A stretch of 64,000 bases of DNA, from assembly GCF_000021485.1 (NCBI RefSeq), contig NC_011761.1:2834501-2898500 (forward strand), written 5' to 3'. Shown one piece after another: positions 1 to 64,000 of the stretch (within the stretch, counting starts at the first letter, position 1; each line of letters begins with the position of its first letter). The position numbers and the translations under genes were made by a program. Below the pieces are notes generated by a model that searched no databases, was not told the origin of the DNA, and saw only the letters and a list, made by a program, of their open reading frames with translations. This stretch comes from Acidithiobacillus ferrooxidans ATCC 23270. GTDB lineage: Bacteria > Pseudomonadota > Gammaproteobacteria > Acidithiobacillales > Acidithiobacillaceae.

Positions 1-166
1 GCGCCGGCGCGTCGGCGCTGCCGACGGCAGCACTCGCCTGCCCGGCCACCAGCAGGAGTGCGCTGAACAGGAGGAAGGTTTTCGACTTATACATCTTGCT
101 ATGTGGATGGGTCATCGTGTCGTTCTCTTTATTGCGCAACCGGTCTTGGCTTAAGTATGTCGTCAT
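1..166 (-). CDS. cyc1: Cytochrome c552 (Cyc1), N-terminal part, cut by window edge
   Basis: Only the first 55 codons are present. The reading frame runs out of the window in a classic export signal: a Lys-containing start, the hydrophobic stretch TFLLFSALLLVAG, then AQASA-type cleavage residues and a GSADAPA mature start. This agrees with my memory of the A. ferrooxidans dihaem cytochrome c4-type protein Cyc1, which hands electrons from rusticyanin to the aa3 oxidase in the periplasm. The haem motifs are outside the window. The ATG at 166 has an AGGAG ribosome site that overlaps the cyc2 stop codon, so translation is probably coupled to cyc2. A second in-frame ATG at 115 is an alternative start. 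The position directly behind cyc2 is as expected for the rus operon. Confidence 0.85.
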   Translation of the reverse strand, partial: MTTYLSQDRLRNKENDTMTHPHSKMYKSKTFLLFSALLLVAGQASAAVGSADAPA

Positions 167-177
167 GGCATCGGCTC

Positions 178-1635
178 CTAGTATGATATCCAGGCCAGCA
201 GTTCAAGGGTGTTATACGCAGACGCCCCATATCCAAGGTTGTTGGACGACGCCGAACCAACGCCATTGAACTTGTTGTATACGACATATCGCAAGGAGAA
301 GCGGGTATTCCACCACGGCAGATAGGAAGCCTCTATCCATTCATTGCTGGTGTCCGGAGAACCACTATTGGTGTATGTGGTACCGTAGAGACCGGGGTTG
401 GCGGATCCCCACACATTCCGGTATCCGCCCTGGATACCGTAGTGGTCGTGATACCAATAGGTGGCATTAATATTGAAGAAATTCAAGTTACCGGAGGAGT
501 TCGAAGATATGACATTCCCCGCTCCAAATTGCTGCTGCTCGTTTACCCATGCAGCACGGATCGTCACGTTATTGTTGTCGTTGGTGTCAAGCCATTGGAG
601 CTGAGTATCTAAATCATAATCATCGAAGGTATCAATGGGGCCGCCTGCTTTATTGAGAGTGTTATTTATGGTGTTATCGTACACGCTGGACCACATGCCA
701 AAGGTACCGACCTCCCAGTTCCAGTCACCCCAATCGTGCTGATAGGCAAGACGAACATAAGGGGCGCCCCCTGAAAGTCTGCCCTGGGGGCCAGCTGCAG
801 TAAAGCCGCCAACCGGGTTGACCTGGGTTCCTTGACCGTTGGTATAAACATCGGCGTCTGCGTAGAGCCAGTTTGCCCTGTTTGGCCCGAAGATATCGGC
901 TCCGTAGACACCAACACCCGCTAATGGGTAACCAGCACCTGCTGAACTTTCAATGAATGGCTGAGGTACGTGGCCCCAAGACGAATAGTCTGAGCTAAAA
1001 AATGGTGCCTGCCAATCCGGTGTGGTATTCCACAAGTCCATAGCAGTCGGCGTATTGTTGACGTCTACGCCCGTGACCAAAAGATTATTGGTGCCCAACT
1101 TCCATGGATGGGTCCAGACAATGCTGGAGTCATCAAAACTAAATCCTCCGGCACCGGCACCACTGCCGCCGCCAGAGTAGGTCAAATGCAGAAACGACCC
1201 AATATGCGGAGTGATTTCACCGGCATAGAACAAGCTCACCTGTTGGGGGAACTGAACATTATTGTTGGGAGAAGCACCCGCATTAGAGTTCCCAGGACCA
1301 AACACCGCCTGACCGCCACCAACATTGGTCGCCGAAGCCTGCAGAAAAATAGAAAATTGTGATACGCGGGATATGAGCAGACCGACGCTGTTCCCGAACT
1401 TGGCTTGGAGTTTCTGTTGCCGTTGCAGGTTTGTGGTCGTGAACCCGAGCAATTTGAACATTCTGCCCATGGGCGTCAACTGCGGGTAGGATGTGTGACA
1501 GGCAGCGCACGACCAACCGGTCTGACGCGCAAAGGATGGCAGTGCCCAGGCACCGGAAGACAACGCCATTCCACCAACTGCTGCTAATGCTACGATCAAC
1601 CTTTTCTTTTTAAAACCAACGGACGATGACACCAT
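178..1635 (-). CDS. cyc2: Outer-membrane iron-oxidising cytochrome-porin Cyc2
   Basis: This is the terminal Fe(II) oxidase component of the rus operon, a monohaem c-type cytochrome fused to an outer-membrane beta-barrel. I see a signal peptide ending in AWA (residues 29-31), one haem motif CAACH (residues 43-47) right after it, and then about 430 residues rich in Gly, Asn, Ser, Tyr and Trp with alternating hydrophobic patterns, ending in an aromatic residue (AWISY) as barrel proteins do. The length of 485 residues equals that known for A. ferrooxidans Cyc2. I chose the ATG at 1635 rather than the one at 1647 because a GGAGGGG ribosome site lies between them. It is followed by cyc1. Established role: electrons go from Fe(II) to Cyc2, rusticyanin, Cyc1 and the aa3 oxidase. 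Confidence 0.92.
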   Translation of the reverse strand: MVSSSVGFKKKRLIVALAAVGGMALSSGAWALPSFARQTGWSCAACHTSYPQLTPMGRMFKLLGFTTTNLQRQQKLQAKFGNSVGLLISRVSQFSIFLQASATNVGGGQAVFGPGNSNAGASPNNNVQFPQQVSLFYAGEITPHIGSFLHLTYSGGGSGAGAGGFSFDDSSIVWTHPWKLGTNNLLVTGVDVNNTPTAMDLWNTTPDWQAPFFSSDYSSWGHVPQPFIESSAGAGYPLAGVGVYGADIFGPNRANWLYADADVYTNGQGTQVNPVGGFTAAGPQGRLSGGAPYVRLAYQHDWGDWNWEVGTFGMWSSVYDNTINNTLNKAGGPIDTFDDYDLDTQLQWLDTNDNNNVTIRAAWVNEQQQFGAGNVISSNSSGNLNFFNINATYWYHDHYGIQGGYRNVWGSANPGLYGTTYTNSGSPDTSNEWIEASYLPWWNTRFSLRYVVYNKFNGVGSASSNNLGYGASAYNTLELLAWISY

Positions 1636-1647
1636 AATCCCCTCCAT

Positions 1648-2212
1648 AGCGGTATGCGCTTTCAGGCATATTAGATAAACAAAATACGCTCATGCGCCCG
1701 GTCTTCCTGCCAGGCTGGTAACAGCAAACCACAACAACGCGATGCCAATTAATAAAACCTATAGCCAACCAGAATTCATAATGTAGGCTTATGAATTGTT
1801 TCTGGTTGGTCTCAACCCGCCCCTAACCAGTGGTGTTGCGTTGCTAACAGCACCCACACGTTCTATTTAGTACAAACCGTAATACTTTGCAACACCTTTT
1901 TATGCTCCCATTAAAATACATGGCCAACCCTTCCATGCATTTCACGATCACCTCGCGAGCTACAATTATAATACTCATACAATCAATACGTTGTGAACGC
2001 GCATCACGATACGGATCCACTAAAACACAATAACTTAAATAAAGAACATAAGAAAAGAATTATGTGCTAACGTTATTTAAACATGTTAATCTGGCCTTTT
2101 AATTATATGCCGCGATCACTAAAATGTCCCAAAAACTGACATGCCAAGATATCTCCACGCCATGCGTCCTCAACACAAAGGTGTTGGAAGAGACATCTCA
2201 AGGTCACCGTGA
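1648..2212 (-). promoter_or_regulatory. Upstream region of the rus operon (cyc2), no gene
   Basis: About 560 bp without a credible reading frame, AT-rich between 1860 and 2120, in clear contrast to the flanks. It must hold the rus operon promoters, which drive cyc2 leftwards, and any iron/sulfur-responsive operator sites. I see several poor -10-like TATAAT relatives but none I can choose with confidence. The most distinct element is the long inverted repeat at 1765-1809. Confidence 0.55.
1765..1809. repeat. Imperfect 17/21-bp inverted repeat upstream of cyc2
   Basis: Arms CCAACCAGAATTCATAA (1765-1781) and TTATGAATTGTTTCTGGTTGG (1789-1809) are separated by 7 bp. They pair over almost their whole length apart from a small bulge in the right arm. 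The centre lies about 150 bp upstream of the cyc2 start. It could be an operator for a dimeric regulator or a stem in the leader RNA. There is no T-run on either side, so a simple terminator is unlikely. Confidence 0.6.
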
Positions 2213-2290
2213 TGGGTCGCGGTAGAGGCAGTAGTTACCCACCGCCCCCCGCACAGATCCGTACGAGCGGAATTACCGCATACGGCTCCT
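2213..2290 (-). ncRNA. Group II intron 3' end: domain V and VI remnant
   Basis: On the minus strand, 2288-2256 reads GAGCCGTATGCGG, a short loop region, then CCGCTCGTACGGATC. This is the conserved 33-34 nt hairpin of group II intron domain V. It is followed by a G-rich segment and a CTACCGCGAC-like 3' end that fits domain VI. The rest of the intron, including the reverse transcriptase frame, is missing on the 5' side, where an IS66 fragment lies instead. It is therefore a dead intron tail. A separate piece of a group II maturase lies at 30585-30995, inside the transposon. Confidence 0.7.
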
Positions 2291-2489
2291 ACCTCAGGTC
2301 ATGACGCGAAACCTTTGCGATGGGTAGGGATGAGCCAGTTTTACGGGAGGAAGGTATCGGTTCACTATCGGTCCAAAACGCCGCCAAGACATTCGTACGC
2401 GCTGACTGCGTCGCCTTAACGCATGCAGCCATGCGCGAATCACTTCCGTCCGGAAGCCATTCAGCCTATTCATGTTGCCGGGGGACGGC

Positions 2490-2950
2490 GAAGTACGGCC
2501 GCATGACGATCCCCGCCCATCTGCCCCGGGTGGAAGTGCGGCATGATCCTCTGACCTGCACCCGCGGGCAGTGCGGTGGCCTCTTGGAAACCGTTGGAGA
2601 AGAGATCAGCGAAAAACTGGATTATATCCCTGGACGCTTCCAGGTGATTCGCCATATCCGCCCCAAACTGGCCTGCCGCCCCTGCGGTACCATCGAAAGT
2701 CCGGCATTACCGGCACAGGTGATCGACAAGGGCTTGCCCACGGCGCGCCTGGTGGCCCACGTGATGACGGCGAAACATGTGGATCATCTGCCTTTATATC
2801 GGCAGGAAACCCAGTACCTGCGGGCGGGCGTACCGATCTCCCGCGCCACCCTCTGCAGCTGGCTGGGCCAGGGCGAATACTGGATCAGCCTGCTCGCCGA
2901 AGCCTGCAAAATGGCCTTGCTGGAAGGGGCTATCCTGCACGCTGCATTGC
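2490..2950 (+). pseudogene. IS66-family transposase (TnpC) fragment
   Basis: The translation resembles the middle of IS66 TnpC proteins: PAHLPRVEV, a cysteine pair region (CTRGQCGG), KLDYIPGRFQVIRHIRPKLAC with CRPC, then PTARLVAHVMTAKHVDHLPLYRQE and ISRATLCSWLG. It breaks off at AILHA, just where the catalytic core should begin (usually ADET), and continues into unrelated sequence. Both the N-terminal leucine-rich part and the DDE core are missing, so it is inactive. No IS66 terminal repeats are visible nearby. Confidence 0.8.
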
Positions 2951-3051
2951 CATTACAAGGAATTCATCTATTAACAGCGCAACTTCCGCAGCGTGCGTTT
3001 CCGTGGAAGTGACAAGATTTTGCAGACTATTTCTTTGCAAGAGCAGCAAAC

Positions 3052-3996
3052 TTATTGCGAATAAAAGCCGATATCCTCTACTTTGCCCTTCACCGCAGGA
3101 CTGGGCAAGCCGCAGCTTAGAGTTGTCTTGCGCGCTTTGCAGTGGAGGTCATACACCGCCATGCGCGGAAGATGTGCAAGAGCAGCTTGGCATTTGCTCC
3201 GCTCCTCTCCATCACAACTCTGGTTGAAACCAAGACTCGATGCCGCCGCCCAGGAGCTCAGTACCGGTACGATCTCCACCAAGGACTTAACATTGGCCAC
3301 ATAAATCCGCAGCACTGGCTCCAAGAGCCGCTGACCTAGCTGGCTACGGTATAGATTCTCGGCCGTGCCCAAGGCTTGGATCCTTCCTTTGGAGTCCAGT
3401 AGGGCCACCGACTGAATAGATGCCTGGTCCGGCATTGTGCCCCACTGTAACCGCCAACCATTGGCCAGGGTTACCATGCGCCAAGGGAAGATATTGAAAC
3501 CATCCAGCAACCGTTGCTCCAGAGGCCCCCCACCCGCCGTTTCCCAACCCTGGGTGAGGCAAGCTAGCTTTGCCTTCTCTAACTTCTCTTGTTGCGCGTA
3601 GAGTTCCTTCGTGCGGGCCTTCTCCGTTCGCAGAATGCAGCCATAATCCTTGCCGCACGCATCCCGGCGCTCCAAGTAAGCCTTCTGGGCCGCGATCACT
3701 CGCTTCTGGACCGGACTGTCCATGGGAAGGTCTCGCCAGAGATTAATGTAATTGCCGTTGGCCGCACCATCATATTCCATCATTGCTCCAACAATACTAT
3801 TGTAATGGGTCAAATGGGGATCAGATGCATCACAAATGACTTTCTGAGCCGGACGCAATTTGTCCTTTTGATCACATGACCCGAGATTGGCATATGGCAG
3901 GTCCAGTATCGAATTCGCCTGGGCCAGTACAGACATACAAAGTCCCAGTAATACCAGAACTATAGTCAAATATGGTGTATGAGCATTTTCTGACAT
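3052..3996 (-). CDS. Secreted protein with LprI-like (DUF1311-type) N-terminal region
   Basis: A 314-residue protein. The ATG at 3996 is chosen because it opens a good signal peptide (PYLTIVLVLLGLCMSVLAQANS); the open frame upstream to 4209 has no such feature. After cleavage there is a cysteine-containing region, CDQKDKLRPAQKVICDA and later YLERRDACGKDYGCILRTEKARTKEL, which matches the C/W-R-x-x-C-C pattern of lysozyme-inhibitor LprI-like N-terminal domains. The remaining 180 residues, with further cysteine pairs, I do not recognise. It is probably periplasmic. It is not in an obvious operon, although the small cytochrome gene lies upstream on the same strand. Function is uncertain. Confidence 0.6.
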   Translation of the reverse strand: MSENAHTPYLTIVLVLLGLCMSVLAQANSILDLPYANLGSCDQKDKLRPAQKVICDASDPHLTHYNSIVGAMMEYDGAANGNYINLWRDLPMDSPVQKRVIAAQKAYLERRDACGKDYGCILRTEKARTKELYAQQEKLEKAKLACLTQGWETAGGGPLEQRLLDGFNIFPWRMVTLANGWRLQWGTMPDQASIQSVALLDSKGRIQALGTAENLYRSQLGQRLLEPVLRIYVANVKSLVEIVPVLSSWAAASSLGFNQSCDGEERSKCQAALAHLPRMAVYDLHCKARKTTLSCGLPSPAVKGKVEDIGFYSQ

Positions 3997-4164
3997 AAAT
4001 GTACGGTCAAAGATATTGATGGTTTTGACTATGCTGGCAGTCACATAACGGGAGTGGCTGAGAGCCAATCCCCCCTCAAAGAACTTGAACAAACGCGCCG
4101 GTTGGGGGAGCGTCACTTTCCAGCGAAGAAAAGGACCCCGCCAGTGGGCCACAACCTTCTGCAT

Positions 4165-4195
4165 GATCAAAAAACACTTCAGCTTCCGCTGAAGT
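4165..4195 (-). terminator. Rho-independent terminator after the small cytochrome gene
   Basis: On the minus strand an 8-bp stem (ACTTCAGC / GCTGAAGT, loop GGAA) is followed by GTTTTTTG. It lies about 110 bp beyond the stop of the cytochrome gene at 4307 and upstream of the LprI-like gene, so it should end the cytochrome transcript. Confidence 0.75.
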
Positions 4196-4306
4196 TGAGT
4201 CGCACTCACCTTATTCAGGCGCAGAATTTTTGTTATATGCCCAGCGTAGAAGTCAGCAGCAACATGTTATGTTATAACGTATTATTTATAGTTATTGCTT
4301 ATCATG

Positions 4307-4735
4307 TTATCTGATAATGTTAATTTTCTTGCCTTGAGAAAGGGAAGTCAAATAGCTAACGAGTGCTACCATTTTCTTGCTGTTATAAGGCAGCTGTTTA
4401 CCCAGAAGAGCGTTTTTGATACATGAGTTAACTTGCATATCAAGGGTAATCACCTGCCCAGCCCGTTTGTTATAGTGGGGGAAAGTGGCCGCAGCACCGA
4501 TGAGGCTGGGTATGGATTTACCATTTGGTAAAATTCCTTCGCTACGTCCACCTCCACGATGACAGGTCATGCAGGAATTACCGCGACTCCCCAGGGATGT
4601 TGAGGCAAAAAGTGTCGAGCCGTTTTTGATAGCATTTTGCATTGCGTTTGTCGATGTTTCCGCAGAAGCGGTTACACACCAGAGCAAGGCAGATGCCGAC
4701 AACGTGCTTATGAGAAAACGTATTTTATATCCCAT
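4307..4735 (-). CDS. Small monohaem c-type cytochrome, exported
   Basis: A 142-residue protein with an N-terminal signal or membrane anchor (KIRFLISTLSASALLWCVTASA) and a single haem-binding motif CMTCH at about residue 61. A later segment (QVNSCIKNALLGKQLPYNSKKMVALVSYLTSLSQGKK) is typical of small class I cytochromes, with a Met-containing C-terminal helix. It probably carries electrons in the periplasm. The ATG at 4735 has an AAGGAG ribosome site; the long open frame upstream of it is noncoding. It stands alone, with its own terminator at 4165-4195. Proximity to the rus operon suggests, but does not show, a role in iron or sulfur respiration. Confidence 0.8.
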   Translation of the reverse strand: MGYKIRFLISTLSASALLWCVTASAETSTNAMQNAIKNGSTLFASTSLGSRGNSCMTCHRGGGRSEGILPNGKSIPSLIGAAATFPHYNKRAGQVITLDMQVNSCIKNALLGKQLPYNSKKMVALVSYLTSLSQGKKINIIR

Positions 4736-5019
4736 GAGTAAAATCTCCTTTTTCAACTGGCAACCAACCGGTCTGGCTTTTGTCAGGTAGTTACCGTCCC
4801 CATGATTTGACGGGAACTCGTTATCTACACTGGCTCGAAGCCAGGAGCTAACAGTATGGAAGGCCCTTAGTAGTAAAAGTCTATGCTTCAGTATCTGGAA
4901 AACAAACGCGCCGTCAACTTTTGAGAGTATAGACGATATTCGTTGTTGACGTGAAGTCGGCATCTGATAGTGGCATAGGCATACATAACAGGATCTGCGC
5001 GTGTGTTTATGGATGCTGG

Positions 5020-5209
5020 CGTCCCTTCCTGGGCAGCCTGAGCGCGTAGGCGGGGATAGTCCTGCTCCAGCCACTGACGGACCGCTTCCGGATTCTGCTC
5101 CAACGCTCTTTTGACGGGGCGTTGCGGCGTGAAGCCCCAACGCTCGAGAGACTTGCCAATCAGGCGTTCCTGCAGATCCACACCAAAATGGTCCCGAATC
5201 AGCGCACAT
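5020..5209 (-). pseudogene. IS630-family transposase fragment
   Basis: The minus strand encodes ALIRDHFGVDLQERLIGKSL followed by ERWGFTPQRPVKRALEQNPEAV and RQWLEQDYPRLRAQAAQEG. This is the winged-helix N-terminal region of IS630-type transposases, with a conserved GKxLxRWGFTPQxP core. It starts without an initiator and ends before the DDE domain, so it is a remnant. Confidence 0.75.
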
Positions 5210-5219
5210 CGATTCTTTC

Positions 5220-5265
5220 CATGCCCTAAATTATACCATGCTATGGTCGGGTATTTATGGGCATG
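5220..5265. repeat. Nested inverted repeat beside htpG
   Basis: CATGCCC at 5220-5226 pairs with GGGCATG at 5259-5265, and ACCAT/ATGGT pair inside it around the centre. The repeat sits between the htpG stop codon and the IS630 fragment. It could be a weak terminator for htpG or a leftover transposon end. There is no T-run, so I cannot decide. Confidence 0.45.
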
Positions 5266-5278
5266 TTAACAAGCAAGC

Positions 5279-7168
5279 TCAGCCTGCCAGCGCAAGCATC
5301 AACTGATTGATGCGGGCGACGAAGCCGGCGGGATCTTCTAATTGCCCCCCCTCGGCCAGAATCGCTTGATCCAGCAGCAGTGCTGACCATTCGGCGAAGC
5401 GGGTATCGTCTTTTTCGCCTTCTATGCGTGCCAGCATGGGATGGGTGGGGTTGATCTCCAGGACAGGTTTGGTGCTGGATATTTCGTGGCCGGCCTGCTT
5501 GAGCAATTGCTGCATGTACAGGGCCATGTCCCGCTCACCCAGGACGATACAGGCCGGAGAACTGGTCAGACGATGGGATACGCGCACCGTCTCCACCCGC
5601 TCGCCTAAGGCGTTTTTGATGCGTTCCACCAAACCCTCAGCATCCTTTTCGGTTTCTTCCTGCGATTTGCGTTCTTCTTCGGTTTCGATGGCGCCCAGGT
5701 CAAGTGCACCCTTGGCGACGGATGTCAGTGCCTTACCCTCAAATTCGGGCAGATGGCTGGTCAGCCATTCATCGACGCGATCACTGAGCAGCAATACTTC
5801 GATGCCTTTTTTGCGCAGCAACTCCAACTGTGGGCTGTTCTTGGCGGCAAGGAAGGAGTCCGCAGTGATGTAGTAGATTTTATCTTGACCCTCGGCCATA
5901 CGCGCGAGGTAATCGGCCAGCGATACATTTTGCGTGTCCGTATCCGTGTGGGTGCTGGCGAAGCGTAGCAGCCTGGCGATCTGTTCGCGGTTGCTGTAAT
6001 CCTCGCCCGGTCCTTCCTTGAGTACCCGTCCGAACTCATTCCAAAACGTCTGATATTTTTCTGGCTCTTTCTCGGCCATTTCCTCGAGGAGACCCAGTAT
6101 TCGTTTCACCGAACCGGAGCGCATCTGATCAATGACTCGGTTACCTTGCAGAATCTCGCGGGAGACGTTAAGAGGCAAATCGCTGGAATCGATCACACCG
6201 CGCACAAAGCGCAGATAGCGGGGAAGGAGCTGCTCGGCATCGTCCATGATGAAGACGCGCTGCACATAGAGCTTGATACCGTGGGGATGGTTGTGATCCC
6301 AGAGATCAAAGGGTGCTTTGGCAGGAATGAAGAGTAAGGAGGTGTATTCCAGTCGTCCTTCAACATGGTTGTGGCTCCAGGTCAGAGGGTCACCATAGTC
6401 GTGGCTGACATAGCGATAAAACTCCTTGTACTCGTCGTCGCTGATCTCGGACTTGGATCGTTGCCAGAGAGCGGAGGCCTTATTGACCGTTTCCCATTCG
6501 TCACCAGGTTTGCCGCCTTCGCCTATTTTGCGCATACGGATCGACAGGGGTATGTGATCCGAATACTTGTTGATGATGCTGCGTAAGCGCCATGCGCTGA
6601 GCAGGTCCTGGCGTTCTTCCTCGCGCAGGTGCAAGACGATTTCGGTACCGCGCGCGGGCAGATCCAGGGTTTCCAGGGTGTAGGTTCCGGTACCGTCCGA
6701 CTCCCAGCGAACACCATGCTCGGCCTCCATGCCGGCGCGACGAGTATTCAGGCTGACGCGATCTGCAACGATGAATGCCGAATAAAAACCTACTCCGAAC
6801 TGGCCGATCAGCTTGGCGTCTTTGGTCTGATCGCCGCTGAGGCGTTCAAAGAATTCTCGCGTTCCGGATTTGGCGATAGTGCCGATATTGGCGATCACCT
6901 CGTCGCGGTTCATGCCAATACCGTTGTCTCGCACGGTAATGGTGCCGGCCTCGGGATCGAAATCCACCTCTACCTTGAGCTCGCTGTCACCTGTCAAGAG
7001 GGCAGGGTCGGCCAATGCCTCGAAACGTAGCTTGTCGCAGGCGTCGGAGGCATTGGAGATCAACTCGCGCAGGAAGATCTCTTTGTTGGAGTAAAGCGAA
7101 TGGATCATCAACTGCAATAGCTGATTGATCTCGGTTTGAAATTGCATGGTTTCCTTGCTGGCGGCCAT
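5279..7168 (-). CDS. htpG: Molecular chaperone HtpG (Hsp90)
   Basis: ATP-dependent Hsp90 chaperone of the cytosol, 629 residues, close to the usual 620-640. The N-terminal GHKL ATPase is clear: [14 protein letters not shown], then DNGIGM, GTIAKSG and [13 protein letters not shown]. The middle domain ([25 protein letters not shown]-like, with NVSREILQ) and the C-terminal dimerisation part follow. Two ATGs stand together; I chose the second, at 7168, because it is better spaced from the AGGAGAG ribosome site. It appears monocistronic. A heat-shock promoter is expected upstream, but I could not identify one. Confidence 0.96.
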
Positions 7169-7355
7169 CATCTCTCCTGATGAAGTAACGGGGTTCGCAC
7201 AGAGAGCGAACGGTTGAATGTAAGCACGCTGAAGGTGGCGCCTGCCGAAGAAAAAATCAAGGCCGCGGGTGCTTCATCCAAAGCAGGCGCTGATGGGGAT
7301 TCCTCGCGAGAGGACGGGTTCATTATTCAACGCCGCTCCGGCATACATGGCCACA

Positions 7356-7823
7356 TCATCTAAAGTGCTCCGCAATCCTATTGATGGTCTGGTGTATTTC
7401 GTTCCAGACATGCTCTGCACCATCCTTTATTTCTTCCCAGCCATGCGCGCCACCTTGACGCAGTTCCTTTAGCTTGTTCTGTGCTGTAACCCGCTGTGCA
7501 CGATGCATTTCCAACTGGGCGTCGATATTGCGGCGGATATCGCCATCCGCTTTCTTGGCCTTCCTCTTCCATCCGGAAATTTGTTTATCCCATTCCTTGA
7601 GTTGCGTTTCGAGATGATCCTCAAATATTTCCTTCGCAGTTTTTTCCTTGGTCGGAATGGGGGTACGACGTAGCATGGCATCTATCTCTTTCTCCGCCTC
7701 CACCCAGTCCGCAATCGGATCGCTCTCCTGGAAACCGCGCCGTTCGGCATGGTAATAGGCCGCCTCTGCAATCATCAAATGACGCTGCTCAGGGGAGACC
7801 GCCTCGCTGTGTTGATTGGTCAT
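7356..7823 (-). CDS. DUF2934-type small cytoplasmic protein
   Basis: A 155-residue protein. Residues 10-45 (EQRHLMIAEAAYYHAERRGF then ADWVEAEKEIDA) match the DUF2934 signature of a short helical segment found in many proteobacterial stress proteins. The remainder is highly charged and helical (KEWDKQISGWKRKAKKADGDIRRNIDAQLEMHR) and probably forms a coiled coil. The start at 7823 is fixed by an AGGAG site 8 bp upstream. The stop of the dehydrogenase gene lies 38 bp upstream, so the two are likely cotranscribed. Molecular function is unknown. Confidence 0.65.
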   Translation of the reverse strand: MTNQHSEAVSPEQRHLMIAEAAYYHAERRGFQESDPIADWVEAEKEIDAMLRRTPIPTKEKTAKEIFEDHLETQLKEWDKQISGWKRKAKKADGDIRRNIDAQLEMHRAQRVTAQNKLKELRQGGAHGWEEIKDGAEHVWNEIHQTINRIAEHFR

Positions 7824-7861
7824 GGTGATACTCCTTTTCAAATGGAATGTCGGAACTGTTT

Positions 7862-8857
7862 TCATCCCTTGCTGCGAACGCAATTGGGATTATCCTTTCC
7901 ATCGCTGTAGTCATCCAGGTTCTGGATCGTGGTCCTGGCAATGGTGGTCAGTGCCTCACTGGTAAAAAAGGCCTGATGGCCCGTGATGATGACATTGGGA
8001 AAAGTGAGCAGCCGTTCGAAGCTGTCATCGCAGATAATGTCATCGCAATGATCCTTAAAATATAATTCTGCCTCTTCTTCATAGACATCCAGACCCACAG
8101 CACCCAGATGGCGGCTTTTCAGTGCCGCAATGAGTGCCGTGGTGTCGATGAGCGGACCACGGCTGGTATTGATCAGCATGGCACCGTCCGGCATCAAGGC
8201 GAACCGTTCCGCATTCATCAGATGCCGGGTTTCCGGGAGCAGCGGCACATGGAGGCTGACGATTTGGCTTTTGACGAGCAATTCTTCCAGCGGTACATAT
8301 GCAACGCCGAGTTCCAGGCACGCGGGATTGGCGACTGTGTCGTAGCCCAACAAGTGGCAGCCCATACCATGCAGAATCCGGGCGAGTGCCTGGCCAATTT
8401 TTCCAGTGCCGATAATGCCTACGGTTTTGCCATGCATGTCAAAACCCAGCAAGCCGTCGAGGAGAAAATTACCGTCACGCACCCGGTTATAGGCTTTATG
8501 CAGGTGTCGGTTCAGGGTCAACATCAGGCCGACGGCATATTCAGCCACCGCATAAGGGGAATAATCGCGTACCCGCATGACGGTGATGCCGTACTTCTCG
8601 GCCGCAGGCATGTCCACATGATTGAACCCGGTGCTGCGCAAGACCAGTAGTTTAGTCCCCAAGCGCGCTATGGTTTCCAGTGTTTTTGCGTCCAGCGTGT
8701 CATCCACGAAGGGGCAAATGGCAGGGTATCCCTGGGCAATAAAAGCCGTATCCGCGCTCAGTGCGGTTTCAACAAATACCAATTCGTGGCGTCCATGGTT
8801 GGCGGCGCTGAGGAATTGTTCATCGTAAGGGCGAGCACTGGTCACCAGACAACGCAT
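7862..8857 (-). CDS. D-lactate dehydrogenase-like 2-hydroxyacid dehydrogenase
   Basis: A 331-residue NAD-dependent D-2-hydroxyacid dehydrogenase of the LdhA (fermentative D-lactate dehydrogenase) type. The NAD site GIIGTGKIG is at about residues 148-156. The catalytic Arg is in NTSRGPLID, the Glu in GLDVYEEE and the His in ITGHQAF. The long segment AELYFKDHCDDIICDDSFERLLTFPNV is characteristic of LdhA rather than SerA or GyaR. It would interconvert pyruvate and D-lactate. An ATG start at 8857 follows an AGGAG-like site. The DUF2934-type gene follows on the same strand. Confidence 0.85.
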   Translation of the reverse strand: MRCLVTSARPYDEQFLSAANHGRHELVFVETALSADTAFIAQGYPAICPFVDDTLDAKTLETIARLGTKLLVLRSTGFNHVDMPAAEKYGITVMRVRDYSPYAVAEYAVGLMLTLNRHLHKAYNRVRDGNFLLDGLLGFDMHGKTVGIIGTGKIGQALARILHGMGCHLLGYDTVANPACLELGVAYVPLEELLVKSQIVSLHVPLLPETRHLMNAERFALMPDGAMLINTSRGPLIDTTALIAALKSRHLGAVGLDVYEEEAELYFKDHCDDIICDDSFERLLTFPNVIITGHQAFFTSEALTTIARTTIQNLDDYSDGKDNPNCVRSKG

Positions 8858-9215
8858 AGCACCTCTCCTTCGCTGTACTCATCAGCACACGGGGGATAAA
8901 AGATTCCTACGTCAAGGATAGTCCAAAACATCAGGTAAGATTGAGGAGACCTCCGGCTTTAACCGAACGTAGATTTGACATGGGCGAACGACTGCGTTCA
9001 GTCTTTAACTGTCATCAGGTCGTAAAGACTACTACAGCAGCCGGTCGTCCGTGGGCAAGGCCTCGCCGCGGATCAGAAAAAGTTGCTGCCCGCGACACGG
9101 ACTATAACCTCTTCACAGCTCACCCCCAGGCACGCCGCGACCATGCCTGCGCCATTCACAGCCCTGTCCGCAGCATCTGTCAAGCAGGTCCGGCCGCCCG
9201 TAATTCAGGGAAACG
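8858..9215. other. Intergenic region up to the old Tn7-like end, no gene seen
   Basis: About 360 bp with no reading frame that I can support. It should hold the promoter of the dehydrogenase gene near 8860-8930. The rest, up to the TnsB-type site at 9216, has no further sites of that type. Whether it is chromosomal or belongs to an older transposon cannot be told from sequence alone. Confidence 0.5.
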
Positions 9216-9244
9216 CCGGGATGATGCTTTATTGTCCGTTAACA
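9216..9244. mobile_element. Outward Tn7-like transposon end remnant (single TnsB-type site)
   Basis: Read on the minus strand from 9244, the sequence is TGTTAACGGACAATAAAGC followed by ATCATCCCGG. It has the same terminal nonamer and the same 22-bp TnsB-type site as the ends of the complete element, but in the opposite orientation to the neighbouring left end. Only 8 bp (ATAACACC) separate it from the left end at 9253. It fits the glmS-side end of an earlier Tn7-like insertion. No second site follows inward, so the rest is lost or diverged. Confidence 0.75.
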
Positions 9245-9247
9245 ATA

Positions 9248-9252
9248 ACACC
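9248..9252. repeat. Target site duplication ACACC, left copy
   Basis: The 5 bp directly left of the transposon end are ACACC. The same 5 bp follow the right end at 48249-48253. A 5-bp duplication is what Tn7-family transposition makes. Confidence 0.93.
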
Positions 9253-9402
9253 TGTTAACGGACAATAAAGTATCATCCTGGATCAGCCGTATCCCATTGA
9301 TTCTACGTTTTGAACAATTTCCACGTTTCACGAAGTATCATCCTGAGTAACCCCACCGCCTTTGCCGACCCGGTGATGGTGGACAATAAAGTTTCATCCT
9401 GG
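9253..9402. mobile_element. Tn7-like left end (three TnsB-type sites)
   Basis: Terminal TGTTAACGG, then site 1 (GGACAATAAAGTATCATCCTGG, 9260-9281 when read with its flanks), a weaker site 2 (GTTTCACGAAGTATCATCCTGA, 9325-9346) and site 3 (GGACAATAAAGTTTCATCCTGG, 9381-9402). The three sites, spread over 150 bp, match the layout of the left end of Tn7. Confidence 0.88.
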
Positions 9403-9523
9403 CGCCTACGGGCATCCCTTGTGCTTGCGCTACACCCAATGACACATAAGCAGCGTAACCGGTCATCCAGAAAGCGGTGGTCAGTACGCTGCGCGCTCGG
9501 GTGACTTTTAGTAAAATCATCAT
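9338..9523 (-). pseudogene. Truncated exported-protein gene running into the left end
   Basis: The frame has a convincing start (GAGGAAAA ribosome site, ATGATG) and a signal-peptide-like N-terminus, LLKVTRARSVLTTAFWMTGY, then AAYVSLGVAQAQG. After residue 40 the frame reads through the third TnsB site (as RMKLYCPP) and stops within the transposon end. It is probably the 5' part of a gene cut when the left end formed or was rearranged. I do not recognise a family. Confidence 0.4.
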
Positions 9524-9561
9524 AAAATTATTTTCCTCATCGGTTCAGAGAATCCACCAAG

Positions 9562-10047
9562 TCAGGTCGCATTTCTCGATAGCCGTAGGTGAATAAGCGC
9601 AATCCGATTTCCTTTCCTGCCCTGCCGCTCCTCAATGGCGTAAGGTTGAAATCCCAGCTTCTGATAAAACAGTAAACCGGCAATATTTTGATTGAAACAC
9701 GACACTATTATCTCGGCCGCCTGATGCTTTGAAAAAGCAAGGGCAATCATCTGTTCGATGAGATAGCGGCCCACCCCGCGCCCACGGGCCGCCGGGGAAA
9801 CGATGACATTGCCGATGGAGCAACGGCCGCCAGACTCCCAGCGATAGAAATTGGCAAAAGCAATGACTTCACCACCAAGCTCGACTACGGATGAATCTGA
9901 ACGCTGCGCTATGGCATCCCGTAATTGCGAAGAAGACAACGGGAATTCCGCCTTTGGGAACAAGAAAAATAGTTCGTCTTCACTTTGTGGAAACCCGCAA
10001 ATGATTTGAATGTCTTTCTCGTCAACGGGGCGATGCGTCAGCGGCAT
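9562..10047 (-). CDS. GNAT-family N-acetyltransferase
   Basis: A 161-residue acetyltransferase with the acetyl-CoA site VIVSPAARGRGVGRYLIEQM (R/QxxGxG/A: RGRGVG), followed by AEIIVSCFNQNIAGLLFYQK and GF, the usual beta5-alpha4 portion. The substrate is unknown. I prefer the ATG at 10047 (MPLTHRPV), which begins at the normal distance from the fold and has a GAGGG site upstream; the frame is open to 10137. The PchB-like gene lies just upstream on the same strand, so the two are perhaps cotranscribed. Confidence 0.75.
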   Translation of the reverse strand: MPLTHRPVDEKDIQIICGFPQSEDELFFLFPKAEFPLSSSQLRDAIAQRSDSSVVELGGEVIAFANFYRWESGGRCSIGNVIVSPAARGRGVGRYLIEQMIALAFSKHQAAEIIVSCFNQNIAGLLFYQKLGFQPYAIEERQGRKGNRIALIHLRLSRNAT

Positions 10048-10149
10048 GGTCTCAAGCGCCCTCATCGGGGCAGGAAGCAACCTCTCTGCCCCCCACACCG
10101 CTGTGCTCAGCCTGTAGACCACCAGGTCTGTTGCCACTGCAGCAAATTG

Positions 10150-10470
10150 CTATATCGTTCGTTGATGAATCTCCCATTGTTTCATCTCCTCTTCGATAAA
10201 GTGGTTCACCAAATCACTGTACATCTTTGCGATTGCATCCGGATTCAGGCCTTCTAATTGCGCCCATTCACGGCGCATCTCAAGCATGGCCTTAAAGCGA
10301 TCGGGTGAACGGACCGACATTTCGGATGTTTTAAACTTTGATGCCTCAATAACATATTTGAATCGTTTCCCGAGCATTGCAATGATTGCACGGTCAATGC
10401 GGTCTATCTCTCGGCGGACGTCGTCCATTCCGGAACAGGCTTCCGGCTCTACTTGCCTTTCAATATTCAT
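10150..10470 (-). CDS. PchB-like isochorismate pyruvate lyase / AroQ chorismate mutase
   Basis: A 106-residue all-helical AroQ-fold protein. It matches PchB in key places: VRREIDRIDRAIIAMLGKRF with the first active-site Arg, then YVIEASKFK with the second Arg/Lys pair, RFKAMLEMRREWAQLEGLNP, and a C-terminal YSDLVNHFIEEEMKQWE helix. PchB splits isochorismate into salicylate and pyruvate and is weakly a chorismate mutase. No isochorismate synthase or siderophore genes are visible nearby, so either reaction is possible. No clear ribosome site precedes the ATG. It is a carried gene in the transposon cargo. Confidence 0.8.
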   Translation of the reverse strand: MNIERQVEPEACSGMDDVRREIDRIDRAIIAMLGKRFKYVIEASKFKTSEMSVRSPDRFKAMLEMRREWAQLEGLNPDAIAKMYSDLVNHFIEEEMKQWEIHQRTI

Positions 10471-10500
10471 TCTGCACCATGGGTTATTTGGCTAATAAAA

Positions 10501-11148
10501 TTATACTCGGACTAACGCCAGACAATGCTCAGGGGATTTCAGGTGCTCCATCCGCAAGATATTGGCCCCGCAAGCTTCCACGAACGCAGCGTCATGGCTC
10601 GCAAACAGCGCCAACCCCTCCAGACCACGTAACCTGATGCACTGGGCTAAGATTTCTCGGGCATGATTGTCCAATCCATTGCTCGGCTCATCCAGCAGCA
10701 TCACCTGCGGGTCGCCGATCCAGGCCGCGCTGAGCATGAATTTTTTCTGTGTGCCCAGCGACATGGCACTGAAACGGGTCTGCAGGTGCGGGTCCAGTCC
10801 GAATTGGGCGATCAATTCCAGAATATCCGGACCGACCCTGGTCTTTTTGGCCATGGCGACGAAATCCAGCAGGTCACGCCCAGTCATGAAAGGATAGATA
10901 GGGCTTTCATCAGGCGCGTAGGACAGCCCTTGCCGCGCGGGCAACGGTGCCGTCTGGAGGCTGACGTCATTTATCCAGACCTCGCCCGCGTCAGCCGCAA
11001 TGGCCCCTGACAGGATGCCCAGCAGCGTGGACTTACCGCTGCCGTTCGGCCCCTGCAGGGCATAAACGCCTGGAACCAGTTCGCCACGGATGTCCTGGAA
11101 AATCCGGCGCCAGCCAAAGGACTTGGTGATCCCCTCGAATCGCAACAT
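10501..11148 (-). CDS. ABC transporter ATP-binding protein
   Basis: A 215-residue ABC ATPase: Walker A GPNGSGKST (about residue 33), Q-loop region SYAPDESPIYPFMT, a weak signature (MSLGTQKKFMLS instead of LSGGQ), Walker B VMLLDEPSNGLD and a switch His in FASHDAAF. It energises the membrane protein encoded immediately upstream on the same strand, whose stop lies 10 bp from this start, so the two form an exporter pair. An AGGAG site precedes the ATG. The altered signature LSLGTQ is seen in small ABC-2 type exporters. Substrate unknown. Confidence 0.88.
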   Translation of the reverse strand: MLRFEGITKSFGWRRIFQDIRGELVPGVYALQGPNGSGKSTLLGILSGAIAADAGEVWINDVSLQTAPLPARQGLSYAPDESPIYPFMTGRDLLDFVAMAKKTRVGPDILELIAQFGLDPHLQTRFSAMSLGTQKKFMLSAAWIGDPQVMLLDEPSNGLDNHAREILAQCIRLRGLEGLALFASHDAAFVEACGANILRMEHLKSPEHCLALVRV

Positions 11149-11158
11149 CGTCTTACTC

Positions 11159-12379
11159 CTATCGAACCACGGCCATCGCCGCGCCCGACCATGTACCGGC
11201 CAAAATGACCCCTAGCAAGACCGCTTGTCGTCCCCCATGCACCAGGGGCAAACGCAGCAAGGCCAATAGGGCGAAGTAGGCCAAGGCGAGTGTCGTGTCG
11301 ACAGACGCGTTGAGATGGATCAACATCGGAGCCAGCAAAACGGCCAAGGGTAAAGCACCGAAGGCGGCGACAAAAGCCGTATCCTGCAAGCCCCAGAACC
11401 TCTTTGGCAGGGGGAGCGTATGGAGATAGGGCTGCACCGGTCGATGTGCGGACTGCAGGATGCGATACAAGCCACTGGCGATCAGCGCGATGGCCGCCAT
11501 GCCGAGAATGGCTGTGGGCAGGGCGCGGGCGTCGAACGCGAACTTCTGCATCAGCCAGTCTGCCGCTAAGGCCAGGGCGAAAACGCTCGCCGTGCGCAAC
11601 ACCGTGCCTCCCGGATGCCGCACCCAGAGTGCTTGCGCCTGGATACGCCAGGCTGGAGGCAGGAAGGAGAAAAGTCGCCGTCCACAGGGAAGCAATTGGG
11701 TTACTCGACGGCGGACCCACGTCTGGAGACTGGCCTGAAGGGGATGCCGTAAGACGATAAACGACGCGCCAATCAGCAAAGCGCCACTCAGAGCAAGCCA
11801 GCTTGCCGGATCGACCGGGCGGCTCAGGCTCCAGCTCAGCAGAGCATCAGCCAGCCCGAAGATTAAAAGTGCGGCAAGCTGTCGCTCCAGCGCAGCGAGT
11901 TCGGCGAGCAGCACCAATCCAGTCATCACGCATACGGTGGCAACCAGGAACGGGGTCGCCGTTGCCCCGAGCAAACCAGTTGGCGCGACGACGACCAGCG
12001 CCACAACGGGGACCAGCAAGAGACTGTTGGCGGGAAGGAGCACCGACAGATCAGCCCGGCGCCGCTGATTGACCGAGAGAGGCAGGGATCGCGCATAGAC
12101 CATGAACGCGCCACCGTCGAGGTGGCGGCGCTGCACCATGACCCAGGCCAGCGCAAGCCCCTGGATGGCCACGAGGCGCCACCAGTGCCATAGCACATCG
12201 TGGCCAACATGCAGCGCGGCCAACAGGGGATAGCCCAGGCCCATTAACAACTTGCCGACAGGCATCCCGCCAGGAACCAACGCGCCCGCCAGTACGAATA
12301 CCTGCCAATGCCGCAGCAGCACGCGGCCCGTGGCCAGGGCGTACCAGCGCAGGCGCAACAGGGTCAGGTGGCGATACAT
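11159..12379 (-). CDS. ABC-2 type transporter membrane protein
   Basis: A 406-residue hydrophobic protein with about ten membrane segments, for example WQVFVLAGALVPGG, LLVPVVALVVVAPTGLLGA, FLVATVCVMTGLVLLAELAAL and LPLAVLLAPMLIHL, and Arg-rich cytosolic loops. It lies immediately upstream of the ABC ATPase gene and is probably its permease. I do not recognise a specific family. The ATG at 12379 has only a weak ribosome site (TGGA). Confidence 0.75.
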   Translation of the reverse strand: MYRHLTLLRLRWYALATGRVLLRHWQVFVLAGALVPGGMPVGKLLMGLGYPLLAALHVGHDVLWHWWRLVAIQGLALAWVMVQRRHLDGGAFMVYARSLPLSVNQRRRADLSVLLPANSLLLVPVVALVVVAPTGLLGATATPFLVATVCVMTGLVLLAELAALERQLAALLIFGLADALLSWSLSRPVDPASWLALSGALLIGASFIVLRHPLQASLQTWVRRRVTQLLPCGRRLFSFLPPAWRIQAQALWVRHPGGTVLRTASVFALALAADWLMQKFAFDARALPTAILGMAAIALIASGLYRILQSAHRPVQPYLHTLPLPKRFWGLQDTAFVAAFGALPLAVLLAPMLIHLNASVDTTLALAYFALLALLRLPLVHGGRQAVLLGVILAGTWSGAAMAVVR

Positions 12380-12506
12380 ATTCCAGGTTGTTCAAGCTGT
12401 CTTGCCGTTGCCATGGCCATGCCTCCCGCTGGCATGAAGTGGTCAGAAAATCATAGTGCAACTCAAGCGGCCAAACCACCCGCTACGTGACCGTTGGCTT
12501 CGTAAA

Positions 12507-12968
12507 TCATCCGGTGGACCGCAATGATTTGACGAAGTGGTGGCCGACGATCTGGTAACCGTTGCGCTGATAAAACCTGTGCGCAGGATGATTGGTGACG
12601 TAAGCATCCAGCACCATGATTTCGCAGCCCTCTTTGTGCGCGTAGTTCTCTACCCAATCCATAAGCTGTTGACCGATACCGACACCCCGATACTGTGGGG
12701 CGACGATCACGTTGTCGACGTCCAGATAGCGTCCACACCAAAAACGCGTTCCCAGCGATATACCCGCCACACCGATACAGCAATCATCCGTAAAAGCGGC
12801 AGCGCATCGATATCCCTGTGCGGTCATATCCTGAAGTCTTTGCGCGAGTACATCTGGCGGCACGCCAGGATTGAGTTCCTGTACCAGCGGCAAGGTCATT
12901 GCCAGTTCATTCTTCGCCAACAGTCGAATCATCATCTCGGGTAGCAATGGTCCACGCTCGGCAATCAT
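12507..12968 (-). CDS. GNAT-family N-acetyltransferase
   Basis: A 153-residue acetyltransferase. The acetyl-CoA loop is VIVAPQYRGVGIGQQLMDWV (YRGVGIG), followed by CEIMVLDAYVTNHPAHRFYQ and RNGYQIVGHHFVKSL, the standard C-terminal GNAT motif. Substrate unknown. The initiator could also be one of the two Met codons at residues 12 and 13. It is separated from the permease gene by about 130 bp and is likely a separate unit. Confidence 0.78.
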   Translation of the reverse strand: MIAERGPLLPEMMIRLLAKNELAMTLPLVQELNPGVPPDVLAQRLQDMTAQGYRCAAAFTDDCCIGVAGISLGTRFWCGRYLDVDNVIVAPQYRGVGIGQQLMDWVENYAHKEGCEIMVLDAYVTNHPAHRFYQRNGYQIVGHHFVKSLRSTG

Positions 12969-13054
12969 CCCTCATGCACTGCAAAAAAACTCATAGGGGC
13001 CCGCCAGATCCAGCAGTTGAATCCCTGGGAATACCAGAAAACCCACGGTAATCG

Positions 13055-13713
13055 TCATTCGGGATGGTCCTGTTTGCCGTCTTTCAGGCTGGCCAGAACA
13101 TATTCAGCCATGGACCCGGAGTCAATCTGCTTTTGCTGCTCCAGGTGCGCGACGACACTGTCACGGTTGCCAACCGGCTGGTTCTGACTGATTTTCCACT
13201 TACCCATCCAGCGGGAGATGGAGATTTCTATGCCCCCCACCTGTTGGATGAGCCGCTCCGTAAAGTCCTGGGGCGCATCCTCCACCTGCCAGGGCAGGGT
13301 AAAGCCGTTCTCCTGCTGCGCGGTCAGGGCGACCATCTGTTGCCGTACCCAAGCGGAGTCGTCTCTGACCTGCAGCGGCCCGTAGGCATGAACGACGGCA
13401 TAGTTCCAGGTTGGCACCACTTTGCCGGTTTCCGCCTTGGTCGCGTACCAGGAGGGGCTGATGTAGTGTTGCGGCCCCTGAAAGATGACCAGCACCTCAT
13501 CGTCCGAGGCGCCTCTCGCCACAGGGGATTGGCGCGTGCCACATGGCCTTGCAGCACCGGTTGCGGTCCTTCGTCGGGTGCGAGGTACAAGGGAATATGA
13601 TTCGCCTCCAGACTATTACCGCCCATGCTGACCAGTGTCGCGAGGGGATAACACTGAATCAGTGCCCGCAGGATTTCCGGGCGGTTTTCTGCAAATGACT
13701 CAGGACAATACAA
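13055..13713 (-). pseudogene. PaiB-like FMN-binding protein, frameshifted
   Basis: Two overlapping frames together make one PaiB-family protein (flavin-reductase-like fold, annotated as a negative transcriptional regulator). The first part has PESFAENRPEILRALIQCYP, then LATLVSMGG, EANHIPLYL and GHVARANPLWRE. The second continues in the next frame with ASDDEVLVIFQGPQHYISPS, then WYATKAETGKVVPTWNY, the usual second half. The shift lies at about 13505-13520. The start is a TTG at 13713, six bases after a perfect AGGAGG. Full length would be about 218 residues, normal for PaiB. It is either inactivated, or this is a one-base sequencing error. Confidence 0.8.
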
Positions 13714-13726
13714 GTTCGGCCTCCTG

Positions 13727-14374
13727 TCATTCCATGTTCGGCGCTGCAGACTCACTTACGCACAAATCTGCGGCGGGTGGGCGGGCATCAATGGGATGGC
13801 TCCGATACTGCGATATGTTTTGCAGTTTTTCCATGGCGGTGAGCAAATCTGGCCAGGGCTCTGCCCAAACCTCCGGATAGGTCCGCTCGCCGTCATACCT
13901 CGACGAGAAAGCAAGATTTTCTTGTCCGGGCGTGAATTCGCAGCGGATCCCGGGTTTGCTGTTGCCGCGCGCATCACAACGGTACCAGCCCCGGTCATCC
14001 AGCCAGACCGCGGTGAAGCCGTGTGTACAGTAGGGCGGATTGGGGCCATCCAGCGTCAGTCGTTGATAACAGAATCCCGCAGGGATTTGGTTGGCGCGCC
14101 ATAAGGCCACGAGCAGATGACTTTTCGCGGTGCATAGGCCAGTGCCTTGCTGCAACACATCCGACGCTGCGCAGGTCACTTCTTCCCGGTGAAAATCCAT
14201 GCTGTGTTCGATGTGATCGCGTACCCATTCGAAGCAACGCCTGGCGGTTGCCGTTGAATCGTCAGAGGATAAGGCGGCCGCCAACTTACGGATATCGGCA
14301 TGCGCATAATCTACGGTGGCACTTTCCATCAGGAAGTGCGGTAACGGCTGGGTATCGAATTTTGCGAGCTTCAT
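13727..14374 (-). CDS. Transglutaminase-like cysteine peptidase-fold protein
   Basis: A 215-residue protein with the transglutaminase-like triad: Cys in GTGLCTAKSHLLVAL (about residue 83), His in YCTHGFTAVWL and Asp in WYRCDARGN. An N-terminal helical part (DIRKLAAAL, RRCFEWVRDHIEH) precedes the core, as in bacterial transglutaminase/protease-like families. Such proteins cleave or amidate peptide bonds; the substrate is unknown. The ATG at 14374 has an AGGAAA site. The cupin gene stop lies 10 bp upstream, so it is the third gene of an SRPBCC-cupin-transglutaminase operon. Confidence 0.8.
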   Translation of the reverse strand: MKLAKFDTQPLPHFLMESATVDYAHADIRKLAAALSSDDSTATARRCFEWVRDHIEHSMDFHREEVTCAASDVLQQGTGLCTAKSHLLVALWRANQIPAGFCYQRLTLDGPNPPYCTHGFTAVWLDDRGWYRCDARGNSKPGIRCEFTPGQENLAFSSRYDGERTYPEVWAEPWPDLLTAMEKLQNISQYRSHPIDARPPAADLCVSESAAPNME

Positions 14375-14384
14375 AAATTTCCTG

Positions 14385-14870
14385 TTATTTCTGCGTGGGT
14401 TCGCGCAACACACGGATATCTGCCATATCCACCAGATTCCATTCCCCATTATTACGGTACAGGCGTTTATGCTGATTCGGGTAATCCACGACATCCTGAT
14501 CCAGTCGCTGACCGATGACCAGGCACACGAGTGTTTCCGTTCCATCGTTGCTGATGCTGTGCGCGGCTGCATGGCAAGGAAAACCGACGAAGTCACCTGG
14601 GGCGATGGGATACTGATCATTCTCCATGGTGAGCGTGCCCTTACCAGACAGCACGTACACGGCTTCTTCTTCATAATGATGCAGGTGGTACTCGGTACTC
14701 TCTTTACCCGGCTCTATCTGGATGAGATGTATACCCATGTGCCGAAGGCCTACCGCATCGCCTAAAGACTTATTGATACGAACAGCGCCGGGATTGAGGA
14801 AATGGACCTTATGTTCGCCCTTCATCTGACTGATTTCCTGCGCGGTGAGCAGCAGTTTTCGGGTATCCAT
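14385..14870 (-). CDS. Cupin-domain protein
   Basis: A 161-residue protein with a complete single cupin: motif 1 HLHHYEEEAVYVLSGKGTL, with HxHxxxE metal ligands around residue 63, and motif 2 PGDFVGFPCHAAAHSI, with the last His ligand. The fold usually binds Fe, Mn or Ni for sugar isomerases, dioxygenases or sensors. The start at 14870 is fixed by an AAGGAG site and overlaps the stop region of the SRPBCC gene (TACTGACATG), so translation is coupled. Function unknown. Confidence 0.8.
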   Translation of the reverse strand: MDTRKLLLTAQEISQMKGEHKVHFLNPGAVRINKSLGDAVGLRHMGIHLIQIEPGKESTEYHLHHYEEEAVYVLSGKGTLTMENDQYPIAPGDFVGFPCHAAAHSISNDGTETLVCLVIGQRLDQDVVDYPNQHKRLYRNNGEWNLVDMADIRVLREPTQK

Positions 14871-14871
14871 G

Positions 14872-15351
14872 TCAGTACCACTCCTTGGAAATGTCATCAT
14901 GTGCGTGGCCAATATGGTCATTCGCCTCCGCGCGATTCTTCAATGCCTGATTCATTGCATGAAAACCCGCTTTTGTCGCCGCTGCCATGCTGGATATGAA
15001 CATGCCCACCAGAATGCCTGAGAATTGCTCTCCCTGGGTGAACCGCGTGTACCCATGGCTGAGCGCGGCGAGCTGAAAGTAGTGCTGTCCATCGAATAAG
15101 CCCGGAAATCCCAAGCGGCCCAGCCAGCGTAATTCTTGTTGATCTGCTGCCTTCAGTACCTTCGGCCGGAAGGTCATGGCCCTGCGTTCCTCGGGTTGAA
15201 TGGTCGCACGCAATTTCTCTCCCGGCTTCGCCACTCCGGAAAGCGAGCGAATGAAGGGATTCCATTGCGGATAGGCGGGGAAATCCATGAGGATGGACCA
15301 CACGTGCTCCGGTGATGCTGCGATGTCGATCTCTGTCACGATCTGCTGCAT
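14872..15351 (-). CDS. SRPBCC (START-like) hydrophobic-ligand-binding protein
   Basis: A 159-residue polyketide-cyclase/START-like protein. The typical N-terminus EIDIAASPEHVWSILMDFPA then YPQWNPFI is unmistakable for the SRPBCC family, which has a helix-grip fold with a ligand cavity. The middle LRWLGRLGFPGLFDGQHYF also fits the subgroup. It starts the SRPBCC-cupin-transglutaminase unit. Ligand or substrate unknown. Confidence 0.8.
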   Translation of the reverse strand: MQQIVTEIDIAASPEHVWSILMDFPAYPQWNPFIRSLSGVAKPGEKLRATIQPEERRAMTFRPKVLKAADQQELRWLGRLGFPGLFDGQHYFQLAALSHGYTRFTQGEQFSGILVGMFISSMAAATKAGFHAMNQALKNRAEANDHIGHAHDDISKEWY

Positions 15352-15401
15352 GGCTATCCTTCGTCGTTGTGAAAAAATCCCATTTATTCGCCGCGATGGC
15401 T

Positions 15402-15767
15402 TAAAGCAGGTTCATCCCGCCGTCCACAAGAATCACCTCCCCGTCTGATAGCTCGATTCGATTAGCATCATGGCAACATCCGCGACGTCGCCAGGGCGCG
15501 CACCCCGACCCATGGGGGCATCGCGAAACCATTGTTCGCGAATGGTCGTCCATGGTTGATCAGTTTCCGGCGCTCACCATCCTTCAGCAAGTCTGCCTGA
15601 AAATAGTGGGCACCCGCCAGCGTTGCCGCCGCTTGTAGACCCGCAGCGGAGGAGGCGCGGGAATGCAGGGCCACCCAATATCCCGCCTGCGTTAAACGCT
15701 GCGCGATAGCCAGACCAATGCCGGAGGTGGCGCCGGTAACCAGTGCGACGCGCGAATTACCGGTCAT
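15402..15767 (-). pseudogene. Short-chain dehydrogenase/reductase, internally deleted
   Basis: The first 70 codons are a good SDR start: VALVTGATSGIGLAIAQRL, the NAD(P) site TGxxxGIG. The frame then jumps. A second frame at about 15545-15402 gives the expected SDR C-terminus (REQWFRDAPMGRGARPGDVA, then GEVILVDGGMNLL before the stop). About 130 residues, including the catalytic Ser and YxxxK, are missing between them. It is therefore an inactive relic. The ATG overlaps the VOC stop by four bases (ATGA), so it was the second gene of that operon. Confidence 0.8.
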
Positions 15768-16162
15768 GACAGTTGTATCGACTGATCATACGTGGCCACC
15801 TCCAGCAAATTGCCATCGGGATCCCGGAAGTAGACAGAGGTGATCGGCCCCGTGGCTCCAGTGCGGGGCACCGGACCGGCTTCCAGAGTGACTCCGCAGG
15901 TCTGCAGATGGGTGAGCACCCCCTGGATACCACCGGTGACAATGAAGCACAAATCCGCCGACCCGGGAGTGGGGCTGGTCGCATGGGGCGCTATGGGATG
16001 CCCTGCCGAATGCAGGTTGATTTTTTGCTGCCCAAAGGCCAAGGCCCTTCGCTGGTCACCAAAGGTGATTTCCTGCATGCCCAATACCCGTGAATAGAAG
16101 TCGATCGTAGCAGATATATCCACCACGGTCAGGACGACATGATCCAGGCGGTCTATGCGCAT
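15764..16162 (-). CDS. VOC-family (glyoxalase/bleomycin-resistance fold) protein
   Basis: A 132-residue single-domain VOC protein. The N-terminal metal ligand is in RLDHVVLTVVDISATIDFYS, the second half has LCFIVTGGI, and the C-terminal Glu ligand is in VYFRDPDGNLLEVATYD. Members are lyases, dioxygenases or antibiotic-binding proteins; the substrate here is unknown. Its stop overlaps the start of the SDR relic. Confidence 0.85.
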   Translation of the reverse strand: MRIDRLDHVVLTVVDISATIDFYSRVLGMQEITFGDQRRALAFGQQKINLHSAGHPIAPHATSPTPGSADLCFIVTGGIQGVLTHLQTCGVTLEAGPVPRTGATGPITSVYFRDPDGNLLEVATYDQSIQLS

Positions 16163-16401
16163 AGCGTGATCTCAGAGAGTGTTCGTGGAGAGGGACGGGG
16201 CCAAGGTCGACTCCAGCGTAGCAGTGATGAAGGGTAGATAAAACCAATGGTACTATGCTTTCGGATGGTATTGTCTAGTGGTCGAGTTCGACTGGGTGCC
16301 TGGCTCAAGGAAAGCATTACCCCGCCCGTCGCCAACGGAAACTGGATGGCCGCTACCAGTCTGGTACCGCCGATCAGAACCTAATGGAAGCAGAGCAGCC
16401 T

Positions 16402-16827
16402 TCAGCAGCTATCAAGATATATAGATATGGTTTCTGTCGTCCAGGTTGCCACACCGGCACCAAAGAAATCTCGATCCTCCGTCCAGATCGGACAATCCAG
16501 CAGCAGGGACGCCGCTACCGCCGGCCAATCCCGTTCGTCTCTCCGGGCAATTCTGGCTTTTGCGGCAATTTCTACAGGCGACAATGTTTCCTGGCCAATC
16601 AACTGTATGGCCGTCATAAGCGTATCTAACGCGTCCTGCCACACCACTTCGGATATTCCCCGGGCGGGAGCCAATTCTGCTAAGTAGTGCTTGGCTTCGT
16701 CATAATTTGCTTCGGCCACATAGAAACTGACCCTGTCACATGCATCGGCGATGAGCAATCGTACTCGCAGCCCCAAGACAGCACGAATCAGGATGTTGGC
16801 GTCTACAACCAACCGCCTACGCGGCAT
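16402..16827 (-). CDS. PIN-domain toxin, VapC-like
   Basis: A 141-residue PIN-domain ribonuclease. Acidic residues are visible in VVDANILIRAVLG (first Asp), EANYDEAKHYL (Glu) and WTEDRDFFGAGVATW (last Asp pair). Such toxins cut tRNA or rRNA and are held in check by the partner antitoxin. The start at 16827 overlaps the antitoxin stop by 11 bp, the usual antitoxin-first layout of a type II module. Confidence 0.82.
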   Translation of the reverse strand: MPRRRLVVDANILIRAVLGLRVRLLIADACDRVSFYVAEANYDEAKHYLAELAPARGISEVVWQDALDTLMTAIQLIGQETLSPVEIAAKARIARRDERDWPAVAASLLLDCPIWTEDRDFFGAGVATWTTETISIYLDSC

Positions 16828-17077
16828 GAGCTTTTTTGCGCCATTCCTTGAACCCCGCTACCAGTTCGTCCTCTGTGATACCCATGTGTTCCATTTCTTC
16901 ACGCATTCGCCGTCCTGCTTCGAGCAAAGCATCTCTTTCTGATTGGCTGGGTTTTTTAGGAACCGGGATGTAAAAGCCGATGGTCTGCCCATGTCGTGTC
17001 ACCTCAATGGGCATTGAGGCTTCGAGATATTCGGCCAATTTGTCGCGTAATTCTCGCACTCCTACACGTAGGCTCAT
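16817..17077 (-). CDS. VapB/Phd-type antitoxin
   Basis: An 86-residue antitoxin. The N-terminal part SLRVGVRELRDKLAEYLEAS then PIEVTRHGQTIGFYIPV is the Phd/YefM-like DNA-binding fold. The C-terminal charged helices (SERDALLEAGRRMREEMEHM, FKEWRKKAHA) would wrap the toxin. The start at 17077 has a strong AAAGGAGG site; the long upstream extension of the frame is noncoding. It should repress its own promoter together with the toxin. Confidence 0.8.
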   Translation of the reverse strand: MSLRVGVRELRDKLAEYLEASMPIEVTRHGQTIGFYIPVPKKPSQSERDALLEAGRRMREEMEHMGITEDELVAGFKEWRKKAHAA

Positions 17078-17100
17078 GAGCGCCTCCTTTCTGCCACGAT

Positions 17101-17122
17101 GTGTACACAATATAATACACAA
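17101..17122 (-). promoter_or_regulatory. Probable promoter/operator of the toxin-antitoxin pair
   Basis: TGTGTACACAATATAATACACA contains inverted TGTGTA/TACACA half-sites around an AT-rich core, about 25 bp upstream of the antitoxin start. On the minus strand it offers TATATT and TATTAT as -10 candidates. A palindromic site overlapping the promoter is typical for autorepression by a toxin-antitoxin complex. Confidence 0.55.
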
Positions 17123-17484
17123 GTCGAGATCTATCAAGCTGAGGCACATTAAATCTTTCGCACCCCATCCCAGCGGAATACGTGGGCTCTGGTTGCCTGA
17201 CTCGCGAAGGAACGCTCTGCAGCGGGAGCAGTCGTTCGTATGCTTATTCGACGCCGTCACCCGATTGGTCAATGATATGGGCGGCACCCAACGTTTCAGC
17301 CTCGGGGCTGAAACAGACATTGATCATCAGAAGAATATGTTATCGTGGCTGGGGCTTTGCGAAAGGCTTGGAGTATATGGGAGATCTAGGCACATACGTG
17401 GATGACTCCGCTTGACGCAATGCTGGCACAAATGAAAAATTATCAGTCACTATCGGCTACTACAACCTAGAAAAGGAAGCTTCA
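17123..17484. other. Intergenic region with a perfect hairpin, no gene seen
   Basis: About 360 bp between the divergent antitoxin gene and the AT-rich HEPN-like gene. I see no credible reading frame. GTTTCAGCC (17293-17301) and GGCTGAAAC (17306-17314) form a perfect 9-bp stem with a TCGG tetraloop, but no T-run follows on either strand. Confidence 0.45.
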
Positions 17485-18330
17485 ATGTCTCAGAAGGATA
17501 ATCCAAAACGAGTTTTGCCAAAACTAAAACTAAGGTTCAAAGAGGCCAGCGTAAACGGCACTCGGCCGCCATGGAGAAATTTCCCAGCTCCTATATATGT
17601 GGCCTATACGAAAGATGAAATTCCCTGCCCATTTTTATTGTTGCTCGGTAACACTCAATTAGAGGTTATTTCCAAGAGAGTAACAAATTTAAACTTAATG
17701 AAACTAGATGTTATGAAAAGTCGCGCCGCTATTAATTTTGTTACATCAATGACATCCGTGAAACAAGACGATGTAAATACAGACTTTGTCATGAAGACAT
17801 TTATAGATGCATCGATAATTTGGTACTCAAAGCTATTTATTGATTCAGATAATGGAAAAATTAAGCTTGACCACAAGAAAATATATGGGGATAACAAGCA
17901 CATAAAATTACACAAAAAAATTGTTGAAATAAGGCATGGGGCAATAGCTCACCAGACCGGACGGTTCGACCTAGCTCTCGCTTTTGTAGCGTTAAATCCA
18001 GACGCCGAACAAAAGGAGATAATTGAGTTCTATTATAATTATATTTCCTACGGATCCATGGAACTCGAAGAACTAAAAACCTTTGAAGATATGCTCAATA
18101 TTTTGATCGAATCAATTGACCAAAAGATTTATGGCGCAGAGGACAGGCTATTGAAGGATTTAACAGACAAAATTGGCATCGAGAAACTCTACGAGCTAAG
18201 CTTTAAGGTCGGAGATGAATCGGACATTTCTGGTTCGATATCTATAGAAACAAACTATGCATTCGATAACTATGAAACGTATAATAGATTTCACGGAGAA
18301 GAAGACTTGCTCCCTGGTCGTCAGTCATAG
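17485..18330 (+). CDS. Unknown AT-rich protein with HEPN-like RHxxxxH motif
   Basis: A 281-residue soluble protein of no family I can name. The region around residues 145-160 reads KIVEIRHGAIAHQTGRF, which fits the Rx4-6H active-site motif of HEPN ribonucleases, with the favoured polar residue directly after Arg and helices on both sides. The gene is much more AT-rich than its neighbours, suggesting separate acquisition. An AAAGGA site precedes the ATG. The next gene on the same strand has a similar motif, and both sit in a defence-rich part of the transposon. An abortive-infection role is possible but inferred. Confidence 0.5.
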   Translation: MSQKDNPKRVLPKLKLRFKEASVNGTRPPWRNFPAPIYVAYTKDEIPCPFLLLLGNTQLEVISKRVTNLNLMKLDVMKSRAAINFVTSMTSVKQDDVNTDFVMKTFIDASIIWYSKLFIDSDNGKIKLDHKKIYGDNKHIKLHKKIVEIRHGAIAHQTGRFDLALAFVALNPDAEQKEIIEFYYNYISYGSMELEELKTFEDMLNILIESIDQKIYGAEDRLLKDLTDKIGIEKLYELSFKVGDESDISGSISIETNYAFDNYETYNRFHGEEDLLPGRQS

Positions 18331-18491
18331 AGGCGTCCGGCGTTGATTGATCATACTTTACTTCTGCTGCCGGCCTGTTTCCGACCACCAGGGCAACAAC
18401 GGTAGCAGAGCAGCATGAGCGGTCGTTCAAATTCGGGCGGATTGGTGTAAAGCCAAAAAAGTAGGATGGTTGTAGCCGAGGAGATCCAGAA

Positions 18492-18566
18492 ATGTTATAC
18501 GGCAATGTCGGGTGTTATGCTGCAAACCCGGCGCAGTTGAATTCCCGTTGGACGAAAAGAGTTTGA
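18492..18566 (+). CDS. Possible 24-residue leader frame before the HEPN-like gene
   Basis: A perfect ribosome site GAGGAG sits 8 bp before an ATG that opens MLYGNVGCYAANPAQLNSRW and ends at a TGA inside the first codons of the next gene. The downstream gene itself has no ribosome site before its GTG (18512) or TTG (18548) start candidates, so translation could be coupled through this frame. The sequence also resembles part of an attC-type recombination site, so the frame may be incidental. Confidence 0.35.
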   Translation: MLYGNVGCYAANPAQLNSRWTKRV

Positions 18567-19472
18567 ACCTGCCTGATCATCTTCAGCGTGTCAGGGCCGC
18601 TGCCGAGAGGGCCTTAGCGCCAATTCGCCCTGCTGGAGCATCGACAGCCACCCCGCAGAACCTTCTTTTTGACGCGCAACGCACGGACGCTGGTCGCAAT
18701 CTGCCACCGTACTATCTTGTGTATTTTCTGCTGATCGACCTATTGGAGTTTAAGAACCTTGGCCAGTTCGAAAAGCTAGCTTGGTCTGTTCCCGTAGACT
18801 ACAAGGGCAAGGCGTTTCTCATCGAACATAGAAAGTTTGGGATAGGCATCTTTGTAGACAATCCACAGGCACACGAGACAGAAGCGGCAGAAATCGCGAC
18901 ACGCATTCAAAAGGCTACAAAGGTGGCACGGCCCTACTTCGAGTGGCGCGCCGAGAGCGCTGTGGCCGATTCGAAACTCAATGTCAAGAACTACACCGAC
19001 GAACTTCACCAGCGTTTTCAGTACGTTTATGGTGAATATCAAAAGATAGTGGCCGATATTCGGCGTGAGGAAGAACGGAGGAGGAGTCTTTCACGCGAGG
19101 AACGGATGTCAGATTGGGATGGCTATTTTTCCGAGCCCTACACGCTCACAGAAAAGGCTGCTTGGCTAGCGAGTGCGGCTATCGATGCATTCTTCAGTTT
19201 CACCGAGCATGTATTCATTCATCTCGCGATACTTCAAGGGACAATTAGCACGGGGAACGAGGTCGCATCTCTAGCTAGCGCTGATTGGGGCAATAAATTC
19301 AAAGCCGTCTTTGATCTCCAAGAGCCTACATCAAAGCGCTTCTATGACGACCTGACCGAGATTAGAAGACAGCATCGAAACTTCGTCGCACATGGGTCGT
19401 TCTGCTCGACGTCAATTATCTTGACCCATCGGCGACAATTACCTTGGCCGGTGAGTGAGGGACCCTAAGCTG

Positions 19473-20300
19473 TTACTGTGATACTACACCATCCTGTGAG
19501 TCCGTTTCTTCCAGGTCGCGCTTTACCTCCTTGGTTGTCACGGTGACGTTTGCGCGATTCTTGGCCGTCCGGCGCCGGTAGCTTTCTGCATGGAGCTCCA
19601 AGATGGTGGAGCGGTGGACCAGACGATCCACGGCGGCCACGGTCATGGCAGCCTCCGGGAAGACCTGATCCCATGCAGAGAAGGGTTGATTGGCTGTGAT
19701 GGCCAGACTTTTCCGTTCATAGCGTTCCGAGATCAGTTCGAAGAGCACCGAGGTCTCGGCCTGATCCCGGCGAACATAGCTGAAGTCATCCAAAATCAGT
19801 AGGTCAAAGCGGTCCAGCTTGGCCAGAGTGGCCGGCAATCGGAGCTCCTTGCGCGCGGATTGTAACTGCTGAACCAAATCGCTGGTCCGTGTGAAGTATA
19901 CCCGACACCCCCGTTCCACTAGGGCATGCCCCACAGCGGCCACCAAATGGCTTTTGCCGACACCAGGCGGGCCGAAGAGCAGCAGGTTGGCCCCTTCCTG
20001 GATCCATCCATCCGCCTCGGCCAAGGCTTGCACATGGGCTTTGGAGAGCGTGGGAACCACCGTGAAGTCATAGTTTCCCAGCCGCTTATCCGGTGGCAGG
20101 TTGGATTCCTGGCGACGACGTTCCAAACGCCGTGCCTCCCGCCCCAGGATTTCCTGTTCCAGAAGGGTCGCCAGGAAGCGCTCGGCGGGCCAGTCTTCCT
20201 GATTGGACTTTGTGGCGAGGCCTTGCCAAGCCTGTTTCATGGTTGGCAAGCGCAGATCGGTGAGCATCATGGGAAGTCGGGCGAGCGTGCTCGGGTTCAT
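19473..20300 (-). CDS. istB: IS21-family helper ATPase IstB
   Basis: A 275-residue AAA+ transposition helper, related to DnaC, that acts with IstA on target DNA. Walker A is GPPGVGKSHLVAAVG (about residue 105), Walker B LLILDDFSYV; the N-terminal segment LTDLRLPTMKQAW is typical. The start overlaps the istA stop by four bases (ATGA), so translation is coupled. Confidence 0.93.
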   Translation of the reverse strand: MNPSTLARLPMMLTDLRLPTMKQAWQGLATKSNQEDWPAERFLATLLEQEILGREARRLERRRQESNLPPDKRLGNYDFTVVPTLSKAHVQALAEADGWIQEGANLLLFGPPGVGKSHLVAAVGHALVERGCRVYFTRTSDLVQQLQSARKELRLPATLAKLDRFDLLILDDFSYVRRDQAETSVLFELISERYERKSLAITANQPFSAWDQVFPEAAMTVAAVDRLVHRSTILELHAESYRRRTAKNRANVTVTTKEVKRDLEETDSQDGVVSQ

Positions 20301-21781
20301 GCGGTCACCTCCATCAGGAGCTGATCATATTGCTCCAGGGACGGAACCGATATGATGGGGTCTGTCGGTACCGTTTGTGCGGGATGCAGGGCCATTCGGA
20401 GGGTCTCCAGACCGGGGAGTTCTCCCGCCGCCAGGATCTGGTCCAAACGCAATGCCAACTCCGCCTCACAGGCATCAGCCGCCAACTCCAACAGACCCAC
20501 CATGATCCGGCAGGCGTCCCGCTCTGGGCAGCGCTCCTGTAAGCGCTCCCAGGTATCCCGGTAAGCCTGGCGAGGGAACAGGGCATCCCGGTATACCCAA
20601 CGCATCAGGGCCCCGGGCTTGCGCCGGAGGATGGGCAGTACATGGCGATAATCGATCACCGCCTCGTCCCGCAGGCCTTTCTCCGCACGCACCACCAGAG
20701 TGCTGCCATAGTATGCTTCGATATGCTGGGTGTAGATGCGTACCTGCAAAGGATGGCCACGCAGACGGGACGGTGCGCTGTACGTGGTGTGGGATACTCG
20801 GAACACCCCATTGCTGCTGACCCGAACCGTCGTCTCGACGTAATCGCTGCTCCGTCGCTCGGGAAGAGGCTGGAGCAGCGGGCGTTCCTCGGCCAAACGC
20901 TTTTGCACCCGCCGATTCATGTGGGTGGCGACTTCCTCGACAAAGGCCTGATATGCGGCCAAATCGCTGAAGTCGCGATAACCCCGCAGCATCAGCGCCT
21001 GATTCAGGGCCTGCTTCAAAGTCCGTTGACGGGCCTCAACCGATCCATTTTCCTGGGACTCCCCCTGATTATTGGTGGTGGCCCGCAAATCGTAATCCCG
21101 ACACAGGGCGGCATACCGCCGGGTCAACTCTTCGTGCTCGGATTGATTGTTATAGGCCGCCGTGAGGTGGTCCGTGCGGTGCTCTTGCGGAACGCCGCCC
21201 AGGCGCCAGAGGGCATTCTGTAGACCTGCAGAAAGGGATATGAAGCTCTCGCCACCCAGAACTACCTCGACGTGGCGCCACCCCGAGTAGGCCATCACGA
21301 ACTGGTAGAGTTTATGGACCAGAATCTGCCCATCGATAGTGACGCATAACTCCGTGGCGTCGGTGTAATCCGAAAGGCATTGCCTTCCTGGATCGTGGGC
21401 CTGCGGGAAGTAAATCTCTCGATCCGGCCCCTCCAATGCCCGCCAGTCCCGAATGCGGCGTTGCAAGGTCCGGAGATGGCCAGGCTCTACCTCTCCCGGA
21501 TGTAACCGCTGCATCTCCTCCAGCAAGGTCGTAGCCAACAAACCGGGGGCTTGCCGCAAAAGCGGCAAAATCTCACTTTGCCAGTAGGCCGCAAAGGGAT
21601 CCTTGCGCGTGCGCCAGGTCCGTGGCCCCCTCTGGGAGGGCAGAGCAGCCTCCCGCCTTTCTAATCGTCGCGCCGTGCGCACACTAATTCCCATCTTGTT
21701 GGCAGCGGTCTCTTGCTGATACTGCCTGCGAAGTTCCTTGTATTTGTTCACCTGAATATCTCCCAACCACTTGCCGGGCAT
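20297..21781 (-). CDS. istA: IS21-family transposase IstA
   Basis: A 494-residue DDE transposase. It has an N-terminal helix-turn-helix region (ETAANKMGISVRTARRLERR), an integrase core with CVTIDGQILVHKLYQFVMAYSGWRHVEV and the later NNQGESQENGSVEARQRTL (catalytic Glu region), and a C-terminal beta-rich domain. It recognises the IS ends and works with IstB. Full length and apparently functional. Confidence 0.93.
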   Translation of the reverse strand: MPGKWLGDIQVNKYKELRRQYQQETAANKMGISVRTARRLERREAALPSQRGPRTWRTRKDPFAAYWQSEILPLLRQAPGLLATTLLEEMQRLHPGEVEPGHLRTLQRRIRDWRALEGPDREIYFPQAHDPGRQCLSDYTDATELCVTIDGQILVHKLYQFVMAYSGWRHVEVVLGGESFISLSAGLQNALWRLGGVPQEHRTDHLTAAYNNQSEHEELTRRYAALCRDYDLRATTNNQGESQENGSVEARQRTLKQALNQALMLRGYRDFSDLAAYQAFVEEVATHMNRRVQKRLAEERPLLQPLPERRSSDYVETTVRVSSNGVFRVSHTTYSAPSRLRGHPLQVRIYTQHIEAYYGSTLVVRAEKGLRDEAVIDYRHVLPILRRKPGALMRWVYRDALFPRQAYRDTWERLQERCPERDACRIMVGLLELAADACEAELALRLDQILAAGELPGLETLRMALHPAQTVPTDPIISVPSLEQYDQLLMEVTA

Positions 21782-22261
21782 TGCGTCCTCCTGTCCTTAC
21801 AGGTCAAGAACGCTACTTTATCCCTCACTCAGGCTCCTGCCCGGCGTCAGGTTTTACCGGCCAAGATAATTGTCGTCAGCCGGACAAGGTAATTGTCGCT
21901 TAGCAGTCGTTCGGAAAACAAGGCGAAGCCTTTAGCTTTCACTCCGGAGCGGGAGCTGCTCCCGTGCTCTTGCCTCACATGCGGGGATCGCGAAAGTTCG
22001 CCCTTACAGGCCCGCTCACTGTGAATGATCCTGAAGGCATTCAAGTGATCCTAAATTTTATGAACTATCTGTGGAGTGGTGGGCGTGAACCCGCAAGAAT
22101 TTACCTTCAGCGAACCAGCTTGCCGGTTATTTTGACCATGGCCGCCAATGGCACATATGCCAAAGCCATGCAATCATGTGAAGAGATGGAAAGCTTGGCG
22201 GAGCACATGGTGGAACAGTGGGATCGATCGGCGAACATGGACTGGTAACTGTGAGATTGTC

Positions 22262-22363
22262 GTCCAACAAATCGTTGCAGCGGACGTTTGACCCGCCGGC
22301 CATTTTTGCTGCCAAAAAACGGCCGACGGGTCAAGCGCCGCTGAACTCCGGAGATAGATGGAC
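22262..22363 (+). other. attC-like recombination site (integron cassette type), degenerate
   Basis: The sequence begins GTCCAACAAATCGTTGCAGC (RYYYAAC type), forms a long imperfect hairpin (CAGCGG...CCGCTG with TGACCCG/CGGGTCA and CGGCC/GGCCG inside) and ends GCGCCGCTGAACTCCGG, then GATGGAC in place of a GTTGGAC-type core. This layout is that of integron attC sites. It lies 13 bp after the HEPN-like gene stop, and a GTTGGAC with an attC-like GAATTCCC approach occurs at that gene's 5' end (18547-18553). The HEPN-like gene may be a former gene cassette. No integrase is in the window. Confidence 0.45.
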
Positions 22364-22516
22364 GCCTTCGGCGCAAGAGGAGAAAATATAGAATTAACAA
22401 AAGTCAATGAAACATTCATTCCAATTATTGACGCATTGAAAAGTAACGATATTATTTCCGGCAGGAAATTAATCGAGTTGGTTATAGAAAAATATCACTC
22501 AAAACTACCAACATAA
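22358..22516 (+). pseudogene. C-terminal fragment of an unknown AT-rich gene
   Basis: A 52-residue frame, MDAFGARGENIELTKVNETF then IPIIDALKSNDIISGRKLIE and LVIEKYHSKLPT. Its composition and helix pattern look like the end of a real protein, but there is no ribosome site and no room for the rest. It is probably the tail of a gene whose front was lost at the attC-like junction. Family not recognised. Confidence 0.4.
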
Positions 22517-23521
22517 CTCCTTGTTCAGAATACAAAAACGCGGTTAAGGAGCCTCTGATCTGGCGTTTTGGTATACTGGCTGGCATCAGCGATGCGTAGG
22601 GGGATGGCATGTCCGGGCAGATGGCCTTTGCGGAAGAACAGGATCTTTCCCGTCGGCGGAAGCAGACCAAGCGGGAGCGCTTTCTGACGGAGATGGATGC
22701 CGTCATTCCCTGGGCGCGCTTGGTGGCCTTGATCGAGCCCCATTATCCCCGAGGCGGTAGCGGCCGCAAGCCGATGCCGTTGGAGCGCATGCTGCGCATT
22801 CATTTTCTGCAGCAGTGGGGCACCTCGAAAAACCTTCCCACTTCGGCTGTATATGATAAAATATAACTAGTTGAATATTATGGGGTATGCCGGATGACAC
22901 CACGAAAGAGCGCAATCAAAACCGACCTGTTTGCAGCGGATTTCCACCAGCAGAAACTGGATCAGTTGGGTGATCCATTGCTGCGCATCGCTTCCTGCAT
23001 CGACTTTCCTGCCCTGGCGGCAGAGGTCGATCGTGTGGCCCCTCGTCCGGCGAGTCCCTAGGGCGGTCGCCCTCCTTATCCCACGGAAACCATGGTGCGG
23101 ATATTGGTGTTAAAGCGCCTTTACAATCTTTCAGACGAGCAGATGGAGTATCAGCTGCTGGATCGCCATAGCTATCAGCGTTTTTGCGGTCTGGTGGATG
23201 CCGCACGTCTTCCGGATCGCGCGACCATCTGGCACTTTGAAAACCGTATTGGCGTAGCCGGTGCCGAAGCGCTGTTCGCGGCAGTCGAGCAGCAAATCCT
23301 GCAGCACGGCTATGTGGCCCGGGGGGGCCAGATCATTGATGCCACGCTGGTACCGGCACCCAAGCAACATTTCTCCAGAGATGACAAGGAACAGATCAAA
23401 AAAAACGCTATGCCTGCCGACTGGAGCCCAGCGAAACGCCGTCAGAAAGATCTGGATGCGACCTGGACGAAGAAGCATGGCAAAAGCACCTATGGCTTCA
23501 AGCTCTTATATGGATGCCTCC

Positions 23522-23771
23522 ATGTGTGCAAGAGGATTGCGATGTCTGACATGTTGAGGTCGGGTTGCAGTCTTATATCCGGCCTTTGATGCAGGACATT
23601 AAGCCTGCTGGCCCTGATGAAATCCGCCAGGAAAGTCCTCATCTCTAAAGCGTCCTTATTAGGACAGAGAGCTTCCAGGTTCCCTTTCCTGCGGTCTGAC
23701 CTGTTTTGCCATCAATCGTGTACCGCCTGCGCAACTCCTTTTGCTGAACGTCAACAATCCTGTAACTGTTA
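23522..23771 (-). ncRNA. Noncoding 3' segment of the IS1111-type element, possible guide (bridge/seek) RNA
   Basis: About 250 bp between the transposase stop and the element end hold no gene. In IS1111-group elements, the guide RNA that pairs with donor and target DNA is encoded downstream of the transposase, so this is the expected place. I infer it from position; I have not derived the guide loops. Confidence 0.4.
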
Positions 23772-24800
23772 CTATAGGGCGGCCGCATTCCTAGCGTGAT
23801 TGGCCACATATTCTGTGTTTTTCACCAGCAGCGCCCAGATGGTTCGCGCCATCTTGTTGGACTGTGCCACGACCACCACATTATGGGGTCGCCGACTGAG
23901 CAGTTTGTCAATCCAGGGATTCCGATTCTTGATCTGGAAGTTCACCACCGCCCTGGCTCCATGGGTCAGCAATGTTCGGAGATAGGTATCCCCCCGTTTG
24001 CTGATCCCCAGTAATCGGACCTTGCCACCGGTCCCACTCTGGCGGGGAACCAGCCCCAGAAACGCCGCAAACTCCCGTCCTGAACGAAAGGACTTCATAT
24101 CTCCCACGGTGGCGATAATGGCAGTTGCCGTAAGTAGCCCCACGCCGGGGATAGCCATCAATCGAGTCACGGCCTCTTGGCCTTTCTTCCACAGCGTCAA
24201 ACGCTTTTCGATATCCGCAATATCCTTGTCCATCTCTTCAAGACGTTTTAATTGCTGACGAACCGTGTCCCGCAGCATGGGCGATATCGATTTTTCCAGG
24301 TCGGCCAAAGCATCAGGAACCTCTTTCAGCCCCCGCTGGCGGCCCTGCGGCAGATCAGCACCAAATTCGTAGAGCAGGCCCCGGATCTGGTTCACCTGCA
24401 TAGTGCGCATCTTGATCAATTGCTCCCGCATACGGTGCAGCGACAGAACGGATTGCTGTTCCTCACTCTTGACCGCCACGAAGCGCATATCAGGCCGCTG
24501 TACGGCTTCCCAGATCGCTGCCGCATCGGCCGCATCGTTCTTGTTGGTCTTCACGAAGGGACGCACAAACTGGGCAGCAATCAAGCGGACCTCATGCCCC
24601 AGCTTACGCAATTCCCGTCCCCAATAGTGGGCGCTACCGCAAGCCTCCATCGCCACGATTCCCGGTTGGCGGTTGGCGAAAAACTCCAGGAGTGCACGGC
24701 GCTTCAACTGTTTGCGGTGAATCTCGCCGGTCTCCAGGTTTACCCAGTGCAGTTGCATGACCCTTTTTGCCAAATCCAATCCGTATGTTGTAACCTGCAT
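23772..24800 (-). CDS. IS110-family transposase (DEDD recombinase)
   Basis: A 342-residue protein with an N-terminal RuvC-like DEDD domain: Asp in TYGLDLAKRV, Glu in GIVAMEACGSAHYWG, and two Asp in KTNKNDAADAAAIWEAV. The C-terminal Tnp_20 domain has IPGVGLLTATAIIATVGDMK and LGLVPRQSGTGGKVRLLGIS with the catalytic Ser. Such enzymes move the element using a guide RNA. The start at 24800 has a strong AAGGAGG site. It appears intact. Confidence 0.92.
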   Translation of the reverse strand: MQVTTYGLDLAKRVMQLHWVNLETGEIHRKQLKRRALLEFFANRQPGIVAMEACGSAHYWGRELRKLGHEVRLIAAQFVRPFVKTNKNDAADAAAIWEAVQRPDMRFVAVKSEEQQSVLSLHRMREQLIKMRTMQVNQIRGLLYEFGADLPQGRQRGLKEVPDALADLEKSISPMLRDTVRQQLKRLEEMDKDIADIEKRLTLWKKGQEAVTRLMAIPGVGLLTATAIIATVGDMKSFRSGREFAAFLGLVPRQSGTGGKVRLLGISKRGDTYLRTLLTHGARAVVNFQIKNRNPWIDKLLSRRPHNVVVVAQSNKMARTIWALLVKNTEYVANHARNAAAL

Positions 24801-26392
24801 GACGAGTCCTCCTTGTCCTTTACGTGGATAAATTTCCACCTTGGCACCTTGATGCCGTCCGGATCAAGCGGGGACTCCCTTCTGAAGCACCCCGCTGCCG
24901 GTCCTGTAGGGGGAGGCATCCATTACATCTCTATCGGAGTAGATCGCAAACACAAACTGATCCGCAAGCTGGTGACCGACACGGCCTCTGTCCACGACAG
25001 CCGGCACTTTGAAGTTGTACTGGATGACTGGAATACCAGTGCCGAAGTGTATGCGGATAGAGGCTACCCCAGTCAGGAGCGGGAAGAACAACTCAAGGCC
25101 CAAGGCTACCGGAGTCGTATCCAACGGAAAGGCAGCCGCAACCACCCACTGTCCGAATGCCAACAGCGGCGCAACCATAAAATCGCCAAAGTGCGGGCGC
25201 GCGTAGAACATGTATTCGGCACCATGGAGCAGATGGGCGGCAAGTGTATCCGGACCATAGGCCAGGCGCGGGCCGACTTTGCGCTGACCATGATGGCGGT
25301 TACCTACAACATCAAGCGACTGGGGTTTCTCGAAGTAGGTCCTATGAGGGCGGTGGCTTGCCCGTAATGCGGCAAATTATGGAAAAACAGCCGTAAAGAA
25401 CAGCATTCGGCATCAAAACAGCAGGAAAATAACCTTAATTCTGATTTTTTAGATTATTCTTCGTTCTGAGCGCCGGTTTTTAGAGGTGCCCAGTGGTATG
25501 CCTACTCGGATCCTGGCATGGAAGAAGCCCTCTACGAGATCCCGCTGCTGCGGCGATTCGTGGGTGTCGATCTTGGCCGGGACTTTGTTCCCGATGAAAC
25601 GACCATCCTGAAATTTCGTCGTCTGCTGGAGCGGCACGACCTGGCGCGCGCGATCTTCGAGGAAGTACAGGTCGTCCTGCGGGAGAAAGGCTTGCTGCTC
25701 GCCGAAGGCAGGATGGTGGACGCCACCCTGATCCATGCGCCGAGTTCCACCAAAAACCGGGAACGGAAACGGGACCCGGAGATGAGCTCGACGAAAAAGG
25801 GGAATCAGTGGTACTTCGGGATGAAGGCCCATGTGGCGACGGATTTGCAAGGGGTTGTCGAAGCGGTGGAGGTCACGGCGGCGAAGGTCCCGGACCACAA
25901 AGCCCTGGACGCTTTGCTGACGGGAGAAGAACCAGTCGTCCTGGCGGACAGGGGCTACGACTATCCCTCTTGTCCACGAGCGCCTGGCCGCGCAGGGAAC
26001 CCAGGACGCCGTGGCCTTGCGCCGCACTCCCGGGCAGAGGAAAGGTCTGGCGGCTCCGAAGCGCTACAACCGGAGTGTGGCCCGGATCCGTGCCTTGGGA
26101 GAGCACGCCTTTCGGGTGCTGAAGTGCCAGTTCGGCACCCGCAAGACCCGCTACCGGAGCCTAACCAAGAACGGCGCCCAGCTCACCACGCTCTTTGCCC
26201 TGGCCAATCTCTACCTGCTGCGGCGTCGCCTGCCGGCTGCCTGAGGCGCACTGCGCCCAAAATCCGCCCCAAGGGGCAGAATGGACGGGATCTCGCCCAC
26301 AAAATCGCTGAATGGGCCTATTTCGGGCAAATGCGCGGGGAGAAATCGGCGTTTTCATGCCTGATCAGGAGTTCCCTAGCTCCGGCGCGATA

Positions 26393-26689
26393 TTATTGCC
26401 CCTGATCAGTCACGCACCTGAACGTAACGTCCGATTCCATAGGCGTCCATGTCGGAGCTCCAGAGTTGTGCACGCTCACGAAAACCATTCTTTTATTCAT
26501 GCCAGCACAATAATCCCGCGCTTTGGCAAGTGCTAAAGATTCCAAATGCGAGAAAGTGCGCAATCCGCCACCACCCGAGGCCGCAACCATGTATGTATCG
26601 CGGTTGAGAGGGACAATTGCGCCAGCACTGGCACACCCCGCTAATGCCACCGCCATGACAACCAACAACAATAACTTCCTGCCTTTCAT
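26393..26689 (-). CDS. Small lipoprotein, function unknown
   Basis: A 98-residue protein with a lipoprotein signal peptide, KGRKLLLLVVMAVALAGCAS (lipobox LAGC, Cys at residue 19). The mature part is short and has two further cysteines (DYCAGM, FRCVTD) that could form a disulfide. An AGGGGAA site precedes the ATG. It stands alone beside the outer IS5 element. Similar small lipoproteins with DYC...C patterns are common in proteobacteria; no function can be assigned. Confidence 0.7.
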   Translation of the reverse strand: MKGRKLLLLVVMAVALAGCASAGAIVPLNRDTYMVAASGGGGLRTFSHLESLALAKARDYCAGMNKRMVFVSVHNSGAPTWTPMESDVTFRCVTDQGQ

Positions 26690-26918
26690 GCATTTCCCCT
26701 TTGTTTATTCAAGCCCAGCCTTGCGGTCAGCATCGATAAAATGAGTTATATTTAACCCATCGCATTGATTTATAACTAATTACACAACAATCCAATGCAA
26801 AGGGACGCTCAGACAGTCTACTGATAGCTTTAATGGGCCACTTTCCGTACCCCATCACAAGCTTGCCTGTTATTTTAAATCTGATCTCCGATCTGTGTGC
26901 AAGCAGCCCAGCTCTAAC

Positions 26919-27836
26919 CTACCCAAAAAACTCCTCATCCAGCCTTCGGATTTCCAGGGTCTCTTCCACGCGGCACCCTACCCCATGACGGACCATCAGC
27001 CTGGAAAGTTGCTTGCCGTTAATCAGTACAATCCTTTTGCTCAGCATTTCTGCCGTTTCTCGTGCCTGCTGGGTAAAATCTGACGTGGTAATGAACAGCC
27101 CTTTACTGGCCTTGAACCGGTCCAGGCTGCCAAAGAAATCCCGAATGGCTCCAGCGCCCACCGTATTGCCTTCACCATAGCGCTTGGCTTGTATATAGAT
27201 TCGGTCCAGACCCAACGGATCCTGGTCAATGATTCCGTCAATGCCGCCGTCTCCAATGCCGCCGACCAGCGCTTTCTCCACGTCCTCGGCGGATTGACCG
27301 CCGTAGCCCATGGCCAGCAAAAGCCGGATTACCAGAGCCTCAAAGAAGGCAGGAGAACCAGAGCGGACGCGCTGCAATAGTTCCTCTGCGAGCGTGGATT
27401 CCAATTCGTGGTAAGCCTGCCGCATCAGCTCATCGGGTGCCAATTCTTGGGTCGGCTCCTGCCGCTCCTCTTGAGTCGGGTCTTCATGATGGTGGTGAAT
27501 GCTGACGAAGTCCTGAAATTCGTTGAACTGAGCCAAGAATTTTCGGTCAATCTTCTCTGGAGACTGAGCCAGCACCTTCCGGCCACGTTCCGTCAGAGAG
27601 AAATGACCGCGCTGGGTATTCACCACGAGGCCAGCCTTATTCAAGTAGGATTTTGCCCAGTTCACGCGGTTGGCAAACTGGGTTTGCCTTCCAGAGGGCA
27701 ATAATTGGTCTCTTTCCAGTTGCGTGAGCGAAAAATCTTCAGCCAACTGTTCAACCACATCGGAAATGCGCCTTTCCCCCTGAATGGCAGACTTCAGGAC
27801 GGGAAGCATGAGCGTTTGAAAGTCTGGTATGGGCAT
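26919..27836 (-). CDS. mrr: Mrr-type restriction endonuclease
   Basis: A 305-residue type IV restriction enzyme, expected to cut methylated DNA. The N-terminal winged-helix (Mrr_N) part has RRISDVVEQLAEDF, NRVNWAKSYLNKAGLV and GHFSLTERGRKVL. The C-terminal Mrr nuclease domain has FEALVIRLLLAMGYGG, GDGGIDGIIDQDPLGLDRIY and IQAKRY, the PD-(D/E)xK variant D...QxK. It lies in the defence part of the transposon cargo but is transcribed alone. Note that the same element carries a type III DNA methyltransferase, whose marks Mrr must tolerate. Confidence 0.92.
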   Translation of the reverse strand: MPIPDFQTLMLPVLKSAIQGERRISDVVEQLAEDFSLTQLERDQLLPSGRQTQFANRVNWAKSYLNKAGLVVNTQRGHFSLTERGRKVLAQSPEKIDRKFLAQFNEFQDFVSIHHHHEDPTQEERQEPTQELAPDELMRQAYHELESTLAEELLQRVRSGSPAFFEALVIRLLLAMGYGGQSAEDVEKALVGGIGDGGIDGIIDQDPLGLDRIYIQAKRYGEGNTVGAGAIRDFFGSLDRFKASKGLFITTSDFTQQARETAEMLSKRIVLINGKQLSRLMVRHGVGCRVEETLEIRRLDEEFFG

Positions 27837-27884
27837 GGGTCACCGGGAATCAGTGGCTGCATTTAGGCTAAGTTACCATAAGCT

Positions 27885-28545
27885 GCGCATTCCGGCGATC
27901 GTGGGCAGTGATTCCGCTGATCGTGGGCACCTCCTGTCACAGGTCGGCAATATGGCGCCCCCAACGGAGTAGCCTTCGGGGTCTCGAACTTCTATTGGAT
28001 CGGTTACCTTCCTCGCTTTTGGGAGGGAACCATGAGCAACAGGAGATTTGAGATGTTTACGATTCGTCAGATTTTGGTGTGGATGCGCCATGGCGACACT
28101 GACCGTAGTATCGCCCGCGCTGGACTCATGGGTCGCAGGAAGCTTGGGCTCTTGCGGCAGCAGGCTGCGCAAAGAGATTGGCTGGATCCTCGGCGGCCGT
28201 TGCCCGAAGATGCTGAGATGGCAGTTGCTCTATAGCGGCGTCCAGAGGGTCAGCCGACCCAGTGTCTCTCCAGCTTCAGGGAGCAGGAGGAGTGTGTCGC
28301 CGCGTGGGTGGCCCAGGTATCCAGGGGATCAACATCCATGCGGCCCTGGTGCGGCAGTACGGCTTCGGCGGCAGCTATTCCGCCGTCGAGCGGCTGATTC
28401 GCCAGATTCGTGCCGCCGCACCGCCGCGCGTCACCTCCCGGTTGACCTTCGCCCCGGGTGAGGCCGCCCAGGTGGATTTCGGCGCGGGCCCGCTGCTGGC
28501 TGATCCTCTGGGATCAGAAGGTGATGACTTCGTCGCATTGGCGCG
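27885..28545 (+). pseudogene. IS21-family remnant with decayed istA
   Basis: The left end has the repeated unit TTCCGGCGATCGTGGGCA / TTCCGCTGATCGTGGGCA (27891-27927). The frame at 28032 encodes MSNRRFEMFTIRQILVWMRH and DRSIARAGLMGRRKLG (the istA helix-turn-helix). After a frame break near 28235-28300 it continues with GINIHAALVRQYGFGGSYSA, then PGEAAQVDFGAGP (first catalytic Asp). The rest is deleted. It is unrelated in sequence to the intact IS21-family copy at 19403. Confidence 0.8.
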
Positions 28546-29405
28546 CCGCGAGGTAGGGTGGTGAAAGCGTCGCTAAACAATGCTTCGCGTCGCGTGAAGG
28601 TGGGGCGCAACGACCCATGCCCTTTGCGGATCAGGGCAGAAGTACAAGCGCTGCCACGGACGGTCATAGGCAGCAGGAATTCGTTATCCCTTCATGGGGC
28701 GGAGATGATTAGATAACCGAGACGCCGTGATGTGATGCTGATCAGCGACAGTCCTGTCCCGCCGAGACTGGTTAGCTGCTTTGGGTCGGATGATGCCATT
28801 TGCTTTCCGCTGCCGAATGTCTGCAATCAGTCTTCTGCCGACGATCAGGGCTCATCGCTGGGCGACCGCTTCCGCTTTGATACCCGTCCGGCAGCACCCG
28901 GCCAGCTCCGGCCCGTCATGCACGTAATGAAAAAGGCGCCGACATTGCCGTCGTCGCCAGGAAATTACGATGCATTACAATGTATTTCTACATCGCAAAG
29001 CTATGATGCTTAAAAGCGCATCCTTACTGGCCTTCCAGTCACTCACCCATAAACTATGTCCCGTTAGGGTATAAGTTCTAAAGGAGGGCTTGCACATGGC
29101 CTTGCAGCGAGTAGCTCTCCACGCGTTCGACGCGAGCATGGCCTGCATGAGTTTGTGATGGACGCGCCAAGCAGCTGGGCAACTGACGATCAGTGGCCCA
29201 CATTTCTGGATCATGGCTAGGGGGGGCATGTATTCGTTTTGCGTTATGCGACATCTAATGACACATTGCGCAAAATGACTGCCAGTCTCCCCATGATCAC
29301 TGCCAAGTCTTTATCATCCGTGCTCGACACCGCGCTGAACGCACCGGCAAGCTCAACCTGCGCACTGAAGAAATTCGCGCGGCATTGCCCGGTGTCACTC
29401 CGACA
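28546..29405. other. About 860 bp without a supportable gene
   Basis: This stretch lies between the IS21 remnant and the ATPase gene. Several short frames exist on both strands but have no recognisable product, and codon use is irregular. A short frame at 29097 with an AGGAGG site (MALQRVALHAFDASM) is not convincing. It is likely built of old mobile-element debris. Confidence 0.4.
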
Positions 29406-30387
29406 GCCTTGCGCCAGCGATCTCCATACGCTTCGCGATGAGTTTCCGGCTTTCTTGCGCGTAAGGCTTTTGGCCTTCAGCTATTATGTTGAGCACAGCA
29501 TAGTCGATAGGGGTCAACTCCGCCTATCTGTAGGGGTACTCGGCCGATTCTTGTATGGCCGTTTTGACCTCTTCTAGTGCGGTGGCGATATCGGTGCTGC
29601 CCAACTGGACCATGTTGGCCATCATCAACCGGAAATGCTCGGGCACCAACGCCAGGTCGATAAACGCCTGCCATGCCTCCGCTTCATTTAACTGACGCTG
29701 GGTCGCATTCGCAAAGGCGCGAAGCATGTGCTGCACGAACGCTGGCCCCAGTTGGGGAAAGGGTATCTGATGGCTAAACTGGAAAAACGGGGCCTTTTCC
29801 ATCTGAAACATCCGCCGCAGGCCTTCGCTTGATGACCCGGTGAATACGGCTTTGATCTGGTCTCCATGCTTGTCGAGGCCGCTCCTCAGAGCGGCCACCA
29901 GTGCGCCATACCGCTTCTCGTCCGCCAGCGTCTGAATTTCGTCCACGAGCAGCAGTGTGGGGTTTTTCTTCTGGGCCAACGTGTTCATCCACTGCCGGAG
30001 ATCCAGCATGCGGTCACTGGCCTCTGCCGTCCCTCGCTCCCATGATGCCTGTGCGCCTACTGTACCCGCATTGGCTCCGACACCTTTTGGTCCCGGTCGG
30101 CCCAACCGGCGCCATATGCCCGGAATAACACCCTCTCCCTCCGCGGCCTTTCGGATGGCATCGAGCAATACCGATTTGGGGTCCTCCCCGGACTCCCGCA
30201 GGGACACGTAAATGGTGATATACCCGGCATTTTCTGCGGTCGGCAGTAGGTCCTTACGGAGAAATTCCGTTTTCCCCATCCGCCGCTGGGCAAAGAGCAC
30301 CAGGCTCTTGCTGAGTCCGATGCCCAACGTTTTCAGGTATTGATCGGCCAACGCTGTTCGCGGGTAGTGCCAGGGGTCTTTGGCCAT
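29406..30387 (-). CDS. AAA-family ATPase, possibly cut short by an in-frame TAG
   Basis: An ATPase of 287 residues up to the TAG at 29524-29526. The P-loop is AQRRMGKTEFL (residues 33-43; the usual first Gly is Ala), and Walker B is PTLLLVDEIQTLADEKRYGA, typical of the ORC/STAND-like ATPases that carry a C-terminal winged helix. Beyond the TAG the same frame continues for 39 codons (AELTPIDYAVLNIIAEGQKP, then YAQESRKLIAKRMEI), which looks like the start of such a winged-helix domain. The gene is either truncated by a nonsense change or the end is read through. A copy of its Walker B region recurs at 30538-30584. Confidence 0.7.
29925..29972. repeat. 48-bp segment of the ATPase gene duplicated at 30538-30584
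   Basis: CCAGCGTCTGAATTTCGTCC and onwards to CTTCT is present here, within the Walker B codons, and again at 30538-30584 with a single T missing. It is a direct repeat. Confidence 0.9.
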
Positions 30388-30537
30388 TTCTATCCTGTTT
30401 TATTGCCATGATAGATAATTATCTATGTTACCGATAAAACCAGGTAATTCAATCGTTCTGCTTTGTTTGGAGGCTTCGGCTGCAAAAAGCGTAATGGACT
30501 GCACTTTGGAATACGGGTTGTCGTCGGACACATAGGA

Positions 30538-30584
30538 CCAGCGTCTGAATTTCGTCCACGAGCAGCAGTGTGGGGTTTTCTTCT
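30538..30584. repeat. Second copy of the ATPase Walker B segment
   Basis: 47 bp identical to 29925-29972 except for one lost T in a T-run. It ends exactly where the group II maturase fragment begins, so it marks a recombination junction. Confidence 0.9.
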
Positions 30585-30995
30585 CCCCACCGTGGTCGAC
30601 CGATTCATCGATTTACGGTCAGCCAGAACGGAGCCAGACTGAAGGTGGCGGACAAAGCCATCGACAAACTCAAAGACCGCATCCGAGAACTGACCCGCCA
30701 CATCCGAGGCCACCGTTTGGCCGACATCGTGGCAAAGCTGAGAATAATTCTGCTTGGTTGGAAAATATACTTCGGCGTAGCCGAAGTGCTGAGTCCCGGT
30801 CCTCTGCGCGACATCGACAAACGGCTGCGGCGCAAGTTACGCTGCACTATCTGGAAGCAATGGGGCAGGTCAGGCTACCGGCAACTACGCAAACGCGGCG
30901 TATCCGTGCGCGAAGCATGGAACACCAGTAAAACGGTCCGTGGCGTTTGTCGAAAACCCGGCGCTATCGCTACAAGAAAGAGGAACTCCAAACAT
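30585..30995 (+). pseudogene. Group II intron reverse transcriptase/maturase, C-terminal fragment
   Basis: The frame encodes FTVSQNGARLKVADKAIDKL, then RIRELTRHIRGHRLADIVAK, LLGWKIYFGVAEVLSPGPLR and KQWGRSGYRQLRKRGVSVRE, which is the maturase (X) domain of bacterial group II intron proteins. The reverse transcriptase part is missing on the left, and the sequence ends just before the Res start. It is open in the same frame as the downstream res gene. It is dead as an intron protein. Confidence 0.88.
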
Positions 30996-33722
30996 ATGGC
31001 ATTGCACCCGAATTTCCCACGCTCTCCCTACGAGGTATTGCCCCCAGACCTGCGCTGGTTCCCGGCAGCGGAAGAACTACGCAGTACAGCTTATGAAAAG
31101 CTGCTGCCTCCACTGGTCGCGAAAGTACGGGAAGAGGTAAAAGCATGGCGCGATACTGACTATGCGGGCGCCTCGTCAACGTCACGCGCACTGCTGGCTT
31201 GGTGGTTCGAGACCAGCCATATGATCGAACAAGCAGACGGCACACAAAACCAGTTCCGCTACTACTTCGCGCAGCGCGAAGCGGTCGAAACCGTCATCTG
31301 GCTCTATGAGGTGCGCGGCGCGCGCGACAAGTTCGACCTGCTGCGTTTCGACGCCTCTGGCGCCGTGTCGGCCAATATGTTCGATGAGGCGTGGCCGCGC
31401 TTCGTGGTCAAGATGGCCACTGGTGCGGGCAAGACCAAGGTGCTGTCGCTGCTGATCGCCTGGAGCTACTTTCACAAGCTCTATGAGGCGGATTCGACGT
31501 TGGCGCGCAACTTCCTGCTGATCGCGCCCAACATCATCGTGCTCGACCGCCTGCGCGCCGATTTCGACGGGCTGCGCATCTTCTTCAATGATCCTGTGCT
31601 GCCCGACAATGGCCATGCCGGCCACAACTGGCGCGACGATTTCCAGATGGCCCTGCACATCCAGGACGACGTGCGCATCGTTCGGCCGACCGGTAATCTT
31701 TTTCTGACCAACATCCACCGGGTCTATCTCGGCGAGGTGACCGAGCCCTCGCTGGAGGATGATGACCTGCGCGATTACTTCCTCGCGCCGTTCGGTGCCA
31801 AGCCCGTCGGCAAGACCACTGACAGCAACACCGACTTGGGCGAAATCGTGCGCGAGATTGATGAACTCGCCGTGTTCAACGACGAGGCGCACCACATCCA
31901 CGACAGCCGCCTGGCATGGTTCCAGTGCATCCAGGACATTCACCACAAGCTGCTACAGAAAGACCTGCACTTGGCGATCCAGGTGGACGTGACGGCCACG
32001 CCGCGCCACGACAATGGCGCGATCTTCGTGCAGACCGTGAGCGACTACCCCCTGGTCGAGGCCATCGCCCAGAACGTGGTCAAGCACCCCGTGCTGCCGG
32101 ATGCGGCCAGCCGGGCAAAGCTGGAGGAGCACAAGAGCCCGATCATCTCCGAAAAATATGCCGACTACCTCACTCTGGGCATCGAGGAATGGCGCAAGAG
32201 CTACGCCGAACACGAGAAGCTGGGCAAGAAGGCGGTGTTGTTCGTCATGGTGGACGACACCAAAAACTGCGACGAAGTGGGCAGTCACCTGGAGCGGATT
32301 TGCCCGGAGCTACAGGGAGCGGTGCTGGTAATCCACACCAAGAACAACGGCGAGATTTCCGAGGCGGCCTCCGGCAAGAGCAAGGAAGATCTGGAGTTGC
32401 TGCGCAAGCAGTCCAATGAAATCGACACCTGGAAATCGCCCTACAAGGCGATTGTCTCGGTGCTGATGCTCAAGGAAGGCTGGGACGTGCGCAACGTCAC
32501 CACCATCGTTGGCCTGCGCGCCTATGCCGCCAAGAGCAACATCCTGCCGGAACAGACCCTCGGGCGCGGCTTGCGCCGCATGTATTTCGGCAGCGACCAG
32601 CGCGAGACCGTCTCGGTGATGGGCACGCCGGCTTTCATGGATTTTGTGGAATCCATCCAGAACGAGGGCGTCACCTTTGACCGTGTGCCGATGGGCGGCG
32701 CCGGTGGACGGCAACGGCAAGATTCTCTGGTTGTCGAGGTCGAAACCGAATCGCCCGACAAGAACATCGACGAACTCGACATCACGGTGCCGCGCCTGAC
32801 CCGGCGCTACAACCGGGAATTCAAAGACCTGACCGAGCTGGAGCCGGAACACTTCGGCAACCCGAAGCTGCCGATCAAGGCCTTCACGCCGGAAGAAACC
32901 CGCGAGATTGTCTTCAAGACCATGCTCGAAGGCGAGGTCGATCACACCATGCAATTGGATGGCAGCGGGCCAGGCGATTACCGCTCCGTGGTGGCGTTTT
33001 TCGCGAGGCAACTCCTCAAGGACTTGCGCCTTGTCGGCGGTTACGACCAGCTCTATCCCAAGGTCAGATCCTTCCTTCGCGACCACCTCTTCACTCAGCC
33101 GGTCGATCTGGAAGACCCGGTGATCCTGCGCAACCTGTCCGAACCGGAAGTCGGCAAGCTGGTGTTCGATCATTTCCGCGCCGCGATCAACGCCCTGACG
33201 ATCTACGAAGGCGGCAGCTCGCGCATCGACGGTCATATCCGGCTTCGGGACACCCGGCCTTTCCGAACCGAGCCGCGCGACTTCGTGCAGGCAAAGAAGT
33301 CGGTATTCAACCGCATCGTCGGCGAAGCCAACGCGGGCGGCCTTGAGCTGGCCTTTGCCGCGTTCCTGGAGGCTGCGCCCGACGTGCGGGCCTTCGGCAA
33401 GAACTACATGGCCGTGGGCTTCAAGATCGAATACGTCAAAGCCAACGGCGAGTTGTCCACCTACACGCCGGATTTCATTGTGCGCATCAGCAACGGCGAG
33501 GTCTGGATCGTCGAGACCAAAGGCCGCGAAGAACTCGACCTGCCGCAGAAAATGGCCCGCCTGCGGCAGTGGTGCGAGGACGCCACCGAAGCGAGCAAGG
33601 ACGACGGCGGGCCGAGTTACCACTTCGTCTATGTCGATCAGGAGGGCTTCGAGCAGCACAAGCCCTCGACGTTCGCGGGCTTGGCCAGCGTATTCCGTGA
33701 ATACCAAGACGAGGGCCGCTGA
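30996..33722 (+). CDS. Type III restriction enzyme, Res (helicase-endonuclease) subunit
   Basis: A 908-residue SF2 helicase with nuclease. Walker A ATGAGKT is at residues 141-147, and the DEAH-type box is AVFNDEAHHIHDSR. The helicase C part includes EGWDVRNVTTIVGLRAYAAK and LPEQTLGRGLRRMY. The PD-(D/E)xK nuclease near the end is TYTPDFIVRISNGEVWIVET plus KG. With Mod it cleaves DNA bearing two inversely oriented unmethylated sites. The ATG at 30996 has an AGAGGAA site; the frame is open upstream through a maturase fragment, which I exclude. The stop lies 2 bp from the mod start. Confidence 0.92.
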   Translation: MALHPNFPRSPYEVLPPDLRWFPAAEELRSTAYEKLLPPLVAKVREEVKAWRDTDYAGASSTSRALLAWWFETSHMIEQADGTQNQFRYYFAQREAVETVIWLYEVRGARDKFDLLRFDASGAVSANMFDEAWPRFVVKMATGAGKTKVLSLLIAWSYFHKLYEADSTLARNFLLIAPNIIVLDRLRADFDGLRIFFNDPVLPDNGHAGHNWRDDFQMALHIQDDVRIVRPTGNLFLTNIHRVYLGEVTEPSLEDDDLRDYFLAPFGAKPVGKTTDSNTDLGEIVREIDELAVFNDEAHHIHDSRLAWFQCIQDIHHKLLQKDLHLAIQVDVTATPRHDNGAIFVQTVSDYPLVEAIAQNVVKHPVLPDAASRAKLEEHKSPIISEKYADYLTLGIEEWRKSYAEHEKLGKKAVLFVMVDDTKNCDEVGSHLERICPELQGAVLVIHTKNNGEISEAASGKSKEDLELLRKQSNEIDTWKSPYKAIVSVLMLKEGWDVRNVTTIVGLRAYAAKSNILPEQTLGRGLRRMYFGSDQRETVSVMGTPAFMDFVESIQNEGVTFDRVPMGGAGGRQRQDSLVVEVETESPDKNIDELDITVPRLTRRYNREFKDLTELEPEHFGNPKLPIKAFTPEETREIVFKTMLEGEVDHTMQLDGSGPGDYRSVVAFFARQLLKDLRLVGGYDQLYPKVRSFLRDHLFTQPVDLEDPVILRNLSEPEVGKLVFDHFRAAINALTIYEGGSSRIDGHIRLRDTRPFRTEPRDFVQAKKSVFNRIVGEANAGGLELAFAAFLEAAPDVRAFGKNYMAVGFKIEYVKANGELSTYTPDFIVRISNGEVWIVETKGREELDLPQKMARLRQWCEDATEASKDDGGPSYHFVYVDQEGFEQHKPSTFAGLASVFREYQDEGR

Positions 33723-33724
33723 CC

Positions 33725-35980
33725 ATGGCAAAACAAGACAAGAAAGCCTACGACCTGAGCGAAGCCGAACAACGCGACCTGGTGACCCTGATCCAGCAAG
33801 GCAAGGCCCTGCCGGAGAAATACCGCTTCATCCTGTTCGAGGACAAGCGCGAGGTCGAGCTGGTGTGGAACGGCAAGACGCGGGACGTGTGCACCACGGT
33901 GCTGCCCTTCCAGACCCTGGAGCATGTGGACGAGCCGCGCGCCGAGACTAAAACCCAGGGAGATCTGTTCGACCCGCGCGGCCGCCAGGTCAGGGGTTGG
34001 ACCAATAAGCTGATCTGGGGCGACAACAAGCTGATTCTCTCCTCGCTCAAGAGCGGCGCGCTGCGCCGCCAGATCGAGGACGCGGGCGGCTTGAAGCTGA
34101 TCTACATCGACCCACCATTCGATGTCGGCGCGGATTTCAGCATGGATGTCGAGATCGGCGGTGAGACCTTCCACAAGGAAGCGAACTTACTCGAGCAAAT
34201 CGCCTACCGCGATACTTGGGGGCGGGGGGCGGATAGTTTCATTTCAATGATCTATGAGCGCCTGATCCTCATGCGCGATCTGATGGCAGAGGACGGGAGC
34301 ATCTATGTGCATTGCGATTGGCGACTGGCAAGTCTTGTCCGTATCGCATTAGATGAAGTATTTGGGAAAGGAGGCGATAACGAAGCTCCTGGATTTCGGA
34401 ACGAGATCATTTGGTACTTCAGTCAAGGTGGAAAGGGGGTAAAGCACTGGGCGCGAAAACACAATACCATCCTTTATTATTCTAAGACTGATTCTCCTAT
34501 CTTTAACCAAGATGCGGTCAGACTTCCGTTTACTCCACATAAGCAGGATGAGAAGGGCGAGAACTATGGCGGGCGTATGGGCGTTGACGAGGACGGACGG
34601 CGTTACGTAGAAAAGTGGGGAACTGGGAAGAAGAAGCTATATCGGTACTACCTGGATGAAGGCAAATTACCCGAGGATGTTTGGACCGACATTCAGTCTA
34701 TTCAGTCTGCGGCAACTGAACGCATGGACTACCCGACTCAAAAGCCGGAAGCCCTTCTCGAGCGCATTATCAAGGCTAGTAGTAAAGAAGGAGATTTGGT
34801 TGCCGATTTTTTCGTTGGTTCCGGCACGACCGCTGCCGTCGCCGAAAAATTGGGGCGCAAATGGATTGCCACCGATCTTGGGAAATTCGGTATCCATACG
34901 ACCCGCAAACGGCTCATCGGTGTACAACGCGAGAAAAAGGCCGCCGAACAAGACTTCCGTGCTTTTGAGGTGTTGAACCTTGGCCGCTACGAGCGCCAAG
35001 CCTACTTGAATGTCGGTGGGCGGCTCTCAGGCGAACAGAAGGCCCAAGCCCTCACCCAGAAAGAAAACGAGTTCCGCGACCTGATCTTGCGCGCCTACAA
35101 GGCCACAGAATTTGGCGGCACCGAAGGCACGCAGGCGCAGGACGGCTTTTTCCACGGCGCGCGCAATGGCCGGCTGGTGGTGATCGGGCCGATCAACCTG
35201 CCCGTGGGTCGGCTGTTCGTTGAGGAAGTCATTACCGAGTGCCGCAAGCGCGGTGCTTCGCGTGTAGACGTGCTGGCCTTCGAGTTCGAGATGGGGTTGT
35301 TTCCGGCCGTGCTTGAGGAAGCGCGTGGCAAGGGCATCGACCTGGCCCCGAAATACATTCCCGCCGAGGTGTTCGACAAGCGGGCCATCGACAAGGGTCA
35401 GGTGGTGTTCCACGACATCAGCTTCGTCGAAGCCACGCCGCGCTACGACAAGAAGAACAAGTTCGCGGTCACCATTGAGCTAACGGATTTCTCGGTCTAT
35501 TACACCCAGGGCGCCGCCGAGGCCGCGATTGCCGCCATGAAGGAAGGCAAGAGCGAGGTCATGTGCGAACAGGGTCAGCTCTACAAGGTGAGCAAGAACA
35601 AAGAAGGGATCGTCACCAAGGCGCGCCTGACCAAGCACTGGACGGACTGGGTGGATTACTGGGCGGTGGATTTCGACTATATGAGCCGCAGAGAAATCAT
35701 CAAGGTGCCAGTGGGCACCGGCCTCAGTGGAGTCGCCTCACTGCTAGGCATTGAACCGCCGCAAGACGAACTGATTACGCAGGAATTCGAGGAGCGCTGG
35801 ACGGGCGGCTACATCTTCGAGAATGAATGGCAGAGCTTCCGCACCCGCCAGAATCGCGACCTGGAGCTGGCAACGGCCGTGCATACTTATGACCGGCCGG
35901 GGCGCTACACCGTAGCTGTCAAGGTAATCGATATTTTCGGCAATGACACGATGACGCTCGTGCCAGTGAACATTGGTTAA
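33725..35980 (+). CDS. Type III DNA adenine methyltransferase, Mod subunit
   Basis: A 751-residue beta-class N6-adenine methyltransferase. The catalytic DPPF is at 129-132 (KLIYIDPPFDVGADF), and the AdoMet motif FVGSGTTAAVAEKLGRKW follows at about 360, the expected order. The region in between should be the target recognition domain. That central part of the gene (about 34180-34900) is clearly more AT-rich than both flanks, suggesting that the recognition domain was exchanged. Mod also guides Res. The gene is the second of four closely spaced genes. Confidence 0.93.
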   Translation: MAKQDKKAYDLSEAEQRDLVTLIQQGKALPEKYRFILFEDKREVELVWNGKTRDVCTTVLPFQTLEHVDEPRAETKTQGDLFDPRGRQVRGWTNKLIWGDNKLILSSLKSGALRRQIEDAGGLKLIYIDPPFDVGADFSMDVEIGGETFHKEANLLEQIAYRDTWGRGADSFISMIYERLILMRDLMAEDGSIYVHCDWRLASLVRIALDEVFGKGGDNEAPGFRNEIIWYFSQGGKGVKHWARKHNTILYYSKTDSPIFNQDAVRLPFTPHKQDEKGENYGGRMGVDEDGRRYVEKWGTGKKKLYRYYLDEGKLPEDVWTDIQSIQSAATERMDYPTQKPEALLERIIKASSKEGDLVADFFVGSGTTAAVAEKLGRKWIATDLGKFGIHTTRKRLIGVQREKKAAEQDFRAFEVLNLGRYERQAYLNVGGRLSGEQKAQALTQKENEFRDLILRAYKATEFGGTEGTQAQDGFFHGARNGRLVVIGPINLPVGRLFVEEVITECRKRGASRVDVLAFEFEMGLFPAVLEEARGKGIDLAPKYIPAEVFDKRAIDKGQVVFHDISFVEATPRYDKKNKFAVTIELTDFSVYYTQGAAEAAIAAMKEGKSEVMCEQGQLYKVSKNKEGIVTKARLTKHWTDWVDYWAVDFDYMSRREIIKVPVGTGLSGVASLLGIEPPQDELITQEFEERWTGGYIFENEWQSFRTRQNRDLELATAVHTYDRPGRYTVAVKVIDIFGNDTMTLVPVNIG

Positions 35981-36032
35981 TCGCAGTTCCCCGTGCGAAA
36001 ACATATAAACAGTGAGTAGGAGATGGGTGATA

Positions 36033-38717
36033 ATGCAAAGCAAGAAAACACGGTCCCAAGCGATCAACGAGGCGCTGAAACAGCCGAACGGCGCGCGGTT
36101 CTACCGGTGCGCTCTGCAGGTTAATCCGTTCGCCTATCACGACCGCCATGCCAAACAGACCGCCTTCCAAAACGAGGCTGATTATAACTCCGCGATTATT
36201 GAGGCTTGCCATGCCAACAACATCGAGGCCATTGCCGTCACTGATCACTATCGGATCAGCGATTCGCGGGGTTTAATCAACGCGGCTCGTGCGGCGGGAA
36301 TTTTCGCCTTCGGTGGGTTCGAGGCGGCATCAGATGACGGCGTACATTTCTTGTGTCTCTACGATCCCGACAAGGACGACAGCCTGGAACGCTTAATCGG
36401 CCAGATGGGCGTGGGGGATCACAAGGCAATCTCCCCGAATGGGGATAAGAACTGCCTCAAGTTACTGGAATGCGTCCGCAAACAAGGTGGCATCTCAATC
36501 GCTGCCCATGTCGCCGCTGACAACGGCTTGTTGGCGACGCTTGAGGGCCAGCCGCGCATGAATGCGTGGCAGTCCCGTGATCTGTACGCCTGCGCACTGC
36601 CAGGGCCAATTGGCGACGCCCCGCAAAATGTACGCGCCATCCTGGAGAACAAAGACGCGGCGCACAAACGCGAGCGCCGTGTCGCCGTCATCAACGCATC
36701 TGATGTGAACAGCCCCGAGGATTTGGCTGAGCCACGGTCAAGCTGCTTCATAAAAATGTCGGCACTGTCGGTAGAAGGCCTTCGCCAAGCGTTCCTCGAT
36801 CCAGAGTCTCGGATACGCTTGCATAGCGATCCAAGCCCGGAACCGCATGCCGAGTTCATTGCCATGGCTTGGGAAGGCGGCTTCCTTGACGGAACGCGAC
36901 TGCATTTCAACGGCAACCTAAATGTGCTGGTGGGTGGCCGGGGGACCGGGAAATCGACCATTATCGAGAGCCTTCGCTATGCGCTGGCGATCGACCCCAT
37001 TGGAGAAGAGGCAAACAAGGCCCATCAGGGCGTTCTGAAATACGTCCTGAAAAGTGGCACCAAGATTTCGCTGCTCGTGCGGTCGCATCATCCCGCCAAG
37101 CATGATTACACCATCGAGCGGACGATACCCAACCCGCCTGTGGTCAAGGACGAGCTAGGTAACGTTCTAAACCTGTCGCCCCTTGACGTAGCACCGAGCG
37201 TCGAGATATTCGGCCAACACGAAATATCGGAACTGACCAAGAGTCGCGGGAAGCTGACGCTGCTACTGGAGCGGTTTGTCGAACGTGATCCGAACGCGGG
37301 TGCCCAGAAGGCGAAATTGCGCCTGGATCTGGAGCGCTCGCGTGGCCGGATCACTGATGTGCAACGAGAAATCAAGCTGATCGAGGAGCGCCTTAGCCTT
37401 TTGCCGAGTCTGGAAGAGACGCAAAAGCGATTTCAGGATGCCGGTCTGGAGGAACGTCTGAAGGAGAAGAGTCTCCTGGTGCGGGAAGAGCGCATTTTGG
37501 CGACCATCAAGGAAAGGCTGGCTCCGGTTTCGACGTTACGCCAGGAGCTGGCCGGGCTCCTGCCGATCGATACTGCTTTCCTATCCGCCAAGGCGTTGGA
37601 GGGTTTGCCGAACAGCGCGCTGCTCATCGAGGGCGCAGCCATTCTTGATCGGATGACGGCGCAACTTGAAGCGGTCGCTGGGCAGATCGAACAGGAGCTT
37701 TCCGTGGCCGATACTAGCCTGTCGGCATTGCGCGGTCATTGGGACCAACGCAGGCAAGCGGTAGAAACCACCTACCAAGCTCTCTTGCGTGAACTTCAGA
37801 AATCCAAGATTGATGGCGAGGAGTTCATCCGCCTGCGTCGGCAGATCGAGGAATTGAGGCCGCTCCGGGAGAAAAAGGAAGCCCTTACCCGTGACTTGGC
37901 CGCATACCAACAGAATCGGCGCAACTTGCTTGATGAGTGGTTCAATCTTCAATCCGCCGAGTACCGTGCCTTGGAGAAGGCAGCCAAGCGTGTTTCTAGG
38001 AAACTGGGCGGTCGAGTGCGTGCCATGGTCATGATGGGGGGCAATCGTGAGCCGCTCGAAAAGCTTCTGCGTGATGAAATTGGCGGCAACCTTGCCGCGC
38101 TGCTGGAGCGTTTGAAAAGCCGCGATACTCTGTCGCTGATGGACTTCGCCCAATGCTGCCGCGAGGGCAAAGATTCGCTTATCAGCAACTACAGCCTGCC
38201 GTCGGCAGCGGCCGAACGCCTAGCCCAGGCGGATCCCGACATTTTCATGAGGATGGAAGAGCTGGAATTACCAGCAACAACTCAGATCGAACTAAACACC
38301 TCATCCGAGGGCGAGCCGGAAACCTGGCAAACGATTGAAGCACTTTCGACCGGCCAAAAGGCAACAGCCGTTCTTTTGCTACTGCTGCTTGAATCGGAAG
38401 CTCCTCTCGTCGTTGATCAGCCTGAGGATGACCTCGACAATCGCTTCATTACCGAAGGTGTTGTACCGACGATGAGGAATGAGAAACGCAAACGGCAGTT
38501 CGTCTTCTCGACCCACAATGCTAATATCCCCGTGCTTGGTGACGCCGAGTTGATTATCGGCCTCTCAACAGGTATTCAGAACGAAGTCGTTCAAGGGCGT
38601 GTCAACGAACGGCACATGGGCTCGATTGATATGCAGCCCGTGCGCGAGATGGTCGAGGAAATCCTTGAAGGCGGAAAAACCGCTTTTGAGATGCGCCGCC
38701 AAAAATATGGATTTTAG
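36033..38717 (+). CDS. PHP-like domain fused to an SMC-like ATPase
   Basis: An 894-residue protein. The N-terminal 230 residues resemble the PHP metal-dependent phosphoesterase fold: YNSAIIEACHANNIEAIAVT followed by DH, GGFEAASDDGVHFLCLYD and GGISIAAHV. The expected first HxH is replaced by QVN (CALQVNPF), so metal binding is altered. The rest is an SMC/RecN-like ATPase: Walker A GGRGTGKST, a long coiled coil (REIKLIEERLSLLPSLEETQ and more), then signature ALSTGQKATAVLLLLLLESE, Walker B PLVVDQPEDDLDN and the switch FSTHNANI. Such proteins are frequent in defence islands. I chose the ATG at 36033, with GGAG upstream. Confidence 0.8.
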   Translation: MQSKKTRSQAINEALKQPNGARFYRCALQVNPFAYHDRHAKQTAFQNEADYNSAIIEACHANNIEAIAVTDHYRISDSRGLINAARAAGIFAFGGFEAASDDGVHFLCLYDPDKDDSLERLIGQMGVGDHKAISPNGDKNCLKLLECVRKQGGISIAAHVAADNGLLATLEGQPRMNAWQSRDLYACALPGPIGDAPQNVRAILENKDAAHKRERRVAVINASDVNSPEDLAEPRSSCFIKMSALSVEGLRQAFLDPESRIRLHSDPSPEPHAEFIAMAWEGGFLDGTRLHFNGNLNVLVGGRGTGKSTIIESLRYALAIDPIGEEANKAHQGVLKYVLKSGTKISLLVRSHHPAKHDYTIERTIPNPPVVKDELGNVLNLSPLDVAPSVEIFGQHEISELTKSRGKLTLLLERFVERDPNAGAQKAKLRLDLERSRGRITDVQREIKLIEERLSLLPSLEETQKRFQDAGLEERLKEKSLLVREERILATIKERLAPVSTLRQELAGLLPIDTAFLSAKALEGLPNSALLIEGAAILDRMTAQLEAVAGQIEQELSVADTSLSALRGHWDQRRQAVETTYQALLRELQKSKIDGEEFIRLRRQIEELRPLREKKEALTRDLAAYQQNRRNLLDEWFNLQSAEYRALEKAAKRVSRKLGGRVRAMVMMGGNREPLEKLLRDEIGGNLAALLERLKSRDTLSLMDFAQCCREGKDSLISNYSLPSAAAERLAQADPDIFMRMEELELPATTQIELNTSSEGEPETWQTIEALSTGQKATAVLLLLLLESEAPLVVDQPEDDLDNRFITEGVVPTMRNEKRKRQFVFSTHNANIPVLGDAELIIGLSTGIQNEVVQGRVNERHMGSIDMQPVREMVEEILEGGKTAFEMRRQKYGF

Positions 38718-38719
38718 AC

Positions 38720-39931
38720 ATGACCATGACCTACACCGAACTGCTAGAAATCATCCGCAACGGCGAGAATTCAGGCGTTGAATTCAAGCGTGACGATATT
38801 CAGAACCATGACTTGGCAAAGGAACTCGTCGCCTTGACCAATTTCGAAGGCGGGATCGTCCTGTTGGGGGTTGAGGATGACGGTAGCATCAGCGGTATCA
38901 CACGGCAGAAACTTGAAGAGTGGGTAATGACTGCCTGCCGGGACAAAATACGACCTGGCCTTATTCCGTTCTACGAGCAGATTAGGGACGTTGAGCCAGG
39001 AAAAGATGTCGCTATCGTGCGCGTTTCACGTGGTCTCGATGTTCATACCCTATGGCACAACAATAAGAACAGCTATTTCATCAGGGTGGGGACTCAGAGT
39101 CGCGAGCCGACCCCGGAAGAGCTCGGTCGGCTGTTCCAGCAGCGTGGTAGCTTCCGAGCTGAGCTGCGACCAGTATCCGGCGCAACACTCGCCGACCTGG
39201 ACATGCGGCGCCTATCGAATTACTTCGCTCAGGTGAGGGAGCAGGTCGTGCCGGAAAACAATGATGAAGCCGCGTGGAGGGCCCTTCTGTTCAACACCGA
39301 GATCATGGTCGAGGACGGCATCACTGTTTCAGGCATTCTTCTGTTCGGTAGGACACCCAATCGATTCCTGCCTCAAGCTGGTATCGACGCCGTTGCCTTT
39401 CCGGGCGTAGATAAGGACTATGCCGCCCGTGAAAGGGCCGCCTTGCGGGGGCCGATGACTCCGCTGCTAAACGACGCAGGCGATATCGTCGAAGCTGGCT
39501 TGGTCGAGCAAGCCATCGCCTTCGTCCAGCGCAACACTGCTATCGGAGGGCAACTTGAAGAAGGCGGTGCGCGCCGCGAGAACCTCCCAGCTTATCCCCG
39601 CGAGGCCATCCGCGAAGCGATCGTCAACGCCCTGATTCATCGAGACTATCTGCTCTCAAGCACTGACATTGAGCTTTCGATCTATGAGGACCGACTAGAA
39701 ATTACTTCCCCAGGCAGATTGCCAAATGGTATTACGCCGGCGCGGATGCTGACCGGCTGCCGTGCGACACGAAACCAGCTCATCAAGGATGTTATGCGCG
39801 ACTACCGCTACCTCGAACATTCCGGCATGGGCGTCCCACGCAAGATCGTTAAGTGCATGAGGGAACACAATGGCACCGAGCCTCAGCTAATTGAGGATGG
39901 AGAGCTTTTCACGGTCCGCCTTCTTCGGTAA
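38720..39931 (+). CDS. AlbA_2/Schlafen-type ATP-binding protein
   Basis: A 403-residue protein of the COG2865-like family. The AlbA_2 (Schlafen-related) domain spans residues 1-130: ENSGVEFKRDD, LVALTNFEGGIVLLGVEDDG and SYFIRVGTQSREPTPEEL. The C-terminal half holds the HATPase-like ATP-binding core: YPREAIREAIVNALIHRDYL, ELSIYEDRLEITSPGRLPNG and the end GMGVPRKIVKCM. The start is 2 bp after the stop of the PHP-like/SMC gene, so it is the fourth gene of the restriction operon. Related proteins are annotated as regulators or nucleases; the exact job here is unknown. Confidence 0.85.
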   Translation: MTMTYTELLEIIRNGENSGVEFKRDDIQNHDLAKELVALTNFEGGIVLLGVEDDGSISGITRQKLEEWVMTACRDKIRPGLIPFYEQIRDVEPGKDVAIVRVSRGLDVHTLWHNNKNSYFIRVGTQSREPTPEELGRLFQQRGSFRAELRPVSGATLADLDMRRLSNYFAQVREQVVPENNDEAAWRALLFNTEIMVEDGITVSGILLFGRTPNRFLPQAGIDAVAFPGVDKDYAARERAALRGPMTPLLNDAGDIVEAGLVEQAIAFVQRNTAIGGQLEEGGARRENLPAYPREAIREAIVNALIHRDYLLSSTDIELSIYEDRLEITSPGRLPNGITPARMLTGCRATRNQLIKDVMRDYRYLEHSGMGVPRKIVKCMREHNGTEPQLIEDGELFTVRLLR

Positions 39932-39970
39932 CCAACGGCTGGGGCATGAAAGCCTCGCGATACTCAATCA

Positions 39971-41632
39971 CTATGTGGAAGCGGATGGGCCGGGAGCCTC
40001 AAAGAGCTTTTTCCTCAGTTTTGCTGCCCAAACGCCATTCTGTTGTTGCTCATTACCTCCCGGATCAGGTCTCATCACCTTCCGCAGCCGCTCATATTGA
40101 GCAAGCTGGTCGCCTTCATTCTCTGTAACGTCCCAACGTCCTCCCCGACAATCCAGCCGGTGAAGAATCAACAGGATATGGTTTTCGATATCTCGAAGCC
40201 CGATACTACCCTTGAATCGCAGCAACAGCGTAGACAAGGCCATTATGTTACTATGCTCCACATCCAGCAACACCACCGGGAACGTCTTTTTCTGGAAAAA
40301 TACGGCAACCAGGCATAATCTTTGGCGCTTTCCAACCATGGAAAAGGCCTGCCCGGTTTCAAGCCGACACAGCGCCGTCAAAACACGGACATCTATTAAC
40401 CCGTGCGCCATGGTCCGGATCACCTGCATCAATCGCCTTAGATCGTCCGTACCTTCACCTTTCTCGACCGCAAGCACCTGAAACTCCATGGGCAGGAGAT
40501 CGTCGTGCAGAGACTCAGGGGAAACGCTCACTTTAGGCGGTGGGGTTTTTCCACTTCCCCGATATTTTCGGGTCTTTCCCTCATTTTCACTGGTACCCGC
40601 AGCACCCTTGTTTCTACGCCTGATAACACGTACCCGATCTTTTTTATCCACCCGACGCACTTCGATTTCCCGGTCAAAAATGCTGGTTCTGGTCAATATC
40701 GGCAGGGCTGGCTGATGAACATCCGTCCTACTACCCGAACCTACCGTGTCTATGACAGGAACGTCACCGGATGACGGCCCACCGTCTGGTCCACGCCTTT
40801 TGGGCTGACTTTTTGGCATCCGCACTGTAATCGTTTTCCCCAACGACGGATGAGAAAAATACAAAATGTCACAGGGTACCCTTTTCCCCGTGAACTCGGA
40901 GATTTCTAAGATAAGCCACTGATTTCCTTTCCGCACTCCACGAAACTTAATTCCACAGTCATGCAGATCAGGAGGATCAAAGGTCATATACTTTTGTTTG
41001 AATGTCCGTTCGTAGACACTGTCCCAGGCGCGTTGCCCATCAGGATCCACCGCTAGCCAAGAAAATTCCAAGATAAATGGCCTCTTGAGTGATCTCACTG
41101 GCATTTGCTGGGTATAATCGAGCTGCAGACGAGGATGAAACCCAGGTTCGACCGGCCTGAAGAGTGTCATAATGCCCCCAGGCTGCATAATATGATTGGC
41201 AAGCGTTTTATTATGCAGGAACAGGCTACGGATGAGCTCCATGGTCGGGACCAAATACTCCACCTGATCCACTCGATAACGCAAGAGTCGCTGCACCCCC
41301 TGTGATTTGCCTTCAAACGAATATAATTCCGGCGGAATGTCGGACGAGTTGATTTCCTCTCCTTCCGCCAGATTGGGAATAATCACTTCCGAATATTCGC
41401 CGTAGGTTATTGGGAGCAATCTACCGTCGGAGAAGCTATAGCCGAGTGCCAGCACCGGGAACAGCCCAATAGGTACGCGCCACATGGCAAATTCGCCTGA
41501 CGACACGCCGCGGGTGACTATACGGACCTGCCACCCTTTTTTATCGTCTTGTTCGACTCCGGCCAGCCAGTGTAGCGTCAAATCTTCAGGCACTTTGCGC
41601 AATACGTCTATTCTGATCAATTTATACCTCAA
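39971..41632 (-). CDS. tnsE: Tn7-like transposition protein TnsE
   Basis: A 553-residue protein, close to Tn7 TnsE (538). The position after tnsD with an 11-bp overlap and the C-terminal region RLCLVAVFFQKKTFPVVLLD, then VEHSNIMALSTLLLRF support the call. TnsE directs insertion into replicating and conjugal DNA by reading discontinuous replication. Its presence means the element could use mobile plasmids as well as attTn7. The middle is Pro/Gly/Lys-rich and low in complexity (about residues 270-370). Confidence 0.85.
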   Translation of the reverse strand: MRYKLIRIDVLRKVPEDLTLHWLAGVEQDDKKGWQVRIVTRGVSSGEFAMWRVPIGLFPVLALGYSFSDGRLLPITYGEYSEVIIPNLAEGEEINSSDIPPELYSFEGKSQGVQRLLRYRVDQVEYLVPTMELIRSLFLHNKTLANHIMQPGGIMTLFRPVEPGFHPRLQLDYTQQMPVRSLKRPFILEFSWLAVDPDGQRAWDSVYERTFKQKYMTFDPPDLHDCGIKFRGVRKGNQWLILEISEFTGKRVPCDILYFSHPSLGKTITVRMPKSQPKRRGPDGGPSSGDVPVIDTVGSGSRTDVHQPALPILTRTSIFDREIEVRRVDKKDRVRVIRRRNKGAAGTSENEGKTRKYRGSGKTPPPKVSVSPESLHDDLLPMEFQVLAVEKGEGTDDLRRLMQVIRTMAHGLIDVRVLTALCRLETGQAFSMVGKRQRLCLVAVFFQKKTFPVVLLDVEHSNIMALSTLLLRFKGSIGLRDIENHILLILHRLDCRGGRWDVTENEGDQLAQYERLRKVMRPDPGGNEQQQNGVWAAKLRKKLFEAPGPSAST

Positions 41633-43451
41633 AGGATCCAGCCATTATTTCCAATGCGGCCAAGGCGGTTTCTACGCTCGGTGAAGCTATCGAAGGCAGC
41701 CCTGCTAAGCGGCGTACCCGCCACGATCGCAAAGGCAACGCCTGGCGATCCAATTCCGAGACAGCCCAAGCAATACGGCGCAGGCGAAACGCATCAATAG
41801 TCTCCGTGACCTCGCCAAGTACACCGATACTTTTAGGCAGTTTTGCCTGTTGTTCTGACATCCGGAGTGGCCGCCCCAACTTGCGCTCCAAAGCCGCCTG
41901 GGTAACGCGTTGTGGCGGAACCTCCCGAGTGATTTCCCGCGCGGCCTTACGCAGTTGGATCGCCATGCTACGATCCAATGTCTCCCAGTCCACACGCTGA
42001 TCAGACCATTTCTTGTGCAGTGCCGTTGGTGAATGTTGCTCCAGCCACTCCCTGTCATGGCGGTACAACCATGAGTGTTCTTTGGGTAGCAGGAGTGCCA
42101 GTCGCCGACGTGATAAATCAGCGTAATTCTGCTGCATGTCCAACCACCGTATTCTTATGGCATCCCGGTCTGGCACCAATGTTCGGGAATGTCGTGCGGC
42201 TAAGGGCTTCCAGGGCACATTCAACCCGCGTCGGGAGGCGTGCAATCTCACCGTCCCTGGATCAATGGCAAGATATTTGGCTACCGCCCTGAGTCCCAGG
42301 CCTTCCGCCACTTTCTGCCGGATTTGACCATCCAGTAGGGGACCAAAGTCCAAAATGCGCGGCGAACTCCTTGATCCCACCTCTCGACTGTACACAAATC
42401 CGCAGGCGCAGGAAAATCGACCAATCACCCGATTCTGTTCATGGCGAACAGCGATCTCGTAGATCACGTCTTGCCCATAATGGTCTGCCAGACGATTAAA
42501 GCAGGGCCACGGTCCCTTGCCGAAGGGGGTTTCCGTCCGCCGTTGCGGCGACCGTTTGTCCAGAAAAATCTGGAATAGAACATGCCGCAACGGATGAAAT
42601 GCCTTTCTGTGTTTCCGTACCATGGCCGTAGGCCAATCGTCGCCGAGACCACCGGGGATAAGGTCGATTACTGGTTCAAACAGGCTTGAAATTGCTTCCC
42701 TGAGAAGGTTCTGAGCGACATTCTCCTTGCCTTTGCCGAAGCCGCGATCAATCACTGCGCTCCGATAATATGCACTCCAATCGCGAAAGCTGGGGCGCGC
42801 TGGCGGATGATCGAGCAACGCCGCGCTCCGCTTGGCAATCTCTTGCAACAGCGTCACTTGGCGCGGGCTACTCGCCCAAGAAGGGAGTGCCGCCACAGGC
42901 GAACAGTTCTTTTGATCCGCGGCGATGAATTCGTGCTGGTTACTGCCACCTTGAGAGACCGCACTGTCCGCCAGGGCCGCGCCATGATCTGGACAAACCA
43001 GAACGCCGGGGAGTTGATGGCTGCGCCTCCAATATCCTTCTCCATAGCGGCTCAACATCTCGCCAAAGCAGATGGGACAATACCGTAAGTATGCCGGAGC
43101 CGAAATCGCGCTCGCCGCAATACCCAGACGCACATGCACGGCATCCGCCGGGCCGTCCGCTAATGACGCCAGTACGGATTGTCCCACTGACTTCGGCTCG
43201 AATGCCGTGTAATAACGGTAGAGGGTAAAATCCCTGGTCAGTCTTTCCGGACTGAGTCCGCGATCGGCCGGTATTCTTTGGCTCAACGCCGCCACATGGC
43301 TTTGCAAGCCCACCGTCGCCCGCACCCCGGTTTCACCAAAGAGATCATACAGGGTGTGTTTCGGGCTTCTGGAACAAACGTGGCGATGATAACGCGCAAG
43401 CGCGCTGTATAACAGTTCGTCGGGATAAATTTCCGGGAAATAGGCCAACAC
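41622..43451 (-). CDS. tnsD: Tn7-like target selector TnsD (TniQ family)
   Basis: A 609-residue TniQ-family protein, longer than Tn7 TnsD (508). The start is FPEIYPDELLYSALARYHRH, the typical TniQ opening. The zinc-binding motif is in YLRYCPICFGEMLSRYGEGY and VLVCPDHGAAL. A second cysteine cluster, FSCACGFVYSR, and a helix-turn-helix-like SLGLRAVAKYLAIDPGTVRL-type segment follow. It binds the 3' end of glmS and recruits TnsABC, so it accounts for the insertion at 48249. Start 12 bp after the tnsC stop. Confidence 0.92.
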   Translation of the reverse strand: MLAYFPEIYPDELLYSALARYHRHVCSRSPKHTLYDLFGETGVRATVGLQSHVAALSQRIPADRGLSPERLTRDFTLYRYYTAFEPKSVGQSVLASLADGPADAVHVRLGIAASAISAPAYLRYCPICFGEMLSRYGEGYWRRSHQLPGVLVCPDHGAALADSAVSQGGSNQHEFIAADQKNCSPVAALPSWASSPRQVTLLQEIAKRSAALLDHPPARPSFRDWSAYYRSAVIDRGFGKGKENVAQNLLREAISSLFEPVIDLIPGGLGDDWPTAMVRKHRKAFHPLRHVLFQIFLDKRSPQRRTETPFGKGPWPCFNRLADHYGQDVIYEIAVRHEQNRVIGRFSCACGFVYSREVGSRSSPRILDFGPLLDGQIRQKVAEGLGLRAVAKYLAIDPGTVRLHASRRGLNVPWKPLAARHSRTLVPDRDAIRIRWLDMQQNYADLSRRRLALLLPKEHSWLYRHDREWLEQHSPTALHKKWSDQRVDWETLDRSMAIQLRKAAREITREVPPQRVTQAALERKLGRPLRMSEQQAKLPKSIGVLGEVTETIDAFRLRRIAWAVSELDRQALPLRSWRVRRLAGLPSIASPSVETALAALEIMAGSFEV

Positions 43452-43462
43452 GGGTGGCTTTT

Positions 43463-45118
43463 TCAGCTCGCGAGATCGGCCATCGGCGGTTTAACGGCGC
43501 CCGCCGCAAGCAATGCATCGTAAGCGGATACGCCCTCTTTTTTGGCCGAGATGATCGTCCGGAGATCCTGCGCATCCACGGGAAGTGGTGTTTTCGCGGT
43601 TTTAGTAGCGCTTGTAGTCGACTTGCGCGGTTTCTTAGAGGGATTGGCGGGTGCGCGATCACGTAATTTAGCCGTAATAATGCCCACGAGATCTAGCGCG
43701 GACAGGCCCGGATGCTCTGCTTCGGCTTCCGCCACCAGGACTTCCGCGATGTCCCCAGCCAACCCGAGCTGCGCCAAGATAGGCAGAAGGATGCCGCGCA
43801 CATCCAGATTCGTGCTTGCCGCCTTTTCGGTCGTGACCGAAGCCACCGGAGAGCGGGTGGCGAGGACAGGTTGCCCTGGCATGCAACTCAGCGCGTCGCT
43901 GAACACCTGCAGAACCTGGTCCTGCATGGGGCGGATATCATCATATTGTGCGATCGCCTCGCGATCCCCACGTTTCAACGCATTGATCATGGGCGCGATA
44001 AGCCGCATGTGCTCACTAGCCACCTGCCGCAGCAGACCAGCGTCGATACGCTCAGGCCTGCCCCGTAGAACTCCGAGTTGGATGGCACGCAACTGCGCCA
44101 TCATGAAGAGGTTGACCAGCACGTCCACAATCCCCTGGCTTTCCTCATAGAGCGCTTGGCGGATCTCGCCGGTCAGGGGCGAGACCTCCCGCGTCCACTG
44201 ATAGCTCCACATGCGATCGACAAAATGGTTCCAGGTCGCGCCTACTTCCATGCGCTCCCAGACCAGACTTCCTAAACCACTGGCGCGGCGCGCCTGGCGG
44301 AAGTCCCCCTGCAGCAGCGGCAGTGCGCCCAGCGTGCCGATGACAATCACCGGGATGCCGATGGTGTTCACCAATGTTACGAGAAAATTCAACAAGGCGT
44401 CGGCTCCAGTGCCGGGGGCTTCCTTGATATGCTGAATCTCGTCGACGATCAGTACGCCGAGGGCATGCAGGTTGGCCATTTGCGCCATCTGGACCATCAT
44501 CTCGTCCAGGGAACTCCGGCTGGCTCCGTACCGGGCGCGGTAGCGGGTGCCCAATAGATTGTCCATCTCCTGGAAAAAGCTGATGCAGAGTTGTTTGGGG
44601 GATCCTTTGTAGGGGCTATCCAGCTTCAGCCAGACCACTTGGTCAAGACTGAAGGGCTCGGCATGGTGGACGACTTGCGGATACAGCTCCAGGACCCTGG
44701 CCATGCCGTAGCTCTTGCCGATGCCGGAGCAACCAACCAGAGCAAAACTGCTCGCCGTCGAACGAACCGGGCGCCGGACAGCGGCGAGATCCTTCCCGAC
44801 GACCCGCTCGTAGCCGTCCTGGAGACGGCGGATATAATCGGTAGTGTTGGGATTGCGGCTCAGATACCCCTGGCGGAGGAGCATGCCGAACTTCGCTTCC
44901 AGTTGTAGATGGTTCTCCAGCGGCTCGAAATAATTCTTCAGGCGCAGGACGCAATGCGCCCGGAGGTGGGCGGCGTAGCCACGCTCTTTTTCGTTAAAAA
45001 TCGGAGGCGCGGCCATGGTCCGCAAGGCTTCGCGCGCCGACAAGAGGGGCGGCAACTGCGCGATGAAGGGGTTGTCGCGATATTCCGGCAAGTCGGTCAC
45101 GTCATCCCGCGTCGTCAT
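43463..45118 (-). CDS. tnsC: Tn7-like regulator ATPase TnsC
   Basis: A 551-residue AAA+ ATPase, similar to Tn7 TnsC (555). Walker A is VGCSGIGKSYGMARV and Walker B GVLIVDEIQHIKEAP; the following VIVIGTLGALPLLQGDFRQA then RRASG fits the sensor/arginine-finger region. It links target selectors with the TnsAB transposase and mediates target immunity. It overlaps the end of tnsB by 17 bp. The last 100 residues are rich in Lys, Ala and Pro and may be a flexible tail. Confidence 0.93.
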   Translation of the reverse strand: MTTRDDVTDLPEYRDNPFIAQLPPLLSAREALRTMAAPPIFNEKERGYAAHLRAHCVLRLKNYFEPLENHLQLEAKFGMLLRQGYLSRNPNTTDYIRRLQDGYERVVGKDLAAVRRPVRSTASSFALVGCSGIGKSYGMARVLELYPQVVHHAEPFSLDQVVWLKLDSPYKGSPKQLCISFFQEMDNLLGTRYRARYGASRSSLDEMMVQMAQMANLHALGVLIVDEIQHIKEAPGTGADALLNFLVTLVNTIGIPVIVIGTLGALPLLQGDFRQARRASGLGSLVWERMEVGATWNHFVDRMWSYQWTREVSPLTGEIRQALYEESQGIVDVLVNLFMMAQLRAIQLGVLRGRPERIDAGLLRQVASEHMRLIAPMINALKRGDREAIAQYDDIRPMQDQVLQVFSDALSCMPGQPVLATRSPVASVTTEKAASTNLDVRGILLPILAQLGLAGDIAEVLVAEAEAEHPGLSALDLVGIITAKLRDRAPANPSKKPRKSTTSATKTAKTPLPVDAQDLRTIISAKKEGVSAYDALLAAGAVKPPMADLAS

Positions 45119-47267
45119 CGCCCTGCTCTTCGTTCTGCGCGCGCAGAATCTCCGTGATGTCCGGCAGACTGTAGTCGTCCTCCGGATTCCCCTTGGGGAA
45201 GGGGAGGATTTCCCCTTTTACCGAAGCATCCTCCCGGCGCCGACCGGGGCGGAAGGCTTCCCGTTCCTGGTTCTCCCGTTTTTCCACGCGACGGTTTTCG
45301 CGGATGCTGCCCGTTCGCTGGCGATTGCTGCCGGATGGATCGGGCGCGTCCACGCGCATGGTCTGGGCTTCGTGAACGATTCCTTTGATGTTCTCGGCGA
45401 GGTTGATGCGACCGCGCAGAATCTGCCGCTCATGGTTGCGCGCGGCCCGGCTTTCTTCCTGACGGATTTGGTCGATCTCCCATAGCGTCCGGCCCTGGTG
45501 ATGCCGACTCTTTTCGGTCAGAGCGCACGGAATGAAGTGGCCCCGTCCCGTCTCGTCCTGCAGGTATATCTCGTCCATGCAGCGCGGTTCGTAGGAGATC
45601 CGCACCTTCCATCGCGCGCGTTGTCGCGCGCGCTCGAACCAGTGTTCCTCGATCGCCTTCTGGCAACTGTAGAAGCAGCCGGCATAGCGGATGCCTGTGG
45701 CCGTGACGGTCGCCTCGCCGCTCGGCAGCAGGCTCAATCGCACCCGTTCCGGCGGGAAGGCGCGCAGGCTACCGCTTCGATGAGCAATCCCCCAGTCCCA
45801 TAGGTCGGATGGGATCGCCTGGACTCCGTCGGCGATCATGTCGGACGATTTCTCGTAATCCCGGAGGAGATGCTGGTTGTTATAGTACAGGATGCAGTAG
45901 AGGACGATACGGGTGAATTGATCTATATCCAGAGTCGCATCGAGACGGTAGTCCCTGGCCCCGCGCTCCTGGAAATCCGGGGCGACATAGCCGGCCACAT
46001 AGGCCTTGAAACGGGCGGGAATCAGGCGGAATCGCTGCTCGACGATGCCCTTCCAGTCCGCACGGTAGGGCGCGGCGTTTTCCACCCGCACCTGGAAGTT
46101 GTTGATAAGGGTCTCAATGGCGCTGCCGGCAATCTCTCCCCGGTCGCCGAGCAAAGCGTCGGGCAGGGCCTGGCACGGCCAGTCCGCCGCGCCGATCTCG
46201 ACGCCGAACTGGCGGCAATATTCCACCTTTTCCGTGGCGGTGTTGGACAGGGCCATCATCGCCCCGACCCAGGAAGGTCCCTCGAACCCCACATACACGC
46301 CGGTGATCATGCGGCTGAACACGTCGATGACGATATAGAGCACCGGGCGTCCGACGATCTTTGTACGGTCATATCGCGATACCAGGTACACGTCCGCGAT
46401 GGTCGCGTCGATCTGGTACCGGGAGGCGGGGCCGACCGTTTCCGCCGTCGACGATCCCAGGAGGGCGCGCCGGTCCTTGTCGTACACCCGCGGCGTGCGG
46501 CGGATTCGGTCGACTCGGAAAACGTCGTTGTCCTTGTCGAACCAGTAGCGGAACTGCCTCAGGGTGGGGGCGTCCTTGCGGGGTACCAGTTCCTGGCGCC
46601 CGGTCCGCTCATTGATGACCCGCTCAGAAAAGGCGCTTACGATTAGTTCGTCGTAGGCGGCCCGAAAATCCATCTGATTATTCTTCGCGAATTTCCCGGT
46701 GACCACCGCACGAAACAGTTCCCGCATTTGTGGCGTGACGTTGACGCCCGAATCGTCCCTGTCCGCAGTCCGGCCACGCTTTTTCCCAGAAGAGGGTTTT
46801 TCGTTACCTCGACCTCCGCAGCGGTCGTAATCGGGAAGCAGCGTGTTCGGCGTCATGCCGCGCTGCCAGTAGCGGCGCAGCAGGCGGTAGATTGTCTGCT
46901 TGGTGGCCCCCGTCTCCGCCATCGCTGCCTGGACCGCCCGGCTTCGGGAAACGGACTGGAAGATGGCGGGCTGGTCAAAAATCAGAGCGCGTATCATGGC
47001 CCAGGCGCGGTCCCTCTTTGACCGGTAGGTTTCCGGGATGCCCTCGTCGGCCAGGAACGCCAGCCAGGGATCGGCCTCGGTGACGCGCCATTCGCCCGTC
47101 TCGCGCATCCGCTCCATTTCCTCCGCCTCGCGGAAAACGGGCATGGCGGTCGGCGCATGAATGTCGATGGCGTAGAGGCCGCTCATCGCGGGATCGACCC
47201 AGAGGATCCTTTCGATCTTCCCTTCATCGGGGTATTCCAGCAATTGGTTGACCGACAGATCCCTCAT
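45102..47267 (-). CDS. tnsB: Tn7-like transposase TnsB (DDE)
   Basis: A 721-residue transposase, similar to Tn7 TnsB (702). A helix-turn-helix region is followed by the Mu/Tn7-type catalytic core: first Asp in YQIDATIADVYLVSRYDR, second in DALLGDRGEIAG, and the Glu in YRADWKGIVEQRFRLIPARF. It cuts and joins the 3' ends and binds the 22-bp sites in both transposon ends. The start overlaps the tnsA stop (ATGA). Confidence 0.94.
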   Translation of the reverse strand: MRDLSVNQLLEYPDEGKIERILWVDPAMSGLYAIDIHAPTAMPVFREAEEMERMRETGEWRVTEADPWLAFLADEGIPETYRSKRDRAWAMIRALIFDQPAIFQSVSRSRAVQAAMAETGATKQTIYRLLRRYWQRGMTPNTLLPDYDRCGGRGNEKPSSGKKRGRTADRDDSGVNVTPQMRELFRAVVTGKFAKNNQMDFRAAYDELIVSAFSERVINERTGRQELVPRKDAPTLRQFRYWFDKDNDVFRVDRIRRTPRVYDKDRRALLGSSTAETVGPASRYQIDATIADVYLVSRYDRTKIVGRPVLYIVIDVFSRMITGVYVGFEGPSWVGAMMALSNTATEKVEYCRQFGVEIGAADWPCQALPDALLGDRGEIAGSAIETLINNFQVRVENAAPYRADWKGIVEQRFRLIPARFKAYVAGYVAPDFQERGARDYRLDATLDIDQFTRIVLYCILYYNNQHLLRDYEKSSDMIADGVQAIPSDLWDWGIAHRSGSLRAFPPERVRLSLLPSGEATVTATGIRYAGCFYSCQKAIEEHWFERARQRARWKVRISYEPRCMDEIYLQDETGRGHFIPCALTEKSRHHQGRTLWEIDQIRQEESRAARNHERQILRGRINLAENIKGIVHEAQTMRVDAPDPSGSNRQRTGSIRENRRVEKRENQEREAFRPGRRREDASVKGEILPFPKGNPEDDYSLPDITEILRAQNEEQGDDDAG

Positions 47268-48100
47268 CCGCTGGCCCTCCTGGATTCACCTTCGGCCACT
47301 CGAAACTGACGCAAAAGCTTGGAGTCGTCCGTAGGCCCGTCCATAGGACAGACGATTGCCTTCGTGGCCAGCAAGTGGCGAATTAGGAGGAGACAGTCAC
47401 CAGCAGACATAGAAAACTGCAGGTCCATGTCGGCGCAGAATTGCCGGAGGGTAGGCCCCGGGTGCGACGGAAGTTCTCGTAACACCAGCCTTGCTTTCTC
47501 ATCGTAGTAGCCGTCGTAGGGCTGGCTCATCTGGTCAATTACGGCATAACTGTGAACCCAGGCGATATTGCGAACCATCGCTTTCGGGATGTCCCGCTCG
47601 GTGACGACGCCCCAATCCACGCCTTGCTGCGCCCAATAACGGCGTTCAATCTCCAGTTTTTCGACCACCCGCGGCTTTTCAAGTTCTTCAGCCGGTTTTA
47701 CCGCCCGCGCCAGTTGCACCATACGTCCATCATGGATCGTGTCCACAAGAAAGTCCGTGGTCATGACTAGAGGGGTGCCGCTGCCAACATCGCGGGGATG
47801 GATGACCCCAAGATCATCCGCAATACGGCGAGTGATGTCGCGATTCAGCGGAAACTGTTCGCGGATGTCCGTGACGGCGTCTGCCCAATCGAACAGGTAG
47901 AAGATGTCGCGCTCAATATCCGAGAGCAGGTGATGCACTCGCCCGGTCTTGATGCCCTTGAGTCGGTGGGACCGCCCTTGGGAGGGCACGTCTTGGATGG
48001 TAAGCCAGGGGTGGTAGTCTGCGCCACGCCCCTGACCACGTCCCTCCTTTTGGAAGCGTGCGATCCGGTCTTCGTCGACACCGTAGCGTTGGCGTGCCAA
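47264..48100 (-). CDS. tnsA: Tn7-like endonuclease TnsA
   Basis: A 278-residue protein, close to Tn7 TnsA (273). It makes the 5'-end cuts that give cut-and-paste transposition. Visible catalytic elements: Glu in LSDIERDIFYLFDWADAV, Asp in LVMTTDFLVDTIHDG and Lys in RVVEKLEIERRYW. I chose the TTG at 48100, preceded by AGGAGAGG, rather than the upstream open frame to 48157, which has no ribosome site and runs up to the right-end repeats. The C-terminal winged-helix part follows. Confidence 0.92.
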   Translation of the reverse strand: MARQRYGVDEDRIARFQKEGRGQGRGADYHPWLTIQDVPSQGRSHRLKGIKTGRVHHLLSDIERDIFYLFDWADAVTDIREQFPLNRDITRRIADDLGVIHPRDVGSGTPLVMTTDFLVDTIHDGRMVQLARAVKPAEELEKPRVVEKLEIERRYWAQQGVDWGVVTERDIPKAMVRNIAWVHSYAVIDQMSQPYDGYYDEKARLVLRELPSHPGPTLRQFCADMDLQFSMSAGDCLLLIRHLLATKAIVCPMDGPTDDSKLLRQFRVAEGESRRASG

Positions 48101-48160
48101 GGCATCCTCTCCTAGCTGATCATTAGGCAAGCATACTCCACTACCTCCGGAGCGCAAGGC

Positions 48161-48248
48161 CAGGATGATACTCTATTGTTGAGGATGATACTTTATTGTT
48201 CGGGATGAAACTCTATTGTCCAGAATGATACTCTATTGTCCGTTAACA
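48161..48248. mobile_element. Tn7-like right end, four 20-bp tandem TnsB-type sites
   Basis: Four direct repeats of exactly 20 bp (CAGGATGATACTCTATTGTT and variants) start at 48161, 48181, 48201 and 48221, and the last runs into CGTTAACA. Four overlapping sites near the terminus are the hallmark of Tn7 right ends. The promoter of tnsA should overlap them, allowing repression by TnsB. Confidence 0.92.
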
Positions 48249-48253
48249 ACACC
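48249..48253. repeat. Target site duplication ACACC, right copy
   Basis: Matches 9248-9252. It lies 20 bp before the glmS stop codon, the attTn7 insertion position. Confidence 0.93.
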
Positions 48254-48273
48254 CGGCACACCGAACCGCCCCA

Positions 48274-50109
48274 TTACTCCACCGTCACGCTCTTCGCGAG
48301 GTTACGCGGTCGATCCACATCGGTGCCCTTCACCAGCGCCGCATGATAGGCCAGCAACTGCACCGGGATAGCATGGACGATGGGGGAGAGCAGACCGGCG
48401 TGACGGGGCAAACGCATCACATGCACGCCCTCACTGGCGTTAAAGTGGCTGTCCGAATCGGCAAAAACATAGAGCTCACCGCCACGGGCGTGGACTTCCT
48501 GCATGTTGGCGGCCAGCTTTTCGAGGAGGCGGTCATTGGGCGCGATCACCACCACGGGCATGTCGCGGTCCACCAGGGCCAAGGGGCCATGCTTCAATTC
48601 GCCCGCGGGATAAGCCTCGGCGTGGATATAGGAGATTTCCTTGAGCTTCAGCGCGCCCTCCAGCGCAATGGGGTAGTGCAGGCCGCGCCCCAGAAAAAGC
48701 GCATGGTCCTTGCTGGCAAAACGTGCCGCCCAACCCTGAATCTGCGGCTCCAGGTTCAGGGCATGCTGGACACTGCCCGGCAGTTGCCGCAAGGCGTCCA
48801 GGTGATCCGCCTGCTGCACATCGTTCAGATGCCCCTGCGCCTTGGCCAGGGACAGAGCCAGCAGATAGAGCGCCGCCAACTGGGTGGTGAACGCCTTGGT
48901 CGAGGCCACTCCGATCTCTGGGCCGGCCCGGGTCAGGAAGCGCAACGCCGACGCCCGCGGAATGGCGCTCTCCGCAACATTGCAGATGGCCAGCGTGCGG
49001 GTATGACCGAGATCCTTGGCGCGGCGCAAGGCCTCGAAAGTATCCAGCGTTTCGCCGGATTGCGAAAGGGTCACCACCAACTGGCGCGGGTCGGGGATGG
49101 AGTCCCGGTAGCGATATTCGTGCCCCAGCTCGGCCTGCGCCGGAATCCCCACAATGCTTTCCACCCATTGGCGTCCCACCAATGTCGCGTAGTGGCTAGT
49201 GCCGGAGGCCAGGAACAGCACCCGGTCCACATCGCGAAACATAGCCGCGGCACCGTCTCCCCAGAGATCTGTCAGATCCAGTTGACTGTTCAGCGCACCT
49301 TCCAGGGTATCGGCAACCGCGCGGGGCTGTTCGTGGATTTCCTTCTGCATGAAGTGGCGGTAAGGCCCCAGATCGACAGCCGCCGCACTGAGCTGGCTCC
49401 AGTGTTCTTCCCGCTGCCGCGACGCTCCGGCCTGATCCGTAATCCGCAGGGTCTGCCGCTGCAGCATGGCCACATCGCCGTCTTCGAGATACAACACGCG
49501 GCGGGTCACCGGCAGCAGGGCCGCCACGTCCGAGGCGAAGTAATGCCCATCATCGGCAACGCCCAGCAGCAGCGGGCAGCCCATCCGTGCCACGCACACG
49601 GTCTCCGGATCGCCGCTGGAGATCACCGCAATGGCATAGGCGCCGCGCAGATCGCCCACTGCCCGGCGGGTCGCCGCGAACAGGTCCGGCGCGGTCTGCC
49701 GATAATGGTGCACCAGATGCGCGATGACCTCCGTATCGGTCTCGGAGGTGAAGGTGTACCCCGCTGCTTCCAGGTGGGCGCGCAAGGCATGAAAGTTCTC
49801 GATGATGCCGTTATGGACCACAGCGATCTGTTCATGGGAGATCATGGGATGCGCATTGCATTCGGCGACGCCGCCATGGGTGGCCCAGCGCGTGTGGCCG
49901 ATGCCCACCTGACCCTGCAAGCCACGCTCGACAACGGCGGCGGTCAGCTCGGCGACCCGCCCGACGCTGCGCACCCGCAGCAAATCCGCATCGGCCCCCA
50001 ATATCGCCAGCCCGGCAGAGTCGTAGCCACGATACTCCAGGCGCTGCAACCCCTCCAGAATCATCGGGACCAGATCTGTTTTACTCACCCCACCGACAAT
50101 ACCGCACAT
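48274..50109 (-). CDS. glmS: Glutamine-fructose-6-phosphate aminotransferase
   Basis: A 611-residue two-domain enzyme that makes glucosamine-6-phosphate from fructose-6-phosphate and glutamine, the first step to UDP-GlcNAc for cell wall and LPS. The N-terminal glutaminase has Cys2 (MCGIVGG) and the GHTRWATHG motif. Two SIS domains follow, with [24 protein letters not shown] and the C-terminal [13 protein letters not shown]. An AGGAG site precedes the ATG at 50109. Its 3' end is the attTn7 site bound by TnsD. It follows glmU, so both enzymes of the pathway are co-transcribed. Confidence 0.97.
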
Positions 50110-50154
50110 GATTCTGTTCTCCTGTTATCGAAGACCATTCCGCGTCATCCGGAA

Positions 50155-51522
50155 TTACTTTTTGTCACGCCGCGGCCGCTGCCAATGAGGAATGGTACGC
50201 TGCGGGCTGCGACTCAGCGTCAGCCCTCCTGGAGGTACCTCTTTGGTAATGGTGCTGCCCGCGCCGATGGTCGCTCCGTCGCCGATGTTCACTGGCGCCA
50301 CCAACTGGCTGTCGGAGCCGATGAACACGTCATTGCCGATGATGGTCCGATGTTTGTTCGCACCGTCATAATTGCAGGTAATCGTCCCGGCGCCCACATT
50401 CACCCCGGTACCGATCTCCGCGTCCCCAAGGTAACTCAGGTGGTTGGCCTTGCTGCCCGCGCCGATTTTGGCCGCCTTCACCTCGACATAGTTGCCGATA
50501 TGAGCGGCTTCGCCGATCTCCGTTCCGGGGCGAATCCGCGCGAAAGGTCCTATCCGCGCCCCGGCCCCAATCTGGGCGCCTTCGATATGGCTGTAGGGTA
50601 GAATCTCCACATCGTCACCAATCCGCGCATCCTGCAAAACGGCGCCAGCTCCCACGCGGACGCGATGCCCCAGATGCACCTCGCCGACAAACAACACGTT
50701 GGGATCCACCCAGCAGTCCTGACCGCAAGTAAGCTCGCCACGAATGTCTACCCGCGCCGGGTCCGCTACCCGTAATCCCTGCATCTGCAACGCGCGCAGT
50801 TGCTGCCGCTGAAACACGCGCTCCAGAATCGCCAACTGCACGGGGTCATTCACCCCCAGAGCCTCGGTCGCGTCAGCCAGTGTAAAGGGCCAAACGACAT
50901 AGCCGTCCGCCCGCGCTGCGGCCACCACATCCGTCAGATAAATCTCGCCCTGGGCATTGCGAGCGGACAGCCCCTGTAGCCAGCCCGCCAGCGGCTGTAC
51001 CGGCAATACCATCATCCCAAGATTTATCTCGCAGATGGCCTGTTCGTCCGTCTGGCAATCCTTGTGCTCACGGATACCCTGCACCTGACCGTCCGCATCA
51101 CGGAGAATCCGGCCATAGCCGTGAGGCTCGCTTACCGATGCAGTCGTCAATCCAAGTGCTGTCACCGGGGTTTGCTGGAGAAATTCGCGCAGTGTCGCTG
51201 CCGTCAAGAGGGGCACGTCGCCGTACAATACCAATACCCGGTCCGCTCCCGTGAGACCCGGCAACGCTGATTTCAGCGCATCGCCGGTACCGAGCTGCTG
51301 TGCCTGAATCCACCAGCTCGCCTGCGTGTCCGGGAAGGCGGCCTGCACCGCATCGCCGCCGAAACCGACCACAATGTGGATACGCCGTACCGCCAGATCT
51401 GTCGCCGTAGCCAGTACGTGGGCGAGCATTGGTTTTCCCCCAAGAGGTTGCAGCACCTTGGGTAAAGCCGAGTGCATGCGCGTGCCCTGCCCGGCAGCGA
51501 GAATTACGATATCCGTCAACAT
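50155..51522 (-). CDS. glmU: Bifunctional GlmU (uridyltransferase/acetyltransferase)
   Basis: A 455-residue enzyme, like E. coli GlmU (456). It acetylates glucosamine-1-phosphate and couples it to UTP. The N-terminal nucleotidyltransferase has VILAAGQGTRMHSALPKVL, LVLYGDVPLL and EINLGMMVL. The C-terminal left-handed beta helix shows hexapeptide repeats (IGAGARIGPFARIRPGTEIG) and the acetyl-CoA region NYDGANKHRTIIGNDVFIGS. I chose the ATG at 51522, with GGAG upstream, instead of the frame opening at 51555. Confidence 0.97.
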   Translation of the reverse strand: MLTDIVILAAGQGTRMHSALPKVLQPLGGKPMLAHVLATATDLAVRRIHIVVGFGGDAVQAAFPDTQASWWIQAQQLGTGDALKSALPGLTGADRVLVLYGDVPLLTAATLREFLQQTPVTALGLTTASVSEPHGYGRILRDADGQVQGIREHKDCQTDEQAICEINLGMMVLPVQPLAGWLQGLSARNAQGEIYLTDVVAAARADGYVVWPFTLADATEALGVNDPVQLAILERVFQRQQLRALQMQGLRVADPARVDIRGELTCGQDCWVDPNVLFVGEVHLGHRVRVGAGAVLQDARIGDDVEILPYSHIEGAQIGAGARIGPFARIRPGTEIGEAAHIGNYVEVKAAKIGAGSKANHLSYLGDAEIGTGVNVGAGTITCNYDGANKHRTIIGNDVFIGSDSQLVAPVNIGDGATIGAGSTITKEVPPGGLTLSRSPQRTIPHWQRPRRDKK

Positions 51523-51574
51523 GATGTCTCCATGCCCTGCGTTGTCTGTCAGCATAAACGCCAGACCATAAAAT

Positions 51575-51614
51575 ACACAGACCCCAGGGACTCTTCAGCC
51601 GCTGGGGTCTGTGT
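51575..51614 (-). terminator. Hairpin between atpC and glmU
   Basis: ACACAGACCCCAG (51575-51587) pairs perfectly with CTGGGGTCTGTGT (51602-51614), a 13-bp stem with a 14-nt loop. On the minus strand TATTTTATGG follows, a weak T-run. It probably ends or attenuates the atp transcript before glmU. Confidence 0.75.
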
Positions 51615-51650
51615 GGCGTTACTCGACACGTCTGCACATATGCGCGACGG

Positions 51651-52076
51651 TCAGCGCAGCAATCCCTGCTCCCGCAGGCGTTGCACTGTCTTCAGGCGGG
51701 CAATCTGCTCCAGCAATTCCGCCTGAGCCGCCGCATACTCCATCTGGTCCGTGTGTCCCGCCATCCGAGCTTCAGCAGCCTGCTTGGCCGCTAAAGCCTT
51801 GGCTTCGTCGATATCGGTCGCGCGTTCCGCCGAGTCAGCCAGCACCGTCACCATGTCGGGTTGAATTTCCAGAATCCCGCCATTGACGAAGAGATATTCC
51901 GTCTCCGCACCGTGAATGATCCGCAACTCACCGGGGCGCAACCCGGTCAGCAACGGCGCGTGGCGGGGCAGAATGCCAAGTTCGCCCATCTCGCCGGGGG
52001 CCACCACCATATCGGCGACCCCCGCGTAGATGCTGCCCTCGGCGCTGACTACCCGCACATCTATGGTCATCGCCAT
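51651..52076 (-). CDS. atpC: ATP synthase epsilon subunit
   Basis: A 141-residue epsilon subunit of F1. The N-terminal beta sandwich has VRVVSAEGSIYAGVADMVVA, PGEMGELGILPRHAPLLTGL and FVNGGILEIQPDMVTVLADS; the C-terminal helices carry DEAKALAAKQAAEARM. It couples rotation to catalysis and inhibits hydrolysis. Last gene of the atp operon, 3 bp after atpD and before the hairpin at 51575. Confidence 0.95.
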   Translation of the reverse strand: MAMTIDVRVVSAEGSIYAGVADMVVAPGEMGELGILPRHAPLLTGLRPGELRIIHGAETEYLFVNGGILEIQPDMVTVLADSAERATDIDEAKALAAKQAAEARMAGHTDQMEYAAAQAELLEQIARLKTVQRLREQGLLR

Positions 52077-52079
52077 GAT

Positions 52080-53492
<1,413 letters not shown>

Positions 53493-53530
53493 TTAACCCT
53501 CAAAATTTCCAAAAATGCTGTGCACAATCA

Positions 53531-54397
53531 TCAAACCGCCGCCGCACCGGCGCTGATCTCGGCGATTTCCTGAGTAATGGCGGCCTGGCGCGCCTTGTTG
53601 TAGGCCAACTGGAGGTCATCCACCATACGTTTGGCGTTGTCCGACGCACTTTTCATGGCGACCATGCGCGCGCTCTGTTCGCAGGCAAGGTGTTCGATAA
53701 CCGCCTGGTACACCACTGATTCCACATAGCGCTGCATCAGGCGATCCAGCACCGGACGGGCTTCGGGCTCATAGATGTAATCCCACAACTCCGCACGCTG
53801 TTCTGCGGATGCCGTCGGTTTTTCGACCGGCAGCAATTGCTCGACCGTTGCTCGCTGCAACATCGTATTCACGAAGCGGGAGGAGACCAGATAGACCACG
53901 TCGACCTCGCCCTTGGCGTAAGCATCCGCCATCGCCCGGATGGGTCCGATCATGTCGCCCAGATGCGGGCTGTCACCCAATCCGTTCAGCTCCGCCACGA
54001 GATGCGCACCATGGCGCCGCAAAAAGCCCAGCCCCTTGTTGCCCACCACCGCGAGATTCGACTCGACCCCCTCTTCGTGAAGCTCGCGCATCTTTTGGAC
54101 GACGTTGCGCAGCACATTCACATTGAGCCCGCCACAAAGCCCTCGATCCGTGGTCACCACCAGAAAGCCTGCCTTTTTGACGGGGCGCACCTGCATCAAC
54201 GGGTGTTCATACTCGGGATGGGCCTGCGCCAGATGTCCCAATACCTCGCGAATTTTCTCCGCGTAGGGACGGGCGGCGCGCATCCGCTCCTGAGCGCGCC
54301 GCATCTTGCTGGCAGCCACCATCTCCATGGCTCGCGTGATCTTGCGCGTATTCTTTACGCTCTTGATCTGGCCCCGGATTTCCTTGGCATTGGCCAT
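53531..54397 (-). CDS. atpG: ATP synthase gamma subunit
   Basis: A 288-residue rotor subunit. The N-terminal helix [20 protein letters not shown] and the C-terminal helix [20 protein letters not shown] form the central coiled coil; the middle [14 protein letters not shown] is the conserved GLCGGLN turn. Between atpA and atpD in the standard order. Confidence 0.96.
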
Positions 54398-54406
54398 GCT
54401 ACTCTC

Positions 54407-55951
54407 CTAGTACGTCGAGCCGGACTTGAACTGCTTAACCGCCGCGTCGAGTTGCTTCTTGAGGTCGTCCGTCAGATCCTTCTTCTCTTCGATTCCGGCC
54501 ATCAACTCTTTGTTGTTACTGTTCAAATAAGCGAGCAGCGCCTTCTCGAAGGGCCGTACATTGGCCACTTCGACATCGTCCAGCGCACCACTGCTGGCCG
54601 CAAAAAGCGCCGCGCCCTGCTCCGCCACCGACATCGGAGAGAACTGATCCTGCTTCAGCAATTCCGTGACCCGCTTGCCGCGTTCAATCTGCTTGCGGGT
54701 AATTTCGTCCAGGTCGGATGCAAACTGCGCAAAGGCCGCCAGCTCACGATACTGAGCCAGATCCAGACGAATACCGCCGCCCAGCTTCTTGATGATCTTG
54801 GTCTGCGCCGCGCCACCCACCCGCGATACCGACAGGCCGGCGTTGATGGCGGGACGGATACCGGCGTTGAAAAGATCGGTTTCCAGATAGATCTGGCCGT
54901 CAGTGATGGAGATCACGTTGGTGGGCACGAAGGCCGACACGTCACCCGCCTGGGTTTCGATGATGGGCAGGGCGGTCAACGAACCGGTCTTGCCCTTCAC
55001 TTCGCCCTTGGTAAACTTCTCGACGAAATCCGCATTGACACGGGCGGCGCGCTCCAGCAGACGGGAATGCAGATAAAACACATCCCCCGGATACGCTTCA
55101 CGGCCCGGCGGACGGCGCAACAGCAGGGAAATCTGGCGATAGGCCCAGGCCTGCTTGGTAAGATCATCATAAACGATGAGCGCATTCATACCGCGGTCGC
55201 GGAAATATTCCCCCATGGTGCAGCCGGCATAGGGCGCCAGATACTGCATGGCGGCGGATTCGGAGGCGTTGGCGGCGATCACCGTGGTGTACTCCATGGC
55301 GCCGTATTCTTCGAGCTTGCGCACCACGCCGGCAACGGTGGAAGCCTTCTGGCCGATGGCAACATAGATGCACTGCACATCCTTGCCTTTCTGATTGAGG
55401 ATGGCATCGACCGCGACGGCCGTCTTGCCGGTCTGACGGTCGCCGATGATGAGTTCGCGCTGACCGCGACCAATCGGCACCATGGCGTCGATGGACTTGA
55501 TGCCGGTCTGCATGGGCTCGTCGACACTCTGCCGGTCGATTACGCCAGGGGCGATTTTTTCAAGGACGTCGAACTCCTCGGCGTCAATGGCACCCTTGCC
55601 ATCGACAGGCTGGCCCAGGGCATTGACGACACGACCGAGAAGCGCCTTGCCAATGGGCACCTGCATGACTCTGCCGGTGCATTTGACGACGTCGCCCTCC
55701 TGGAGACCGGAGAACTCGCCGAGCACGACCGCGCCGACATTGTCCTGCTCCAGATTCATGGCCAGCCCGAAGCGGCCGCCGGGGAGTTCCAGCATCTCAC
55801 CGTACATTACGTCTTCCAGACCGTGAATACGGAGAATACCGTCACTCAAGCTGATGATGGTGCCCTGCGAGCGCGTTTCGACACGGCCTTCAAAGCCGGC
55901 GATCCGTGCGCGGATCAGTTCACTGATTTCCGATGGATTCAGTTGTTGCAT
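54407..55951 (-). CDS. atpA: ATP synthase alpha subunit
   Basis: A 514-residue non-catalytic nucleotide-binding F1 subunit. P-loop [20 protein letters not shown], followed by [35 protein letters not shown] and [20 protein letters not shown]. Typical length. Start 16 bp after the atpH stop. Confidence 0.97.
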
Positions 55952-55967
55952 ACCATTTCCTCAAGAC

Positions 55968-56507
55968 TTAGCTGCGAAGGGTTCGGGCAAGCTGCTGCAC
56001 TTGTCCACGCACGGAAGCATCTATGGTGAGATCACCCGTATGAATAACTAGGCCACCGATCAGCGCGGCATCGACCGCTTCCCGGAATGCCACCTTGTGG
56101 CCGGCAAAGCGGCGCTCGAGCGCGGACTGCACAGCCGTCTTCTGCCCGGCGTCCAGGGCGATGGCGCTGGTGACCAGGACATCGACAACGCCTTCTGCAC
56201 GGCGCATGGCGTCCGCGAAAAGTGTGCCGATCTCGGCCGTAGCGGGCCAGCGATCGTTGTGGATCAACAGCGCCAGGAATGCCTTCCACGCCTTGACGTC
56301 CACCGCCACAGGAACCGCACTCAACAAGGACACCTTTTCGGCGTCAGCACGCTCCGGATCGGTGAGAAAGGCCTGCGCCTGAACATCGGCGATCATGGCG
56401 GCAAGCGCCTGCAGTGCATCCGCCCAGGCCTGTTCCTGGCCGCTCTCTTTCGCCAGCCCATAAAGCGCCTCTGCGTAGGGGCGCGCCACGGTGATCAGAT
56501 CCGCCAT
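55968..56507 (-). CDS. atpH: ATP synthase delta subunit
   Basis: A 179-residue stator subunit. The start ADLITVARPYAEALYGLAKE, the middle FLALLIHNDRWPATAEIGTL and the C-terminus GGLVIHTGDLTIDASVRGQV are typical. I use the ATG at 56507, which follows a GGAGG site and fits the family N-terminus; the frame stays open upstream without meaning. Confidence 0.95.
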   Translation of the reverse strand: MADLITVARPYAEALYGLAKESGQEQAWADALQALAAMIADVQAQAFLTDPERADAEKVSLLSAVPVAVDVKAWKAFLALLIHNDRWPATAEIGTLFADAMRRAEGVVDVLVTSAIALDAGQKTAVQSALERRFAGHKVAFREAVDAALIGGLVIHTGDLTIDASVRGQVQQLARTLRS

Positions 56508-56517
56508 GGGAGGCTCC

Positions 56518-56997
56518 TCACAATTGGCCGACCATACGGTCGATGATGTCGCGGTGGGTCTGATCGTCGATTTCGCGATGCAGAATGCGCTGGGTGCCAT
56601 TCACTACGAGTTCCACCACCTGCCCACGCAGCACTTCGCGCGCCCGGTTGGTTTCGACGTCGATTTCGGCACGCGCGCTGGCGATGATCCGATCGGCTTC
56701 CTCGCGCGCCTTACCCTGCGCCTCCTCACGCAACTCCACACCACGACGCTCGGCGTTGGCGATGATTTCTGCCGCCTTGTCCTTGGCTTCGCGGAGCAGC
56801 TCCGTCGCACGCTTCTGCGCCAGGGCCATTTCTTCCTTGCCGCGTTCCGCTGCCGCCAGGCCATCGGCGATTTTGGCGCGGCGGTCATCCATGACCTTAC
56901 GCAAAGGACCATACATATACTTGTACAGCAAGGCCACCAAGATGACGAATGTGACCAACTGTACGATCAGCGTTCCATTGATACCTACTGGATTCAT
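56518..56997 (-). CDS. atpF: ATP synthase b subunit
   Basis: A 159-residue stator stalk subunit. One membrane helix at the start ([20 protein letters not shown]) is followed by a long charged coiled coil ([40 protein letters not shown]). It joins F0 to delta and alpha. Confidence 0.96.
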
Positions 56998-57039
56998 GAC
57001 TACCTCACTTGCAAGTGGGCCGGCTCAGCCGGTCCAGCA

Positions 57040-57294
57040 TCAGCCCAGGAACGGGTTGGCGAAGAGGAACCAGAAACCGAAGGCCAGAATAATGAAGGGG
57101 AAAGATTCCATCAGACCGGCAAAGATGAAAGTATTCACCAGCAACTGTGGGCGCATTTCCGGCTGACGGGTGATACCTTCAATAGTCTTGGAGGTGATCA
57201 GACCCCAACCGATGGCGGAACCCAGACCGGCGGCGCCGAAAATGATACCTACGGCAATGGCAGTAGCAGCAACAATGATGGTATGTGCGTCCAT
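57040..57294 (-). CDS. atpE: ATP synthase c subunit (rotor ring)
   Basis: An 84-residue hairpin of two membrane helices with the polar loop RQPEM (residues 43-47) and the ion-binding Glu63 in FAGLMESFPFIIL. The loop and Glu context suggest proton coupling. In an acidophile it would run on the steep pH gradient. Start at 57294. Confidence 0.96.
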   Translation of the reverse strand: MDAHTIIVAATAIAVGIIFGAAGLGSAIGWGLITSKTIEGITRQPEMRPQLLVNTFIFAGLMESFPFIILAFGFWFLFANPFLG

Positions 57295-57335
57295 GGTAAC
57301 TCCTTACAAGTGTCGCAAAGTGGAATAATAAACTC

Positions 57336-58085
57336 TTAGTGATCCTGCATGTTCGCCATGCCGAGATAAACCACCGTCAGCACGGTGAAAATAAATGCTT
57401 GCAGGATGATGATCAAACTCTCAAACAGCGACCAGACTTCGCCCATGACCAGCCCGCCCCACCAGGGCAGCATGGCGAGCAGCAGGAAGACCAGTTCGCC
57501 GGCAAACATGTTGCCGAAAAGTCGCAGACCCAGGCTCAACGGTTTGGTGATCTCTTCGATCAGCGACATGATGATATTTATCGGCGCCAGGAAGATGCCG
57601 AAAGGATGGGTCAGGTAGGTCTTGAAATAGGAGAATCCCTTGACGCGCAGATTGGTGGCGATCATCAACAGAAACACGGCGACGGCGACACCCAGCGTCG
57701 TATTCAGGTTGACCGTGGGGGTAATGCGGAACTCCGCGATCCCGAACCAATGCGCAACCATCCCCGGCAGGTACGCGGGGATGAGATCCATGCTGTTCAT
57801 CAACAGAATCCAGAGAAACACCGTCATGGCGACCGGGGCAATCAGCGGATCCTTGACCGGGAAGCTGCCTTGCACCAGATCGTCGATGAAATCCACCACT
57901 CCCTCCAGCCAGTTCTGCATCCCGCTGGGGGCGCTGGCCTGCAAACGGGAGCCCACCACCATGGCGGTAATCACCAGTATGGCGGCCAGGACCCAACCCA
58001 TGACGATGGTGTCGAGGTTAAAGGTCCAGAAGCCTTCGCCGATGGACCAGTTTACGAGGTGATGGGCGATATCGCCTGATGCCAC
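57336..58085 (-). CDS. atpB: ATP synthase a subunit
   Basis: A 249-residue membrane protein with five to six helices forming the proton half-channels. The essential Arg is in LSLGLRLFGNMFAGELVFLL; also FLWILLMNSMDLIPAYLPGM and a C-terminal FIFTVLTVVYLGMANMQDH. Second gene of the atp operon, 2 bp after atpI. Confidence 0.96.
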   Translation of the reverse strand: MASGDIAHHLVNWSIGEGFWTFNLDTIVMGWVLAAILVITAMVVGSRLQASAPSGMQNWLEGVVDFIDDLVQGSFPVKDPLIAPVAMTVFLWILLMNSMDLIPAYLPGMVAHWFGIAEFRITPTVNLNTTLGVAVAVFLLMIATNLRVKGFSYFKTYLTHPFGIFLAPINIIMSLIEEITKPLSLGLRLFGNMFAGELVFLLLAMLPWWGGLVMGEVWSLFESLIIILQAFIFTVLTVVYLGMANMQDH

Positions 58086-58087
58086 GC

Positions 58088-58486
58088 TTAACTCCTTTGC
58101 CTGGAACGTTCCCGCACCAGAAATGCCAAAAATACGAAATGGGTCAGCAAGAATCCGGCGACCAGCCCGATGACCGGCAGGCGCAGCCAGAATATTGCAA
58201 AAATCAGTCCGAGGATGGTGATCGTCCAGCGCTGCAACACCGCTCCACCCAAGCGCTGTGCAGCGCGTTGCGCAGAGGCGGGGAGCGCGATCAGGCGACC
58301 ACCCAAAATAAGCATGTTGACTACACTCAAAAATGCCGCAAAAAGCACTGCGTAGGCTTCTTCACGCCCCCAGCCCCAAGCCGCCACCGCGGCCATCAGC
58401 AGGGCCAACGTCAGTACAGTGGCGGTCACCCGTCCCACATACGACGAAAAATTGACCATCGCGGTTTGTTTTTTTGACGCCTTCAA
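58088..58486 (-). CDS. atpI: ATP synthase accessory protein AtpI
   Basis: A 132-residue membrane protein with four predicted helices (VTATVLTLALLMAAVAAWGW, AVLFAAFLSVVNMLILGGRL, TILGLIFAIFWLRLPVIGLV, GFLLTHFVFLAFLVRERSR). The position directly before atpB is that of AtpI/UncI, which helps assemble the c ring. The ATG at 58459 (MVNFSS) is an alternative start. Confidence 0.85.
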   Translation of the reverse strand: MKASKKQTAMVNFSSYVGRVTATVLTLALLMAAVAAWGWGREEAYAVLFAAFLSVVNMLILGGRLIALPASAQRAAQRLGGAVLQRWTITILGLIFAIFWLRLPVIGLVAGFLLTHFVFLAFLVRERSRQRS

Positions 58487-58513
58487 CAGACAATTCTTGA
58501 ATACGCGCTGAGT

Positions 58514-59407
58514 CTAAACACGCCGATGCAGCCCGTCAAGCGCCGAATATCCGCTTTCGTCATCATCCAGAGACACGCCCAGATACTGAAAAAGTGCCGC
58601 CTCCTGTTCCGGATTCTCCCAGCGGATCCGCAATTCACCGCCCCGCCCCTGCGCACGCAGATCGACGGGCAGCCCCAGGCGCGCGGCGATCCGGGCGGAA
58701 AGCGCGGCAACATTGGCGTCGGGCTCCGCCTTAGGCGCCTTGATCCGGCCTTCGGCCTGGACCAGTCGCTCGGTGGCCCGCACACTCAGGGCCTCACGCA
58801 CCACCCTTTCCGCAATCTGCACCTGGCGCCCGTCCGGCAGGGTCAGCAGGGCACGGGCGTGACCAGCGCTGAGCGCGCCGTTTTCGACATGGGGATGGAG
58901 GTCCGGACAGAGGCGCAGCAGGCGCAACTGGTTACTGATGGCAGCGCGGGAACGGCCGAGGGATTCGGCCAGCGCTTCGTGGCTGAGGCCGAACTCGTCG
59001 AGCAGGCGTTGCAGGGCCTGCGCTTCTTCCAGCGGATTCAGGGCCTGACGCTGGATGTTCTCGATGATGCCGATGGCAAGAGCCTGTTCATCACTGCACT
59101 CACGGACCACGGCGGGGATGTGGCTGAGACCCGCCAATTGCGCCGCGCGCCAGCGGCGCTCGCCGGCGACGATCTCATAGCGGCCGCCACCGATGGCGCG
59201 AATGACGATAGGCTGCACCACCCCCTGACTGCGGATGGATGCGGTCAGTTCTTCCAGGGACTCGGCACTGATCAAGCCGCGCGGCTGATAACGCCCGCGC
59301 TGCAGTACGTCAAGGGGAACCTCGCGCATGGCCGCGCCCGCACCGCCTTCACTGGCGAAAAGGGCGTCCAGACCCCGGCCCAGGCCGACCCTCTTCATTT
59401 CATCCAC
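58514..59407 (-). CDS. parB: Chromosome-partitioning protein ParB
   Basis: A 297-residue ParB/Spo0J protein. The N-terminal CTP-binding part has VPLDVLQRGRYQPR, SIRSQGVVQPIVIRAIGGGR and YEIVAGERRWRAAQLAG; the central helix-turn-helix has LSHEALAESLGRSRAAISNQ, and a C-terminal dimer domain follows. It loads at parS and slides as a clamp. Its start overlaps the parA stop by 13 bp. The 5' part of the atp operon lies 27 bp further. Confidence 0.96.
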   Translation of the reverse strand: MDEMKRVGLGRGLDALFASEGGAGAAMREVPLDVLQRGRYQPRGLISAESLEELTASIRSQGVVQPIVIRAIGGGRYEIVAGERRWRAAQLAGLSHIPAVVRECSDEQALAIGIIENIQRQALNPLEEAQALQRLLDEFGLSHEALAESLGRSRAAISNQLRLLRLCPDLHPHVENGALSAGHARALLTLPDGRQVQIAERVVREALSVRATERLVQAEGRIKAPKAEPDANVAALSARIAARLGLPVDLRAQGRGGELRIRWENPEQEAALFQYLGVSLDDDESGYSALDGLHRRV

Positions 59408-60156
59408 TCGCGGCGCAGAAATTCGGTGGCAACGCCCTGATAAGCCCGCGAACCGGCGCAGGCAGGATCATAGACCAGGGCGGCACGGCCAAAGCTGGGG
59501 GCCTCGGCGAGGCGGATATTGCGCGGGACGACAGCTTGGTACAGCTTGTCGGGAAAATGCCGCTCCAGCTCCAGGGCCACTTCGGAAGCCAGCCGGTTGC
59601 GGTTATCGAACATGGTCCGCAGCAGACCATGCACTTCCAGACGGGGATTCAACTGGGCGCGGACCCGGCGCACCGTGCCAAGCAACTGGGTCAGCCCCTC
59701 CAGTGCGTAGTATTCACACTGCATGGGGATCAGGACACTATCGGCGGCGACCAACGCATTTATGGTGAGCATATTGAGGGCAGGCGGGCAGTCGATCAGG
59801 GCGTAGTCGAAACCCGCGACCGGTGCGAGGGCATCCTGCAGACGCCGCTCACGATCGGGCCGGCCATAAAGCTCCACCTCCGCACCCGCAAGATCGGGGC
59901 TGGATGGTGCGAGGGAAAGGCCCTCCGGAAACGCATTCAACAACACCGCGCTCAGGGGTAATTCGCCAAGGAGGGCGTGGTAAATCGTCGCCGTGGCGCT
60001 GCCGCCGAGACCCAGACCAGTGGTCGCATTGGCCTGGGGATCGAGGTCGATGAGGAGGACGCGCTTGCCGTTCTGGGCGAGTCCGGCGGCCAGATTGACG
60101 GCGGTGGTGGTCTTACCCACCCCCCCCTTTTGATTGGCGATAGCGACGGTGCGCAT
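59395..60156 (-). CDS. parA: Chromosome-partitioning ATPase ParA
   Basis: A 253-residue Walker-type ATPase (Soj). Deviant P-loop KGGVGKTTTAVNLAAGL at residues 10-26, the Walker A' VLLIDLDPQANATTGLG and Walker B YALIDCPPALNMLTINALVA. I chose the ATG at 60156, which begins MRTVAIANQKGGVGK, the usual family start; the frame is open to 60321. Acts with ParB in segregation. Confidence 0.96.
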   Translation of the reverse strand: MRTVAIANQKGGVGKTTTAVNLAAGLAQNGKRVLLIDLDPQANATTGLGLGGSATATIYHALLGELPLSAVLLNAFPEGLSLAPSSPDLAGAEVELYGRPDRERRLQDALAPVAGFDYALIDCPPALNMLTINALVAADSVLIPMQCEYYALEGLTQLLGTVRRVRAQLNPRLEVHGLLRTMFDNRNRLASEVALELERHFPDKLYQAVVPRNIRLAEAPSFGRAALVYDPACAGSRAYQGVATEFLRREWMK

Positions 60157-60223
60157 GGCGACTGGGCGGATTTCCATCTTCGACGATAACTTGGCGTAGG
60201 ATACCCCGTAGCGGTGCGGGGGG

Positions 60224-60889
60224 CTAGGGCGTGGCGACCGGGATGCGCCAGGAAAGCAGAAAACGCGGTGGCAGGCCGGGAACGGCGAGGTCCCGACGGG
60301 TGATGTGGAGGGATGCCGCACGGGGCCAGTCGGTCAACTCCTCCCCGACACCCGGACCTTTCTGGGCAAGCACCCAGGTGTGCGGGCCCTGGAGGTGCCT
60401 GGTCATGGCGTCGAGACGAGCGAGGGGCGCGGTGGCACGGCTGATGATGACGTCTGGCAGGAGATCGGGGTGATAATCTTCGCTGCCCTGCGGGGCAACC
60501 TGCACGTTGGTCAACCCAAGATCTGCGATGGCGTAGCGGAGGAAAGCGACCCGTTTGGCCGCCGGTTCCACCAGGGTGAACGCTTGTGCTGGGCAGCAGA
60601 TAGCAAGGGGGATGCCGGGCAATCCGGCGCCGCTACCGATATCCACCACCGCACCCTCCGGCAAATAGGGGAGCACCGCCAGGCTGTCCAGCAGATGGCG
60701 GGGCACCATCTCCAGGGGATCCCGCACCGCCGTCAGGTTGTGGGTGGCATTCCAGCGCTGCAGGAGGGCGACGTAGTGGATCAGCAGGTCACGCTGCTCA
60801 GCACCGACCGTGCGGTCGAGGCCGAGAGCCACCAGTCCGGCATTCAGACGGGCATGCAGCGCTTGCGAGGACAGCTCCGGCTTGGTCAT
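60224..60889 (-). CDS. rsmG: 16S rRNA m7G527 methyltransferase RsmG (GidB)
   Basis: A 221-residue methyltransferase. AdoMet motif EGAVVDIGSGAGLPGIPLAI, and the N-terminal part RWNATHNLTAVRDPLEMVPR then HLLDSLAVLPYL is diagnostic. It modifies G527 of 16S rRNA. The order mnmG-rsmG-parA-parB is conserved in many bacteria. Confidence 0.96.
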   Translation of the reverse strand: MTKPELSSQALHARLNAGLVALGLDRTVGAEQRDLLIHYVALLQRWNATHNLTAVRDPLEMVPRHLLDSLAVLPYLPEGAVVDIGSGAGLPGIPLAICCPAQAFTLVEPAAKRVAFLRYAIADLGLTNVQVAPQGSEDYHPDLLPDVIISRATAPLARLDAMTRHLQGPHTWVLAQKGPGVGEELTDWPRAASLHITRRDLAVPGLPPRFLLSWRIPVATP

Positions 60890-60893
60890 CGAA

Positions 60894-62768
60894 TCAGCCC
60901 GCCTGCCGCAGACCGCGACGTTTCACATGAATCAGAAGCAGGGAGACGGCGGCCGGGGTCACACCAGGGATACGGCTGGCCAAACCGATGGTCTGCGGTC
61001 GCTGACGGGCGAGGCGCTGCATCACTTCGGTAGAGAGGCCCCGCACCGCTGCGTAGTCCATGTCGGCAGGGATATCCGTTCCCTCCCAGCGCGCGGCGCG
61101 AGTGATCTCGTCGTGCTGGCGGGCGACATAGCCGGCATATTTGCACTCGATCTCCAGTTGTTCGCAGGCCTGCGCATCGCTGCACGGAACGAGATCGAGC
61201 ACCTGGAGCAGGCTGGCGTAATCCCAGTCGGGGCGGCGGAGGAGTTCGAGAGCAGTGACATCGCGGGAAAGGGGCTGATCCGTCTTCGCCGCAATACGCC
61301 CGGCGATGGCGCTGCCGGGATGGATGCGCAAGCCCTCGAGACGGTTGCGCTCCGCCTGCACCGCGTCCTGCTTGGCACTGAAGGCCGTCCAGCGCTGGTC
61401 ATCTACCAGCCCCAATGCCCGGCCATGGGGCGTCAGACGCAGGTCGGCATTGTCCTCCCGCAGTTGCAGGCGATATTCGGCGCGGCTGGTGAACATGCGG
61501 TAGGGTTCGTCGAGTCCGCGGGTGACAAGATCATCCACCATCACCCCTAGATAGGCTTCGTGGCGACCGGGCGTCCACGCCGCGAGTTCGCGCGCGCGGC
61601 GGGCGGCGTTGAGACCGGCGAGCAGTCCCTGGGCCGCAGCCTCCTCGTAGCCGGTGGTGCCGTTGATCTGGCCGGCACAGAACAGACCCGGCAAGCGTCG
61701 GCTTTCCAGACTGGGGTGGAGCTCGCGGGGATCGAGGTAGTCGTACTCGATGGCGTAACCGGGGCGCAGCAATACGGCGTTTTCCAGACCGCGCATGCTG
61801 CGCACCAGTTCGATCTGGACACCGAAGGGCAGGCTGGTGGAGATACCGTTGGGGTAGACTTCGTGGGTATCGAGGCCTTCTGGTTCCAGAAAAACCTGAT
61901 GCGACGCCTTATCGGCAAAGCGCACGACCTTGTCCTCGATGGAGGGACAGTAACGCGGCCCTACCGACTGGATATGACCGCCGTACATGGCCGACTGGTG
62001 CAGGTTCGTCTGAATGATTTCGTGGGTGCGGGCGTTGGTGTGGGTGATGTGGCAGGCCAGTTGTGGCACACCGATACGCCGGGTCATAAAGGAAAAAGCG
62101 GGCGGTGGCGCATCGCCGGGTTGGGCCTCCAGCACCCCATAGTCGATGCTGCGGCCGTCGATGCGCGGCGGGGTACCGGTTTTCAGCCGCGCCACCGGGA
62201 AGGCCATCTCCCGCAGGCGCTGGGCCAGAGCGTTGGATGGCGGGTCGCCGGCGCGGCCGGCGGGGTAATTCTGATCCCCCATGTGCACCCGGCCACCCAA
62301 AAAGGTGCCTGTGGTCAGAACGACCTGTGCGGCACGCAGCACCAGGCCGGTTTCCAGAATGACGCCACCCAGCCGGTCGCCTTCCATGAGCAGATCGCCG
62401 ACCATGCCCTGGAATAGTTGCAGGGCGGGTATGTCTTCGAGCAAACGGCGTACGGCACGTTTGTACAGACTGCGATCGGCCTGGGCGCGGGTCGCGCGCA
62501 CCGCCGGACCTTTGCTGGCGTTGAGGGTGCGGAACTGGATGCCCGCCTGATCGATGGCGAGAGCCATGATGCCGCCGAGCGCATCGACTTCTTTGACCAG
62601 ATGACCTTTGCCGATGCCACCGATGGCCGGGTTGCAGGACATCTGGCCGATGGTATCGAGATTCTGGGTAAGCAGAAGCGTGCGCACGCCGAGACGGGCG
62701 GCTGCGGCAGCCGCTTCCGTCCCGGCGTGACCGCCGCCGACTACGATAACGTCAAATGAGTTTTGCAT
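60894..62768 (-). CDS. mnmG: tRNA uridine-34 modification enzyme MnmG (GidA)
   Basis: A 624-residue FAD enzyme that, with MnmE, adds carboxymethylaminomethyl to U34 of certain tRNAs. The FAD site is [20 protein letters not shown], followed by [50 protein letters not shown] and the C-terminal [20 protein letters not shown]. Full length. It starts the run mnmG-rsmG-parAB. Confidence 0.97.
60919..60934. promoter_or_regulatory. parS-like site inside the mnmG 3' end
   Basis: CGTTTCACATGAATCA matches the consensus TGTTTCACGTGAAACA at 13 of 16 positions. Its place near parAB is suitable, but the match is imperfect and may be chance. Confidence 0.35.
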
Positions 62769-62786
62769 GGCGGGATTATCTGCGTT

Positions 62787-63236
62787 TCACCGGGGTTTTG
62801 GCAATTTTTTCAGGATAAAACGGGCAGCCAGCGGACCCGTGACAGGCTTGCCATCCATGCCCAGTTGGGTGAGCTGGTTTTCACTGACACGGTAGAGAGT
62901 CGGCCCACCGCCCATGCCTTCCAGCCGAATGGTGTTGCCGTCGACCCAGGAGAATTGGTTTCCCCGACGAAAAATCTGGTCACCGCGACCCACATACTGA
63001 GTAGTGATCTCCATGGTGAGGTTTTTGTTAAGCGTAATGGTCTCGCGCACACCGGGACAGTCCGCACAGGGCAACACCCCGGCGTAGGTGCCCGCCCAAT
63101 CCAGCACCCTCTGGCTGATATGGGCGGTGTCCGGTTTGGGCACTCCCATGCTGGTTAGCGCTGGGGGTTGGGTGGTACAACCGCCCAGAAGGATGGCAGC
63201 GGAGAGAAACGCGGGGTGCGGCCTCAGCACCGCCAT
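62787..63236 (-). CDS. NlpE-like lipoprotein
   Basis: A 149-residue lipoprotein: signal LRPHPAFLSAAILLGGCTTQ with the lipobox LGGC. The mature part contains WAGTYAGVLPCADCPGVRET, the NlpE N-terminal CADCPG motif with a CxxC pair, followed by beta strands. NlpE relays surface and copper stress to Cpx in enterics. No Cpx genes are in view here. The start overlaps the methyltransferase stop by 13 bp. Confidence 0.82.
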   Translation of the reverse strand: MAVLRPHPAFLSAAILLGGCTTQPPALTSMGVPKPDTAHISQRVLDWAGTYAGVLPCADCPGVRETITLNKNLTMEITTQYVGRGDQIFRRGNQFSWVDGNTIRLEGMGGGPTLYRVSENQLTQLGMDGKPVTGPLAARFILKKLPKPR

Positions 63237-63766
63237 ACCCCTGCCGCCCGATCCACATCCTCCTGCAATTCCAGCAAAGTCAGTGCCGGAAATGCCCCTG
63301 CCAGCTCCCCCGGCTTGAGACGGTACTCCGGATTTTGCGGCCCGCGCCCGGCGTATGCCCCCGCCCAAGTCTCGTAAAACAGCAGACCGCCCGGCCGCGC
63401 CGCCGCCGCCAGGGCCGGAAACAATGGCCGATGCAGAAAATGCGCGACGACGATCACATCGAAAGATTCCGGCTCCGGAGGGTGAGTGACCACGTCCCGG
63501 CATTCCACCCATAGGGGTAGGCCATCCGCCCGCTGCCGCAGCCCGGCCACCGCACTCTCCGCATAATCCCATGCCCAGGTCTTCAGCCCGCGTCGCGCCA
63601 GAAACAGCGCATTCCCGCCCCGGCCGCAGGCGAGGTCCAGCGCCCGACCGCTGGCAGGCAGCCAATCCGCATGCGCCGCCAGAAAAGGCAGCGGTTCCGG
63701 TGCCAGTGTCTCTGTCTGCGCGTAGCATGCGTGCCAGCGCGCCCGCTTCTCGTCCTCTGCCATCAT
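63224..63766 (-). CDS. Class I SAM-dependent methyltransferase
   Basis: A 180-residue methyltransferase. Motif I is RALDLACGRGGNALFLARRG (residues 42-61), the acidic end of strand 2 is WAWDYAESAVAGLRQRA, and motif IV is FDVIVVAHFLHRPLFPALAA. It is similar in size and pattern to TehB-like and thiol methyltransferases; the substrate is unknown. The ATG at 63766 could also be the next Met. Confidence 0.82.
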   Translation of the reverse strand: MMAEDEKRARWHACYAQTETLAPEPLPFLAAHADWLPASGRALDLACGRGGNALFLARRGLKTWAWDYAESAVAGLRQRADGLPLWVECRDVVTHPPEPESFDVIVVAHFLHRPLFPALAAAARPGGLLFYETWAGAYAGRGPQNPEYRLKPGELAGAFPALTLLELQEDVDRAAGVWRC

Positions 63767-63772
63767 GCCCGC

Positions 63773-64000
63773 TCAGTGCTCATACCGGATGCGCGGCAGC
63801 AGTTCGCTCAGATTGCAGGGGGCGTGCCGGATGTCCAGTTGCGGGATGATGATGGCCTCCATGCCGAGGCGAACGCCGCCGGTGGAACCAGGGAGGAGAA
63901 AGACGATGGTGCCATCACAGATGGCGGCTTCGGCACGGGATTGGATGGTGCTGGTGCCGATCTCCTGAAAGGAGAGCATGCGGAAGAGTTCGCCAAAACC
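63773..64000 (-). CDS. moaB: Molybdenum cofactor protein MoaB/MogA, C-terminal part, cut by window edge
   Basis: 75 codons reach the window end. [20 protein letters not shown] and [20 protein letters not shown] are the last motifs of the MoaB/MogA molybdopterin adenylyltransferase fold; the stop is at 63773. The end [17 protein letters not shown] is usual for MoaB. The N-terminal half is outside the window. Confidence 0.88.

What the first reader, a model, noticed from the sequence alone, without database searches (positions are those of the whole stretch)
30996..39931. Four-gene operon: type III Res, Mod, PHP-like/SMC-like ATPase and AlbA/Schlafen-type ATP-binding protein
Gaps are 2, 52 and 2 bp, all on one strand, in a defence-rich Tn7 cargo. 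A type III system needs only Mod and Res. The two added genes, a PHP-like/SMC-like ATPase and an AlbA_2/HATPase protein, suggest an extended system: for instance a second effector layer, triggered when phage avoid Res, or a control of nuclease activity. I do not know a named system with exactly this set.
Basis: partly seen in the sequence, partly recalled or inferred. Interest (0 to 1): 0.75.

Follow-up and report, generated by a model that had tools for sequence, protein, structure and literature searches.

The report
Restriction operon with portable growth-arrest module
This is a bacterial restriction-modification operon with two extra genes, trlF and trlG, a pair known from a growth-arrest locus and also found inside several other kinds of anti-virus systems, so it looks like a portable back-up layer rather than a special part of this one system.

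Summary
The four intact genes and the 2/52/2-bp gaps are real. Genes 1-2 are a type III-like Res and Mod. Gene 3 is a TrlF-family PHP/ABC-ATPase. Gene 4 is a TrlG homologue: a Schlafen-type AlbA_2 domain plus a histidine-kinase-like ATPase. TrlF-TrlG is a unit of its own: in 44 TrlF-bearing genomes, 32 of 45 TrlG hits lie directly downstream of TrlF. Homologues form the Photorhabdus 'temperature restricting locus', where trlG mutations relieve a growth arrest. The pair is not specific to type III. It also sits in type I RM, BREX-1, DUF499/DUF1156 and MmeI-type loci. With this Res-Mod family the full four-gene set is rare: 1 intact case in 44 loci with enough sequence in view. Two close relatives have Res-Mod-TrlF with no TrlG beside it. 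Best reading: a type III system carrying a portable back-up module that stops growth when restriction fails, by PARIS-like logic but with a different effector. The trigger, RNase activity and phage protection are inferred. In the papers searched, Schlafen partners near BREX are reported; TrlF-TrlG as a cross-system module is not, but two likely sources were not held.

The parts
30996..33722 (+). Res: helicase-nuclease subunit, 908 aa
   Evidence: ResIII 44.9 bits; PADLOC REase_III 78.6 bits; C-terminal D826, E840, K842 invariant in 5 aligned sequences (window and 4 relatives), as in a PD-(D/E)XK site (motif name recalled)
33725..35980 (+). Mod: N6/N4 DNA methyltransferase, 751 aa
   Evidence: N6_N4_Mtase 144.7 bits; PADLOC MTase_III 396.7 bits
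36033..38717 (+). TrlF homologue: degenerate PHP-type domain + ABC/SMC-like ATPase with coiled coil, 894 aa
   Evidence: NF045780 522.4 bits over cut-off 350; profile of 19 relatives matches PHP structures 2anu and 9etk and the PARIS ATPase AriA; model matches SMC/Rad50 heads, best Z about 20
38720..39931 (+). TrlG homologue: Schlafen AlbA_2 + HATPase_c_4, 403 aa
   Evidence: Pfam; model pLDDT 86.8; closest solved folds 3lmm, 2kyy, SAMD9 tRNase domain, Schlafens
30570..30995 (+). upstream in-frame extension of the Res ORF that reads like a group II intron maturase end; DNA shared with two relatives begins at 30811
   Evidence: ORF list, blastn; maturase identity judged by eye
39971..48157 (-). 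Tn7-like transposition genes next to glmS (48274-50109): unassigned 553-aa protein, TniQ, then TnsC, TnsB-like and TnsA
   Evidence: TniQ 82.5 bits, TnsB-like 31.9 bits; glmS; TnsC and TnsA named by position only

Best explanation
The operon is a type III-like restriction-modification pair (Res-Mod) followed by a transferable TrlF-TrlG module. Shown: TrlF and TrlG are a conserved pair; the pair occurs inside several unrelated methylation-based defence loci; the TrlG model has a Schlafen/SAMD9-type fold joined to a GHKL-type ATPase; mutations in its Photorhabdus homologue relieve a growth arrest (published). Inferred: TrlF is an ABC-ATPase sensor that watches the restriction system or its inhibitors and holds TrlG inactive; when restriction is blocked or fails, TrlG is freed, cuts tRNA or other RNA and stops growth, so the phage is not released. 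This is the logic of PARIS with a different effector. TrlF probably also has a role without TrlG.
For: Pairing: 32 of 45 TrlG hits (E 1e-40 or better) in 44 TrlF-bearing genomes lie directly downstream of TrlF, against about 0.002 expected by chance. Inside core operons: HsdM-HsdS-TrlF-TrlG-HsdR; HsdR-TrlF-TrlG-HsdS-AAA-HsdM; PglX-TrlF-TrlG-PglZ-BrxL; BrxC..PglX-TrlF-TrlG-PglZ-BrxL (L056). Partner switching on the TrlF tree: BREX with TrlG 5 rows/5 changes, DUF499/DUF1156-or-DUF6079 with TrlG 3/3, type I with TrlG 2/2. Fold: the TrlG N-terminal part matches the SAMD9 tRNase domain (Z 10.9) and Schlafens 5, 11, 12, 13, 14 (best chains Z 8.8-10.1); E16 in 36/36 and E21 in 34/36 keep the five-residue spacing of SLFN13 E205/E210. 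Phenotype: trlG mutations relieve growth arrest (PMC7554251, passages). ATPase kinship: the TrlF profile hits AriA; AriA holds the tRNase AriB and frees it on Ocr (PMC11455837, passages).
Against: No phage, binding or RNase data for any TrlF-TrlG came up in my searches. In relatives G677 and G678, Res-Mod-TrlF has no TrlG beside it, so TrlF is not merely TrlG's keeper. TrlF also occurs alone: 16 of 47 full-length sampled loci. The third Schlafen acid (D53) holds in only 26 of 36, and two rows near the Photorhabdus type have Q for E21. In Photorhabdus no trlF mutants were seen, and the arrest occurs with trlF present. Beside a methylation-based system lie 7 of 10 sampled TrlF-TrlG loci in the class sample but only 3 of 21 in the phylum sample; 21 of 31 showed none, though not all neighbours were scanned, and I made no formal count of how often unrelated genes lie by such systems. 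The window clade has lost the PHP HxH motif.
Confidence: 0.5

Rival explanations
1. TrlF-TrlG is an independent stand-alone defence (or stress-arrest) module that merely lies next to Res-Mod in a defence-rich cargo; the two share a transcript but no mechanism.
For: 21 of 31 sampled pairs show no methylation-based system nearby; the Photorhabdus locus stands alone with a small regulator; 52-bp gap before TrlF with a weak promoter-like match, no better than chance; 1 of 44 co-occurrence in this Res-Mod family.
Against: Placement between core genes of type I and BREX operons with tight or overlapping junctions and separate joining to such systems on the tree.
Confidence: 0.3
2. TrlG is a DNA-binding regulator of the operon and TrlF a repair or DNA-handling ATPase; the pair tunes restriction rather than killing.
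For: Related proteins are annotated 'transcriptional regulator' or 'RNA-binding domain-containing protein'; the TrlF model resembles SMC/Rad50 heads; structure hits for TrlG include a SAMD9 domain solved with DNA (7ksp).
Against: Acidic Schlafen residues E16 and E21 are kept in 36 and 34 of 36; mutations in the Photorhabdus homologue relieve growth arrest; among the best N-terminal domain matches are RNase domains.
Confidence: 0.12
3. TrlF is the working anti-phage protein (like Ppl, a single-protein defence) and TrlG is an optional extra.
For: TrlF without TrlG in 16 of 47 full-length sampled loci and in two close type III relatives; it scores 166.5 bits against the Ppl model.
Against: Ppl cut-off (1000) is not reached; the PHP HxH motif is lost in the window clade; 31 of 47 full-length TrlF loci have TrlG directly downstream.
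Confidence: 0.08

Closest known systems
Temperature Restricting Locus (trlR-trlF-trlG) of Photorhabdus laumondii, PMC7554251
   Same: TrlF then TrlG, same two Pfam domains in TrlG; the pYR3 plasmid copy named in that paper was fetched (L344): its TrlG is 32% identical to the window's over 373 aligned residues
   Different: A small trlR lies upstream and the three genes follow each other with no restriction genes between; in that paper 'phage' occurs 0 times
PARIS (AriA-AriB)
   Same: ABC ATPase plus nuclease pair, also found inside BREX loci (PMC11341690, PMC12839542); TrlF profile hits AriA
   Different: No TOPRIM nuclease; TrlF adds a PHP-type domain and TrlG is Schlafen-type
Schlafen RNase + minimal histidine kinase 'backup effectors' of BREX and BREX-related systems, PMC12839542
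   Same: Effector architecture like that of TrlG, linked to core loci in at least 1017 taxa
   Different: The word PHP occurs 0 times in that paper; TrlF as partner and links to type III are not described in the section part and passages I read
Ppl (PHP + ATPase single-protein defence; description recalled)
   Same: 166.5 bits to NCBIfam's anti-phage Ppl model
   Different: Far below its cut-off of 1000; a different subfamily
Type III restriction-modification (Mod, Res)
   Same: Genes 1 and 2
   Different: Res is only distantly related to the curated models (273 of 800 bits to restr_BPTD_3080); gene order Res then Mod

Membership tests
Type III restriction-modification | Mod: N6/N4 DNA methyltransferase of the type III class | tested here: met
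   N6_N4_Mtase 144.7 bits, MTase_III 396.7 bits
Type III restriction-modification | Res: helicase motor plus nuclease, adjacent to Mod | tested here: met
   ResIII 44.9 bits; 2 bp before Mod; invariant D826/E840/K842 in 5 sequences; nuclease inferred from motif, TnsA-like Pfam hit is below its cut-off
Type III restriction-modification | ATP-dependent cleavage with asymmetric site recognition | not testable with these tools
   needs enzyme
TrlF family (NF045780) | score over the curated cut-off | tested here: met
   522.4 against 350
Temperature Restricting Locus | TrlF directly followed by TrlG with AlbA_2 + HATPase_c_4 | tested here: met
Temperature Restricting Locus | small trlR regulator gene upstream of trlF | tested here: not met
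   Mod ends 52 bp upstream of TrlF; so not filed as a TRL locus, only as carrying trlF-trlG homologues
Temperature Restricting Locus | growth arrest | not testable with these tools
   needs a strain
PARIS | ABC ATPase related to AriA | tested here: met
   profile hit to 8v46, E 1.9e-12; general ABC kinship could explain it
PARIS | TOPRIM nuclease AriB | tested here: not met
   gene 4 is SLFN_AlbA_2 + HATPase_c_4
Ppl | score over the curated cut-off | tested here: not met
   166.5 against 1000
Schlafen-type RNase | AlbA_2 / Schlafen fold | tested here: met
   Pfam 62.1 bits; Z 8.8-10.1 to the best Schlafen chains and 10.9 to SAMD9
Schlafen-type RNase | three acidic catalytic residues (E205, E210, D248 in SLFN13) | tested here: inconclusive
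   E16 36/36, E21 34/36 at the same spacing; D53 26/36
Schlafen-type RNase | tRNA/rRNA cleavage | not testable with these tools
   needs enzyme

The most novel reading that the evidence does not exclude
TrlF-TrlG is a general guard module that has joined at least four or five kinds of methylation-based defence (type I, type III, MmeI-type, BREX-1, DUF499/DUF1156), senses their failure or inhibition, and answers with Schlafen-type RNA cleavage and growth arrest; the published temperature restriction of Photorhabdus would then be a spurious firing of an anti-phage module.
Probability: 0.35. Interest if true: 0.78.

Novelty: new variant of a known kind. Interest (0 to 1): 0.6.

Why it matters
It ties an unexplained growth-arrest locus to anti-phage defence and suggests one shared sensor-effector pair that several restriction systems borrow as a second line. 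If so, one pair could be tested against phages that disarm restriction. TrlF-TrlG would also be a missing entry in defence catalogues: for these two genes PADLOC v2 returned weaker matches to Ppl, mad3, AriA, pAgo and other models, and none under a TrlF or TrlG name. It corrects the idea that these genes are a special part of type III systems.

Tried and rejected
Rejected: 'a four-gene type III system as a fixed unit'. Only L071 has it intact among 44 Res-Mod loci with at least 2.5 kb after Mod; L067 has TrlF residues 1-81 and then a DDE transposase. Rejected: gene 3 is Ppl. Rejected: gene 4 is RecG; that name comes from the HATPase_c_4 Pfam label.

Weak or uninformative: the promoter and terminator scan found no more than shuffles (4 found, 3.4 expected; 10 found, 10.0 expected). 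PglZ Pfam PF08665 found 8 places in 44 genomes and lay near a TrlF only in G348, missing BREX loci that PADLOC and phmmer recognise. N6_Mtase PF02384 lay near a full-length TrlF only in G042, G387 and, about 11 kb away, G000, and near a PHP-less TrlF in G288. I made no formal control count for the link to methylation-based systems. Foldseek and VIA-align list mainly SMC/Rad50-type folds for TrlF, so its N-terminal part was not tested by fold; PHP kinship rests on sequence profiles. The TrlF tree is a quick LG+G4 tree with long-branch warnings; its system labels were set by me, and over all 11 label groups the labels are more clustered than shuffles (24 changes, shuffled mean 34.1, 0 of 200 as low), mainly through the two 'other' groups. 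Neighbours of the sampled TrlF loci were scanned selectively, so 'none seen' is not 'none'.

Literature: answered searches (PMC open papers, no preprints). 'TrlF' as a whole word is in 38 papers; of the 20 listed, only PMC7554251 concerns this gene. Seen: PMC7554251 abstract, outline and passages; PMC12839542 abstract, outline, passages and part 1 of section 35; PMC5862951, PMC11341690 and PMC11455837 passages only. The 2020 ABC-ATPase survey (PMC7544218), which may treat PHP-ABC systems, was not held; the bacterial Schlafen preprint cited in PMC12839542 was not read (no preprints are held).
Full report
What is there. The four ORFs are intact, on one strand, with gaps of 2, 52 and 2 bp. Genes 1 and 2 are a type III-like Res and Mod: ResIII 44.9 bits; N6_N4_Mtase 144.7 and MTase_III 396.7 bits. 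Res is a distant member: it scores 273 bits against the NCBIfam model restr_BPTD_3080, whose cut-off is 800. Gene 3 is over the cut-off of NCBIfam's TrlF family (522.4 against 350). Gene 4 has SLFN_AlbA_2 and HATPase_c_4.

Gene 3 in detail. A profile of 19 sequences (window and 18 relatives) matches SMC/Rad50 ATPases, the PARIS ATPase AriA (8v46, E 1.9e-12) and, at its N-terminus, PHP-type structures (2anu, E 5.8e-11; 9etk, E 8.9e-8) (that 2anu is a PHP protein is recalled). The model (mean pLDDT 78.7) matches SMC heads with best Z about 20 over residues 272-880. In 12 aligned relatives the usual PHP HxH motif is replaced by CALQVN, while D71, H72, E97, H105, H159 and D224 are invariant. A script put 20 of 64 full-length TrlFs in the CALQVN class, 34 in an HxH class and 10 in neither; by eye several of those 10 also show an HxH. 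So the window's PHP domain is probably not an ordinary phosphoesterase (inference).

Gene 4 in detail. The model has mean pLDDT 86.8. It matches 3lmm over its whole length (Z 22.2 but rmsd 13.8, so domain by domain). Its N-terminal part matches 2kyy (Z 11.1), the SAMD9 tRNase domain (Z 10.9) and Schlafens 5, 11, 12, 13 and 14 (best chains Z 8.8-10.1, other chains down to 7.5). The C-terminal half matches histidine-kinase-type ATPase domains with Z 7-8, a level the tool warns about. SLFN13's catalytic residues are E205, E210 and D248 (PMC5862951, passages). TrlG has E16 in 36 of 36 and E21 in 34 of 36 rows, five residues apart as in SLFN13. The first aligned residues are 1 in the model and 189 in SLFN13, which would put E16 beside E205 if no gap lies between. 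D53 is kept in 26 of 36. E299, N303, G332 and N352, in the GHKL-type part, are each kept in 35 of 36, the last row being a gap.

TrlF-TrlG is a unit. In 44 TrlF-bearing genomes, 45 TrlG hits (E 1e-40 or better) were found and 32 lie directly downstream of a TrlF on the same strand; 32 of the 50 TrlF places used have one; chance expectation about 0.002 (PHP-less and some fragment TrlF rows left out). By neighbour search, 10 of 16 full-length TrlF loci in the class sample and 21 of 31 in the phylum sample have TrlG next to them, and 1 of 9 shorter (under 780 aa) ones in the two samples. The first plasmid set had 2 of 15 full-length, but it was chosen from records ranked by similarity to the window's TrlF. 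A search with the TrlG of L208 found 54 plasmid records, of which 36 show a TrlF label under or overlapping the match.

The pair is known from another setting. In Photorhabdus the operon trlR-trlF-trlG was named the Temperature Restricting Locus. TrlG there has the same two Pfam domains, and trlG mutants or a deletion of the operon escape a temperature-triggered growth arrest; no trlF mutants were seen (PMC7554251, abstract and passages). The word phage does not occur in that paper. The paper names plasmid pYR3 of Yersinia ruckeri as carrying the locus; I fetched it, and its TrlF and TrlG genes overlap. Its TrlG is 32% identical to the window's and 59.5% to that of L208. Of 11 published substitution positions, 8 fit it with shifts of 0 to -2 and 3 do not; of the 8, 4 fall on residues identical in the window protein, in both domains.

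The pair sits in several defence systems. Annotated plasmids: HsdM-HsdS-TrlF-TrlG-HsdR; HsdR-TrlF-TrlG-HsdS-AAA-HsdM; PglX-TrlF-TrlG-PglZ-BrxL. Of 20 plasmid regions looked at, the others had TrlF alone or the pair alone, or TrlF beside single such genes. From sampled genomes: BREX in L056 and L219 and, by BrxL and PglX matches, L052 and L065; DUF499 with DUF1156 in L054 and L060; MmeI in L208, N6_N4_Mtase with ResIII in L062, DUF6079 with a methylase in L196; type I in L058. TrlF without TrlG is beside type I genes in L202 and in the window genome's own second copy (L030), BrxL in L153 and a large methylase in L150. Of 47 full-length TrlF loci in the two samples, 31 have TrlG, and 10 of those 31 lie by a methylation-based system: 7 of 10 in the class sample, 3 of 21 in the phylum sample. 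Of the 16 without TrlG, 2 do. Neighbours were scanned selectively, so these are lower bounds, and no formal control was counted.

The partner changes. On a quick 64-row TrlF tree the BREX label with TrlG (5 rows) needs 5 changes, the DUF499/DUF1156-or-DUF6079 label 3 for 3, type I with TrlG 2 for 2, type III with TrlG 2 for 3; the 19 labelled rows need 12 changes, and presence of TrlG changes 11 times. Over all label groups together the tree is more clustered than shuffles, mainly through the unlabelled rows. The window and L071 are sisters of L060, a DUF499/DUF1156 locus. Long-branch warnings apply.

How often with this type III family. Of 91 loci with a Res relative (80 and 11, not checked for shared genomes), 64 have Mod downstream, 5 upstream and 22 none in view; 44 of the 64 show at least 2.5 kb after Mod. 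TrlF follows in 1 of 44 (L071), and a remnant cut by a transposase lies in L067, one of the other 20. In the window's order, 3 of 31 genomes have a close TrlF, counting the window's own. In both others Res and Mod precede it, but DNA similarity to the window ends at 38716, one base short of the end of TrlF; no TrlG was found in the 20 kb, and an integrase on the opposite strand follows, near rsmI and lppC. Their genomes were not searched for TrlG elsewhere. So Res-Mod-TrlF can travel without TrlG and in a different island. In 38 of the 80 loci the script found Mod 0.25-6 kb after Res with a gene between; one of these (L088) is an artefact, as the gene between is itself a methylase. In 19 the slot proteins form one BLAST cluster, of which 16 match AlbA_2 and 16 match HATPase_c_4. 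Representatives of the rest are Fic, OLD-like AAA_21, Bro-N, DUF3800 and DUF1828 proteins. A TrlG-like protein is therefore the commonest single add-on in these loci, and in none of them was TrlF found.

Most likely working. I infer a back-up layer: TrlF senses blocked or failing restriction and frees TrlG, which cuts RNA and stops growth. The nearest worked-out precedent is PARIS, where the ATPase AriA holds the tRNase AriB and frees it on binding Ocr (PMC11455837, passages); PARIS genes also sit inside a BREX island, though in that study they did not respond to Ocr (PMC11341690, passages). Schlafen RNases with a minimal histidine kinase are proposed as backup effectors of BREX (PMC12839542). 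What speaks against a simple keeper-and-toxin scheme is that TrlF is found without TrlG in close relatives.

Novelty. The searches listed under Tried and rejected found no paper that describes TrlF-TrlG as a module shared by restriction systems, but two likely sources were not held. I file this as a new variant of a known kind.

Noticed in passing
30570-30995: The Res ORF is open far upstream into a stretch that reads like the end of a group II intron maturase; DNA shared with relatives L348/L349 begins at 30811, so an intron probably ended just upstream of the operon.
   Followed up: partly
39971-50109: Tn7-like transposition genes (TniQ recognised, a 553-aa protein with no Pfam, PADLOC or NCBIfam match) directly beside glmS, the classical Tn7 site (recalled).
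   Followed up: partly
L030 (G000:C1:763446-766334): The same genome has a second, distant TrlF (no TrlG) directly followed by a type I restriction subunit, with a type I-like methylase about 11 kb upstream.
   Followed up: partly
L077-L143, between Res and Mod: An accessory slot between Res and Mod in about 37 of 80 loci holds TrlG-like proteins most often; representatives of others are Fic, OLD-like ATPase, Bro-N and DUF3800 proteins.
   Followed up: partly
L348 and L349: Close relatives carry Res-Mod-TrlF at the end of an integrase island near rsmI/lppC with no TrlG beside it.
   Followed up: yes
L057 11985-16674: Another TrlF-TrlG pair lies directly beside Tn7-like transposition genes (TniQ, TniB-like, TnsA/transposase fusion).
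   Followed up: no
L341: On an IncC plasmid the type I operon HsdR-TrlF-TrlG-HsdS-AAA-HsdM follows a TnsD-like gene and a small helix-turn-helix gene that may be trlR-like.
   Followed up: no
L223-L228: A shorter TrlF branch without the PHP part (about 630-680 aa): in 5 of these 6 loci it is followed at 2 bp by a 377-378 aa protein that did not match TrlG. Relatives of similar length are frequent among the viral-contig hits.
   Followed up: no
L255 8977-12737: A viral contig carries an overlapping TrlF-TrlG pair.
   Followed up: no
26919-27836: An Mrr-type restriction endonuclease gene lies upstream in the same region.
   Followed up: no
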